Shown piece by piece: positions 1 to 64,000 of a DNA stretch of 64,000 bases. The DNA is taken from the NCBI RefSeq assembly GCF_900496995.4, contig NW_024470383.1, positions 124,001 through 188,000 on the forward strand, written 5' to 3'. Within the stretch, counting starts at the first letter, position 1. The number at the start of each line of letters is the position of its first letter. Origin of the DNA: Aquila chrysaetos chrysaetos. Lineage: Eukaryota; Chordata; Aves; Accipitriformes; Accipitridae. The notes beneath the pieces were generated by a model. The model did no database searches. It worked only from the letters and a program-made list of their open reading frames with translations, and was not told the origin of the DNA. Position numbers and translations under genes: made by a program.

Positions 1-13
1 TTTGTGATTGCAG

Positions 14-288
14 GTTGGGTTGCTCTGCCCTATCTCGGCGTCTTTGCCGTCGCGATGATCGTCGCCGGCACCGTCGCCTTCGGTTTCGGCTTCGTGTACA
101 CCTGCGGCTCCGGGGATTTCTGGCGGGGTCTGAGCTGCGTTCGCTGTTGCACCCCAGAAAGGAGAAGAAAATTGGAATTCTCGGAGCAGGAGCCTCAGCC
201 AGGGCAAAGCCCCGACCTGCAGCTCGACTTCGCAGTTGGTGTCTTCCTCTGCTTAACCAAAGCAGCACTTTTTAACGGCATTTCTTAG
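14..288 (+). CDS. IgSF receptor, transmembrane/tail exon only (gene begins outside window)
   Basis: This exon follows a splice acceptor ending at 13 and starts in phase 1. It encodes a hydrophobic segment (GWVALPYLGVFAVAMIVAGT and about 10 more residues, no charged residue) and then a cysteine-rich juxtamembrane stretch (LSCVRCC). It matches the last exon of the intact IgSF gene at 14276-14517. One extra C in the run after the CC pair (positions about 152-156) shifts the reading frame, so the tail here reads CCTPERRRKLEFSE and runs to a stop near 286-288 instead of ending at the equivalent of 14517. Exons 1-3 would lie left of the window. Whether the changed tail is real or a sequencing slip in a C run cannot be told here. 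Confidence 0.7.
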
Positions 289-623
289 CCAAATCCGGCT
301 TTTGCAGAAAAGGGGGGGGGGTGGGGGTGGGAAATGTAGCAGGAGGGGAGGGGAAGATTTTCCTTGCACTGAGTCTTCCCCAGCCTTAAGAACACTTTAT
401 ATTAGCTAAAAGAGGTTAGATGATAGATATATTTATAACTTTTAGAAAACTATTTAATACCAGTTATTTATTTTTTTTCTATTTTAGGACCATTTCCAGC
501 TGCTCAGTTTTTCCTTCCCTTGAAATTTGGGAGGGGGGGGGTGGTTCCTTTATGCCAGCCAGTATTTATCAAAGGCAAATATTCTGCTTTTTGTCTCTGT
601 TTACATAGGAAAAATATGGAAGA

Positions 624-629
624 AATAAA
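624..629 (+). promoter_or_regulatory. Candidate polyadenylation signal of the IgSF gene
   Basis: AATAAA lies about 340 bases after the IgSF stop. The same site is kept in unit 3 (near 28753) but is changed in unit 2, where the stretch near 14880 reads AAAAAAGAAATC. Placement is plausible for a 3' UTR but no transcript supports it. Confidence 0.4.
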
Positions 630-3600
630 TCGGTGCTCAAACTGAAGGGTTTTTTTCTCTGTATATGTGCTATGGAGATTAACAGTTATTTATTTGTTGA
701 TTTATTGTCTTGTGCTTTTGCCACTATAGTGTTTATTCTTGCATCATCTTTATAAATGGTTTTTCTTATTACCTGTCTGGCGTGATTATTTTTTTTCTGC
801 CAAAAAAGGTGGGGTTTTTGCTGGAAACACTATGTGGGTAAATGGGATTTATTTCGGGGGGGGTGGGTAATAATTTTATATATTTATATAAACAGCGTCA
901 CGGCTAATGAGCATCATTTGGGAATGCAAGGAGGAGGAGGGATGAAGGCTGAGCATCCTATGGGGGAATTAATTGCAGAATTAATTTGTCCCGCGCAAGG
1001 ATGAAGCTGTTTAATTCGTCTGGGGAAGGAAAACAAAAATCTGTATTTCTTTTTGCAGTTGGCACAAAGGCAAAGTCCCAGTTTGAAACCAACTTCCCCC
1101 CATCAGAATTATTAAAAAAAATTCCTCCAGCAGCAAAAAAAAAAACCAGGAAGAAAAGAAGTTTGGGGTTATTTTTCCTCCTTTTTGGGCCCCATACATT
1201 TTTTTTATAATGGCATGTACAGTGAGGATGTGTGAGTTTTTCGCCCATCCGTGGACCCACCAGTGATGGGCACATGGGTGGGACAGGCATAGTCACTATG
1301 ACTCACCAGCACAGACCAGAATGTGGCAAAATTCACTGGCGTACTTGGGCAACGCCCTTTCCTGTAGCCCTGGGATTGATTTTTCTTGTCAATTTTTATC
1401 GTGCCTGACCCTCGTTTTCATCTGCTGGGCTTCCCCCTCTTTCTTACTGCCAACCTCCTCCACCCCCTCCTCACGCCTAACGCCTTCTGTAAGTCTAAAC
1501 TCCTTTTTTTAGGAAAATAAAGAGCGGAAATAAAGAGAGAAGAGTTAGGGGTGGTCGAGTGGAAAATTCCGCACCGAGCAGCCTCTCGCACCCTTCGAGC
1601 AGGTACTGGGGGGGGCATTGTGTGCAAACTCATGGGTGCCCACCCATGGGTGCTCCTGGGTTGCGGGAGATGCTGCCATGAAGGCAGCTGTGATACAACC
1701 GTGTTCATCTCGCGTGCAGAAGGAGAGGAAGAAAAATAACACGTTTATGTAAAAAAAAAAAAAAAGATACTTTTGGCAGAAAAGCTGGAAAAATTCCCTG
1801 CGATGCCACTGCAGCCAAGCCCCAAACCCAACGGGGGTTTTTTTCCTTCCCTCCCCAGCCAGCCCAAGGCTTTTGTGATACTCTGGAGTTTCTCCTCTTC
1901 CCTAAATCCTGTCTTTTATCCCTCTTTTTTTTTTTTCCCCCTGCTTATAAGAAATATAGGGACAAACATGCTCAGAGCGGTAAGGGGGGATCTCTTCTTC
2001 ACCACCCAACCTTTCATGCCAAGCAGCCAATTTGATCCCTTTCCTATAAGGATGCTTTGCTCCATTTATAATCCTCACTTTTAAGCATGAAGTTTTGTGG
2101 GTTTTTTTTTTTGTAATAAAAGGAAATTATTTAAGGAAAAATTAAACCAAGTGACTTACCAGGATGCCTGGATGGGGGGGGATGTTGCCGCGGGGGCACC
2201 GCCCTGTCGTGACCTGCAAGTCTGGTTCCAAGACCATTATAAAGTGCTGTCGCCAGCCCTAAAAAAAAAGAGACAATAATTTAAAAAAAATAAGATAAAT
2301 CACCTGTGGGTTGCAGGGAATACAAGGTGCTGCCCCAGCACCTCTGCCTGAAGCGCTCGCGCTGTTTTTTGCCGACGTTTTGATTCCTGGCAGTGAGCAA
2401 AGAGGAAAACCTCTCCCTGAGGAAGGAAGAGGAGGACGCAGGGGAGTTTCGGGGGCAGGCAGCCCAGCTGGCGCCACATGGATCCCCTTTTGGGTCAAAT
2501 AATGAGAATATTCGTCATTTGTTAAATTTTTTCCCAATTTTGGTCTTTTTTTTTTTTTAATCCCCTCACCCATATAATTTTCCAGGGCTTGGGGGTAAAT
2601 TGAAAAAGCTTTTCCTTTTATTGTCATCTATGCTCGTCGGTCCTGCCCAAATCCGGCCGGCCAGACACGCAAAAGAAAGCAGAAGTAATTTTAAAATTTA
2701 AACCAAAAACAACTTCAGGCTGTAATTGCAAGCAGTAACAGAACTAGCCGCAGGGGGGTACCAGAGACTAAGACAGTTCTGGATGCACATTCGCTTCCTT
2801 TAAAAAGAAATTGCTTTGCCTGTTAAGTAGGAAAGATTTAATTTATATTTTGGAGGGTTGTTTAGTTCTTTAGAGTTTTTGTAGCTTTTAAAATTTTTTT
2901 TAGGATTTTAGTTCTTTAGGTTTTTATATTTCTTGAGTTTTTTAGTTCTTCCATTCTTTAGGTTTTTATTTAATAACTCCCCAGACCAGCTGGATCCAGG
3001 GGGGCTTCTCAGCTCTGCAGGAAGCAGAAAAGCTTCCAAGACGGCTTTGATGCGAACAGCTATCCCAACCCCGGCCAATGATTTGAAGACCGCGGCCATG
3101 TCCTAGACCACATCTCACGAAGCCACTAAGAAAGCCTGGAAAATATCATTGCAACTCACCCAAAACTCGCTTTTCGGAGAGCACCTTTAACAAATAGCAG
3201 GTAGTCTTTAAAAAAAGGATCTGCTTTTTGGATGCTTGAGGCACTCAGCAATGCTAAAAGATGCTCCAGGTTGGGCGGGAGAAGAGTTTTGTCTGTCAGC
3301 CCCTCACACTTCACCCACCTAAAGCAGTTTTTTTCCCCTCACATCGATGTGCAAAGGCTGGGAAAAACCTAAAATAAGAGGAAAGGGCAGCTACTGAAGC
3401 GTTTTCCACTGTGCTTCAATGGAAGCAGGTGATTAAGGGCAGCGCCAGAATAGGTTCATTAACCAACAATAAATTTTTATTGCATATAGTCGCCACAAGT
3501 AATTACTCAGTGCTGTAACAAATGGGAATAACGTATTGTGCAGAAAAACCATCTCAAAAGCGTCAGCTGCTTAAAAAAAACAACCACCTTTAAAACCGAT

Positions 3601-4344
3601 GCATGTGAATTAAGCAGCGCCTGGTGCAATGAGACAGAACCGAAGAGAGATCACAAAATGCAGTAAAAAAAAGGGGGGGGGCAAAGTTTTGCCTGTTCAT
3701 CCATCAATTTTTTTGAGATTTCTGGGAAAATTCCTCACTTGGTGTTTTCATTGCAGCTATTCCATCTCCGTCTGATGAATCCTGCAGGGGTGAATCCTGC
3801 GGGTTCAAGGCATGTGGGAAGAACAAAAAATGCAGGTTGTTTTTTTTTCTTTGCTCTTTTCCTCAAAGAGGCCGATAAACACTCAGTATTTCCTCATTAA
3901 CAGCAGAGGTTTAATTCTAGGTCTTTTCCTATTATTAGGATATATATATATATATATATATATTAGATATAATTCTAGGCTTTTTCTCATTTTGTAATGT
4001 TTCACCTCAAATAAAGAAAGGGTGGGACAGTGCACATGTAACTCCATGGAAATGCAAGTGAGGTCTCCTAAGCCAAAAGCATGATATAATAAATTAATGT
4101 CCCATTTTGCAACACTTTTGCAGGCAGAACAGGTCTGAAAAGCACCCAAAAAAGCCTGAATTTAAGCCCGAGCAGCCGCGCTCATCTAAACATCGAGGTG
4201 TGTTGGGATCCAGGGAAAGTGGATTTTGAGCTACAATATTTGAAGCATGTGTTTACCATGGGGAGGGAAATGGGCTGTAACTCTCAGCATTGTTGTTTAA
4301 CCCGCACATGCAATAATAGTAATAGCAATAGTAACAGTAACAAT

Positions 4345-4378
<34 letters not shown>

Positions 4379-5160
4379 GATGATGATGATGATGATGATG
4401 TGATAGATAGTGCCCTACTCCAGGTTAAATTTGGCTGTTTTCCAGCAGTAATTATGAAATTATTGCTAAACAGTTTGGGCGTCGTTTCTCTGATACTGCC
4501 CTCAGACCATCTTGTCTGGTGAAAAATCTCGCCAGCAGCCCAAGGGTGCGTTAAAAGCCCTCAAAAATACTAAATTTGGTTGTCACTGAGTGTTACACGA
4601 TGCTAAAACAGCAGCTGATCTGAAGACGGTCCTTTCGCAGGGTGAGGATGCGCACGGAGGGGGAGCAGGAACCGTTTCCCCAGGGTCTGGGCTGTGCTGG
4701 GCTAAACCCTGTTGATCCCAGGAGACAGAGCTGCCAACTCCACGAGCCAAGGACTTCCATAATTCTGCCCCCAAAAACCCTCACTTTGGTGAAACATTGC
4801 TGGGAGACCATCTGAGAAGACAGTGATCACCAAATTGCTGAAAGAGGAGAAACCAAAGGATTTCATCAGTCCTGGGAAAAAGCTGGATCCTTTAGCTATT
4901 ACTGCTAAATACCACTAAAAATTAAAGTGCTGCTAAAATCCTACTATCCTCACGTTGACACCTTCACCCACAGTCCCCAAGTTGAGATGCTCGTCAAAAA
5001 AAAGGCTCTCCTGGACGTTGTTGTCCGTGCAAATGTGTCAGCTTTCATCAAGATGAGATGCTTGAAAGTCTTTCCTGGACACAGCGTTCCATGAAAATGT
5101 ACAGAGAAAACCTTCTCTTTTACTCCTCCTTTTTTTAAAAAAAACCTTTTACACCTAACC
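630..5160. other. Non-coding spacer of the tandem unit
   Basis: About 4.5 kb with no exon I can support. It contains T-rich and G-rich homopolymers, a T-rich block near 2850-2970 with loose repeats of TTTAGTTCTTTAGG, a TA run at about 3938-3963 and a trinucleotide microsatellite at about 4311-4400. Short open frames here are not conserved as proteins between the three copies. The same spacer is present at about 14900-19430 and 28760-33300. Confidence 0.7.
4311..4400 (+). repeat. AAT/ATG trinucleotide microsatellite
   Basis: A run of AATAGT/AAT units grading into GATGATGAT. It is present in all three units (about 18570-18658 and 32440-32534) with different repeat numbers, so it is useful for telling the copies apart. 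Confidence 0.9.
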
Positions 5161-5279
5161 TCACTGGCATGTTAAGGCGAAGACGTCACCTTCTTTCTCC
5201 AACCAGTTGGAGCTGGTTGCTCCAACCTTGACTTGGCAGATCCTCCCCAATCCTGCCGCTGTCCCACCCCCCGGAGCTG

Positions 5280-5440
5280 TGTCCTTGGAGAGAACAATCT
5301 GACTTTTGATGCGTGGAAGTTTCTTCGCCTTCATCTTGCTCTTGATACAGAGCCACCTACGGTCACAGGTTGACTTGGCGGCTTTGCAGCTTAGGCTTTT
5401 ACCGAAGACGAGAGCAGCAAATTCTTGGAGGTCTTGCAAG
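5280..5440 (-). pseudogene. Candidate C-type lectin terminal-exon relic, unit 1
   Basis: Read on the minus strand this gives EFAALVFGKSLSCKAAKSTC followed by DRRWLCIKSKMK, which resembles the final CTLD strand in which a tryptophan is followed two residues on by the last cysteine (W-x-C-x-K). The alanine-alanine-leucine where lectins usually have CAYL and the cysteine just before the DRRW stretch also fit. No upstream CTLD exon with a WIGL motif is found nearby and the frame is interrupted upstream, so this is at most an isolated leftover exon. An unrelated open frame remains possible. Confidence 0.35.
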
Positions 5441-5960
5441 CATTGTCCATCCTTGCAGCATTTCCGCATACTCGTGAGGTGTCAGGAGGCTTTTCTCAGC
5501 CAACCAAGCCTGAAGGTTGCTGCTTTCACTTCACGAAAAGTGGGAAAAGAAAAAAGCCTATGGCATTTGCCCACTTTTCCGGTCGCACGGTGCAAGGCTG
5601 CAGACATCTTGCTAAGCTTCAGCCTCTAGAGTCCTTCCAGAGTCATCGGTACAGCTACGGCTTTCCTCTTGCTCTGACATTTAATTGTGGTGGGGTTATG
5701 AATAAGTCATTAGCAGGTGTGAACCGCAAGGGTAATTGCACTCAATTCCTGTCAGTAACCACCAGATACTTTTCCTTGGTCATATGGCAAAGTTGGGTTG
5801 GCAAATGCAGACACGTAATAACTTTGGTTCTTCTCAGCAAATTTTGGCAATAGGTTTTTTCTCTGAGTTTGCTTTTTCTGTGGGTTTTTTTTGAGGTTTT
5901 TGTTTTGTTTCCCTACCGTGCACCAGGTATTTGGGTTTAAGGAGCACTCCCCGCAGCCCC

Positions 5961-6022
5961 TTAGGAGCTGATGCAAAGGTTTTGAGCCCGTCTCGTCCCG
6001 TTGCCCTTGCTCGGGCTCTGCA
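5961..6022 (-). pseudogene. Tail fragment of a CLEC2-like lectin gene, unit 1
   Basis: These 62 bases match the last 62 coding bases of the CLEC2-like gene at 34099-34160, including its stop codon (the complement TTA is at 5961-5963). In this unit they are joined at 6022/6023 to a B30.2 exon in the opposite direction, so only about 20 codons of the lectin reading frame are present. Which neighbour is ancestral is not decided by this window. Confidence 0.6.
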
Positions 6023-6402
6023 TGTTGGGCAGCGAGGGCTTCACCTCGGGCCGTCGCTACTGGGAGGTGGAAGCGAACGGGCGCTTCTGGGCCGTTGGGG
6101 TGGCCCGTGAGTCGGTTCAGAGGAAAGGCCGGATCCTCTTCAAGCCTAATACTGAGATTTGGGGCTTGCAGCAGTACGATGAGCTCTGTGTGGCCCTCAT
6201 AGCTCCTTCCAACACCTCCGTCCCACTCCTCAACGGGGAGATAGGCATCTACCTGGACTAGGAGGTGGGACAGGTCTCCTTCTATGCTGTTGGCAGCCGC
6301 CAACGCATCTTCACCTTCCCCGTGGCTTCCTTCAGCGGAGAAAAGGTCTTCCTCTACTTCTGCGTGCTCCTCTCCACCATCAAACTGTCCCCAAAGGGTT
6401 GA
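6023..6402 (+). pseudogene. Truncated B30.2/SPRY exon, unit 1
   Basis: The plus strand reads [17 protein letters not shown], then [17 protein letters not shown], then a region ending IGIYLD, then EVGQVSFYAVGSRQRIFTFP and ASFSGEKVFLYF. This is the SPRY half of a B30.2 domain as found in butyrophilins and TRIM proteins ([16 protein letters not shown], the VGVARESV strand, the IGVYLDYExGxVSFY strand). The PRY half is absent, since the domain starts abruptly at the joint with the lectin tail. A stop codon TAG (6259-6261) sits where the family has tyrosine in LDYE, so the exon cannot encode a full domain. The last strands after LYF also leave the family consensus. It is a relic, perhaps carried along from a neighbouring butyrophilin- or TRIM-type gene. 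Confidence 0.85.
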
Positions 6403-6864
6403 TGCGTTGGCAGGGTCCCCCCAAAGCTGGTTGCTCCACAGTGCTTGGAAACACTCCTTGATGCTCCTCAACTCTTATTTTCCAGGTCTTGGAGTCATTT
6501 CCACCTCAGCTCATGGTCCTACCTCCATCTTAGATGTCTCCGTTTTGGGTTATATCCAGGGGCTTTTGGGTCCGAGCTCAGCGTGGCTCATCTCATCTAA
6601 AAGCCGCTGTTGTTAAATTCATCCAAAGCTCGTTGACGGGAGCTGGGCTTCACTTAGCTGGTTTTGAGGCGAAAACGTGGGGCTTCCTCCCAAACTCAGC
6701 CCCCTCTGAAGGTTTCTTTTACTGACCTCAATGCCCATCACTAGCCGGGCTTCCAACCCAAAATTAAAAATCTTGATTTTTGCAGGCTTTGTGTTAATAC
6801 CAGCCGCTCGCTACCTCAGTTTAAAACCGATTTTGTCACCACAAGGATGTGCTCGCGCTCGCTT

Positions 6865-6892
6865 CCCCCCCCCCCCCCCCCCCCCCCCCCCC
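6865..6892 (+). repeat. Poly-C run
   Basis: An uninterrupted run of 28 C bases. In unit 2 the same place (about 21126-21180) is a longer C tract broken by A bases. Length in such runs is often wrong in assemblies. Confidence 0.9.
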
Positions 6893-7029
6893 ATTTTCTT
6901 CTGCTGTTCTCCATGCTCAGGATGTATTTCCAAGTAATTAATGTGCAATTGATTATAAATGTGCTAAGGATATAATAAACTTTTTTTTTTTTTTTTTGCT
7001 ATAATAAGGAGGCGGCATCTGCATTTGAC

Positions 7030-7320
7030 CCACCACCAAGCTGCCCCAGTCCCACAAAGACCCCCCCAAGGCTGCCTTGGGCCCCCAGGACCCCCCAGAG
7101 CTGCCCCACGTGGGATCTCAAAGGCTGCCCTCGTCCCCCCCAGCTTCTTTGGTCCCCCAAACCCCTCAAGACCCCCCCCAGAGCTGCCCCACCTGGGACC
7201 CCAAAGGCTGCCCTGGCCTCGCAACACCTCCTTGGTCCCCTGGGACCCCCAAGAACCCCTCCCCAGGGCTTTCCCACATGGGATCCCAGACCCAGCAGTT
7301 CATGTTTACATTAAATCCAA
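7030..7320 (+). repeat. C-rich minisatellite, ~60-70 bp units
   Basis: Several imperfect copies of a unit containing CAGAGCTGCCCCAC, TGGGATCCCAAAGGCTGCC and TTGGTCCCC. Open frames through it read as proline-rich strings in several frames on both strands, the mark of composition rather than coding. The unit 2 copy lies at about 21310-21600. Confidence 0.8.
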
Positions 7321-7701
7321 GCAACCAAAACATTTTTCCAACCCTATCCCATGTCCCGCCTCTCCCCCCAGCTGCCATCGTGCGGAGGTGGGAGAAAACC
7401 TCTGCCAAAAAAGAAACCACCGCAAGCCAAAACCCACCAGCAAATTCAGTGTTGCCCTTGGAGGCAGCGGCCTTGGCAGCCTTATTTGGAAGAAAACCCT
7501 ATTTTTTTCCCTCCCCCCCAGCACTAAAACATCCTTAATTTTTTAATTTCCAAACCCATTTCCAACATTTTATTTCAAGCTTTGAGCAAAAAGGCATCAG
7601 GAAGCGGCTGAGCATCCCCGGGTTGTGGCGGGTGGGTGGCAACACCGGGACCCCCTCCCTGCCATGTGGGTTATTCAACATCAGGACCCCCCCCATGTGG
7701 G

Positions 7702-8400
7702 TTATTTCCCAGTGCAGGATGCGGCCTCGGTGCTGCAGCGGGAGCTGCTCAGCCCCTTCTCCTCCTTCGAATAAGCGCAGCCGCTCTCCCTGCGGATGGG
7801 CCACCTGCACGGGGAGGGGGGTAAAAGGTGGGATCGGGGGGGCTTTATCCATCCTCCACCCCAAAATTTCCCCCTTCCCCCCCCCCCATCCAATCTCACC
7901 TGGAGGTGTTACGCTCAGCACCGCTTGGCCGCATCCAGATGGTGCCGTTGCGGCGGATGCCGAGCCAATGCGCCGTGAGCCCTTTGTAGCCGTGCAGAAA
8001 GTCCTATGGGAAGCAAAAATGGGATGATGGGGGGGATTTCCCTCCCCCCAAAAAACCCAAATCACCCCAAGACACCCCCACACCCCCCACCAGCTCCGCC
8101 GTGCGGTCGGTGCCGGCCGACGTGGCCCCCCCCGGGTCTGGCAGCGGTCCCGGCTCGCCGACCGGTCGCCTTCGGCCTCGGAAGCGAAGTAGCAGCGTCG
8201 ACCGAAGCCCACCCGACCGTCGGGGCAGGGGGCTCGGGGCTGGGGGACCCCCCCGGCCGGCGTCACCCCCCAGGAGGGTGCCGAGGAGGAGGAAGAGGAG
8301 GGTGAAGGCCAGCATCCGTGCCACCGCCGCGCACAGGCAGCTGAGCAGCAGGCAGGGCTGCCTGGGGTTGGGGGGCTGCTGGGAGAAACACCCCAAAATG
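7702..8400 (-). CDS. Compact C-type lectin-like receptor gene (B-lec/CLEC2-like), unit 1
   Basis: Four minus-strand exons can be read. The transmembrane exon (about 8267-8400) gives CLLLSCLCAAVARMLAFTLL followed by more leucines. CTLD exon 1 (about 8091-8232) gives CPDGRVGFGRRCYFASEAEG and ends TDRTAEL. CTLD exon 2 (7900-8003, 104 nt) gives DFLHGYKGLTAHWLGIRRNG. CTLD exon 3 (7702-7804) gives CAYSKEEKGLSSSRCSTEAA and ends SCTGK-stop. The KGLTAHWLGI and GLSSSRCSTE motifs match the CLEC2-like genes further right. Introns would be only about 95, 87 and 34 bases; the last is below normal intron size, so either the exons are fused with a one-base frame change in a G/C run or the splice sites differ. 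The usual tryptophan of the last strand (W-x-C) is serine or alanine here. No ATG is visible in frame upstream of the membrane segment; the start may lie in the minisatellite or be lost. A young pseudogene is quite possible. Confidence 0.6.
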
Positions 8401-8454
8401 GGGAGGAGGAGGAGGAGGAGGGGGCTGCCGTCCTGGCTGCAACGCGCTGAAGCA

Positions 8455-8960
8455 CGATGCGGAGCCCCGATATCCTACAGCCCTTCGGGGCACCCCGATA
8501 TCCTGCACCCCTTGGTCCACCCCAATGCAGAGCCCCAGTATCCTGCGCCCCAATATCCTGCACCCCCTTGGTGTACCCCAATGCGGAGTCCCGATATCCT
8601 GCACCCCCCTGGTGCCCCCAATATCCTGCACCCTTCGCAGCACCCCGATACCTTGCACCCTTCGGGGCATCCCAATGCAGAGCCCCGATATTGGGCACCC
8701 CAATATCCTGCAACCCAATGCAGACCCCCAATATCCTGCACCCCAATATCCTGCACTCCTTGGTGCCGCCCAATATCCTGCACCCCTTGTTCCACCCCGA
8801 TGCAGAGCCCCAATATTGTGCACCCCAATATTCTGCACCCCCCTGGTGCCCCCCAATACCCTGCACCCTTCACGGCACCCCAATGCAGAGCCCCAATATC
8901 CATCTTACACCCCTCGGTGCACCCCAAAGCAGCACCCCGATATCCCCCCCCCCCCCCCGC
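8455..8960 (+). repeat. C-rich minisatellite (ATCCTGCACCCC type), unit 1
   Basis: About 500 bases of repeats built from CCCCGATATCCTGCACCCC, TGGTGCACCCCAATGCAGAG and similar strings, with a basic period near 28-32 bases and a looser higher-order period near 60. All three frames on both strands stay open over long stretches (reading as YPAP or ILGC-type strings), which explains the large open frames here without any gene. Confidence 0.9.
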
Positions 8961-9789
8961 TCCGTGCACCCCAACACCCAATGCAAATCCGCAGCATTCC
9001 CCCCCCAGGTTTGCCCCCCCCCACCTGCCTGCACACCTTGGCCAGGGTCCCATCGCTCTTCCTCAGCCCTTCGTCTTCCTCCGGACCCCTCCAGGTTCCC
9101 CCCCCACCCCCAAAAAAACACCCAGGAAAATCTGGAAAAAAAACCAACCAAAAAAAAACCCAACAAAATTGGGCAAAACAAGCCCAAATTTGGGGCTGCC
9201 ACCACCCAGGAATAGCAATATCCAGCCCCATGGGGGCAATTTGGGGGGGGCTGGGACTGTCCCCATCCCGTTCCCCGTCACACCTCGGCCTTCCCGGGCG
9301 CCCTCCCCTTCCTCCCAGCTCTATTTTGAGGCCAAATCCTGCAAATCCATAATCCAAAGCCCCCCAAATTGGAAAAGAATGAAGAAAAAAAAACCCAAAA
9401 GCCCACCCCACCCCAAATACCCCATTTTCCCCCCATACCTCCCCACGCCAGGCAACGTGGAAACCACCATGTGCCCAAACCAGCTGGGGCTAGTACTGCC
9501 CCCCCCCCGCCCAAATCCCCCCAAATCCCAAAATTGGCTTTTCCGGCTCCGTTTTGACCAGTTTTCCTCATTGCGAGGCCCGAAGGAGGACGTGGGATCC
9601 AGTCGGAGCAAGGAGACGGGCGGCACCAAATAATCCGATTTTTTTTTGTTTGGAAAAGGGTTTTATTTGGGTCGAGGGGTCCCGGCTCCGGGGGGGGGGG
9701 GAACAGGGGATGGGGGGGATGAGGGTCAGAGGGTGCAAAAAATTGGGGGGGGGGGTGTTGCAAAAAAATAGGGGGGTTAAAAAAAAGGG
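8961..9789. other. C-rich then G-rich low-complexity stretch
   Basis: Long C runs interspersed with AAAA runs, changing to G-rich sequence after about 9650. It contains stretches such as CACCTTGGCCAGGGTCCCATC that look like ordinary single-copy sequence, but no exon with splice sites could be supported. It is repeated at about 22681-23565. Confidence 0.5.
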
Positions 9790-10680
9790 GGGGGCTGGAA
9801 AAAGATAGGCTGTATATATTAATGTATATACACTATATGTCAACTATGGATACACACTACAGTATATAGTGTGTATATGGAGAGTATATATAGCCTGTGT
9901 ATATATTTAGTATACATAGTGTGTGTACATATACTATGTAGTATATATACTGCATGGCATAGCATATTTACCACATAATATACATACCATATGGTATATA
10001 TACCATATAGTCTCTCTAGTATACTATACTAATAGTAGTATAGTAGTATAGTAGTATATACTATATTATACTAGCACTAGTACAGTATACATCGTACACT
10101 AACACTGTATTATATATACTATACAAATAGTATACTGTATGTGTTAGTGTCTATGTATACACACACACATACAGTGTCTCTCTGTATATATACACCCACA
10201 CTAACACTATATAGAATACCTACAGTACGCCATTAGTGTAGTTGTCCTGGTTTTGGCTGAGATAGAGACAACATATGATATATATGAGAATAGTACGTGT
10301 AGTGCAGTGTATCTATACATACTACATATAGCATACGTGGTGTATATATATACTACTATATATACACATATACTATATACTATGTATAGACACACTATAA
10401 ACTATATATACAGTAGATATACTATATATACACACTATTGCTGTATTATGTATGTATATATTTATATATATGGACACACATTGTATACTATTAGTGTCAT
10501 ATACAGACTTTAGTGTATATATACACACTGTATATAGTATATATATTATATATATACACACTATTTATGTGTTATATAGGTAGATATATTTATACATATA
10601 TATGGATACTGACACACAGTATACTAGTAGTGTCGTAGATAGACGTTAGTGCATATATAGACACTAGATATCCTTTATAC
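9790..10680. repeat. AT-rich TATA/CACA satellite, unit 1
   Basis: About 0.9 kb made of TATATA, TAGTATA, ACACAC and GTGTATA strings with many short perfect inverted repeats (for example CATATGGTATATATACCATATG). Tyrosine-rich open frames here are by-products of composition. Such tracts can form cruciforms and are common break and slippage sites. Its copy in unit 2 is at about 23570-24425 and is almost identical. Confidence 0.9.
10243..10272 (+). mobile_element. Short LTR-end fragment inside the AT-rich satellite
   Basis: TGTCCTGGTTTTGGCTGAGA and the next bases match the 5' end of the solo LTR family found at 53830-54410 (read on its own strand) and at 36025-36460. Only about 30 bases are recognisable. 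It recurs in unit 2 at about 24003-24032. It is a fossil scrap; the parent element is not visible. Confidence 0.5.
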
Positions 10681-10779
10681 ACCACCCACTATCCGCATCA
10701 TAGGCTGTGTATCCACTACATCCAGTATATAGAACAGCATCTCTGCTGCCTCCCCGCACACCCTCTCTGGATGCTCTAC

Positions 10780-11009
10780 GCGCACGTATGACATCACACA
10801 CACGTCATACACCCCCCATGGCCACCACCCCCCCGCCCCGCTCACCTCTCTGGAGCAGCAGAGCACCGCTCCAGGCCCCGCCCACTGGTGGGCGGGGAAA
10901 TGGGCGGGGCCTGGCGCCTCCCTACGGATTCCGCGCCGCATCTCGGCACGCGGGGCGCGTTCCGTCCCCCGTGTCCCCCCGTTGTCCCCCCGTGTCCCCC
11001 CCCAGCTCC
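10780..11009 (+). promoter_or_regulatory. Promoter region of the IgSF gene (CRE-like inverted repeat and GC boxes)
   Basis: Directly upstream of the IgSF start codon. GTATGAC at 10786-10792 and GTCATAC at 10804-10810 form a perfect inverted repeat containing TGACATCA and ACGTCAT, which resemble CRE/AP-1 half sites. A perfect 10-base palindrome pair, CCCCGCCCAC and GTGGGCGGGG separated by TG, lies at 10876-10897 and supplies GC boxes in both directions; a third GC box follows at 10901-10910. There is no TATA box. GC-box, TATA-less promoters with a CRE-type element are common for immune receptors, but function here is inferred. Confidence 0.5.
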
Positions 11010-14000
11010 ATGGGGCCCCTCTGGGCGCTGCTGGCGGCGCTGACGCTGCCCCCGACCTCCCCCGATCCGGCAGGTGAGCGGGGAAGGGGTGCGGGGAGGG
11101 GGGGGCACTTGAAAACTTGAATGAAACTTCGCTTCTTCCCCCCCCCCGCGGAATATCTCGGCTTTCTCCCTGCTTCAGCTGCCCTGCGCCCCCCCCCCCG
11201 CGGCTCTTTGCTCTCCCAAAGCACCGTTTAGGGGGGGTTAATCCTTTCTCACCTCTCCCCTGCTTCCTCCGGGCGGGGGGGGGGCACCCCCATTTTTTGC
11301 AAACCTCCACAGGTCTTGATCCCGCCCTCATTTTCTTCACACACACCCCCTCGCTTTTTAACACCCCTCCCCGGTTTTTTTACCCCCCTAGTTTTTCGCC
11401 CCCCCCCCCTTATGTTTTGAAACCCCCAATATTTTGGGGTTTTTTTTGCCATCCGGTCTGTTTTTCTTTTGCCCCTCCACCCCCCCTTTTTCTTTTTTTG
11501 CAAACCCACCTGTTTTTTGAACCCAAACCTACTTTATGCCACCCCCCCATCTTTTTGCAACCCTCCCCGTTTCCTACGGACTGCGCAGCCAGCGGGATTG
11601 TAAAGTCGGTATGTTCGTTCAGCGCCGGGCAGCACGGCGGGGAGTCCCACCAAAGTCGTGCGCCGACGCGGGAGTTCGCTTCGAGTTTATACGGTCGAGT
11701 GTTACGTATACATGGCGTTTCGCAATACGCCTATACGTAGGCATTACCTATCCCCGCTTCGTATTAAAATTAGCTCCGAGAGGTCATTTCCATAGTCTCC
11801 TCTGAACTGCCCTTGGGCAGTGCCTCCTTATGGTGGTCGTCTGGTGGTCGTGAAGATGAAGGCTGTATGTCTTCTTCACGGTGAACTCTTAACTTTCTGT
11901 CCCTGCGCACACTCAGTTGTCCCTTGGCATTTGTCCAAATCACCAGGTCAGTCGTGGCTGGTTCTTGGAGTCACTGCTGCTCCTTCTCAGGGACTATCTC
12001 CTGTCCCAGTCAGCCTCAAACGTTAAGCACCACTTCTCATCCCCTTGGGCCATGTCTACCTCTATTGAAACTTCCTTAACTTCATTATAAGCTAGATAAT
12101 TATTAAACAATGCCTATCTACATTCATATATCTACTGTATCTACTACGGTTCTTTTGGTTCCCCGTCTCACTACAAGCCCCGTTTCTTGCAAACTCCTGT
12201 ATTTTCTGCAAACCCCCTTATTTTTTGCAACCCCCTGTTTTCTTTCCACCTGTGTACGGAAGGGTTAAAAGCTGGAATTTTGGTCCGTGGATGAACACTG
12301 AGTAAGAAGTAGATAACTAAAAAACGCAGTCAGCACAGGGAACAGGGAGTTTATCATCTGTTGTTTGAAATGCTGACCGTGGGGCTAAGGAGGTTCAGCA
12401 ACGTTAGGGGAGGTGGTACATGCAATAATGGAGGAATACCAGGCACCGCACATAATTTTGCTTACCTTGCAAAAGTCTTGCCGTTGGTTAGAGCACAGTG
12501 GATGGGACCGATGGATGAGGGTAATTTGCCGCGTGCGCAAAGCCCGTGAACCAACAGAAGGGATGGTTACGGCATGTGCAGCGCGCCTGGCCGGCAGGCA
12601 CGTGCGTCCTGGGCTGCTTCTGATGCAATCGAGGCGTGTTTTGCACTCGTGGCCGCAAGCGTCGAGAGCCGTTGCTTGGCAAATGTATAAAATACCGGAG
12701 TTTTCTGAAGGGCGGTGGGTCGGCGTGCGGCGAGGCCACCGTTGCCTCCGTGGGGATGCCCGCGTAAAGCTGGCACCTACCGACTGCTGGGCCGAGCTCG
12801 TGGCGCAAGACGGCACAAGAATGTACGGATGGTTCATCTTCACAGTCCTTGGGTCAGTATGGTAATTCATTTTTTTTTTTAGCTTTGTAAGATACCCTTA
12901 GCGTAACGCATGTGTGTAGTTAATAAAAGGCTTGCTTTTTCCCTTATAGTCAGTGTGTGTGTGTTTACCTTCTCGGGAATCCTCGAAACCACCCTAAAAC
13001 ACCAACCACCCCGATTTTTTGCAACCAACTCTACTTTTTCTTTGCAACACCCCTATTTTCTTTGCAACCCCCCATATCTTTTTCCAACCCTCCTTCTTTT
13101 TTTGCAACCCCCCTATTTCTTTGCAACCCTCCTTATTTTTTTGCGACCCCCTACCCCCTATTTTTTTGCGACCCTCCATATCTTTTTGCAGCCCCCCCTA
13201 TTTTATTGCACACACCCCCCCCGCCGTACCTTCCTCACCGCTCCCAAGTGAATTTACGGCTTTGCAACTTCTTCTCCCTCCAGCTGAGCCGTGTCCCACC
13301 ATCACCGCCAACGTTCGCCAGGACAGTCAGGTCACCGTCCCCATCAACTTCACCGGGAAAACGTTTCACCTGCAAAAACGCAACGGGACGCGGTGGGAGA
13401 ACTTTGCCCTCTGCCTGGGGAGCCGCTGCCACAAAACCAGCAGCGCCGTGGCTGGCGTCAGGCTGCGGGACGGGAAACTGGAGCTCAGCAAAGCTTCGGC
13501 TGGAACCTACCGAGCCCAGGGCAGCTTGGACAACGCCTGCCTGGCGCACATCATCCTGCACGGTGCGGGGAGCAGCCGGCCCGCGCACCCCAAAATCCAC
13601 CGCTGCTTCCCTCTGAGTCCCGGGGGGCTTTCTTGGCCGAGTTGCTCGCCACACGTCTGCGCGCGCGTCTCCGCGTGCGTCCTCGCGCGCGGCAGCAATC
13701 GCGCGCGCGGAGAGCGCGTCTTTGCAAACCCCTTCCCCTGCGTCTTTGGATTCAGCAGCGATCGCCCGCGCAGAAAGCGCGTGTTTCCTCGCACCCCTCG
13801 CTCCGTCTTCGCGTGCAGCAGCGATCGCGGGGGCACAAAGCGCGTCTTTCCTCGCACCTTTCCCTCGCGCCTTCGCAGGCAGCGGCCGTCGTGCGCGCGC
13901 GGAAAGCGCGTCTTTGCAAACCCCTTCCCCTGCGTCCTCGCACGCGCCTTTCCCCGCGTTTTTCCCCTGCCTTTGCGCCCGCGCCCTCTCTGATTGCACA

Positions 14001-14517
14001 AACCGTCCCAGAACCGCAGCACGGCAAGACGCTTTTTTGCGCCGCGTGGGGTAAGAGCAAAAAAAAAGGGGGGGATTTGGGGGACACAATCAATATTAAC
14101 CTATTTGTCCTCTTTTTCTTCCTGCAGAGCCGACGCCGTCTCCGCTCCTGACCCGCGCGACGTCTCCCGAGCCTGCAAAATCCACCGGTGACTGCAACCG
14201 TGGTGCAGGAAAATCCCATCCTCCCTGCCGCTCCTTGCCGCCGCAGCGCTCATTATTTTCTTTTTGTGATTGCAGGTTGGGTTGCTCTGCCCTATCTCGG
14301 CGTCTTTGCCGTCGCGATGATCGTCGCCGGCACCGTCGCCTTCGGTTTCGGCTTCGTGTACACCTGCGGCTCCGGGGATTTCTGGCGGGGTCTGAGCTGC
14401 GTTCGCTGTTGCACCCAGAAAGGAGAAGAAAATTGGAATTCTCGGAGCAGGAGCCTCAGCCAGGGCAAAGCCCCGACCTGCAGCTCGACTTCGCAGTTGG
14501 TGTCTTCCTCTGCTTAA
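11010..14517 (+). CDS. Single-V-domain IgSF membrane receptor (CD2/SLAM-like), intact
   Basis: Four exons with matching phase-1 junctions. Exon 1 (11010-11073) is a signal peptide starting MGPLWALLAALTLPP. Exon 2 (13284-13562) is one Ig V-like domain (AEPCPTITANVRQDS through to LAHIILHG). Exon 3 (14128-14187) is a Pro/Ser/Thr stalk (EPTPSPLLTRATSPEPAKST). Exon 4 (14276-14517) is an uncharged transmembrane helix followed by a LSCVRCC stretch, a likely palmitoylation site, and a polar tail ending in a serine-rich run. The domain lacks the usual B- and F-strand cysteines (QVTVPINF and GTYRAQG instead) but has cysteines at PC, ALC, SRC and NAC. The related two-domain gene at 55747 shows the same pattern. 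N-glycosylation sequons include NFT and NGT. The tail has no ITIM or ITAM and the helix no charge, so signalling partners are unclear. CD2/SLAM first domains also lack the canonical disulfide, which is why I group it there; this is inference. Confidence 0.8.
11280..11580 (+). repeat. Minisatellite of T-run/GCAACCCCC type, left part
   Basis: Irregular repeats of about 20-28 bases built on TTTTTTGCAACCCCC and TTTTTGAACCC. The same motif resumes at about 12180-12250 and 13008-13235, so the array in intron 1 has been split by later insertions. Confidence 0.7.
11582..12175 (-). mobile_element. Old LTR-like sequence A in intron 1 of the IgSF gene, unit 1
   Basis: A block of ordinary complexity that interrupts the minisatellite. 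In the same order as the minus-strand solo LTR at 51158-51893 it has a CAGCGCCGGGCA motif, a paired GGTGGTCGTCTGGTGGTC motif and then AT-rich sequence, so a distant member of the same LTR group in minus orientation is likely. Ends are approximate and no target-site duplication is evident. It is also present in unit 2 (about 25384-25981), so insertion predates the tandem duplication. A fossil; no internal retroviral genes seen. Confidence 0.4.
12251..12952 (+). mobile_element. Old LTR-like sequence B in intron 1 of the IgSF gene, unit 1
   Basis: A second block interrupting the minisatellite, starting TGTGTACGG and ending TATAGTCA. It has a TATAAAAT box near 12686 and AATAAAAGGCTTGC near 12922, the layout of a retroviral LTR in plus orientation. 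The ends are tentative and no target-site duplication was found. The unit 2 copy is at about 26056-26765. No coding parts of a provirus are present next to it. Confidence 0.4.
13008..13240 (+). repeat. Minisatellite of T-run/GCAACCCCC type, right part
   Basis: About ten imperfect repeats of roughly 22 bases (ATTTTTTTGCGACCCCC-like) ending just before exon 2 of the IgSF gene. Its T runs could act as an extended pyrimidine tract for the exon 2 acceptor. The unit 2 copy is at about 26820-27050. Confidence 0.8.
13563..14127 (+). other. Intron 2 of the IgSF gene with GCGC-rich repeats
   Basis: Between exons 2 and 3 lie loose repeats of about 60-90 bases built on CGCGTCTTTGCAAACCCCTTC and CAGCAGCGATCGC. 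CpG density is high for an intron. Arginine-rich frames through it are compositional. The same is seen at about 27415-27985. Confidence 0.6.
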
Positions 14518-17500
14518 CCAAAGCAGCACTTTTTTAACGGCATTTCTTTAGCCAAATCCGGCTTTTGCAGAAAAGGGGGGGGGGGGGGTGGGCAATGTAG
14601 CAGGAGGGGAGGGGAAGATTTTCCTTGCACTGAGTCTTCCCCAGCCTTAAGAACACTTTATATTAGCTAAAAGAGGTTAGATGATAGATATATTTATAAC
14701 TTTTAGAAAACTATTTAATGCCAGTTATTTATTTTTTTTCTGTTTTAGGACCATTTCCAGCTGCTCAGTTTTTCCTTCCCTTGAAATTTGGGAGGGGGGG
14801 GGTGGTTCCTTTGTGCCAGCCAGTATTTATCAAAGGCAAATATTCTGCTTTTTGTCTCTGTTTACATAGGAAAAATACGGAAAAAAGAAATCGGTGCTCA
14901 AACTGAAGGGTTTTTTTCTCTGTATATGTGCTATGGAGATTAACAGTTATTTATTTGTTGATTTACTGTCTTGTGCTTTTGCCACTATAGTGTTTATTCC
15001 TGCATCATCTTTATAAATGGTTTTTCCTATTACCCGTCTGGCGTGATTATTTTTTTTCTGCCAAAAAAGGTGGGGTTTTTGCTGGAACACTATGTGGGTA
15101 AATGGGATTTATTTCGGGGGGGGGTGGGTAATAATTTTATATATTTATATAAACAGCGTCACGGCTAATGAGCATCATTTGGGAATGCAAGGAGGAGGAG
15201 GAGGGATGAAGGCTGAGCATCCTATGGGGGAATTAATTGCAGAATTAATTTGTCCCGTGCAAGGATGAAGCTGTTTTAATTCGTCTGGGGAAGGAAAACA
15301 AAAATCTGTATTTCTTTTTGCAGTTGGCACAAAGGCAAAGTCCCAGTTTGAAACCAACTTCCCCCCATCAGAATTATTAAAAAAAATTCCTCCAGCAGCA
15401 AAAAAAAAAACAGGAAGAAAAGAAGTTTGGGGATATTTTTCCTCCTTTTTGGGCCCCATACATTTTTTTTTATAATGGCATGTACAGTGAGGATGTGTGA
15501 GTTTTTCGCCCATCCCTGGACCCACCAGTGATGGGCACATGGGTGGGGACACGCATAGTCACTATGACTCACCAGCACAGACCAGAATGTGGCAAAATTC
15601 ACTGGCGTACTTGGGCAACGCCCTTTCCTGTAGCCCTGGGATTGATTTTTCTTGTCAATTTTTATCGTGCCTGACCCTCGTTTTCATCTGCTGGGCTTCC
15701 CCCTCTTTCTTACTGCCAACCTCCTCCACCCCCTCCTCATGCCTAACGCCTTCTGTAAGTCTAAACTCCTTTTTTTAGGAAAACAAAGAGCGGAAATAAA
15801 GAGAGAAGAGTTGGGGGTGGTCGAGTGGAAAATTCCGCACCGAGCAGCCTCTCGCACCCTTCGAGCAGGTACTGGGGGGGGCATTGTGTGCAAACTCATG
15901 GGTGCCCACCCATGGGTGCTCCTGGGTTGCGGGAGATGCTGCCATGAAGGCAGCTGCGATACAACCGTGTTCATCTCGCGTGCAGAAGGAGAGGAAGAAA
16001 AATAACACGTTTATGTAACAAAAAAAAAAAAGATACTTTTGGCAGAAAAGCTGGAAAAATTCCCTGCGATGCCACTGCAGCCAAGCCCCAAACCCAACGG
16101 GGGTTTTTTCCTTCCCTCCCCAGCCAGCCCAAGGCTTTTGTGATACTCAGGAGTTTCTCCTCTTCCCTAAATCCTGTCTTTTATCCCTCTTTTTTTTTTT
16201 TTTCCCCCTGCTTATAAGAAATATAGGGACAAACATGCTCAGAGCGGTAAGGGGGGATCTCTTCTTCACCACCCAACCTTTCATGCCAAGCAGCCAATTT
16301 GATCCCTTCCTATAAGGATGCTTTGCTCCATTTATCATCCTCACTTTTAAGCATGAAGTTTTGTGGGGTTTTTTTTTTGTAATAAAAGGAAATTATTTAA
16401 GGAAAAATTAAACCAAGTGACTTACCAGGATGCCTGGATGGGGGGGGATGCTGCCGCGGGGGCACCGCCCTGTCGTGACCTGCAAGTCTGGTTCCAAGAC
16501 CATTAAAAAGTGCTGTCGCCAGCCCTAAAAAAAAAAAGAGACAAGAATTTAAAAAAAATAAAATAAATCACCTGTGGGTTGCAGGGAATACAAGGTGCTG
16601 CCCCAGCACCTCTGCCTGAAGCGCTCGCGCCGTTTTCTGCCGACGTTTTGATTCCTGGCAGTGAGCAAAGAGGAAAACCTCTCCCTGAGGAAGGAAGAGG
16701 AGGACGCAGGGGAGTTTCGGGGGCAGGCAGCCCAGCTGGCGCCACATGGATCCCCTTTTGGGTCAAATAATGAGAATATTCGTCATTTGTTAAATTTTTT
16801 CCCAATTTTGGTCTTTTTTTTTTTTTAATCCCCTCACCCATATAATTTTCCAGGGCTTGGGGGTAAAGTGAAAAAGCTTTTCCTTTTATCGTCATCTATG
16901 CTCGTCGGTCCTGCCCAAATCCGGCCGGCCAGACACGCAAAAGAAAGCAGAAGTAATTTTAAAATTTAAACCAAAAACAACTTCAGGCTGTAATTGCAAG
17001 CAGTAACAGAACTAGCCGCAGGGGGGTACCAGAGACTAAGACAGTTCTGGACGCACATTCGCTTCCTTTAAAAGAAATTTGCTTTGCCTGTTAAGTAGGA
17101 AAGATTTAATTTATATTTTGGAGGGTTGTTTAGTTCTTTAGAGTTTTTGTAGCTTTTAAAATTTTTTTTAGGATTTTAGTCTTAGGTTTTATATTTCTTG
17201 AGTTTTTTAGTTCTTCCATTCTTTAGGTTTTTATTTAATAACTCCCCAGACCAGCTGGATCCAGGGGGGCTTCTCAGCTCTGCAGGAAGCAGAAAAGCTT
17301 CCAAGACGGCTTTGATGCGAACAGCTATCCCAACCCCGGCCAATGATTTGAAGACCGCGGGCGATGTCCTAGACCACATCTCACGAAGCCACTAAGAAAG
17401 CCTGGAAAATATCATTGCAACTCACCCAAAACTCGCTTTTTCGGAGAGCACCTTTAACAAATAGCAGGTAGTCTTTAAAAAAGGATCTGCTTTTTGGATG

Positions 17501-18602
17501 CTTGAGGCACTCAGCAATGCTAAAAGATGCTCCAGGTTGGCGGGGAGAAGAGTTTTGTCTGTCAGCCCCTCACACTTCACCCACTAAAGCAGTTTTTTTT
17601 CCCCTCACATCGATGTGCAAAGGCTGGGAAAAACCTAAAATAAGAGGAAAGGGCAGCTACTGAAGCGTTTTCCACTGTGCTTCAATGGAAGCAGGTGATT
17701 AAGGGCAGCGCCAGAATAGGTTCATTAACCAACAATAAATTTTTATTGCATATAGTCGCCACAAGTAATTACTCGGTCTGTAACAAATGGGAATAACGTA
17801 TTGTGCAGAAAAACCATCTCAAAAGCGTCAGCTGCTTAAAAAAAACAACCACCTTTAAAACCGATGCATGTGAATTAAGCAGCGCCTGGTGCAATGAGAC
17901 AGAACCAAAGAGAAATCACAAAATGCAGTAAAAAAAAAAGGGGGGGCAAAGCTTTGCCTGTTCATCCATCAAGTTTTTGAGATTTCTGGGAAAATTCCTC
18001 ACTTGGTGTTTTCATTGCAGCTATTCTATCTCCATCTGATGGATCCTGCAGGGGTGAATCCTGCGGGTTCAAGGCATGCGGGAAGACCAAAACATGCAGG
18101 TTGGGTTTTTTTTTTTCTTTGCTCTTTTCCTCAAACAGGCCGATAAACACTCAGTATTTCCTCATTAACAGCAGAGATTTAATTCTAGGTCTTTTCCTAT
18201 TATTAGGATATGTATATATATTAGATATAATTCTAGGCTTTTTCTCATTTTGTACTGTTTCACCTCAAATAAAGAAAGGGTGCGACAGTGCACATGTAAC
18301 TCCATGGAAATGCAAGTGAGGTCTCCTAAGCCAAAAGCATGATATAATAAATTAATGTCCCATTTTGCAACACTTTTGCAGGCAGAACAGGTCTGAAAAG
18401 CACCCAAAAAAGCCTGAATTTAAGCCCAAGCAGCCGCGCTTATCTAATCATCGAGGTGTGTTGGGATCCAGGGAAAGTGGATTTTGAGCTACAATATTTG
18501 AAGCATGTGTTTACCATGGGGAGGGAAATGGGCTGTAACTCTCAGCATTGTTGTTCAACCCGCACAAGCAATAATAGTAATAGCAATAGTAACAGTAACA
18601 AT

Positions 18603-18635
<33 letters not shown>

Positions 18636-19544
18636 CAATGACGATGATGATGATGATGTGATAGATAGTGCCCTACTCCAGGTTAAATTTGGCTGTTTTC
18701 CAGCAGTAATTATGAAATTATTGCTAAACAGTTTGGGCGTCGTTTCTCTGATACTGCCCTCAGACCATCTTGTCTGGTGAAAAATCTCGCCAGCAGCCCA
18801 AGGGTGCGTTAAAAGCCCTCAAAAATACTAAATTTGGTTGTCACTGAGTGTTACACGATGCTAAAACAGCAGCTGATCTGAAGACGGTCCTTTCGCAGGG
18901 TGAGGATGCGCACGGAGGGGGAGCAGGAACCGTTTCCCCAGGGTCTGGGCTGTGCTGGGCTAAACCCTGTTGATCCCAGGAGACAGAGCTGCCAACTCCA
19001 CGAGCCAAGGACTTCCATAATTCTGCCCCCAAAAAACCCTCACTTTGGTGAAACATTGCTGGGAGACCATCTGAGAAGACAGTGATCACCAAATTGCTGA
19101 AAGAGGAGAAACCAAAGGATTTCATCAGTCCTGGGAAAAAGCTGGATCCTTTAGCTATTACTGCTAAATACCACTAAAAATTAAAGTGCTGCTAAAATCC
19201 TACTATCCTCGCGTTGACACCTTCACCCACAGTCCCCAAGTTGAGATGCTCGTCAAAAAAAGGCTCTCCTGGACGTTGTTGTCCGTGCAAATGTGTCAGC
19301 TTTCATCAAGATGAGATGCTTGGAAGTCTTTCCTGGACACGGCGTTCCATGAAAATGTACAGAGAAAACCTTCTCTTTTACTCCTCCTTTTTTTTAAAAA
19401 AAACCTTTTACACCTAACCTCACTGGCATGTTAAGGCGAAGACGTCACCTTCTTTCTCCAACCAGTTGGAGCTGGTTGCTCCAACCTTGACTTGGCAGAT
19501 CCTCCCAATCCTGCCGCTGTCCCACCCCCCGGAGCTGTGTCCTT

Positions 19545-19705
19545 GGAGAGAACAATCTGACTTTTGATGCGTGGAAATTTCTTCGCCTTCATCTTGCTCT
19601 TTGATACAGAGCCACGTATGGTCACAGGTTGACTTGGCGGCTTTTGCAGCTTAGGCTTTTACCGAAGACGAGAGCAGCAAATTCTTGGAGGTCTTGCAAG
19701 CATTG
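19545..19705 (-). pseudogene. Candidate C-type lectin terminal-exon relic, unit 2
   Basis: Copy of the 5280-5440 relic. The reading frame is disturbed by one-base insertions in T runs, for example near 19600 and 19644, that are absent from units 1 and 3. Confidence 0.3.
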
Positions 19706-20221
19706 TCCATCCTTGCAGCATTTCCGCATACTCGTGAGGTGTCAGGAGGCTTTTCTCAGCCAACCAAGCCTGAAGGTTGCTGCTTTCACTTCACAAAAGT
19801 GGGAAAAGAAAAAAGCCTATGGCATTTGCCCACTTTTCCGGTCGCACGGTTGCAAGGCTGCAGACATCTTGCTAAGCTTCAGCCTCTAGAGTCCTTCCAG
19901 AGTCGTCGGTACAGCTACGGCTTTCCTCTTGCTCTGACATTTAATTGTGGTGGGGTTATGAATAAGTCATTAGCCAGGTGTGAACCGCAAGGTAATTGCA
20001 CTCAATTCCTGTGAGTAATCACCAGATACTTTCCTTGGTCATATGGCAAAGTTGGGGTTGGCAAATGCAGACACGTAATAACTTTGGTTCTTCTCAGCAA
20101 ATTTTGGCAATAGGTTTTTTCTCTGAGTTTGCTTTTTCTGTGGGGTTTTTTTTGAGGTTTTTTGTTTTGTTTCCCTACCGTGCACCAGGTATTTGGGTTT
20201 AAGGAGCACTCCCGCAGCCCC

Positions 20222-20284
20222 TTAGGAGCTGATGCAAAGGTTTTGAGCCCGTCTCGTCCCGTTGCCCCTTGCTCGGGCTCTGCA
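20222..20284 (-). pseudogene. Tail fragment of a CLEC2-like lectin gene, unit 2
   Basis: Same fragment and same joint as at 5961-6022, here joined at 20284/20285 to the B30.2 relic. The identical joint in both units shows it predates the tandem duplication. Confidence 0.6.
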
Positions 20285-20665
20285 TGTTGGCAGCGAGGGC
20301 TTCACCTCGGGCCGTCGCTACTGGGAGGTGGAAGCGAACGGGCGCTTCTGGGCCGTTGGGTGGCCCGTGAGTCGGTTCAGAGGAAAGGCCGGATCCTCTT
20401 CAAGCCTAATACTGAGATGTGGGCTTGCAGCAGTACGATGAGCTCTGTGTGGCCCTCACAGCTCCCCTTCCAACACCTCCGTCCCACTCCTCAACGGGGG
20501 AGATAGGCATCTACCTGGACTAGGAGGTGGGACAGGTCTCCTTCTATGCTGTTGGCAGCCGCCAACGCATCTTCACCTTCCCCGTGGCTTCCTTCAGCGG
20601 AGAAAAGGTCTTCCCCTACTTCTGCGTGGCTCCTCTCCACCATCAAACTGTCCCCAAAGGGTTGA
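20285..20665 (+). pseudogene. Truncated B30.2/SPRY exon, unit 2
   Basis: Copy of 6023-6402 with the same LD-stop and further one-base insertions and deletions (for example in GGCCGTTGGGTGG and in GCTCCCCTTCC) that break the frame again. Unit 3 has no B30.2 sequence because the array ends at the joint. Confidence 0.85.
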
Positions 20666-21629
20666 TGCGTTGGCAGGGTCCCCCCAAAGCTGGTTGCTCC
20701 ACGGTGCTTGGAAACACTCCTTGATGCTCCTCAACTCTTATTTTCCAGGTCTTGGAGTCATTTCCACCTCAGCTCATGGTCCTACCTCCATCTTAGATGT
20801 CTCCATTTTGGGTTATATCCAGGGGCTTTTGGGTCTGAGCTCGGCGTGGCTCATCTCATCTAAAAGCCGCTGTTGTTAAATTCATCCAAAGCTCGTTGAC
20901 GGGAGCTGGGCTTCACTTAGCTGGTTTTGAGACGAAAACTTGGGGCTTCCTCCCAAACTCAGCCCCCTCTGAAGGTTTCTTTTACTGACCTCAATGCCCA
21001 TCACTAGCGGGGCTTCCAACCCAAATTAAAAATCTTGATTTTTGCAGGCTTTGTGTTAATACCAGCCACTCGCTACCTCAGTTTAAAACCGATTTTGTCA
21101 CCACAAGGATGTGCTCGCGCTCACTTCCCCCCCACCCCCCCCCACCCACCCCCCCCCCCCCCCCCCATCAACCCCCACCCCACATTTTCTTCTGCTGTTC
21201 TCCATTGCTAGGATGTATTCCAAGTAATTAATGTGCAATTGATTATAAATGTGCTAGGATATAATAAACTTTTTTTTTTTTTTATTTGCTATAATAAGGA
21301 GGCGGCATCTGCATTTGACCACCACCAAGCTGCCCCAGTCCTCACAAAGACCCCCCCAAGGCTGCCTTGGGCCCCAGGACCCCCCAGAGCTGCCCCACCC
21401 TGGGATCTCAAAGGCTTGCCCTGGTCCCCCCCAGCCTTCTTTTGGTCCCCCCAAACCCCCCAAGACCCCCCCCCAGAGCGCTCCCACCTGGGACCCCAAA
21501 GGCTGCCCTGGCCTCGCAACACCTCCTTGGTCCCCTGGGACCCCAAGAACCCCTCCCCCCCCAGGGCTTTCCCACATGGGATCCCAGACCCAGCAGTTCA
21601 TGTTTACATTAAATCCAAGCAACCACACA

Positions 21630-22130
21630 TCGTGGCCGCCATCCGATGGTTGCCGTTGCGGCGGATTGCCGCGCCAATGCGCGTGACGTGACGCGTGAGC
21701 CCCTTTGTAAGCGGTTTGCAGAAAGTCCTACGGGAGGCCAAATGGAATGGATGATGGGGGGGATTTCCCTTCCCCCCCCAAAAAAACCCAAATCACCCCA
21801 AGACACCCCCCACACCCCCCACCAGCTCCGCCGTGCGGTCGGTGGCCGGCCGACGTTTGCCCCCCCCGGGTCTGGCAGCGGGTCCGGCTCGCCGACCGGT
21901 CGCCTTCGGCCTCGGAAGCGCAAGTAGCAGCGTCGACCGAAGCCCACCCGACGACGGGGCAGGGGGCTCGGGGCTGGGACCCCCCCCGGCCGGCATCACC
22001 CCCCAGGAGGGTGCCGAGGAGGAGGAAGAGGAGGGTGAAGGCCAGCATCCGTGCCACCGCCGCGCACAGGCAGCTGAGCAGCAGGCAGGGCTGCCTGGGG
22101 TTGGGGGGCTGCTGGGAGAAACACCCCAAA
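21630..22130 (-). pseudogene. C-type lectin-like gene, unit 2, lacking its last exon
   Basis: The transmembrane segment (CLLLSCLCAAVARMLAFTLL) is kept at about 22005-22120. The CTLD exons at about 21640-21960 are recognisable but carry several small insertions and deletions, for example in the CPDGR region. The final CTLD exon, which should lie just to the left, is missing: sequence corresponding to about 7325-7921 of unit 1 has been deleted, fusing the downstream minisatellite flank straight to CTLD exon 2. The gene cannot encode a complete lectin fold. Confidence 0.75.
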
Positions 22131-22194
22131 TGGGGAGGAGGAGGAGGAGGAGGGGGCTGCCGTCCTGGCTGCAACGCGCTGAAGCACGATGCGG

Positions 22195-22680
22195 AGCCCC
22201 GATATCCTACAGCCCTTCGGGGCACCCCGATATCCTGCACCCCTTGGTCCACCCCAATGCAGAGCCCCAGTATCCTGCGCCCCAATATCCCTGCACCCCT
22301 TGGTGTACCCCAATGCGGAGTCCCGATATCCTGCACCCACCTGGTGCCCCCAATATCCCGCACCCTTCGCAGCACCCCGATACCTTGCACCCTTTGGGGC
22401 ATCCCAATGCAGAGCCCCGATATTGGGCACCCCAATATCCTGCAACCCAATGCAGACCCCCAATATCCTGCACCCCAATATCCTGCACTCCTTGGTGCCG
22501 CCCAATATCCTGCACCCCTTGTTCCACCCCGATGCAGAGCCCCAATATTGTGCACCCCAATATTCTGCAACCCCTCGGTGCCCCCCAATACCCTGCACCC
22601 TTCATGGCACCCCAATGCAGAGCCCCAATATCCATCTTACACCCCTCGGTGCACCCCAAAGCAGCACCCCCATATCCCGC
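22195..22680 (+). repeat. C-rich minisatellite (ATCCTGCACCCC type), unit 2
   Basis: Copy of 8455-8960 with nearly the same order of variant repeats, so the array was duplicated as a block rather than expanded afterwards. Confidence 0.9.
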
Positions 22681-23569
22681 CCCCCACCCCCCCCCCCCGC
22701 TCCGTGCACCCCAACACCCGATGCAAATCCGCAGCATTCCCCCCCCAGGTTTGCCCCCCCCACCTGCCTGCACACCTTGGCCAGGGTCCCATCGCTCTTC
22801 CTCAGCCCTTCGTCTTCCTCCGGACCCCTCCAGGTTCCCCCCCCCCACCCCCAAAAAAACACCCAGGAAAATCTGGAAAAAAACCAACCAAAAAAAACCC
22901 AAACAAAATTGGGCAAACAAGCCCAAAATTTGGGGATGGCCACCACCCAGGAATAGCAATATCCAGCCCCATGGGGGTAATGTGGGGGGGGCTGGGACTG
23001 TCCCCATCCCGTTCCCCGTCACACCTCGGCCTTCCCGGGCGCCCCTCCCCCTTCCTCCCAGCTCTATTTTGAGGCCCAAATCCTGCAAATCCATAATCCA
23101 AAGCCCCCCCAAATTGGAAAAGAATGAAGAAAAAAAAAAACCCAAAGCCCACCCCCCCCCAAATCCCCCATTTTCCCCCCATTTCCGCCCACCCACCTCC
23201 CCACTCCAGGGCAACCTGGAAACCACCATTGCCCAAACAGCTGGGGCTAGTACTGCCCCCCCCCTCCCAAATCCCCCCAAATCCCAAAAATTGGCTTTTC
23301 CGGCTCCGTTATTGACCAGTTTCTCCTCATTGCGAGGCCCCGAAGAGGGCAGTGGGATCCAGTCGGAGCCAGGAGGACGGCGGCAGACCAAATAATCCGA
23401 TTTTTTTTTGTTTGGAAAGGGTTTTATTGGGTCGAGGGGGTCCCGGCTCCGGGGGGGGGGAACAGGGGATGGGGGGGATGAGGGTCAGAGGGTGCAAAAA
23501 TTGGGGGGGGGGTGTTGCAAAAAAAATAGGGGGTTAAAAAAAAGGGGTGGGCTGGAAAAAAGATAGGCT

Positions 23570-24425
23570 GTATATATTAATGTATATACACTATATATCA
23601 ACTATGGATACACACTACAGTATATAGTGTGTATATGGAGAGTATATATAGCCTGTGTATATATTTAGTATACATAGTGTGTGTACATATACTATGTAGT
23701 ATATATACTGCATGGCATAGCATATTTACCACATAATATACATAACCATATGGTATATATACCATATAGTCTCTCTAGTATACTATACTAATAGTAGTAT
23801 AGTAGTATAGTAGTTATACTACTATATATACTAGCACTAGTACAGTATACATCATACACTAACACTGTATTATATATACTATACAAATAGTATACTGTAT
23901 GTGTTAGTGTCTATGTATACACACACACATACAGTGTCTCTCTGTATATATACACCCACACTACACTATACAGAATACCTACAGTACGCCATTAGTGTAG
24001 TTGTCCTGGTTTTGGCTGAGATAGAGACAACATATGATATATATGAGAATAGTACGTGTAGTGCAGTGTATCTATACATACTACATATAGCATACGTGGT
24101 GTATATATATACTACTATATATATACATATACTATATACTATGTATAGACACACTATAAACTATATATACAGTAGATATACTATATATACACACTATTGC
24201 TGTATTATGTATGTATATATTTATATATATGGACACACATTGTATACTATTAGTGTCATATACAGACTTTAGTGTATATATACACACTATATAGAGTATA
24301 TATATTATATATATACACACTATTTATGTGTTATATAGGTAGATATATTTATACATATATATGGATACTGACACACAGTATACTAGTAGTGTCGTAGATA
24401 GACGTTAGTGCATATATAGACACTA
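23570..24425. repeat. AT-rich TATA/CACA satellite, unit 2
   Basis: Near-identical copy of 9790-10680. The similarity of a sequence type that normally mutates fast supports recent duplication or gene conversion of the unit. Confidence 0.9.
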
Positions 24426-24534
24426 GATATCCTTTATACACCATCCACTATCCGCATCATAGACTGTGTATCCACTACATCCAGTATATAGAACAGCATC
24501 TCTGCTGTCTCCCCGCACACCCTCTCTGGATGCT

Positions 24535-24799
24535 CTACGCGCACGTATGACATCACACACACGTCATACACCCCCCATGGCCACCACCCCCCCGCCCGCT
24601 CACCTCTCTGGAGCAGCAGAGCACCGCTCCAGGCCCCGCCCACTGGTGGGCGGGGTCCGCGTACTGGGCGGGGAAATGGGCGGGGCCTGGCTCCTCCCTC
24701 CACTTTCCGCGCCGCATCTCGGCACGCGGGGCGCGTTCCGTCCCCCGTGTCCCCCCCGTGTCCCCCCCGTGTCCCCTCCCCGTGTCCCCCCCCAGCTCC
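24535..24799 (+). promoter_or_regulatory. Promoter region of IgSF copy in unit 2, with an extra GC box
   Basis: Same inverted CRE-like repeat and GC palindrome as unit 1. Between the palindrome and the last GC box it carries about 18 extra bases (TCCGCGTACTGGGCGGGG) that look like a local duplication of a GC-box block. Confidence 0.5.
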
Positions 24800-25383
24800 A
24801 TGGGGCCCCTCTGGGCGCTGCTGGTGGCGCTGACGCTGCCCCCGAACCATCCCCCGATCCGGCAGGTGAGCGGGGAAGGGGGTGCGGGGAGGGGGGGGCA
24901 CTTGAAACTGAATGAAACTTCGCTTCTTCTTCCCCCCCCCGCGGAATATCTCGGCTTTCTCTCTCCCTGCTTCAGCTGCCCTGCGCCCCCCCCCCCCGCG
25001 GCTCTTTGCTCCTCCCAAAGGCACCGTTTAGGGGGGGTTAATCTTTCTCACCCTCTCCCCTGCTTCCGCGGGCGGGGGGGGGCACACCCCATTTTTTGGC
25101 AAACCTCCCACAGGTCTTGATCCCGCCCCTCATTTTCTTCAGCAAACACCACCCCCTCGCTTTTAACACCCCTCCCCGGTTTTTTTACCCCCCTATTTTT
25201 TCGCCCCCCCCCCTTATGTTTTGAACCCCCAATATTTTGGGGTTTTTTTGCCATCCGGTCGGTTTTCTTTTGCCCCTCCACCCCCCCCTTTTTCTTTTTT
25301 TGCAAACCCACCTGTTTTTTGAACCCAAACCTACTTTATGCCACCCCCCCCATCTTTTTGCAACCCTCCCCGTTTCCTACGGA

Positions 25384-25981
25384 CTAGCGCAGCCAGCGGG
25401 ATTGTAACGTCGGGTATGTTCGTTCAGCGCCGGGCAGCACGGCGGGGAGTCCCACCAAAGTCGTGCGCCGACGCGGGAGTTCGCTTCGAGTTTATACGGT
25501 CGAGTGTTACCGTATACATGGCGTTTCGCAAATACGCCTATACGGTAGGCATTACCTATCCCCGCTTCATATTAATTAGCTCCGAGAGGTCATTTCCATA
25601 GTCTCCTCTGAACTGCCCTTGGGCAGTGCCTCCTTATGGTGGTCGGTCTGGTGGTCGTGAAGATGAAGGCTGTATGTCTTCTTCACGGTGAACTCTTACT
25701 TTCTGTACCTGCGCACACTCAGTTGTCCCTTGGCATTTGTCCAAATCACCAGGTCGGTCTTGGCTGGTTCTGGAGTCACTGCTGCTCCTTCTCAGGGACT
25801 ATCTCCTGTCCCAGTCAGCCGCAAACGTTAAGCACCACTTCTCATCCCCTTGGGCCATGTCTACCTCTATTGAAACTTCCTTAACCTCATTATAAGCTAG
25901 ATAATTATTACACAATGCCTATCTACATTCATATATCTACTGTATCTACTACGGTTTCTTTTGGTTCCCCGTCTCACTACA
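25384..25981 (-). mobile_element. Old LTR-like sequence A, unit 2
   Basis: Colinear copy of 11582-12175, duplicated along with the unit. Confidence 0.4.
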
Positions 25982-26055
25982 AGCCCCGTTCTTGCAAACT
26001 CCTGTATTTTCTTGCAACCCCCTTATTTTTTGCAACCCCCTGTTTTCTTTCCACC

Positions 26056-26765
26056 TGTGTACGGAAGGGTTAAAGCTGGAATTTTGGTCCGTGGATGAAC
26101 ACTGAGTAAGAGTAGATAACTAAAAAACGCAGTCAGCACAGGAACAGGGAGTTTTATCATCTGTTGTTTTGAAATGCTGACCGTGGGGGCTAAGGAGGTT
26201 CAGCAACGTTAGGGTAGGTGGTACATGCAATAATGGAGGAATACCAGGCACACGGCACATAATTTTGCTTACCCTTGCAAAGTCTTGCCGTTGGTTAGAG
26301 CACAGTGGATGGGACCGATGGATGAGGGTAATTTGCCGCGTGCGCAAAGCCCGGAACCAACAGAAGGGATGGTTACGGCATGTTGCAGCGCGCCTGGCCG
26401 GCAGGCACGGCGTCTCTGGGCTGCTTCTGATGCACGATGGGCGTGTTTTGCACTCGTGGCCGAGCAAGCGTCGAGAGCCCGTTGCTTGCAAATGTATAAA
26501 ATACCGGAGTTTTCTGAAGGGCGGTGGGTCGGCGTGCGGCGAGGGCCACCGGTGCCCTCCGTGGGGATGCCCGCGTAAAGCTGGCACCTACCGGACTGCT
26601 GGCCGAGCTCGTGGCGCAAGACGGCACAAGAAATGTACGGATGGTTCATCTTCACAGTCCTTGGGTCAGTATGGTAAATTCATTTTTTTTTTTAGCTTTG
26701 TAAGATACCCTTAGCGTAACGCATGTGTGTAGTTAATAAAAGGCTTGCTTTTTCCCTTATAGTCA
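26056..26765 (+). mobile_element. Old LTR-like sequence B, unit 2
   Basis: Colinear copy of 12251-12952, duplicated along with the unit. Confidence 0.4.
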
Positions 26766-28121
26766 GGTGCTGTGTGTGTGTTACCTTCTCGGGAATCCTC
26801 GAAACACCCTAAAACACCAACCACCCCCATTTTTTGCAACCAACTCTACTTTTTCTTTGCAACACCCCTATTTTCTTTGCAACCCCACCATATCTTTTCC
26901 AAACCCTCCTTCTTTTTTGCAACCCCCCCTATTTCTTTGCAACACCTCCTTATTTTTTTGCGACCCCCCATATTTTTTTTGCGACCCCCCCCCTATTTTT
27001 TGCGACCCCTCCATATCTTTTTGCAGCCCCCCCTATTTATTGCACACCACACACCCCCGACCCCCCCGCGTACCTTCCTCACCGCTCCCAAGTGAAATTT
27101 ACGGCTTTGCAACTTCTTCTCCCTCCAGCTAGCCGTGTCCCACCATCACCCGCCAACGTTCGCCAGGACAGTCAGGTCACAGTCCCATCAACTTCACCGG
27201 GAAGACGTTTCACACCTGCAAAACGCAACGGGACGCGGTGGGAGAGAACTTTTGCCCTCTGCCTGGGGAGACCGCTGCCACAAAACCAGCAGCGCCGTGG
27301 CTGGCGTCAGGCTGCGGGACGGGAAAACTGGAGCTCAGCAAAGCTTCGGCTGGAAACTACCGAGCCCAGGGCAGCTGGACAACACGCCTGCCTGGCGCAC
27401 ATCATCCTGCACGGTTGCGGGGAGCAGCCGGCCCGCGCACCCCAAAATCCACCGCTGCTTCCCTCGGAGTCCCGGGGGGCTTTCTTGGCCGAGTTGCTCG
27501 CCACACGTCTGCGCGCGCGTCTCCCGCGTGCGTCCGCGCGCAGCGGCAGCAATCGTGCGCGGCGCTGGAGAGCGCGTCTTTGCAAACCCCTTCCCCTGCG
27601 TCTTTGGATCAGCAGCGATCGCCCGCGCAGAAAGCGCGTGTTTTCCTCGCACCCCTCGCTCCGTCTTCGCGGTGCAGCAGCGATCGCGGGGGCACAAGCG
27701 CGGTCTTTCCTCGCACCTTTCCCTCGCGCCTTCGCAGGCAGCGGCCGTCGTGCGCGCGCGGAAAGCGCGTCTTTGCAAACCCCTTCCCCTGCGTCCTCGC
27801 ACGCGCCTTTCCCCGCGTTTTTCCCCTGCCTTTGCGCCCGCGCCCTCTCTGATTGCACAAACCGTCCCAGAACCGCAGCACGGCAAGACGCTTTTTTGCG
27901 CCGCGTGGGGTAAGAGCAAAAAAAAGGGGGGGATTTGGGGGGACACAATCAATATTAACCTATTTGTCCTCTTTTTCTTCCTGCAGAGCCGACGCCGTCT
28001 CCGCTCTGACCCGCGCGACGTCTCCCGAGCCTGCAAAATCCACCGGTTGACTGCAACCGTGGTGCAGGAAAATCCCATCCTCCCTGCCGCTCCTTGCCGC
28101 CGCAGCGCTCATTATTTTCTT

Positions 28122-31100
28122 TTTGTGATTGCAGGTTGGGTTGCTCCTGCCCCTATCTCGGCGTCTTTGCCGTCGCGATGATCGTCGCCGGCACCATCGC
28201 CTTCGTTTCGGCTTCGTGTACACCTGCGGCTCCGGGGATTTCTTCTGGGGGGGTCTGAGCTGCGTTCGCTGTTGCAACCCAGAAAGGAGAAGAAAATTGG
28301 AATTCCTCGGAGCAGGAGCCTCAGCCAGGGCAAAGCCCCGACCTGCAGCTCGACTTCGCAGTTGGTGTCTTCCTCTGCTTAACCAAAGCAGCACTTTTTT
28401 TAATGGCATTGTCTTTAGCCAAATCCGGCTTTTGCAGAAAAGGGGGGGGTGGGGGTGGGCAATGTAGCAGGAGGGGAGGGGAAGATTTTCCTTGCACTGA
28501 GTCTTCCCCAGCCTTAAGAACACTTTATATTAGCTAAAAGAGGTTAGATGATAGATATATTTATAACTTTTAGAAAACTATTTAATACCAGTTATTTATT
28601 TTTTTTCTGTTTTAGGACCATTTCCAGCTGCTCAGTTTTCCTTCCTTGAAATTTGGGAGGGGGGGGGTGGTTCCTTTATGCCAGCCAGTATTTATCAAAG
28701 GCAAATATTCTGCTTTTTTGTCTCTGTTTACATAGGAAAAAATACGGAAGAAATAAATTGGGTGCTCAAACTGAAGGGTTTTTTTCTCTGATATGTGCTA
28801 TGGAGATTAACAGTTATTTATTTGTTGATTTACTGTCTTGTGCTTTTGCCACTATAGTGTTTATTCTGCATCATCTTCTATAAATGGTTTTTCATATTAC
28901 CCGTCTGGCGTGATTATTTTTTTCTGCCACAACAAGGTGGGGTTTTTGCTGGAAACACTATGTGGGTAAATGGGATTTATTTCGGGGGGGGGTGGGTAAT
29001 AATTTTATATATTTATAATAAACAGCGTCACGGCTAATGAGCATCATTTGGGAATGCAAGGAGAGGAGGAGGGATGAAGGCTGAGCATCCTATGGGGGAA
29101 TTAATTGCAGAATTAATTTGTCCCTTGCAAGGATGACGCTGTTTAATATTCGTCTGGGGAATGGAAAACAAAAATCTGTATTTCTTTTTGCAGTGGCACA
29201 AAGGCAAAGTCCCAGTTTGAAACCAACTTCCCCCCATCAGAATTATTAAAAAAAATTCCTCCTGCCAGCAAAAAAAAAAACAGGAAGAAAGAAAGAAGTT
29301 TGGGGATATTTTCTTCCTCCTTTTGGGCCCCATACATTTTTTTATAATGGCATGTACAGTGAGGATGTGTGAGTTTTTCGCCCCATCCCCTGGACCCACC
29401 AGTGATGGGCACATGGGTGGGGACAGGCATAGTCACTATGACTCACAGCACAGACCAGAATGTGGCAAAATTCACTGGCGTACTGGGCAACGCCCTTTCC
29501 TGTAGCCCTGGGATTGATTTTTTCTTGTCAATTTTTATCGTGCCTGACCCTCGTTTTCATCTGCCGGGCTTCCCCCTCTTTCTTACTGCCAACCTCCTCC
29601 ACCCCCTCCTCACGCCTAACGCCTTCTGTAAGTCTAAACTCCTTTTTTTAGGAAAATAAAGAGCGGAAATAAAGAGAGAAGAGTTGGGGGTGGTCGAGTG
29701 GAAAATTCCGCACCGAGCAGCCTCTCGCACCCTTCGAGCAGGTACTGGGGGGGGCATTGTGTGCAAACTCATGGGTGCCCACCCATGGGTGCTCCTGGGT
29801 TGCGGGAGATGCTGCCATGAAGGCAGCTGCGATACAACCGTGTTCATCTCGCGTGCAGAAGGAGAGGAAGAAAAATAACACGTTTATGTAACAAAAAAAA
29901 AAAAGATACTTTTGGCAGAAAGCTGGAAAATTCCCTGCGATGCCACTGCAGCCAAGCCCCAAACCCAACGGGGGTTTTTTCCTTCCCTCCCCAGCCAGCC
30001 CAAGGCTTTGTGATACTCAGGAGTTTCTCCTCTTCCCTAAATCCTGTCTTTATCCCTCTTTTTTTTTTTTTTCCCCCTGCCTTATAGAAATATAGGGACA
30101 AACATGCTCAGAGCGGTAAGGGGGGATCTCTTCTTCACCACCCAACCTTTCATGCCAAGCAGCCAATTTGATCCCTTCCTATAAGGATGCTTTGCTCCAT
30201 TTATCATCCTCACTTTTAAGCATGAAGTTTTGTGGGTTTTTTTTTTGTAATAAAAGGAAATTATTTAAGGAAAAATTAAACCAAGTGACTTACCAGGATG
30301 CCTGGATGGGGGGGGATGCTGCCGCGGGGGCACCGCCCTGTCGTGACCTGCAAGTCTGGTTCCAAGACCATTAAAAAGTGCTGTCGCCAGCCCTAAAAAA
30401 AAAAAAGAGACAAGAATTTAAAAAAAATAAAATAAATCACCTGTGGGTTGCAGGGAATACAAGGTGCTGCCCCAGCACCTCTGCCTGAAGCGCTCGCGCC
30501 GTTTTCTGCCGACGTTTTGATTCCTGGCAGTGAGCAAAGAGGAAAAACCTCTCCTGAGGAAGGAAGAGGAGGACCGCAGGGGAGTTTCGGGGGCAGGCAG
30601 CCCAGCTGGCGCCACATGGATCCCCTTTTGGGTCAAATAATGAGAATATTCGTCATTTGTTAAATTTTTTCCCAATTTTGGTCTTTTTTTTTTTTTAATC
30701 CCCTCACCCATATAATTTTCCAGGGCTTGGGGGTAAAGTGAAAAAGCTTTTCCTTTTATCGTCATCTATGCTCGTCGGTCCTGCCCAAATCCGGCCGGCC
30801 AGACACGCAAAAGAAAGCAGAAGTAATTTTAAAATTGAAAACAAAAACAACTTCAGGCTGTAATTGAGAGCAGTAACAGAACTAGCCGCAGGGGGGTACC
30901 AGAGACTAAGACAGTTCTGGATGCACATTCGCTTCCTTTAAAAAGAAATTGCTTTGCCTGTTAAGTAGGAAAGATTTAATATATATTTTGGAGGGTTGTT
31001 TAGTTCTTTAGAGTTTTTGTAGCTTTTAAAATTTTTTTTAGGATTTTAGTTCTTTAGGTTTTTATATTTCTTGAGTTTTTTAGTTCTTCCATTCTTTAGG

Positions 31101-32476
31101 TTTTTATTTAATAACTCCCCAGACCAGCTGGATCCAGGGGGGCTTCTCAGCTCTGCAGGAAGCAGAAAAGCTTCCAAGACGGCTTTGATGCGAACAGCTA
31201 TCCCAACCCCGGCCAATGATTGAAGACCCGCGGCGATGTCCCTAGACCACATCTCACGAAGCCACTAAGAAAGCCTGGAAAATATCATTGCAACTCACCC
31301 AAAACTCGCTTTTCGGAGAGCACCTTTAACAAATAGCAGGTAGTCTTTAAAAAAAGGATCTGCTTTTTGGATGCTTGAGGCACTCAGCAATGCTAAAAGA
31401 TGCTCCAGGTTGGGCGGGAGAAGAGTTTTGTCTGTCAGCCCCTCACACTTCACCCACCTAAAGCAGTTTTTTTCCCCTCACATCGATGTGCAAAGGCTGG
31501 GAAAAACCTAAAATAAGAGGAAAGGGCAGCTACTGAAGCGTTTTCCACTGTGCTTCAATGGAAGCAGGTGATTAAGGGCAGCGCCAGAATAGGTTCATTA
31601 ACCAACAATAAATTTTTATTGCATATAGTCGCCACAAGTAATTACTCAGTCTGTAACAAATGGGAATAACGTATTGTGCAGAAAAAACATCTCAAAAGCG
31701 TCAGCTGCTTAAAAAAAACAACCACCTTTAAAACCGATGCATGTGAATTAAGCAGCGCCTGGTGCAATGAGACAGAACCGAAGAGAAATCACAAAATGCA
31801 GTAAAAAAAAGGGGGGGGGCAAAGTTTTGCCTGTTCATCCATCAATTTTTTTGAGATTTCTGGGAAAATTCCTCACTTGGTGTTTTCATTGCAGCTATTC
31901 CATCTCCGTCTGATGGATCCTGCAGGGGTGAATCCTGCGGGTTCAAGGCATGCGGGAAGACCAAAACATGCAGGTTGGGTTTTTTTTTTTCTTTGCTCTT
32001 TTCCTCAAAGAGGCCGATAAACACTCAGTATTTCCTCATTAACAGCAGAGATTTAATTCTAGGTCTTTTCCTATTATTAGGATATGTATATATATTAGAT
32101 ATAATTCTAGGCTTTTTCTCATTTTGTACTGTTTCACCTCAAATAAAGAAAGGGTGCGACAGTGCACATGTAACTCCATGGAAATGCAAGTGAGGTCTCC
32201 TAAGCCAAAAGCATGATATAATAAATTAATACCCCATTTTGCAACACTTTTGCAGGCAGAACGGGTCTGAAAAGCACCCAAAAAAGCCTGAATTTAAGCC
32301 CAAGCAGCCGCGCTTATCTAAACATCGAGGTGTGTTGGGATCCAGGGAAAGTGGATTTTGAGCTACAATATTTGAAGCATGTGTTTACCATGGGGAGGGA
32401 AATGGGCTGTAACTCTCAGCATTGTTGTTCAACCCGCACAAGCAATAATAGTAATAGCAATAGTAACAGTAACAAT

Positions 32477-32510
<34 letters not shown>

Positions 32511-34160
32511 GATGATGATGATGATGATGATGTGATAGATAGTGCCCTACTCCAGGTTAAATTTGGCTGTTTTCCAGCAGTAATTATGAAATTATTGCTA
32601 AACAGTTTGGGCGTCGTTTCTCTGATACTGCCCTCAGACCATCTTGTCTGGTGAAAAATCTCGCCAGCAGCCCAAGGGTGCGTTAAAAGCCCTCAAAAAT
32701 ACTAAATTTGGTTGTCACTGAGTGTTACACGATGCTAAAACAGCAGCTGATCTGAAGACGGTCCTTTCGCAGGGTGAGGATGCGCACGGAGGGGGAGCAG
32801 GAACCGTTTCCCCAGGGTCTGGGCTGTGCTGGGCTAAACCCTGTTGATCCCAGGAGACAGAGCTGCCAACTCCACGAGCCAAGGACATCCCCCATAATTC
32901 TGCCCCCCAAAAACCCTCACTTTGGTGAAACATTGCTGGGAGACCATCTGAGAAGACAGTGATCACCAAATTGCTGAAAGAGGAGAAACCAAAGGATTTC
33001 ATCAGTCCTGGGAAAAAGCTGGATCCTTTAGCTATTACTGCTAAATACCACTAAAAATTAAAGTGCTGCTAAAATCCTACTATCCTCACGTTGACACCTT
33101 CACCCACAGTCCCCAAGTTGAGATGCTCGTCAAAAAAAAGGCTCTCCTGGACGTTGTTGTCCGTGCAAATGTGTCAGCTTTCATCAAGATGAGATGCTTG
33201 AAAGTCTTTCCTGGACACAGCGTTCCATGAAAATGTACAGAGAAAACCTTCTCTTTTACTCCTCCTTTTTTTTAAAAAAAACCTTTTACACCTAACCTCA
33301 CTGGCATGTTAAGGCGAAGACGTCACCTTCTTTCTCCAACCAGTTGGAGCTGGTTGCTCCAACCTTGACTTGGCAGATCCTCCCCAATCCTGCCACTGTC
33401 CCACCCCCCGGAGCTGTGTCCTTGGAGAGAACAATCTGACTTTTGATGCGTGGAAATTTCTTCGCCTTCATCTTGCTCTTGATACAGAGCCACGTATGGT
33501 CACAGGTTGACTTGGCGGCTTTGCAGCTTAGGCTTTTACCGAAGACGAGAGCAGCAAATTCTTGGAGGTCTTGCAAGCATTGTCCATCCTTGCAGCATTT
33601 CCGCATACTCGTGAGGTGTCAGGAGGCTTTTCTCAGCCAACCAAGCCTGAAGGTTGCTGCTTTCACTTCACAAAAAGTGGGAAAAGAAAAAAGCCTATGG
33701 CATTTGCCCACTTTTCCGGTCGCACGGTGCAAGGCTGCAGACATCTTGCTAAGCTTCAGCCTCTAGAGTCCTTCCAGAGTCGTCGGTACAGCTACGGCTT
33801 TCCTCTTGCTCTGACATTTAATTGTGGTGGGGTTATGAATAAGTCATTACCAGGTGTGAACCGCAAGGGTAATTGCACTCAATTCCTGTGAGTAATCACC
33901 AGATACTTTTCCTTGGTCATATGGCAAAGTTGGGTTGGCAAATGCAGACACGTAATAACTTTGGTTCTTCTCAGCAAATTTTGGCAATAGGTTTTTTCTC
34001 TGAGTTTGCTTTTTCTGTGGGGTTTTTTTTGAGGTTTTTGTTTTGTTTCCCTACCGTGCACCAGGTATTTGGATTTAAGGAGCACTCCCTGCAGCCCCTT
34101 AGGAGCTGATGCAAAGGTTTTGAGCCCGTCTCGTCCCGTTGCTCTTGCTCGGGCTCTGCA
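28122..34160. repeat. Tandem unit 3, truncated at its right end
   Basis: This stretch is colinear with 1-6022 of unit 1 and 14263-20284 of unit 2. Identity stops abruptly after the shared string ending CTCTGCA: units 1 and 2 continue into a B30.2 exon, while here the sequence continues into the last exon of a CLEC2-like lectin gene on the minus strand. The array therefore ends inside a coding exon. Only the IgSF transmembrane exon, the spacer and the lectin relic of the unit are present. Confidence 0.93.
33415..33580 (-). pseudogene. Candidate C-type lectin terminal-exon relic, unit 3
   Basis: Copy of the 5280-5440 relic with the frame open (CKAAKSTCDHTWLCIKSKMK). It lies about 0.5 kb downstream of the stop of the CLEC2-like gene that ends at 34099 and on the same strand, so it could be a leftover of a second lectin copy. 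Confidence 0.3.
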
Positions 34161-36687
34161 GCTCGAGCTTATTGCAAACCCAGCTCCTCTCGGTGCTGCA
34201 GCGGGAGGAGCTGAGCCCGTTGTTGTTCAGGTAGGCACAGAGGCCACCACCGTGGATCCGGAACCTGGAAGGACAGGTGAGACAACCCACCTCAGATGGG
34301 GACAGCAGGAAAAAGGAGAAAAATCACATTTTGGCTTTCCCCCACCCCCCTTCAGTTCTCAGGCATCCTCATGGGCATCAGTATGCCAATATTGATGCTG
34401 AACTATTTCTATTTTGGCAGCAGTCCAGGTTAGCCATAAGAAGCATGAAGCTTTGAAAGAAAAAAACTTATTTAAAAATGAAAAATCTAACAGTGTTTTC
34501 CCTGCCAAACACACTGCTTCCACCTCTCAAGTCAAAGGGAAAAACGAAGACTAGCTCTGGATGCAACATTCGTTTTCTTTCCCAAACGTCATTGTCTCAT
34601 TGCTATCTCTGGATGCCCCTCAAATGCCAGAAGAAATGCATATTTCGGGGCTGAGGAAAAACACCAACCAGCAATGTAACGATGAAAAACACAGACTCAC
34701 AGGCGAGATAAATGCGAGTGGTTCACCCATCTCCATGGCTGCTCCTCATCTTCCCGTGAAAGGCCAATCCAATGCTCTGAGATCCCTTTATATCTTATCA
34801 CAAAGCTCTGAAAAAGAGGAGAGAGAAAGGCTTTATGGCAGGTCACAGGGCTTTCGGACATCTCCAGCAGGTCACCATTTGCAGAAACCTCCTTCCAACC
34901 AATAATCTACATTTTACCAGATGCTCATGCTCCTTTAGGGCTCCTACCTGCTGGAACCTTTCAATCTGCTAGCAAAAAGTGTAATCTTTAAGGCAGACCT
35001 TTATTATTGCATCAAAACAGGGCTTTTTTTTGCTATAGTTCTTGCATCGGTTGGCTTTGGTGAGAAATTTGAAGAGACCCATGATGACCTACCCTCAAGA
35101 AAACCATTTTGCCCATCTCCTCACCCCAGATCTCCAAGGAAGACCTTGGAAGAGCAGTCAAAGAAACTGAAAGGTGGCAAATACGTTGGTGGCTTTTTTT
35201 TTCCCCCCATGCTAACCATGTCCTCATGTCTCCTTACCAAGTCTTCCACGCTGTCAAGCATGGCCAAGGAAGCACCAAGTGCTGAGCAATTGTCCTGGCT
35301 GGATGTCCAGTTCCCCTCAGCCTCCGAAAAATAGTAGCATTTTCCTCTGTACCCGATCCAGTCGAACGGACACCGAAAGCAGGGTTGGGGACGAGGCTGA
35401 AAAGCCTGCACTGTCATAGATAGAACAACAGTGTTAAGGAGCAGCACCTTCTCCTTGCCTCTCTGGGGTGGGGAAGGTCATCCTCCACCCCGTGGCCTCC
35501 AAAAGTCTTGCACCTGCCTCAACAGTGGGAGGAAAGAAAAATTAAGACACCAAGAGAAATCTTGGGTGGATTGGAGGGAGAAAACAAGCTCAAATCATGG
35601 CCCAGTTTATGGCATTGGACAAGAAATGTGGTGCAAATGTGGGTGCTGTACCTTCAAAGAAGAAAACAGGGTGGTGGCTTTCAAAGACACAAGTTTTAGG
35701 AGGATTTCCAGAATAGCCCTATCCCTAAATGCACCCTCAGGTATTGCTGTCTGTCATTAGTGCAAAAGTAGCAATGGGCAAAGGACAGAAAAAAAAGTTC
35801 TCTTGTTCCTGCAGACTTCTTGGCTTTGTAGGACTCATGCCAACATCTCTGGCTGTTTGTTTTCTCTGAAGAAAACATCTTTGGGAAAGCTCAGGTGACT
35901 GTACCCATGAAATGGCTCTTTCTGGTGTTTTTTTTAAGGGTTTCTAGACGACATCAGCTCCTACACAGACGATTTGGTCTTCTGTAGAAAGGCTTCTCTG
36001 CTCATTGAAATGTCCCTCTCCTGGTGTCCTGGGTTCAGCTGGGATAGAGTTAATTTTCACAGGAACCTGGGAGAGGGCACAGCCAGGACAGCTGACCTGA
36101 ACTAGCCAAGGAGCTATTCCATACCGTGTGACATCATGCTTCCATATATAAATAGACAGCGGGCTGGGGGGGCAGTTCTTGGCTCTTGGCGTGGGAAGTG
36201 ACGGAGCATCGGGTTCCGGGTGGTGAGCAGTTGCACTATGCATGACTCATTTTGTATGTTTTCATTAGTACCACTGTTGTAACTTCTCTTTTTGTGCTGT
36301 CTCAGGAAACTGTCCTTATCTCAACCCATGAGGTTCTGTTTTCTTTTCTTTTCTTTTCTTTCTTTTCTGATTCTCCTCCCCATCCCACAAGAGCGGGGCG
36401 GGGAGGAGTGAGCGAGCGGCTGCGTGATGATTTGTTACCGGCTGGGCTTAAACCACGACACCTGGAGAGGACAACATATTGGGTCGGGCTGCGTCTTCCC
36501 TGGGAGCATGGAGGTGGACCTGGCACACGTGCAACAACCCAAAGTATCTCAGGGACATTCCCCACGAGATGAAAACCTCGACACTCACCTGCAAAAGTGA
36601 TGGCCGTGATGAGCAGAGCTATGAACAGCACCGCCATTGTCACCTGACAGGCAACACGCGCCTCCGGCTTCATCTCAAGGCTGTAAC
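34099..36687 (-). CDS. CLEC2/B-lec-like C-type lectin gene (type II membrane protein)
   Basis: Minus-strand exons with correct splice sites and phases. The transmembrane exon (36589-36687) reads YSLEMKPEARVACQVTM, then AVLFIALLITAITFAG. CTLD exon 1 (35238-35410) reads CPFDWIGYRGKCYYFSEAEG and on to LDSVEDL. CTLD exon 2 (34701-34807) reads SFVIRYKGISEHWIGLSRED and PWRWVNHSHLSRL. CTLD exon 3 (34099-34264) reads GLCAYLNNNGLSSSRCSTER, SWVCNKLELQ and an 18-residue extension. All CTLD cysteines are present and there are no calcium-binding EPN/WND motifs, as in CLEC2/NKR families. The first coding exon is not settled: a 49-nt exon at 38840-38888 (ERVVPRQPARSHRPYP, donor CAG/GTAAGG) fits the phase, and a start exon would lie further right. 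The gene is divergent from the receptor at 41008, like Blec and BNK in chicken. Its last 62 coding bases belong to the tandem array, and a solo LTR sits in its first CTLD intron. Likely a ligand for the adjacent NKR-type receptor, by analogy. Confidence 0.85.
36025..36460 (+). mobile_element. Solo LTR of an avian endogenous retrovirus (ERVL-type)
   Basis: It starts TGTCCTGGGTTCAGCTGGGA, ends AAACCACGACA, and is flanked by a perfect 5-bp target-site duplication CCTGG (36020-36024 and 36461-36465). A TATATAAATA box near 36144 and a CT-rich microsatellite are included. Five-base duplications fit class III (ERVL-like) elements; the family name is not certain. It is a solo LTR with no internal genes, lying in the intron between the membrane exon and first CTLD exon of the CLEC2-like gene. 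The intact duplication suggests moderate to young age. Confidence 0.85.
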
Positions 36688-36689
36688 CT

Positions 36690-38839
36690 GCGGGAGAAGA
36701 GACCTTCAACGCCTTTGGGGGGGTACAGAGGGGAGCAACACACTCCAGGTCCAGGCCGTTGGCCCAAAAGATGGGTTTTCCTCCTTTTGCTCAAGGATGA
36801 AGGGGATTTTTAACGCACTGTCACCATATCGGGCCATCGTGGAGAACACCAAGCCCCACATCCGAGCACTTGGGTGATGCTCATCAGAAGCATCTTTGGG
36901 AAGAGCCTTCCTGAAGGACAGGCATCATTTGATGCCCAAATGATGAGAGGTTAGTCTCTTCCCCACACCAAGTGGACGTGCTGTCATTTTGGGTGAGAAA
37001 CATCAAAAATTCTTCTCCGCACAGAATAAAATTATGTATTTTTTCACTTTTGAGAACCCTTCCTTATAGGGGAACATTGTCCCCTCCCCAATGCCAGCTG
37101 TAAACTCCTACTCTGAAATGCACCATAATTAGAATTATGTTTTAATTTCTTGGTTCTACTTCATTATTAAAGCTCAGTGGACCTCTTGCTCCACCTAAAC
37201 TGAGACACTTTGTGTCTTGCAGATGACCTGAGTCATGGTCACTCCATCTCTGGGTCTTGTGATCCAGAACATGCTCTTCCCCCCACCATAAGCAAAGAAA
37301 ATTCTGTTTCCTAAGGATTTTACCTAAAAATCTCAGTGTTTTCAACCTGGGTGACTTCCCCCATTTTTCTTTTAAGCTTCCCCCTCTTTGCCCCCATCTG
37401 TCACATGAACCAAATCTCATGGGACAAACCCTCCTTACCCCTCTTCCTCCCCGCCTCCTCATGCAAAAATAATAATAGAAAGTAAGTCAGAAGCCAAATA
37501 TGCCAAATAATAATAAAAAAGCCATATTTAAAAAATCAGCAAATTTTAAAAAATCAAGAAATAAAAAAAAAAAAACAAATGAAAAAAATCAACAGATCAA
37601 CAAATATGCCAAATCAAAAAAAAAATTCCTCAAAGTCTTAGTCCCTGGCTGGGTAGAGAGACAGACAATGGAAAAGACCCAAAAAACCCTTTTTCTACCT
37701 TATTGTGCACCAAGAGGATGATGGGGATGGGAGGAAGATGCAAGAGAACTAAAATAGGGCAGTGTTGAAGGGAAGGCAGAGATTAATATTTTGCTGATGT
37801 GTCTAAACTGGACTTAAAACCCAGACTTATTTTTGAGGGTCTTTTAACACCTTAACTATTCAAAAATTTCTTTATTCTCGTTCAGAATAAAGCAGAAATC
37901 TGGACTCTTTGGGGGAAAAACCAAAAAAGACCCAAAAGAAACAGTGACTCAAGTGCCTCGGGGAGGATTAATCATATGTGGGAATAACCCAAGGTATCTG
38001 AAATGAGATCATTTAAAGCAAAAATACCAGCTGCTGATCGACAAAAATTTTCCTGAGGGAAGTGCTAGAAAAAGTTTTTTTTTCCCTACACCCCCCCTCC
38101 CCTTACCTCAGCTGTTTTTTGTTCTCAAATTATAGAAGTATTAAAAAAGAAAAATGCAGTGATTATTTAGTTCATTGCTCTACATTTACCTGCCCGCTTG
38201 CTCCTTTCCACACCCCAAAATCCGGAATAATCCCTCATTTCCTTCATTTTGGGGGTTCCACCTCCGTAGGTGCTCCTGCCTCACCTGCCAAGCAAAGTTT
38301 CACCTATCATCAGACGTGTCACGAAGTCTGTTCATCCTCAGCCTCCCCATAGGATTTTCAGATTGGGGTCGTCAGCAAGGTACATCAGGCAGAGGTGGGA
38401 ACTCATTGCAGAAAATGTCATTTCTACCCCTATAATATTAATTTTGCACCATGGGGGTCTATAAATCCTCCAGCTACCAGTTAGAAATATCAATGGACAG
38501 CCCAAAGAATGACATCGGAGAAAGAAAGGAAACATAAATCCCAGGGAATGAGTATTTCCTTTGTTGGAAAGCAGCAGGATGAGAAATTAGATGGAGGGTC
38601 AGGTTGTTTGGGTTTTTTTTGGAAGCTGCCATCTTGAACCAAAACCATGTTGTTTTTTAAGAAGAGCAGCAGTTGTTAAGAGGACATTGGTTTTCTCCCC
38701 TCAATTACAATTTTCTCCCCTCAATTAAAATTTTCTCCCCTCAATTAAAATTTTCTCCCCGCAATTAAAGTTTTCTCCCCGCAATTTAAATTTAACTCCA
38801 ACTCCCACCAGCCCCCCCAGCTCATCCCAGAGCCCTTAC
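36690..38839. other. Upstream intron of the CLEC2-like gene; no other gene seen
   Basis: About 2.1 kb with A-rich tracts (37500-37625) and a short tandem repeat (38691-38795). No CTLD or Ig exon with splice sites was recognised on either strand. Confidence 0.55.
38691..38795 (+). repeat. 20-bp tandem repeat, about five copies
   Basis: Repeats of TTTTCTCCCCTCAATTAAAA, with the later copies reading CCCCGCAATT. Confidence 0.9.
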
Positions 38840-38888
38840 CTGGATACGGCCGGTGGGAACGAGCAGGTTGCCGAGGCACAACCCTCTC
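38840..38888 (-). CDS. Candidate cytoplasmic exon of the CLEC2-like gene
   Basis: A 49-nt minus-strand stretch between an acceptor (TTAGCAG) and a strong donor (CAG/GTAAGG). It is open in the phase needed to join the membrane exon at 36687 (ERVVPRQPARSHRPYP, then YSLEMKP). It would supply part of the N-terminal cytoplasmic tail. No start codon exon to its right has been identified, so this rests on splice-site and phase fit only. Confidence 0.4.
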
Positions 38889-39639
38889 CTGCTAAGAGAA
38901 ATGTGAAACAGAAAGTATTAAAAAATTAAATAATTGGTTTGTTTTGGTTTTTTTACGGGGGATTTTCATGAGGATCCTCCGGGGCAGACGGGGAAGGGGC
39001 TGCCTGACCAAGGGCACCTGCCCACAACCAAAACCTCTGTGGTTTCCCTTCCAGCTCCACCCCGCACCCTCTCCACCTCCTTTTCCTGCATTTACAGCTT
39101 TTTTTCTTTTCAGCTGGGGAGCACAGACTCTCAAAAAAAAAAAGTTTATTTTGGGATGCAGGAGGGGAAAACGCTTGCTGTTGGAGATTGCTTTGCTCTG
39201 GGGTGTTGGGGCACCCCAAAAGGGACCTCGAGGGTGCTACGAGGATGAAGGGTGAGAAGCAGGCGGTTCCCTCCAGCCCATCTTATGATTTTTTAAGATA
39301 AAAATATCTCTTTTTTCCAGGCAACTGCCTCCTGCAAACTTGCGTCATCGAGCCAAGACTGGATCCTGTCTGCCTCTACCCCTATTAAAACCCCCATCCT
39401 TTCCCCCTCCCCAATAAATGGGATCATCAAGTGAATGTATCCAACAGGGAAAACACTAGAAAAAAAAAAATGTTCTTGCAATTAAGCTCTCTGCCTCCAG
39501 ATTTTTACCCCCCACAATAGCTTACTTTTTTTTTTTAAGCAATGGTCACACGCCACCAGAGCCACTGCTTTTGCAGAGCACAAGAGCAAAGCATAAAAGC
39601 AGCTCACCACAAAAACTTTCCATGAGACTAACAAAGCCT

Positions 39640-39960
39640 GCAGGCGGAAAAAAAAGAATAAAAATAAAATAATAAAAACAAAAATAAAAAAATAAATAAA
39701 AATTAAAAGAAATAATTTTAAAAAGGCAGTGCTTTTCCTGCTGGGACCTTTGGGTTTCTTCTCTGTGACTCCATTTCTTGCTGCTGGCAGGTATTGGGGC
39801 AAATTTCTGCTTTTTTTTCTTGCTGTCTTTTGGATGCGTGGGAAAAAAAAATAATCGTCGTTTCTACCTCCATAAAATGTCATTGCCGGGGGTGTTACAG
39901 AACCAGCAAAAACCTGCTGCAAATGGGGTTTACACCAAAAAAAAAAAAAAAAAAGAGAGA
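39640..39960 (+). repeat. A-rich simple repeats
   Basis: AAATAAAA-type repeats at 39640-39725 and a poly-A/GA tract at 39937-39985. No exon seen around them. Confidence 0.7.
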
Positions 39961-40156
39961 GAAGAAAAGGGAGGGAAAAAAAGTAAGCGTAGCCTGGGAA
40001 TTGCTGGTTGCTCTGTGCAACGGTCGAAGTGTCCCAGATCTGGATGGTGTAAAACCACACACTGGGGGTGGGAGGATGTGCTTGCAGGATAAAAATCAAA
40101 ATAAAGTAAAGTGAAAGATAGTAAAGTAAAATTAAAATAAAAACAACATAAAACAA

Positions 40157-40365
40157 CAGGAAAGGAAAGGAAAGGGAAAAGGAAAAGGGAAAGGGAAAAA
40201 AGAAAAGAAAAAAGAGAAGAAAAGAAAAGAGAAGAAAAGAGAAGAAAAGAAAAGAGAAGAAAAGAGAACAAAAGAAAAGAAAAGAAGAGAAAAGAAAAGA
40301 AGAGAAAAGAGAAGAAAAGAGAAGAGAAGAAAAGAGAAGAGAAGAAAAGAAAAGAGAGAAAATTC
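40157..40365 (+). repeat. Long polypurine (GAAAA/GGAAA) tract
   Basis: More than 200 bases of almost pure A and G on the plus strand (AAAGAGAAGAAAAG units). The phenylalanine/serine-rich open frames on the other strand come from this composition. The tract can adopt triplex DNA and lies about 0.65 kb upstream of the receptor gene at 41008. Confidence 0.9.
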
Positions 40366-40879
40366 ATTAACAGCTTGCAGGAAACAGGCAGGAAAAAAGA
40401 CGCTCTCTGCCTCTTCCAGTGGACGAGCTGGGCAATCCCTGCATGCCCCGTCCATTTATGGATCTCCCCACCACAGGATAAAACAAGAGGCCAACTATTG
40501 TGTCAAAAGCAGCAGGAGCAGAAGAAAAAGCCGTGCACAGTAAAAGCCATTTCAAGTTGCTTGCAGCCAATACTCTGGGGAAGAAATACCAAATATTACC
40601 TATCTCCTTCTCACCTGATTATCTGCCTCCAGCCATGCTGATTCAGACCCTGATATGCATCAGCCTGACCCTCAAAACCCTTATTTAAAGGTTTTTTAGA
40701 TTTTTTTTCATCTCTGCATGTTCTCAGAGCTGCTTGGCGCAATCATTAAACGCATAGGTGTTTCTACACCTCCAGATGTGTGACCGCCACCTGGCTAGAG
40801 GACACCTACCCCCCCCTCACTGGCCTTAATTTACAAGGGAAGGCTCTAGGATACACTTTTTTTTTTTTTTTTTAAAAGA

Positions 40880-41007
40880 AGATAAAAGGCCCAGACGATG
40901 CCATTTCCTGGGGCTGGACGCAGGCGCGAGCAGGTCGGTCATAAGACAAGACGTTGCCCAAGAACAGCTTCACTCTTGGGACGCTCTTGCTATCTTCTGA
41001 GCTGGTC
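40880..41007 (+). promoter_or_regulatory. Probable core promoter and 5' leader of the BNK/KLRB1-like gene
   Basis: A TATA-like GATAAAAGG at 40881-40889 is followed at about 20 bases by CATTTCCTGGGG, an Ets-type core, and then about 100 bases of leader to the ATG. Spacing is plausible for transcription starting near 40915. Inferred only. Confidence 0.4.
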
Positions 41008-44000
41008 ATGGCTGGGGAAATAATTTATGCTGATTTAAGGCATCCTGGGGATGGTTTTTCTCCTGCCGAGAAGCGTCACGGTAAGTGCTATTTTGGGGGG
41101 AAAGCACTTATTTCAAGCTTTGCTTGCTTTGGGAAGACTTTTGGGTTCGCTTGCTTCTCCATCCCCATGTTGAGTTTTCCAAGATACATGGAGAACGCTG
41201 GATGGATTAAGTGTCCTCTAAGTGGGATCCCGGCTTGCACAGAGGGCAAAAAAAGCAAGGAAGGGATGGGGGAGAGAAAAGCCAGCAAACATCCGGAGGT
41301 TGAAGAGTTTTGCTTCCAAGACCCTTCACTGGGTAGCAAAAAGGGGTCCCAAGAAGCCCAATGTGAGCCAACACACCTTGATGGGAAGCAAAGCTGCTGA
41401 CACCATGTCTGGGATCCTGGGGGAGATGAGGTCTGAAAGACCCATGTCCCACCGACTCCCAGCTCAACCGCGAGCAGGTTTCGCCTGTTCTAAATTAAGC
41501 CAATTTCAGAAGGTGTCAGGTCTGCTAAGCTCTATTGTTGGGTGCCCCAGGTTGCTCTTGAGGCTACCTGCAGCCCCTCCACCACCTGAAAAACCCACCC
41601 TTAGGTGATGCCCTCACTTCTGCATCCAACTTTATCGGTGGTGATTTATTTTTTTGGAGGAAGCAAAGCAGCCGTTAACTTCTGCTCAAACTTGCCAACT
41701 TGACAGAGGGGCTTTTTTTTTTTCTTTCTCTAAGAACCCCAGCTTTTTCATGTGAAAATGTGCACATTTTTTTAAGCAAATGTGGCCTCTTTCAGCTCCT
41801 GCCTTGTGCCCACGGTGGCATGGGGTCGTCCTCAAAGTCAGTGGGCTGGGGCACCTCGTCCTGCTGGTGCTGGTGGTAGTGCTGAGCGTGCAGGGTGAGT
41901 AACCAGCTCTTAATCTATATCTCAACACGCAGCGAGCAGGCTTGGAGGGGAAATCGTGTTTTATTTCAGTATTTCAGCCTTTGGAGGGGATGAGGTTGCC
42001 CACAGAGATGCAACAAGATATATCACCCACCAAGAGTAAACCCCCTGTGGAATAAACCCAGACTATCCCCGTAGGTTTTAAACAAGGGTGGAGGGTACAA
42101 GCCATGTTTTTCAGGCTGGCTTAATTAACCGGGTGCAACCACAGCAGAGAAAAAAGGAGGGTTGCACAAAATCAAACCCAGACCTACCTGGTTTTGTGGG
42201 TTTTATCCCCAAACGGCTGCAGCCTCTCACCCCAGGTCATTCCTCCAAGTCTTTCAGGGCTCTCTGCAGCCGGTGATGACAAGCATTCCCTGGCAAGGCA
42301 GTGAGACCCGGGGAAAGAACCACACGGAGCAATGCGTGATTTCAGCCCTGATGCAGTATTACTGCAAGCCCCGGCAGGACAGCCCCACAGGTAACTCCCC
42401 CCCAGCTCTGTTGGGGGATGCTCAGGTGGAACTTTTGATGGGGCTTCCTCCGCCCTTCAATTGCCAGGATGCCCTTGGGATTTCGAGTTGGTGACCCACC
42501 AAAGGGTTATTTGGCAAAGAGGGTTGTTGCAAGGAAGTATTTCTTTTTGCATACATGGAGGAGCAGGACTAACCCCAGGGAGGAGGTTCCTCACTACCCT
42601 TCCTCCACCCCAACCATCCATTTTTGTCCCTGTGGCCACCCAACCCCAGTCTTCCTCCTCCTTTCCAGTGGCTGAGTAGGAAAAAACACAACCGTGCGAA
42701 AAAGACTCAAGGATGGGGAAAGAGCCAAGGTGTGGGGTGGGGAAACCCTTGGTGCCTTTCAGGTGGTGGCTGGGGAAGACCTTGACCACACTTTGGGTTG
42801 CCTCATGGCTCTTTCTCCTCTTCAGCCTGTGCTGGCTGCAAGCTGTGTCCCCAGGACTGGCAGCTCCATGGGGACAGATGCTACCGGCTTTCCAAGGAAA
42901 CGGGGAACTGGAATCAAGGCAAGAAAGGCTGCGAAAATCAGGGGTCTCAGCTGGCAATGCTCCGGGACAAGAAAGAAGAGGTAAATACAGAGGAGAAGGC
43001 TTGAAAAAGACCTGAAAATCAGGGTTTTTTTAGGTGGGCAGGGGAGCAAAAAGTGCCCGGCGGCAGGAGGGTTTGGGGCTGCAACAGTGGCTCTCACCCA
43101 CCTCCTGCTCTGATGTCTCCTAAGAAGTGACTGGGAAGAAAAAAGGGCGGAATCATCACCTAAAGCCCCTCTGTGTTCCCCCACCCAACTGTGACATGGG
43201 AGGAAGAGGAGGGACGCAGAGCTCAGATGGAGACGTCAGTGTCCTGGGCTCTGAATTTAAGCTAGTTCCACCCCAGAGCTCCCTTTAGAGATGGTGCATG
43301 GAGGCCTTCAAAGAACAGGGGACATTTGTGTCCCATCTCTTTGGGGATGAAATGAGTCAGATTTACTCCGTGGCTTTGCACCCCATGAAACTCTCTGCAG
43401 AGAGATTTTGGGAGCAACCGGTCACCTCCATTTCCCAGGAGTACATCAAGAATATTACAGGCGGACGCACACAGCCGGTGTGGATTGGATTACTATCATC
43501 CCACAGGAACTGGAGATGGGTGGACAACACATCCCTCAACACCAAAATGTGAGTGTATCTGCAACACGTTGGTGTAAAAAGCAGCTTTGCTCCATTTCAG
43601 ACCCAGTGCATGCCCTGACCCACCCTTCCAAGATCTTTCTGTCTATGCAACGGTCTCGTAGTCCTCCTGCCAAAGCTTTGCAGACCGAGAGTTGGGTTTA
43701 CAGAGCACGATAACCCAATACCTCCCACCATCCCATGCAACCAACACAGCTTTTAATGGTCCATGCATGCTCCTTGCAGATCTTATTGCAAGCACAGCAA
43801 CCTGCACTCAAATCTGGGCCACCCACCAGCAAGAAATCATTTGTAGCACAATGAGATGGTGCAGAAAAAGGGCATGAGAAACCTCCCCTCTTCTGCAAGC
43901 CTGGAAGAGTTTGCTCCTCTCAGGCAATAACATTTTTTGTTCTGTAGGTTTCGCACCCTGCAGGAGGTGGATGAAGGGTGTGGGACACTGAAAAACAAGA

Positions 44001-44113
44001 TGTTGGAGGTCGATATCTGTGACGCTGAACATGAGTGGCTTTGCCAGAAACACCCTTTCCAGCTCTCCCCATCGACGGCAGGAGGTGGAAAGAAGTGCGA
44101 AGCCTCCGTCTGA
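41008..44113 (+). CDS. BNK/KLRB1-like C-type lectin NK receptor with ITIM
   Basis: Six exons with consistent phases. Exon 1 (41008-41080) reads MAGEIIYADLRHPGDGFSPA; IIYADL is a full ITIM. Exon 2 (41796-41894) is the membrane exon with ALCPRW before GHLVLLVLVVVLSV. Exon 3 (about 42250-42390) is a stalk with two cysteines and an NHT sequon. Exon 4 (42826-42980) reads CKLCPQDWQLHGDRCYRLSK. Exon 5 (43439-43548) reads EYIKNITGG then VWIGLLSSHRNWRWVDN. Exon 6 (43948-44113) reads EGCGTLKNKM, DICDAEHEWLCQKH and a short tail. All expected CTLD cysteines are present and the calcium-binding motifs are absent, as in NKR-P1/KLRB1. It is predicted to be an inhibitory type II receptor recruiting SHP phosphatases, about 248 residues. 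It lies between two CLEC2-like genes, the natural ligand family of NKR-P1 receptors in mammals and the arrangement of BNK and Blec in the chicken MHC. The exon 3 start uses the acceptor CTCCAAG, the only one I found that keeps the frame. Confidence 0.88.
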
Positions 44114-44336
44114 CATGTGCCCATCCTGAAATGCCCAGCTGTGAAACGCTTGCCGCCAATATTTGGGGTAAAGCCAGCCCTGTCTTCACCATTACAGTCC
44201 TGTGAGAGATTTCAAGGTTTGCAAATGCATTTCCCACACAGGTCAAGACAATTTTTGGGGGGTGCAGGCGATCCTCCGAGCTGGGAAAGCAAAAACGTCG
44301 GTGCCCCAGGTGCTGTGTCGATAGTGCTACAGCATC

Positions 44337-44342
44337 AATAAA
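44337..44342 (+). promoter_or_regulatory. Polyadenylation signal of the BNK/KLRB1-like gene
   Basis: AATAAA, 224 bases after the stop codon, in a suitable T-rich and G/T-rich downstream setting. Confidence 0.65.
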
Positions 44343-44549
44343 AGTCTACAAAACTAGTTGGGTTCAATTTATTGAAATAACACAATTTGCAAATAAGAGT
44401 TCAGGTGACATAAAATGTATTGCATGTATTAGAAAGTTATATTAAGAAAAGTTTTCCTGAGTAACAACTGCAGTAAGGAGTATACTACCAAGCATGCATC
44501 TCCCTGGGCACATCTGAGAACATCAGCACACGGATTGATGCAAGCAGCT

Positions 44550-44750
44550 TTTTGTTTGGGTTTTGGGGGTTTGGGTTTTTTTTGTCTTTTGGGGGGGGGA
44601 TTATTTGTTGTTGTTTGGGATTTTTTTGTTTGGTTTGGTTTAGGTCTTTTTGATTTTGAGGGATTTGGGGGGCAAGTTGGGTTTAGATTGGGGGGGGGTT
44701 GGTTGGTTTTTGGGGTTTTTTTTTGGTTTGTTTGTTTGTTTTTTAAAAAA
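44550..44750 (+). repeat. G/T-rich low-complexity tract
   Basis: Runs of G (up to nine) separated by T runs, on the plus strand only. It can form G-quadruplexes and lies between the convergent 3' ends of the NKR-like and CLEC2-like genes. Confidence 0.8.
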
Positions 44751-45140
44751 AAACCTCTAAAACATTCCAAGCTCACCCAAATCCACCATTTCACCAAATT
44801 CCCTCCCCACCTTTTTTCACCTCCTTCCAACAGCAAGAAAATCTGTTCATTGAAATTAACTCACTCAAGTGAGTACCTTATGGACCTGCCTCGCTTATAG
44901 GCAAAATATGGCTTTTCAAAGCACACAGAAAAACTCAATAAGCTTTTTATGATGCAGTGATCCTACAGCAATGACAGATCAACAATAGTCTAGCTTGTCT
45001 GAGCAGAAGGTCTCATGAAATCAAGAACTCATAAATGTTGGTGATAGTCAGACATAGGGATTTACCAAAAGAAACTATGCTCAGTTCTCCATCTGCTGGC
45101 AAGAGAACGAAGATGAAGCTCCTGTTTATGGCGTCTTTTA

Positions 45141-46661
45141 TTACGGATATGCTTTTTGCTTCCAGAGGATGTAATTGTCGGGTCTGCTGCACAGCCAGTT
45201 CTTCTTGGTGTGGCACAGGGACGAGCTGATCCTCTCCTGGTTCAGGTATGCACAGGGCCCACCACCCCGCACCTCAAACCTGCAATGCCGACACGCTCAG
45301 GTGAGCGAGAAAAGGAGGAAACTAAGAAAGCTACCCCCAAAAAATTAAGAAAAACTGGGATTTCCTCTCTAGGAGAGAAGGGTGGCGTTTGGCTGAGGGT
45401 ATCTAAGAGGGGATCGGTGCGCAGCATCCTTGGTCCATCCCAAACCTCCCATGGAAAGCCAGGAGCTGCTTGGGCACGGTGGCAGGAGAAGGTCCCCATC
45501 CCAGGATGGGTCATCCCAGACCCTCTAAGATATCCCGTCCAAGGAGGGGGAAGCAATGCTGCAGCCCCCTGGGGCCATTTCCAACCACACCAAGAGGCAA
45601 ACCTGCCCCAGTTGCCAACCCCGAGCACCCAACATGGACAGAGGGACCAACCAGTTGTTGAAGGCTGTGCCGTTGGTCCACCACCAGCTGTCATCCTTCT
45701 CCTTTCGCAGCCCAAACCAATGGTTTGCTTCGCCTTTATAGCGTTTAATGAAGGTCTTTAAAGCAAAGAAACATCATGTTTTAGCTGGTCTTGTCTTCCC
45801 CACCTCCTCTTTTCCACCTGTGTCCATCACCCCACCCAGAGATGGTGCTTTCCCCAAGACATCCACTCCCGGCTACAGCATTGGGTGCAATTTGGGGCCA
45901 AGCATGTTTTTGGTCTTTTTTTTTCTTCTTTTTTTTTCTTTTCTTTTTTTTTTTTTCTTATTTTGGGGTGGGGGGTTGTGTCTCTTTTTTGGTTTTTTTT
46001 TCGTGTTTCCCACCCTGGTGCTAGCGTAGGGGCTCAAGCACAGTTCTCACCAGCTCATCCATCGTGTTTATGAGGGCCAGTGAAGCTCCCAGGGCCTCGC
46101 AGCTTTCCTGACTGGTGGTCCAATTGCTCTCAGCCTCAGAAAAATAATAGCATTTCCCTTGGAAACCAAGCCAGGCGTCTGGGCACACGTGGGAGAAGTC
46201 GGGCTGAGGCAAACGGGATCCTGAATGGACAACTGCAAAAGAGAAAGCTGAGAGACATGTGGGCAGCCCTAAAAAGCAGGAAAATGGGATTTATTGTTTT
46301 TTTCCTGGAGGCTGCAGGGGGGAAATTGGGGATGATGCCCTTGGAAAAGGGAATGGTGTGACCGACTGAAGAGCCAGGATGCCTGGACCACAATTTAGGA
46401 GTAAAAAAAGGGGGTCCCGCATGAGGCGGGCTTGGTGCTTTGCTTGGGGAGCATCCCTTGATGCTAGGAAAGTCCTGTGATCCCCCCTTCCCCAAAAGAG
46501 GGGTGCCTGGCCCGGATCCTCCCCATGCGGGATGCCTGGATGGGACTCACCAGTCAAGGCCACCAGCAGGACGAAGATGAGGAGCACCAGCACCACGCAC
46601 AGAGGGACGAAAACCCGAGACGAGCGGGATCTTTCCCGGTCTGGCTTCTTGGTGTTGGACT
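45141..46661 (-). CDS. Second CLEC2/B-lec-like C-type lectin gene
   Basis: Minus-strand exons. The membrane exon (46551-46661) reads SNTKKPDRERSRSSRVFVPL then CVVLVLLIFVLLVALTG. CTLD exon 1 (46051-46232) reads VCPDAWLGFQGKCYYFSEAE and on to LINTMDEL. CTLD exon 2 (about 45653-45756) reads TFIKRYKGEANHWFGLRKEK and WWWTNGTAFNNW. CTLD exon 3 (45141-45279) reads FEVRGGGPCAYLNQERISSS, KKNWLCSRPDNYILWKQKAY and a stop. Phases (1, 0, 2) agree with the first CLEC2-like gene. The basic stretch RERSRSSR before the helix marks the cytoplasmic side. The first exon, with the start codon, was not found to the right. It is convergent with the BNK/KLRB1-like gene, whose polyadenylation site is about 0.8 kb away. 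It keeps all cysteines and an NGT sequon, and looks functional. Confidence 0.85.
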
Positions 46662-49600
46662 CTGGGGGAGGAAAGAGCAGGAGAGGGTGTGGGCTGGGTC
46701 CTTTCCCTAATCCTGTGCTCTTTTTCTGCTGGATCCTCAGTCCATCCCGAGCCCCAGCTGGGACAGGGACCTTGTTGGGGCTCGGGAGGGTGGGGAGAGC
46801 TTGCAGAGGCTCAAGGGGCTGCCCGCAAGGCAGGGAGAGCGGACGTGTGTCCTTCAAAGGCACCAATGTGTGTTTGAGGACCTGGAGATGGATTTAGGGC
46901 TTTTCAGCCCTTAGAGGTGGCCGCATCACGAAATTTAGCGTAGAGGTGCCTGGGTTGATCTGCACCCACCCAAAAGCTCCCTGCCCATCCCACTGGTGCT
47001 CCACCAGAGCGAGACGCTCTTCCCACCCCATGCCCTCACCCAGAGCATTGGGTTTTTTCCCCAGCATTACCCCACTTGCAATCTTTCTCTAGATCGTTGG
47101 AGTTGTTCAACACATCCTCTTGGTCTGAAGAATGTGGCTGTTGTGCTCCTTTCCCCATTACAAGCAGAGACGTGCCAGACCCAGGGGCTCACATCCACTA
47201 CCATCTGCAGGGAGCGCGGCTCAAGCTGCATGTTAACAAGGAAAAGGCTGAGCAAATCTGCAGCCAGCCATGCCTCCCACATTTGCAAGATCCCATCAAG
47301 CTGTCCGGAGCCTTTGGTTTTTTTCTCCTCTGCAACACGCCAAGACCTCGTGGGCAACAGGTACCATGGGAAGCCATGGCACAGGAGTGCATTTGTGCTG
47401 TGCTAAAAACACATCGGGGGAAAAGAAAGACAGAAAGAAGGACAATGTGAAAGAAGATGAAAAGAGGGGCAGAAAAAGAGAGGGGAGAGAGAAAGATAAA
47501 AAAGAGAGGAAAAAAGATAAAGAGAGAAAAAGGGAGAGAGGAGGGGAAAAGGGAGAGAAAAAAGAAGTTTAAAGGGAGTTAAAATATTAAAAGCTATTAA
47601 AAGAAAAATAAAAGTTATTAACTATTCACAGTTTAAAGGGAGTTTAAGCATTTACGAGGGGACACAAGTCTGTTAAGTTGGGAGCCATCACTGCAGGAAG
47701 GGAGCAAACTGCCTGATGGGTTGAAGCAGAACTTGCAGTTTGAACCCTTGCCAGAAACGCACAGGAAGGGAAGAAGCTGAATTTAAAGGAAACTACTGCT
47801 GCCAGCAGCTGCTTACGGCAAAGTTGTTTTGCTCACTGCAAAAACCCCTATCTCACTTCCTCCAGTGTCCGCCCTTGCACGGAGCAAAGGGTACAAACTT
47901 GTTTTCCTGAACCTGAGCCAATGGGTGGCAACGGCCGTTATTCCCTCCCTGGGTCTTGTGTACTTTAGAATTACAAAACAAAGTAATAAAAGCCTACCAA
48001 GAACCTGCCCCAGCAAGGTGGGCTTGGTACAACAATGACATTTTGTTCTGGGAATAAGCTCTAAAACCACATAGGGATGGGGTTGGTTGTTCAGGAAAAA
48101 GTGCAAAGCCTCTCCCTTCCCTTGCACGGGGGATTTGCAGGAGGCAAATTCAGTGCTCGAAGATGTGCTCAGATCTAGTGTTTCAGAAGCAGTTTTAGGG
48201 TTAAATTTGGCAGCAGAGAAGACAAAAAAGTCATAACAAGGGCAGGCTGGGAAGGGGTGATGCTTCCCCATCCCTGGAGGTACCCAAAACTCAATGGGAT
48301 AAAGCCCAGACTTTGTCCTGTCTCTGAGCAGGGTTTGAGCAGGAGACTGCAGCCCAGGGCTGGGAGAGCTGTTACTGCTGAAGCATCGAGATAATATTTG
48401 AGAAATGAAAGTAGTAACTTGAGATAAAAAAAGCTTTTGGTTTCGCCCATTTCAAACTTCTGTTCTGCTTTGGGCTCTGCTTTGTAATAATGATTATAAA
48501 AATTAAGCAAAAATCCCCTTAAAAAAGACCCCATGGAGGCTCATGTTTTTTACCCCCCTCCCCCAAATTTAGGAGATCACACAGGGCAGCCTGAGCTCTT
48601 GCCCAGGTTTTACCCCTGCCAAGCCCACTGTGCTTTCCAGCCAGTTCACTCCAGCTCCCCCCAAATCACTATTAATTCCACTGAATTGAAACAAATTTAA
48701 GTCCTTTTTGTTGTAGAATTATTTGCCTTTCTTGACCATGATTTTAATTCCTTCCAGAGAAAGCAATCCTGTTAGCTAGAAGGGGCTGAAAAACAAAAGC
48801 CAGCACTGAAAAGCGGTTACAAAGCAGCAAAACAGAGGGAAAAAAAAATTTAAAAGAGCTGAAAAAACACATCCAGAAATTCAAAACAATCACAATAAAA
48901 TAGGCAGGTAAGGCAGGGTACCCGTGGTGGCAAAAGCTTTGATAAAACCAGCTGAAAAGTAGTCATTTGGGGGTTTGTTTTTTTAATTCCCTCCCTTCAA
49001 TAGGCCATTCAGCCTCTCTGGGTTGCCCCCCCCCCCATCCCAACCGCAGCATCGCTCCTGCTCCACTGATTCAACCAGCCCCAATTTTTGCAGGCAAGCG
49101 GCTGCTTTCCCCAGCGCTTACCTCCTGCGAGAGCCTACGCCGGCTGAAAGTGACTTCCTGATGCTGCCGAGTAACGTCACATTCGGGGAGGGATGGCCCA
49201 ACGGCCACGTTCCCAACACTTGGCTGCACCCCAGTAGCTTGGGTGCCTGCTTGGGCTCGTAGGCAAGGCAAAGGGGTGAGAGACCACCTCAAGAAACCGC
49301 TGGTCGCTTTAAGCTTTATGCTTCAGAGCTTCCAAGCAGGAAGAGGGTTTTTTGATGGTTTTTTTTCCGATTTTTTTTTTGCGGAATAAACCCAGAGCAG
49401 TGGGGATTTTTAAGAGAGCCCTGTAGGCGGGTGATGGCAAAGGCACCGTGCTCTACCTGCTCCCCGAAGGTTTGCAGTCAATTTTCAACTGCTCTGGCAG
49501 CTTTTGGAGCTGGTTCGAAACACTTTGCATGCAAAGCAAAGGTCAGGTTATGCTAAATGTGGCTTTGAATCATCTCGGTATGGCAGAGGAAAAACCAAGG

Positions 49601-51157
49601 GGCTGGGCTTACTGCTGCTGCTTTCCTCCATCGAGGAGCAAAAGCAACAGGCTTGGAGAAAAGCCAGCCCAGAGGGATGAGAAGATGCTCCAGGGAGAAG
49701 GAGGTGCAAGAGAGGAGGTTAAACCCCGTGGGAAAAGCCTTTGGGGAGGAGGGCTGGGAGCATTGAAGACACTGAGAAAAAGCATGGGAAGACTCTCTGA
49801 GCTGCCCTGGGAAAACCCCCATGGCTGTCATCGCAGAAGCAAGAACTTGAGGTCTGGTGACATTATCTGGCCGCAGATGTGCAGCATCTGGTCAGCTGCC
49901 TGAAACAGCCTCTTTTACCCCCCCCCCCCAAAAAAAAAAAAAAGATTCTGTTCTTCAGGGACGATGAGCTCGATTGATGCTGACTGGATCCTGCTTCACC
50001 CCGTTGCCTGCCACATGGAAATGATAATTTCCTCGTTTCTCACCAAACCGGAGGTTGCCTGCCCTGCCTGATGGGTGATAAGGGAAGGATGGGGCCAGGC
50101 TCTTCGCGGGGTGCACAGGGAAAGAGGGAGATGGGGCAAGCCGCAGCAAGGATGATTACCAGGAGATCAAAATATATTTTCATTTTGATTGGGATGCATT
50201 TGGGTTTGAGTCCAACCCACGGTTTCTTGTTGTCACACACCCCCCCCCCCCCCCCTCCCCGCCACTTTCTGCTTTCAAACTCTCTTGCAAATGTGTGCTT
50301 GGAGGGACGCATCGCTGCTCTGTGTGGTCCCCATCTTTCTTTGAGCACTGGAGACCTTTTGGGATTGGGAGACTCTTTGCACCTTCTGCGATGGCCCTCC
50401 CTTTTCCCCAGGGAAACCGCCCACCCTCCCCATTTGGAGAAAGAAATTAATATAAATATTATAAATTAATAAATGCTGCTCTAGCCATCTGCAAAACCAT
50501 CATCATTTGGGTGAGTTGGCTGTGGAGGTGGTCAGGGGTGATTGGTGCAAACCCCCACAGCATGCCAAGGGTGTGGGGGGGTGTTCCAGCCCCCTGACCC
50601 CAGACATCATATCCCCAGGGCAGGAGGAGGTGGCCACGCTCATCGTCACCTACCCAAACCCCTGAGCCTGGGCTGCACTTTGCAAGCCAAGCACCCAGGA
50701 AGAGAAACGATGCCTCACAGACCACAATGCTTGCCACAAGGAAAGAGATAAGTCATGAAGCAGGCAGCGAGACTGTGAGTCATAGGAACTGACAGCTTCT
50801 TTCGGTATTTGTGGAAATACCATCAGGACACGAAAGATCTACCTTGTCCCTGCTCCAGGCTGCTCTAATCACAAGCCCTAAGACTCAGAGCTGGGTCACG
50901 GGGATCAAAGGTTCAGCTATCCCTCCACTGCTGCTCCTGGGAGGCCATCGCTTCGGTTATGGTGGTGATTTTCATGCCATCAAGCGTGGAGGCAAGGGCA
51001 GAGGCAACACATGAGAAAAAAAGGGCACCAAACTGGGCACGGCCAGACCCGGGATGTCACTCAAGGTGACAGGCAGAGTTTTCCCCACAGTCAGAAGAGG
51101 CTGCAAAAAAAGCACAGTCACAGCTTCATGGTCAGGCATAGAAGTCTCAGAGGGGAG
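46662..51157. other. Gene-poor stretch; missing 5' exon of the CLEC2-like gene may lie here
   Basis: About 4.5 kb in which I see no exon that I can support. It includes a purine-rich GAAAGA tract (47415-47575), short poly-C runs (49025-49040, 49920-49928 and 50239-50260) and ordinary mixed sequence. The start exon of the second CLEC2-like gene should be on the minus strand somewhere here. Confidence 0.55.
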
Positions 51158-51893
51158 TGTTGCCGAAATCCGGAATAAAACTCCTTAACAGCAATGAGAA
51201 GTTAAGAAGCGGGCACTCCTTATTGCAGCGCTGGGCACACTCCAGGGGATCTCTCCACCTATCGTGTGCACCTGTTTGGTTTAACTATGCAGGTTAAATA
51301 CACACCTGTTATACATATTCACTAGATTCCCAAGAAATGTTATACATAATCATTAGTTTCCTGAGAAACTATTAACATATGTAAATGTCCTTTACGCAAG
51401 CGCGTTGAAGGTCTCTGGTGGTCCTCAGAAGCCCTCTGGTGGTCTTCCATAGTCTTCCTCACTTGTCCGCTTCTTGATCTCTTCTTAGGTGATTCTGCGC
51501 AGTACGATTCTTGCCATTATATTAGATTACACAAAAGTACATTCTATGTTAATTCTTTTTCTATGATTGGTCTTCTAATCATACTACTGTATTAATATTC
51601 TTATGTTAAAACAATCATTGGTCGATCTCACATAATCCATTAACCGGAACTTTGATCAAAGTAGGGTTTCTAAGCAACAGAACTAAGGTCCGTAACGATT
51701 TCTTAAAACAAACCACTATAACCAATCTGGGTTAGAATTCTATGGTTAACTGACTGTCAACAATACTTGTATTCTTATGATTATGCTGAGCACATTTCGT
51801 AATGTTCCTAAGTCTCTATAACTACGTTGCAAACTTCACACTCCTATCTCACAATTTTGTTTTAATCAAATCTTTATCAAAGTATTTGCAACA
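51158..51893 (-). mobile_element. Solo LTR of an avian endogenous retrovirus, minus orientation
   Basis: On the minus strand it starts TGTTGCAAATACTTTG and ends GGATTTCGGCAACA, giving matched terminal inverted repeats TGTTGC/GCAACA. The AATAAAA run near the plus-strand left end, read in reverse, falls in the R/U5-like end. A four-base match GGAG flanks both ends and may be the target-site duplication, though it is short enough to be chance. Length is about 736 bases, with no internal genes alongside. It resembles in motif order the LTR-like sequence A in the IgSF introns. Confidence 0.75.
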
Positions 51894-52252
51894 GGAGGAT
51901 GAGTGCTCCCAAATCATCATGGTTGCTGGCGCTTTCTTCTTTAGCATCCAGTGTTTTCCCATCTTGAGCTTCCTCCTGTTTCCCAGTGGTGGGTCTCCAA
52001 GCTTTTCTTGGCAAGGCAGAGCCTGAGACCTCAGCAGCCTCCCAAGGAAAGGTGTTGCAAGCTGCCCCCAGCACCCCAAGGTCCATGCCCACCACTCATC
52101 GGAGACTTGCACCTTGCAGAGGGTTATGCTGGTGCAACCGGAGGAGTGGTGAGGGTTTCCTCCACCAGCTTCACCTAACCACACCGCCTCTGCCCATAAT
52201 AGCTTCCCTCCTTCTTCATGCACGCTCACTTAGCGCACCCTTGACACCAGCG

Positions 52253-53386
52253 ATGGAGGATGATGGAGGTTACATCATCATGACCAAATTGAAGGTGAAG
52301 GACCCCACCCTGATGCCCAAGCCGATGGATCCAGGCACTGGGGATCTTCTCGGCCGGCATGGCCATGAGAAGAAACCACGGGCAGTAGCAATTTTTGCAA
52401 TTCACTTTGTCTTTCCTTCCACTGGGCTTTCCCTCAGCATTGCTGCAGCGGTGAAAAAAGCCATGAGAAATTTCAGCGAGGGGCTTGGGGGGCATTTTGT
52501 CCATCAGTTTCATGCTTCAGCCTCTGGGCACCTCCAGGTTCATCTCCCTAAATGATGGCCAGTCCGGCATTGCCTCTTGCCTACCCTGGAAACCAACACA
52601 AAGAAATGTCATTTCTTAGCAACTCTTACTCCTTTCTTTCTGCTCCTTTTTTTGCCAATGCTCAGGACAGAACAACTCTTGTTATTGTATTATTTTTGCC
52701 TGCCCAGCTGGGGTTAGATTTAACCTTGCACCAGCCAAATAAGCACTATGCACCCGGGGATAGCCAGCGCTGCAACACCGATGCCTGCGACTGGTTCTTC
52801 CATTGCTCAGCACTGCTAATTTCTCCATAAAGCCTTCCAAAAGGTTTTTTTCCCCAGGCACATCCCGCCATCGATGCTGTTACAAAGCAGCCATGCTGCT
52901 GCTGCTGCTGAGCCTCCTCCTGGTCTCAGCTGTGATTTTTCTGAGCATCCATGGTAAGGACCAGAGGGGGGAACCTCCCACTAATCGTGGGGGCTTGGTT
53001 TTCTCACACAGCCTTTTGCTGCCCCATCATACCAAAAATTGGCTGGTTTGCCTCGCGGAGGGAACCAACCACATCTGGATTGGGCTGCACTTATCTGTCA
53101 GTGCTCACAACCGGACATGGGTGGACAGGGCTCCCTTGGACCAGCTGATGTGAGTGTTGCCCAAAGAGATGCTCAGATGCAGACGGAGCACCCTGGGGGG
53201 GCTTTGGGAGATGGGAGGGAGCATTTCTGTGGGAGCTGCTTTGTCTCCTGTCTCTCCATCAGGTTCAAAGTCTCAGGCAACATGGACTCGGAGAGCTGTG
53301 GGCTGGTGAAAGCCAACCACACCAACCCAGAGACCTGCCAGGCAGAATTCAAGTGGATCTGGGAGAGGGAAGCCATTGAGATGTAA
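52253..53386 (+). CDS. Reduced C-type lectin-like gene lacking the first CTLD exon
   Basis: A candidate first exon at 52253 reads MEDDGGYIIMTKLK (a YxxM motif) with a possible donor after LK. A membrane exon (from about 52858, or 52835 if an earlier acceptor is used) reads GTSRHRCCYKAAML, then LLLLSLLLVSAVIFLSIHG. Without needing a splice, the frame stays open through about 85 bases into the second CTLD exon (AEGTNHIWIGLHLSVSAHNR, TWVDRAPLDQL, ending 53149 at a donor). The last exon (53263-53386) reads FKVSGNMDSESCGLVKANHT, NPETCQAEFKWIWEREAIEM and a stop. The first CTLD exon, with the CP-W and C-Y-Y/F motifs, is missing. The last family cysteine (W-I-C) is tryptophan here (FKWIWERE); its disulfide partner lies in the missing exon. 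The C-C pair within the last exon is kept. It could be a decaying gene or a real shortened lectin. The joins at the 5' end are uncertain. Confidence 0.55.
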
Positions 53387-53829
53387 AGTGACACGGGAAG
53401 CATGGGGGGGGGGGGGGGGCAGCGCATGGAGACACCTTTTTTTCGAGTCAAGCCAGTGGAAAACCCGCATGGAAAAACCTGGAAAATCCTCAATCCCTTG
53501 CTCCTTGGTAGAAAAGAGGAGAAAAGAAACAACAGCTTGGATGGAGTTGAGTTTCCTAGGTGGCTTGATCAGTCACCCTTCTCTGCTAGCACCCACCCTT
53601 TAAAATTTTATCCCTGTTTTAAAATAAAATAAAAAGGAGCAGAAACCTGCAGAACTAGCTATAAAGCACCACAGGACCCCACCACCCCTGGAAAGCACTG
53701 GATGATGGGTGGTACCACTCACACCTAACCTTGCCAATTAAAAGCTTGCTCAGGCACCTTACAGCCTCATGGCTCAGCCCATTTGCTATGGCCAAAACAT
53801 CAGCGGTGGATGAAAAAGCTCTGAAAGGA

Positions 53830-54410
53830 TGTCATGGTTTAACCCCAGCCAGCACCTAAGCACCACGTGGCCGCTCACTCACTCCCTGCCCAACCGTGGG
53901 ATGGGGGAGAGAATCAGGGGAAAAAAAGTAAAACTCAGGATAAGAACAGTTTAATAGGACAGAAAGGAAGAAAATAATAGTAATAACTATAATAAAATGC
54001 CAATAATAATAATAAAAGAATTGGAATATACAAAACAAGTGATGCACAATGCAGTCGCTCACCACTCGCCAACCAATGCCCAGTATAGTCCCTGAGCGGC
54101 AATCCGCCCCCCCAGGCCAACTCCACCCAGTTTACATACTGGGAATGACAGCACACGGCATGGAATATCCCTTTGGCCAGTTTGGCTCAGCTGTCCCAGC
54201 TGTGTCTCCTCCCAGCTTCTTGTGCCCCTCCAGCCTTCTTGCTGGCTGGGCAGGAGAAGCTGAAAAATCCCTGTCTTGCTCTAAACATTACTCAGCAACA
54301 ACAGAAAACATCAGTGTGTTATCAACATTCTTCTCAGACTGAACCCAAAACATAGCACTATACCAGCTACTAGGAAGACAATTAACTCTATCCCAGCCAA
54401 AACCAGGACA
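53830..54410 (-). mobile_element. Solo LTR, same family as 36025-36460, minus orientation
   Basis: On the minus strand it starts TGTCCTGGTTTTGGCTGGGA and ends TAAACCATGACA. It is flanked by a perfect 5-bp target-site duplication AAGGA (53825-53829 and 54411-54415). It includes a (AATAAT)-rich block that makes it longer than the 36-kb copy. No internal retroviral genes. A 5-base duplication again fits ERVL-like elements. Confidence 0.85.
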
Positions 54411-54415
54411 AAGGA

Positions 54416-54870
54416 TAACTAGCTCTCCCCTGACCTTGTCCTATATAATAGATAATGCGATCTTCCCGTTTCTGTCTTGCGAAATTTTGTGCAATGGCTA
54501 AAACCCGTAATTATGGTTAACCAACCCTCTGTTCCACTAAAAAAGAGGAAGAGCTGTAACCAGTTAGCAAATAGGAGAGTTGAAAGATTTAACAGCAATT
54601 TCTGGCAAAATTCCTAGTAAACTTCCACCACCAATATCGTATTCTATCCCAGCTGAAACCAGGATACCAACCCTCTGCAGCAGTAAAAAAGGAAGTTGTT
54701 TCTGTTTTCCAAAGATTTGTGCAATAGCTAAAACTAAAATTATGGTTAACCAACCCTCTGCACCAGTAAAAACGAGGAAGTGCCATAAGTTAGCAAATAG
54801 CAGAGTTGAAATATTTAACAGTAACTCCCAGCAAACTTCCACTACCAGTATCGTATTTTTCCACGGGATA
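54416..54870 (-). mobile_element. Older LTR-related sequence with an internal tandem duplication
   Basis: Two related blocks, about 54490-54645 and 54718-54860, share ATTATGGTTAACCAACCCTC and AGTTAGCAAATAG and are offset by about 228 bases. Between them TATCCCAGCTGAAACCAGGA resembles the 5' end (reverse strand) of the LTR family at 53830-54410. This suggests nested or partly duplicated remains of older LTR elements next to the younger solo LTR. Fossil only. Confidence 0.45.
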
Positions 54871-55746
54871 CGGGATGCTGAAAACCTCACTGTGCCACCA
54901 CATTGGGTGGCAAAGAGCTTAATATCCAAGCAAAGGGCTATCTTTGGATTGCCTGTATTATGGATAAGCCTCAACAGAATCAGGTGATTTGGATTATTTC
55001 TGTAACAGGAGCATTAAGAAGCAGTTGTTGTGTTTCAAGATAAAGCATCTATTGGTCTGACAATAAACTCTATTTCTTAAATACTTCTACAGGGTGCATT
55101 ATTTCCCTTTTTCCTAATAAAAACAGGAAGAGCAGCAACTCCATCACTATCTTCCAGCCAAGTTGACAATGAGGTTGCCTCATCCCAGCCTGAGCAAAGG
55201 AGGAAGAGCATTTCTGGTTGCTTTTTTTCTTTTCCCTTGCTATTTCTTGCAAAAAATCTCACAGCTCGCTTGAAGAGTCACAAGCAATGCCAAAAAGTGG
55301 GAATTGGAAGTACCAAGCCCCTCCCAAAAGCACCCCCAAAACTTGCACTCCTGCAGCCATACAGACATAAAACATAGGTGAAGGACAAAGCGATCTCACA
55401 CCGGAGATGCCCTTTCTGCTGTGCCCCACATTTTGGGCTTTCTGGCAGTGGACAAGAATTTCTCGGTAGGGGCACAACTGGTAATTTTGACCAAAACCCA
55501 TCCTGTGAGTGGATGCTGCAAAAAGCCACATCCTTTGCCACCTCGCGGAGCGGGAGGTGAGCAAGATGCTGCTGGGGACGGAAACCAGCATGGGGCTTTG
55601 TGTTTGTTTGTTTAGTTTGTTTTCCCCCCTCCCCAGCTCAAAAAGGGCACGAGGAGGTTCAAAGACAACATTTAGGTCTTCCTCAAAAGCCAGCGAGGGG
55701 GATGAGCTGGCGACCTGCTGCTGCTCGGCACCGGGACCATGCCGCA

Positions 55747-58700
55747 ATGAGGGGAGCCGTCATCTTCTTGGCGTTCATGGGTGAGTGAAGGAATTTCAGA
55801 GACCAGGCTGGGGTGGCACCAAAGCTGGAGGAGGGAGAGCTTGGAAGGTTTTCACCGTCTTCTCCTCAAAGAGCATCACTCTGGGCAGAGCATTTCTCCA
55901 GCCCTTTCTTCGCCGCCAGCCATGGAGACTCGTGCAACCCCTTCTCCATGAAAACCTTCTCCCAGTCATTGAGTCCATCAATTCTTTTGTCCTCTTCACC
56001 AGAAAGGAGACTTTTCTCCTCTCCATCCCTTTGCTCTGCCATCCTCTTTGCTCCAGTGCAATGTTTGAGGTGGCGAGGATGCAAAAGCAGCCTCACACAG
56101 CCAATGTGAGCTTAAATATCTCAAAGAAACCTGAATTTCCTCTGATAAATCCATAGTGTCCAGCAAGGGTCATTTATTCAGTTCATCCTCAGAAAGGAGG
56201 CTAGTTTGGCACTGCCCAAAAGATCCCTTGGGACTAATGGAGGAGAAAGCAATTGGAGGGGACACCTGGAAAATGTAAATATTGCTCAGTCCCACCTTGT
56301 GCATCCAACGCCTTGCCCATCTAAGTGAGCAGAGAGGCATGAGCTGACCTGGGTGGGAAATATTCCCCCAGATTTTGGGCCCTAAATCCAGATTTTGGCA
56401 ATAACTTGAAGGCATCGATGGGAAGTTCTCGCCCATGATCTCCTTTCTCATCCCTCCCCACTGCAGGTGCTGTCACCACCATCTCCGTAGCCCCGCTGCA
56501 GAACCCGGTTTGGGTTTCCCGGGGGGAGAAAGCCATCTTACCCGTCTCCCTCCAGCTCCTCAACCCTACCTGGGACTTCTACCATATCAAGTGGAGCTTT
56601 CTGACGGGGGATCGCCCAGTTTTGATTTACACGATGGAAAGGTGCAACCAGACCCTCGCACCGTCCGGGCAACAGTGCCAACAGAGGATGGAGGTGGGCG
56701 ATTTCTACAGTTCAAGGGCAAATATCAGCTACAACACCTCGCTGGTGCTCCAGGACGCCCAGCCAGATGACGCTGGGGTTTACCAGTTGACAGTGCAGGG
56801 TCTGGATGTGGCACGCACCATGCAGATCACTCTGATTTTGCAAGGTAATGATGGCTTTGGGGGGGGTCCACCAAATCCCAAGAGGTGGAGAGGGGCAAGG
56901 AGCAAATGGCAGGTTCGGAAAGCCCAGGAAAGGGGTTTTCTAGGGAGCAAATACTTGCTGAGCCTGCCCAAAATGCAAAAAATAATGTTAATTTAAAAGA
57001 AAGACAGCTAGTCCTATTAAAACAAAGACTCCGCTGATTTACAGAGCCCTTATCTGCAACATGCTGTGGGATGGGATGGGATGAGATAGGACAATGCTTG
57101 GCGTGAAGCATCTGCAACGTGCTGTGAGACGGGGTGATACTTGGGTTGAAGCATCGCCTCATCCTTGCCCCATTCCTGCACTTGCATCCAGGTCTTTAAA
57201 AGCTCTTTGCAAATCCCTCCTCGCAAACAGTCTCTCCTTTCCACGCGCAGGTACCTTCTCCCCGTTATTCCTCTCCAGCAACCCGGCCCATGCCCACCTC
57301 AACCAGACAGCGCTGCTCTCCTTCTCCCTGCGGACCCCCAGCTCGGGCTGGGACTTCATCCACATCACCTGGGAGCTCATCAGCAGCCCCAAGAACCGTC
57401 GCATCCTCACCTACACCCTGGATGGTTGCACGGGGAAAGCCTGGAACTGGTGGGAGCAGAGCTGCACCGTCTCCCAGGAGGTGGACAGGTCGTACAGGCA
57501 GCGGGCGGGCGTCCGACCGAACGGCACCCTGGCCCTCAGGGATGTGCGGGATGAGGATGCAGGGACCTACCTGGTGACGGTGCGAGCCCCGGACGGGTTG
57601 GCTTGCGTGGGTGTCAACCTGTCCGTGAGCAGAGGTAACTGAGGGAAGGGGAAAGAATTGCACATTTAAACGCCTTTAGAGGTGGGGAAAGGATGGAGCG
57701 AAGGGGAGAAGCTGGCACTAACAGGAGAGGAAAATGCAGGAATAGGGAAGAAAAGTGCTAAACTGTGGGATGAGAAGGAGCAAAAATAAAACAGCAGAAA
57801 TGCCTGCTAGGCGAAAAACAAAAAGGAAGTAAATTTTGCCCTAGCTTGGTTTTAATTCCACTGCAGAATGGAAATGTGGAGCTTCGGCAGAAGAAATTTG
57901 CCCTGGGGTTGTTTTTCAGAGCAAGCAAGAGAAAACAAGCAATTTAAGAACCCAAACGCATCGTGAACTGCGGCCAGGGAAAGCTGGGTATTTGGGGTTT
58001 CTGTTTTTCATAGTTTTTTTTTTTTTTTTTAAAAAAAAAGAAGTGTTGAGTGGCTACATCTCATCACGGACGTGCAGAAAGCACCAAACCGTTGACCCTT
58101 TATGGCAACAGGGAGTATTTTTGCAGCGCTACAACCCACAAAAACAAAGTTAGAGATGAGACGAGACAACAGCAAGGCAGACCCTGCCATAAAGTCCTGT
58201 TTCACTACGGAAATCCCCATCTTTTAACCCATCCTTTATACCTCTCCCCCCGTTTGCAGAAATGCTGGCAGCGGAGTGGCCGAGCATCCTCAGCATCATC
58301 CAGATTGCTGCTGCTGGCGTCGTGCTCTGCTTCCTGGCTCTCATCTTGGGAGAGGTGGGTGATAAAACCCCCAAATCGGGTCCAACTTCATTAGTTTTCC
58401 CCACAACACCAAAACGCTTGAAGGCAATTAATTTACCCACCTCGAGGTTTTATTTCCCCTCCAATCCCCTCAGGGGGAAAAGGGAGGGGAAACATGCTGA
58501 TCCAGCAAAATTAATCTGGGGATCAGCATATAGAAGAGGGAATAGTGATCAGCATCCCCAGCATGCCTTCGAGGCTGGAGGGGTTTGCCCAGTGAAGAGG
58601 GGGGATGCCATAAAACTGGGGCTGCAGGTGGGTTTGCAGCGGCATGGCCGGTCCCCCCCATACCCCAGGTGAGGAGGGACACGGGGACACATCGGGGTGA

Positions 58701-58828
58701 GCAGAGACAGACCCATCGTCCCTCTCGTCTCCTCCCCAGCACATGTTTTGGCGTGGTGACAAGCTGGAAAAGACCCCGGGTGGCACCTGCCACCAGTCCC
58801 AACCTCCTCCTGGGGACGACTCTGGATG
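55747..58828 (+). CDS. Two-V-domain IgSF membrane receptor (CD2/SLAM-like)
   Basis: Five exons with phase-1 junctions up to the membrane exon. Exon 1 (55747-55780) is a signal peptide, MRGAVIFLAFMG. Exon 2 (56467-56844) is V-like domain 1 (TISVAPLQNPVWVSRGEKAI; YHIKWSFLTGDRPVLIYTME; DAQPDDAGVYQLTVQGLD). Exon 3 (57251-57634) is V-like domain 2 (ALLSFSLRTPSSGWDFIHIT; RRILTYTLDGCTG; LRDVRDEDAGTYLVTVRAPD). Exon 4 (58260-58354) is the helix SILSIIQIAAAGVVLCFLAL. Exon 5 (58740-58828) is a short tail, HMFWRGDKLEKTPGG to a stop. Both domains keep the D-x-A-G-x-Y motif and the C-strand tryptophan but lack the canonical B/F cysteines, having instead a close pair in the middle (RCNQTLAPSGQQC; GCTGKAWNWWEQSC). 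That pattern is shared with the single-domain gene of the tandem array. It is about 325 residues with several N-glycosylation sites, no ITIM and no charged residue in the helix. Family placement near CD2/SLAM or HEPACAM is inference. Confidence 0.82.
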
Positions 58829-60507
58829 AAGAAGCCACCAAGGATGGAGGGAGACGTGCAGAGGGCACCGAAACCCCCGCGGCTTGTTGGTTTGCCCAGA
58901 CCATCATCTGCAACCTTAAACACTGAGCAAGAACTACTCGTAATAGTTAAAAAAATACGGGTTTTGGAGCCGTTTCTCCCCAAATTATTACCTGGGTTCC
59001 CCGTGCTCTCTGTCTGGACTCCCATTGCTCTTATCTACCCATCGCTGTGGGAAGATGCTTCCTGTTCCCTTTTTTTGCTCCTTTTTTGCACTTGAAGAGG
59101 TCCAATGCTTTGAGCCCAAGGTGTGGGAGAGCTCTTGAAACATCCCACAGTCATTAATCTTATTAATTAGCCATCAAACAGCAGGAGGCCCTGAAAGGGC
59201 ATCACCCCAATTTCCTGGCGACCGGTTGCTCTCTAGCCAAGAAAATAATTGCAATAAAAATAATCAGATTTCAGCACTCAGCCTCTAGTAAACCTAAAAA
59301 CAGACATGGGATCAGAGGTTCCTTTGTTAAGGGGGAATTTGAGTGGTTTTTTCTCACCAGCTTGTGCTACAGAAAGGAGTCACCTAAATCCCACTGGATT
59401 TACCCGGCCCTTGGCATGTCACTTGGGTTGTGCCCCCACCTCAAGGTTGACTGCTCGAATGCAACAGCTTCTCCTGGAGACTTTGGGGTTAGAAAGGGGA
59501 TTCCGGAGAAATCGCTGTCTTTCCGAGACTTATCGAAACATGGGTTATCCCAGCTCTGCATTTACCTGTTTTGAGCAGTTTCCAGCAGCTGTCTACATCC
59601 CCAGCTTGGCTTCATTTCCTTTGGATTTGGGGGTTTATGCTGAAAGCAGAAAAATGTGGGCAGCTCCAGGGGGATGATGCCTCCCTCCATAAGCAACTAA
59701 AGCAGGGGATCAACCAAGAGATCCAACTCTTAACAAGCCCGATCCCACCCTGAAAGCAAAATCCTGCTTAGGAAAGTATGTTATACCTTGTGCTTTGTTT
59801 TTTGGGGGAGCATCTCTGGTGTTTTTGCCACCCCCTTTGCCAGAGGGGGTTTTTAATGTTGCATTTTGAGCATTCGCAGGAGCACAAATCCACGTGGATC
59901 TCCTGCAAATTTGCCTCTAGAAATACCAAACAGGCCAGTTGTGATTTTTGTAGCTGAATGCAACAGGTTTAGTGTGTCCCGCATCACCAGCTCCATTTTT
60001 CTCACCTCTCTGCAGCAGGATGGGAGCAGCATTAAGACCCAAAGTGCTTCTAGAAAACACCCCCAAAATTAACCAGCGCCCTGCAGATTGCAAGCATATC
60101 ATATCCTTTTGCTCTTTGCTCTGCTTAAAAGCAGGTTGGAAAGGAAAAAATATATATTTATATATATATATTAGTCCAGGCTAGCAACAGCACTACTCCG
60201 GCGCCAGGAGGAGGAGGCTGCGTTCCCCAATAGAAGATGACCTTCCGGCACCTTCCTTTCTCACCCCAAGCTGCTCCACACCTTAAAAAAAGCAGCTTTG
60301 CTTTCAGAAACAGTTCTTTGTGGGCTTCCACAGCAGGTGGAAGAGCAGAGTGAGGAGAGACAAGACAGCTGGGGCACAACTGCGAGGGTGGGTATTTAGC
60401 TGTGACTCCAGACACAAAAACCACCGCCACTGCCAGTCTCTCAGCTTGCTTTTGCTCCGGGGGTGGAAAAAAAAACCACCTTAATGCTGCAAGGACAGGG
60501 ACCGGCC
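58829..60507. other. Intergenic stretch, no supported gene
   Basis: Mixed sequence between the two-domain IgSF gene and the next lectin receptor. It contains a short TATATATTTATATA run near 60150. Open frames around 59306-59677 have no recognisable motif or splice sites. Confidence 0.55.
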
Positions 60508-60940
60508 ATGGCATTGACCACTGTCTACGCCAAGCCAGATGTGCCACCGCGCTCAGCTCCCGGCGGCTGCAGGAAACTTCCCGGTAAGTGAATTTGCTCA
60601 GTGCCATTGCACAGCGGGTGCTGGGCTCCTCCTGACCTCACGGAATTTCTCCTCGGTGACAGAGGGGGTTTGGAGGAGCTGATATCCCCAATGCTACTGG
60701 ACCCCTACCCTGCAGGAAAGCAAGGATTTCCCATGGCCTTTCCATCTGTTTCCCGAGCTGATGGTGGCCAAAACCCCATGCTTTGCTCTCGAGCAGGTTC
60801 GCTACCTATCTCCAGCCTGGGGCAGAGCGATGGCACAAGCCGGTTTCTCTCCCATAGCCTGATTTGCTTGGAAAGGGGGGGAAAATATGGCCAAGCCCCA
60901 AGGACACCCCTACCCCTCCACACAGGCCTTCATGTGCTCA

Positions 60941-60973
<33 letters not shown>

Positions 60974-63875
60974 CTCAGCAAGGCTGAGCAGGAGCCATGC
61001 AGCAACCGGCAACCTCTCCCCATCACTTCAGGCATCCCAAGGACTTTGCTTTGGGTCCTTCCCTTCCCCAGGGCACCTCTGGGTGCAGCACGGGGAGGAG
61101 AGGAGCTGAGCTCCCAGCTCCGAGGCTTTGCAGGCTTGCTTGCTGTGATATCCCCCGTCAAGCAAGCAAGGCAGCTTGTGGGTTTTCTCAGCTCTGTTGC
61201 TCCCACAGACACTTGCAAGATTTTCTCACTAAGCAGAGCGACATGGAGGTACCTGCCTGCTGAAACAAAGGGTGTTAAAAACAGGGCAAAGACCACGGAA
61301 GAGCTGCTTCCTCCCTCACTCCCAGTATGGGTCCTTTTGCAGGTCCTTGGTGGTACTGGGTGCTGCTGGGAGCTGGATGGGTCGGGACCGCAGTCCTGGC
61401 AGGCGTTGTGCTGTGGCTGCTGCAGCAACACGGTGAGTGGCAGGGTCTGTCATCCAAAATGGTGAAAAATCTCCCCAAATCTATCACATCCCAGCCCCAG
61501 CCTGGGCTGGAGCAGATTTTGTCCTTATTTCTAGCAGGGAGCAGCTCCTGGGCAATTTCTGCCCCTGGCAGCGGCTATCCCCACTGGGCAGGAGGGGGAA
61601 AGCTGCCGGCATGTCCCCAGTGGACACACACAGGCTGATTTAAGTGTTTTTGGAGCCTGTTCTGATACAGGTCCCTTTCTCTACACTGATGGTGGTTGCA
61701 AAGACCCCAGGGGTCCCCCCCCCAGAGAGTCCTGTCCCCAGGCAGCACTCTGCTCCATGCCCAAGGGCTGCTTTGCGCAGGGGCTGCGCCCCAGCAGTCG
61801 CATCCTCTGGTCTCAATGCAGCAGCACCAAGCTGCAGGTCAAACCCATCGTCATTTCAGGTGGAAATGGCCCCATCCTGAGCCAGGGCTCATACTCCTGG
61901 GAAACTTGCCCGACCAATACCAGCCGATGGAACATCTCGGAGTGCGAATGCCCCCTGAGGTACTTCAGGCGGCAGCTGAGACAACGGCTGTGTGAGCAAG
62001 GAAGCCGCCATGCAACAGGTACCACGGCTCAAGCATCACCCACAGCTTCGGGGCTGTGGGTGGAGACCCCATCTCGTTGGGGATGCCGGAGGGTTGTTGT
62101 CCCCTTTCCACGTGGAAGGGGGACAACAAGGCCAGGAACATTGGGAAAGCACCCCAAGACCCCCCCCCCCCCCCCCGTCCTCCCAACTGCTGTCACCATC
62201 CACATCACCCTCTCCCTGCACCACCCCATGCCCTCAGCACCTTCCTCCGTTGCTCCTCTTGCTTTCCCCCCATACCAGGGGAGATTTTTCCAGCATGGGC
62301 ACAACCCACTTTTCCCAAAAAAGGCACCTGGAGGGGCTCAAACAACAGGAAAAGCCTCCAGTGTCCCAGGGGGGGTTGCAAAAGCCCCTTGCCCCGTGGC
62401 ACCCGTGGGGCCAGGGACCACTCACACTCATCCTCTGCTGCAGACACCTCGGTTTGCCGGCTGTGTCCCGCCGGCTGGCAGCCATTCGCAGCCAAGTGCT
62501 ACTGGGTTTCCACAAAAACCGGAGCCTGGGAGGTGGCGGCAGAGAACTGTTCAAACCAGCAATCTCAGCTGGTCATGCTGAAGAGCGTGGAGGAGAAGGT
62601 AACTAACTGCGGGGGAAAGGCTCGAGCGTTGCGCCGCCTTTGGCTTTTTTAAGCTTTGCTTTCCACAAAAAGCCACACAGCCCCCAGACTGTCCTTCCTG
62701 GCTTGCAAAGCATCCAAGCCCACGCTGCCAGGCAGGATTTCAGGGAAAAACCCCAGAAACATGAGCTGAGAGGAGATGAAAGGAGAAGGGCAAAAACATG
62801 CCACCCCATACATGAGCTTCCAGGCTCCTCTATCACCCCAAAAAACACTGTTCCCCTGCCCATCATGTCCAGAACACTCTTCCACCTCTTCCAAAGAACC
62901 CACCGACCTCTCCAGCCCCCCCAGTCTGCAGCTGGGATGTGCCAAGCTCATCCCAGACCAGACCCCCACGGGTAGGATCAGGTCTCCATCCCTCCTCTCC
63001 CAGGCTTTTGTCAGGGACATGATCGGAAACACCTCCAGAGCTTGGCTGGGGCTGAGCGTCAACCAGATGAGAGGGAAAAATTGGACGTGGAAGGATGGAT
63101 CCCCTTTACAGGAAGCCTTGTGAGTACTGTCCCGCTCCGGTTCATGAGCAGGTTGCAAGAACCATGTACAGGGGAAATATTTCCCAGCCTGATGCTCACC
63201 ACAGACCTGGCTACTCCAAAAATCCCTCTGGAGCCAGCAGCAAGGCTCACGGGAGCAAATTAAACCAGAGTGATGCAGGTCTGGTCTCTGCAGCCCAGCT
63301 GCTGAAGAAGGAGAAGAAAGGAAAAAGCGATTAAACCGTTATTGCTATTTTACACCCAAATGCAAAGTGCAAAGGCAGGGAAATTTCAACCCATTAAAAA
63401 GCGGGAAGATTGCCCCAGTGGTAGTATTTTTCACACGGGGGTGCTGTGGTAGCCACAGTGACCCCAGTAGATGGAAAAAAGATTCTGATAGAGCTAATAT
63501 TTATTAGACAAGTAATACACAAATGGGGGTGTGGGGAGGAGAAACAAGTTTTTGGGGGAGCACAGACTCCCCCAACACAGCTGGAAAAACAAGAGGCTGG
63601 TACCTTCCCGTGCTCACAGCTGAGTGGACAACTGCTGACCTGGTTCGGGTTTTGGGGGGGAAAAAACACCCCAATGAGATAAATACTGTCACTGGAAACA
63701 CAGTGCCCAAGCGCAGGACGCCAGGCTGATTGCCAGCACGGTGCTTTTGAGGTTCCCGGTGCAGGGTCCCATGAAGGCAGACGCTTGTATCGCGATTTGG
63801 AAGAATCAGCTGCACTCCCACATCTGCAGCACTTTGTTCCACTGGATTTGCCAGAAAGAGGCCACCGAGATTTAA
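60508..63875 (+). CDS. C-type lectin NK-type receptor with cysteine-rich stalk
   Basis: Six exons. Exon 1 (60508-60583) reads MALTTVYAKPDVPPRSAPGG. Exon 2 (61343-61432) is the membrane exon PWWYWVLLGAGWVGTAVLAG, then VVLWLLQQH. Exon 3 (about 61728-62018) is a stalk of about 97 residues with eight or nine cysteines (SCPQAALC, MPKGCFAQG, WSQCSS, WETCPTNTSRWNISECECPL, RQRLCEQ). Exon 4 (62444-62598) reads SVCRLCPAGWQPFAAKCYWV and on to LKSVEEK. Exon 5 (63004-63120) reads AFVRDMIGNTSRAWLGLSVN and KNWTWKDGSPLQEAL. Exon 6 (63752-63875) reads FPVQGPMKADACIAIWKNQL, HSHICSTLFHWICQKEATEI and a stop. The CTLD has all the usual cysteines and no calcium motif. The N-terminal TVYAKP looks like an ITIM whose +3 leucine is proline, and the helix has no charged residue, so neither the inhibitory nor the adaptor-pairing route is obvious. 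Exon 3 needs the acceptor CCAGAG/AG to stay in frame. It is about 286 residues and clearly related to NKR/KLR receptors. Confidence 0.83.
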
Positions 63876-64000
63876 GCCAGAGGAAACAACATGAGGAACA
63901 ACGGAGACAGACTTGGTACCGGGCATCTCGCCGGGATGCCAAAACACATCCCAGAGCAGGACTCGGAAGCAATTCTGTTTCGTTTCTCCACTTTGCATTT

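Follow-up and report, generated by a model that had tools for sequence, protein, structure and literature searches.

Fused ends of a B30.2 gene and a CLEC2D-like lectin gene in a golden eagle tandem array as the likely scar of one tandem duplication

Analysis of a 64,000-nucleotide stretch of golden eagle DNA (the window) and of its source contig (C91) revealed four head-to-tail units whose borders lie inside terminal exons of two convergent immune-type genes, a small plus-strand B30.2 gene and a minus-strand gene for a CLEC2D-like lectin. We consider it very likely that the fused exon ends between the units are the scar of one microhomology-type tandem duplication between these genes, subsequently spread by exchange between units. 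If so, the array is a clean example of two genes surviving a tandem duplication although each of its breakpoints lies in a coding exon.

Results

The window corresponds to C91:124001-188000; contig sequence was examined over C91:1-258000, and searches covered the 1.23-Gb assembly of 144 contigs. Self-comparison resolved four units of 13.6-14.3 kb across C91:102511-158160, with three fused joints between them (Table 1). The array starts approximately 21.5 kb upstream of the window and is therefore larger than the array described in an earlier sequence-only reading of the window. Its left edge falls in an intact PRY-SPRY (B30.2) exon and its right edge in an intact CLEC2D-like terminal exon.

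Table 1 Coordinates of the array units, the joints, the donor genes and other genes carried in the units
Feature	Window position	C91 position	Strand	Remarks
Left donor B30.2 gene, two exons		101971-102046 and 102379-102890	+	Splice borders present
Array unit 1		102511-116379
Array unit 2	1-6022 (right part)	116380-130022
Copy of lectin tail and stop, end of unit 2	5961-6022		-
5'-truncated B30.2 exon, start of unit 3	6023-6402		+	In-frame TAG
Array unit 3	6023-20284	130023-144284		14,262 bp
Second CLEC2-like gene remnants, unit 3	7726-8245 (8126-8245, 7950-8000, 7726-7779)		-	Last two weak (E 0.20, 0.024)
Ig-domain, linker and transmembrane stretches, LOC115337874-like, unit 3	13277-14481 (approximate ends)		+	Open
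Lectin tail copy, end of unit 3	20222-20284		-	63 bases; extra C would shift frame
5'-truncated B30.2 exon, start of unit 4	20285-20665		+	TAG and several 1-bp indels
Array unit 4	20285-34160	144285-158160		13,876 bp; right edge within lectin exon
Lectin terminal coding exon	34099-34264		-	34099-34160 in repeat, 34161-34264 unique; preceded by AG; TAA stop
Lectin CTLD exon 2	34701-34807		-	AG/GT borders, frame maintained
Lectin CTLD exon 1	35238-35410		-
Lectin transmembrane exon	36589-36687		-	Most upstream exon located

The repeated part of the lectin gene comprises 62 bases, made up of the stop codon, 19 codons and two bases of a Leu codon. This lectin end recurs at the ends of units 2 and 3, with one extra C in the latter, and each recurring copy adjoins a 5'-truncated B30.2 exon on the plus strand. 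The sequence-only reading had described this opposite-strand fusion at 6022/6023 and 20284/20285, and both positions matched at the base level. Its account of the lectin end stood for the repetition of 34099-34160, whereas the 62 bases, which it had counted without the stop codon, already include it, and the tail within the repeat has 19 whole residues rather than 18. The position that it took for a third joint, 34160/34161, is the native lectin; the third fused joint lies outside the window, at C91:116379/116380. A genome search with a 93-base query returned at least four places, all on C91, namely the native lectin and three copies of the repeat part, so that the recurrence of the lectin end is not attributable to chance.

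At all three internal joints the sequence follows the lectin side through TGCA and then the B30.2 side from TGTTGG; 80 bases are identical between the first two joints. The donors share TGCA only, with CTCTGCA in the lectin and CCGTGCA in the intact B30.2 donor, so that the seven-base string CTCTGCA, previously proposed as the shared sequence, belongs to the lectin side alone. The window contains this 7-mer 30 times, compared with a shuffle mean of 10, an excess due in part to the repetition of the window sequence itself. Over the 200 bases after the break in the unit 3 joint, the left donor agreed at 197 positions and the right donor at 55; over the 200 bases before it, in ungapped comparison, the right donor agreed at 162 (17 contiguous) and the left donor at 65, with the final 4 alone contiguous. 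BLAST between the donor flanks gave no match across the break, the best being 14 bases (E 0.007) more than 850 bases away from it. In a simple model, at least 4 shared bases are expected in 1.6 percent of random joins, and the microhomology is for that reason suggestive rather than conclusive. Both donor sites are thus intact at the array edges and share 4 bases without extended homology, as in microhomology-type duplication, and the joint combines them exactly, which supports the proposal that a lectin terminal exon recombined with a B30.2 exon to form the unit.

A His-to-Arg change and an in-frame Tyr-to-stop change are common to the B30.2 pieces of units 2-4 and absent in unit 1, while B30.2 proteins of Haliaeetus, Cariama, Otus, Strix and Anas keep His and Tyr at those positions. 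The shared stop and substitution indicate that the joint formed once. Judged from these sequences, the fused B30.2 piece most likely decayed once and was multiplied afterwards. The fused gene ends are probably inert.

Pairwise identity, with gaps excluded, was 98.75 to 98.85 percent among units 1-3 and 97.0 to 97.3 percent between unit 4 and the others. Private transitions and transversions numbered 33 and 18 in unit 1, 29 and 32 in unit 2, 31 and 14 in unit 3, and 113 and 146 in unit 4; private 1-bp indel events numbered 25, 40, 28 and 108 in units 1-4, and a stricter count gave 22, 29, 20 and 90. In unit 4 the excess probably reflects consensus error rather than age; transversions slightly exceed transitions in unit 2 as well. 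Two-versus-two site patterns among the units conflict (32, 27 and 12 sites) and vary along the unit, which suggests exchange between units, with a possible contribution from alignment or consensus errors. Near-identical units carrying such mosaic variants are the pattern of homology-driven expansion, subject to the same errors. Larger differences comprise 134 bp unique to unit 1, 593-594 bp missing in units 1 and 4, and 621 bp missing in unit 2. Because the units exchange sequence, the distances between them are unreliable for dating the array.

The left donor is a B30.2 gene whose frame stays open for 195 codons, and Pfam recognized both SPRY (1.2e-18) and PRY (1.1e-14) in its B30.2 exon. No Pfam match to RING, B-box or coiled coil was obtained in the three plus frames of C91:84001-104000; the B30.2 exon is preceded by a short coding exon (101971-102046), and we rejected the left donor as a full TRIM gene. 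RING exons lie at a greater distance on C91, at 69.3 and 74.5 kb on the plus strand and at 94 kb on the minus strand. The left flank contains a GNT-I family gene, histone-like genes and TRIM-like RING exons, as well as exons that we take to be ABCF1-like. This gene content fits the avian MHC TRIM region (PMC4988538, PMC5173252).

The four lectin exons join into a single open frame with the plan of the CLEC2 family, a transmembrane segment (judged by eye) followed by a C-terminal CTLD. Pfam identified Lectin_C with 48.6 bits, and the best PDB sequence matches were CLEC2D (E 1e-41) and then CD69. Counted from the first base of the stop codon, the nearest downstream poly(A)-type signal is 279 bases away, and from the joint 338 bases; it lies within the last unit, and the lectin 3' UTR is therefore probably there too. 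Among the lectin paralogues on C91, similarity stops just past the CTLD, where the joint falls, and some of them bear their own tails of 14 to about 20 residues. A genome-wide lectin-family search listed 42 matches, none on C91, where lectin exons are split; the search could not count the C91 lectins for this reason.

To determine which side of the joint is ancestral, the sequence-only reading had proposed a comparison of bird orthologues, and this comparison settled the matter. On the lectin side, 249 homologues were found and the best 120 were listed and compared. An NLC-type tail was recognized by motif in 30 of the 120, with a close form in P0002 and P0008 by eye, and its bearers include stork, crane, hoatzin, cormorant, owls, falcon, goshawk, duck, passerines, ostrich, kiwi and emu, with ibis added by eye. 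In another 40 of the 120, comprising 2 turtles and 38 birds, the end comes no more than 9 residues after the last WxC. All 38 bird records are labelled partial and stop 4 or 6 residues past this motif, with 37 ending at the residue that follows the joint codon; we read these as annotation ends in which the tail is not visible. The remaining 48 are turtles, isoforms, fragments and different ends, including two bird records with other tails (P0026, P0078). On the B30.2 side, where the search took proteins of about 260 to 820 residues, the alignment spanned the joint residue in all of the best 120 listed of 3,833 homologues; short truncated B30.2 products could not appear in a search of this size range. 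The lectin tail thus appears to be old and conserved in birds, and its derivation from the repeat is extremely improbable.

Exchange between the array and the lectin would have limited consequences for the protein. The lectin's own tail has Ser where units 1 and 2 have Gly; Gly stands at this position in 23 of the 30 motif-bearing homologues (counted by eye), which probably makes Ser the derived state. The tail of unit 1 or 2 placed on the lectin would give the same protein apart from Ser-to-Gly, and that of unit 3 a shifted end 8 residues longer, although its extra C, located in a C run, is possibly an error. The suggestion that unequal crossing-over would alter the C-terminus therefore holds for the Ser/Gly difference, and for the unit 3 frameshift if the extra C is real, but otherwise the tail would be unchanged; since exchange yields only these outcomes, the array can at most add a little to the variation of the tail.

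In gene models of other birds, the two genes appear to lie near one another. The sparrow models P0143 and P0144 contain the short exon and the B30.2 exon and continue into the antisense of the lectin, and the continuation matches the plus strand at C91:158528-159331 (P0144, and P0143 in part) and at 160504-160677 (P0143). Two Strix models, P0133 and P0134, combine B30.2 with a lectin domain (P0134 judged by eye). We rejected a natural B30.2-lectin fusion in the owl: P0133 runs from the B30.2 exon to the next lectin on the plus strand, and since its lectin part matches this different gene (window about 41.8-44.1 kb), P0133 is most simply a read-through gene model. The seriema B30.2 (P0126) and lectin (P0010) proteins are both assigned to a 16,648-base contig, and the goshawk lectin and Ig-like proteins both to a 2,110,544-base contig; the equal sizes suggest, without proving, one contig for each pair. 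The predicted models from sparrow, owl and seriema are consistent with a plus-strand B30.2 gene and a minus-strand lectin gene having long been neighbours.

Discussion

Before the duplication, a small B30.2 gene and a CLEC2D-like lectin gene would have stood with their 3' ends facing, about 14 kb apart. A segment starting in the B30.2 terminal exon and ending in the lectin terminal exon may then have been copied so that its ends met at TGCA, adding a second unit while the array kept an intact B30.2 gene and an intact lectin at its left and right edges, respectively. Unequal exchange or conversion among the homologous units would have brought the number to four. We infer the repair pathway, the sequence of these steps and, through the gene models of other birds, the unduplicated convergent order in the ancestors of the eagle. 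Because the two genes converge on the copied segment, both survive breakpoints within their exons: as the cuts lie in the last exon of each gene, the array contains fused gene ends and the genes at its edges remain whole.

Microhomology-mediated tandem duplication may proceed by MMEJ, FoSTeS or MMBIR. The eagle array resembles such duplications in its short shared string, the lack of longer homology over the break and its two intact edges, and differs from them in its later growth to four copies, which looks homology-driven.

The sequence-only reading had also offered the reverse origin, in which the lectin took its C-terminal tail from a pre-existing repeat. The position of the joint just past the CTLD, at the end of the similarity among paralogues, would agree with this, but the same tail occurs in many other birds, from ibis, crane, hoatzin, owls, falcon and duck to passerines, ostrich and kiwi; some C91 paralogues possess tails of their own; and two independent breaks at one base would be required. 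An artefact of assembly, by false duplication or misjoined haplotypes, is highly unlikely, though the error-rich look of unit 4 leaves a small chance of a fault in the copy number. Unit 4, with its many private substitutions and 1-bp indels, does look as consensus errors would, and unit 2 leans slightly the same way in its transversions; however, three joints share one exon-to-exon break, the units differ by insertions or deletions of hundreds of bases, three of them have a derived stop in common, and false haplotype duplication is not expected to fuse the interiors of two exons.

A duplication and joint of great age, common to many birds, is also unlikely. It would accord with the apparent adjacency of B30.2 and lectin genes in the sparrow, owl and seriema models and with their occurrence in one region in the available portion of the crested ibis report, yet the near-identity of units 1-3 suggests a young array unless the units were homogenised, and the listed B30.2 proteins of other birds, within the size range searched, cross the joint residue. 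It is very unlikely that the fused ends are functional, for instance through B30.2 read-through antisense over the lectin, with the array tuning lectin expression: the sparrow models do pass from the B30.2 exon into lectin antisense, and every unit repeats the lectin 3' end with its poly(A) signal, but the fused B30.2 copies contain stops and lack the exon start. We therefore favour the single microhomology-type duplication, under which both the truncated B30.2 pieces and the copied lectin tails are relics, a caution for annotation. The joint itself is an ordinary duplication scar; the parts that deserve follow-up are the conserved bird lectin tail and the copied Ig-like gene.

In mammals, CLEC2D (LLT1) is a ligand of NKR-P1. 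The eagle lectin shares with it a transmembrane segment and a CTLD, and CLEC2D was its best PDB match, while the NLC[IV]SS-type tail is found in the eagle and other bird lectins and not in the listed turtle homologues, whose tails differ. In the available portion of its description, the TRIM/Blec sub-region of the chicken MHC-B has B30.2-only genes alongside Blec lectins (PMC4988538). The eagle locus resembles it in bringing together B30.2-only and Blec-type genes next to a TRIM-like left flank, and differs in the four-unit tandem array that separates the two genes. In the crested ibis, where the Blec end also includes zfp and histone genes, B-BTN1 and four Blec genes lie within a region of approximately 60 kb, and the available portion of that report mentions no tandem B-BTN1/Blec unit, unlike the eagle (PMC5173252). 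KLRB1-CLEC2 pairs associated with TRIM7 appear in the portion available for the emperor penguin (PMC5002281). In the portions of the literature available to us, we found no account of a tandem array between B30.2 and Blec-type genes.

Other genes carried in the units

Every unit matches LOC115337874, an uncharacterised Ig-like membrane-protein gene, in copies that are mostly broken. Only unit 3 has open Ig, linker and transmembrane stretches, and frame changes are present in units 1, 2 and 4, some of which are perhaps errors; at E up to 1 the signal-peptide stretch gave matches in units 2 and 4 only, and one is visible also in unit 1. In one search with LOC115337874, 5 of 40 candidates matched, all from Accipitridae and two from the golden eagle itself. 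For the 213-residue Buteo protein, a helix at the N-terminus, a beta-sandwich domain and a long helix were predicted, the last of which we read as transmembrane; the model, built from three sequences only, had a mean pLDDT of 61, and its block means over residues 31-120 were 71 to 86. Foldseek with this model returned mostly Ig V-type domains (best E 9.6e-5), at whole-model TM-scores of only about 0.3. Pfam gave no match for the Ig-like stretch of the unit in three frames, and for three raptor homologues gave three weak matches, all under the cut-off and taken as chance. We regard as unlikely the idea that the duplication amplifies a young, raptor-restricted Ig-type membrane-receptor gene between B30.2 and CLEC2 ligand genes; if true, a new receptor family would be arising inside an MHC/NK-type cluster, with the fused exon ends as boundary marks.

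Remnants of a second CLEC2-like gene are present in units 1, 2 and 3, whereas a search of unit 4 at E up to 1 gave none. The 593-594-bp stretch missing in units 1 and 4 contains the third exon remnant of this gene.

A cysteine-containing C-terminal tail resembling NLC[IV]SS, encoded here at window 34099-34160, is conserved in bird CLEC2-type lectins, and no such tail was found in the turtle homologues among the matches listed. The bird tail may possibly act as a dimerisation or sorting element. When two white-throated sparrow proteins (P0143 and P0144) were compared with 158528-160677 of the eagle contig (C91), their gene models were found to begin in the B30.2 gene and to continue antisense across the lectin gene.

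Every array unit carries along one copy of a gene like LOC115337874, for which the homologue search returned sequences from Accipitridae only, and the reading frame is open in unit 3 alone over the stretches tested. Units 1 and 4 lack a 593-594-bp stretch bearing the last exon remnant of the second CLEC2-like gene. Transversions and 1-bp indels are over-abundant in unit 4 (window 20285-34160), chiefly in its first 12 kb, suggesting that the consensus there is poor.

Additional genes and exons in the window
Feature	Window position	Strand	Remark
Second CLEC2-like gene	7726-8245		remnants within array unit
LOC115337874	13277-14481		uncharacterised Ig-like membrane-protein gene; matching places in other units
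C-type lectin exons	41795-44110, 45177-46209, 62455-63896	both represented	
Ig V-set-like exon, first of two	56478-56846	plus	V-set 6.2e-09
Ig V-set-like exon, second of two	57241-57639	plus	under Pfam cut-off

Window 44894-47157 has inverted copies, at about 95 percent, at C91:218721-220935 and 237443-239656.
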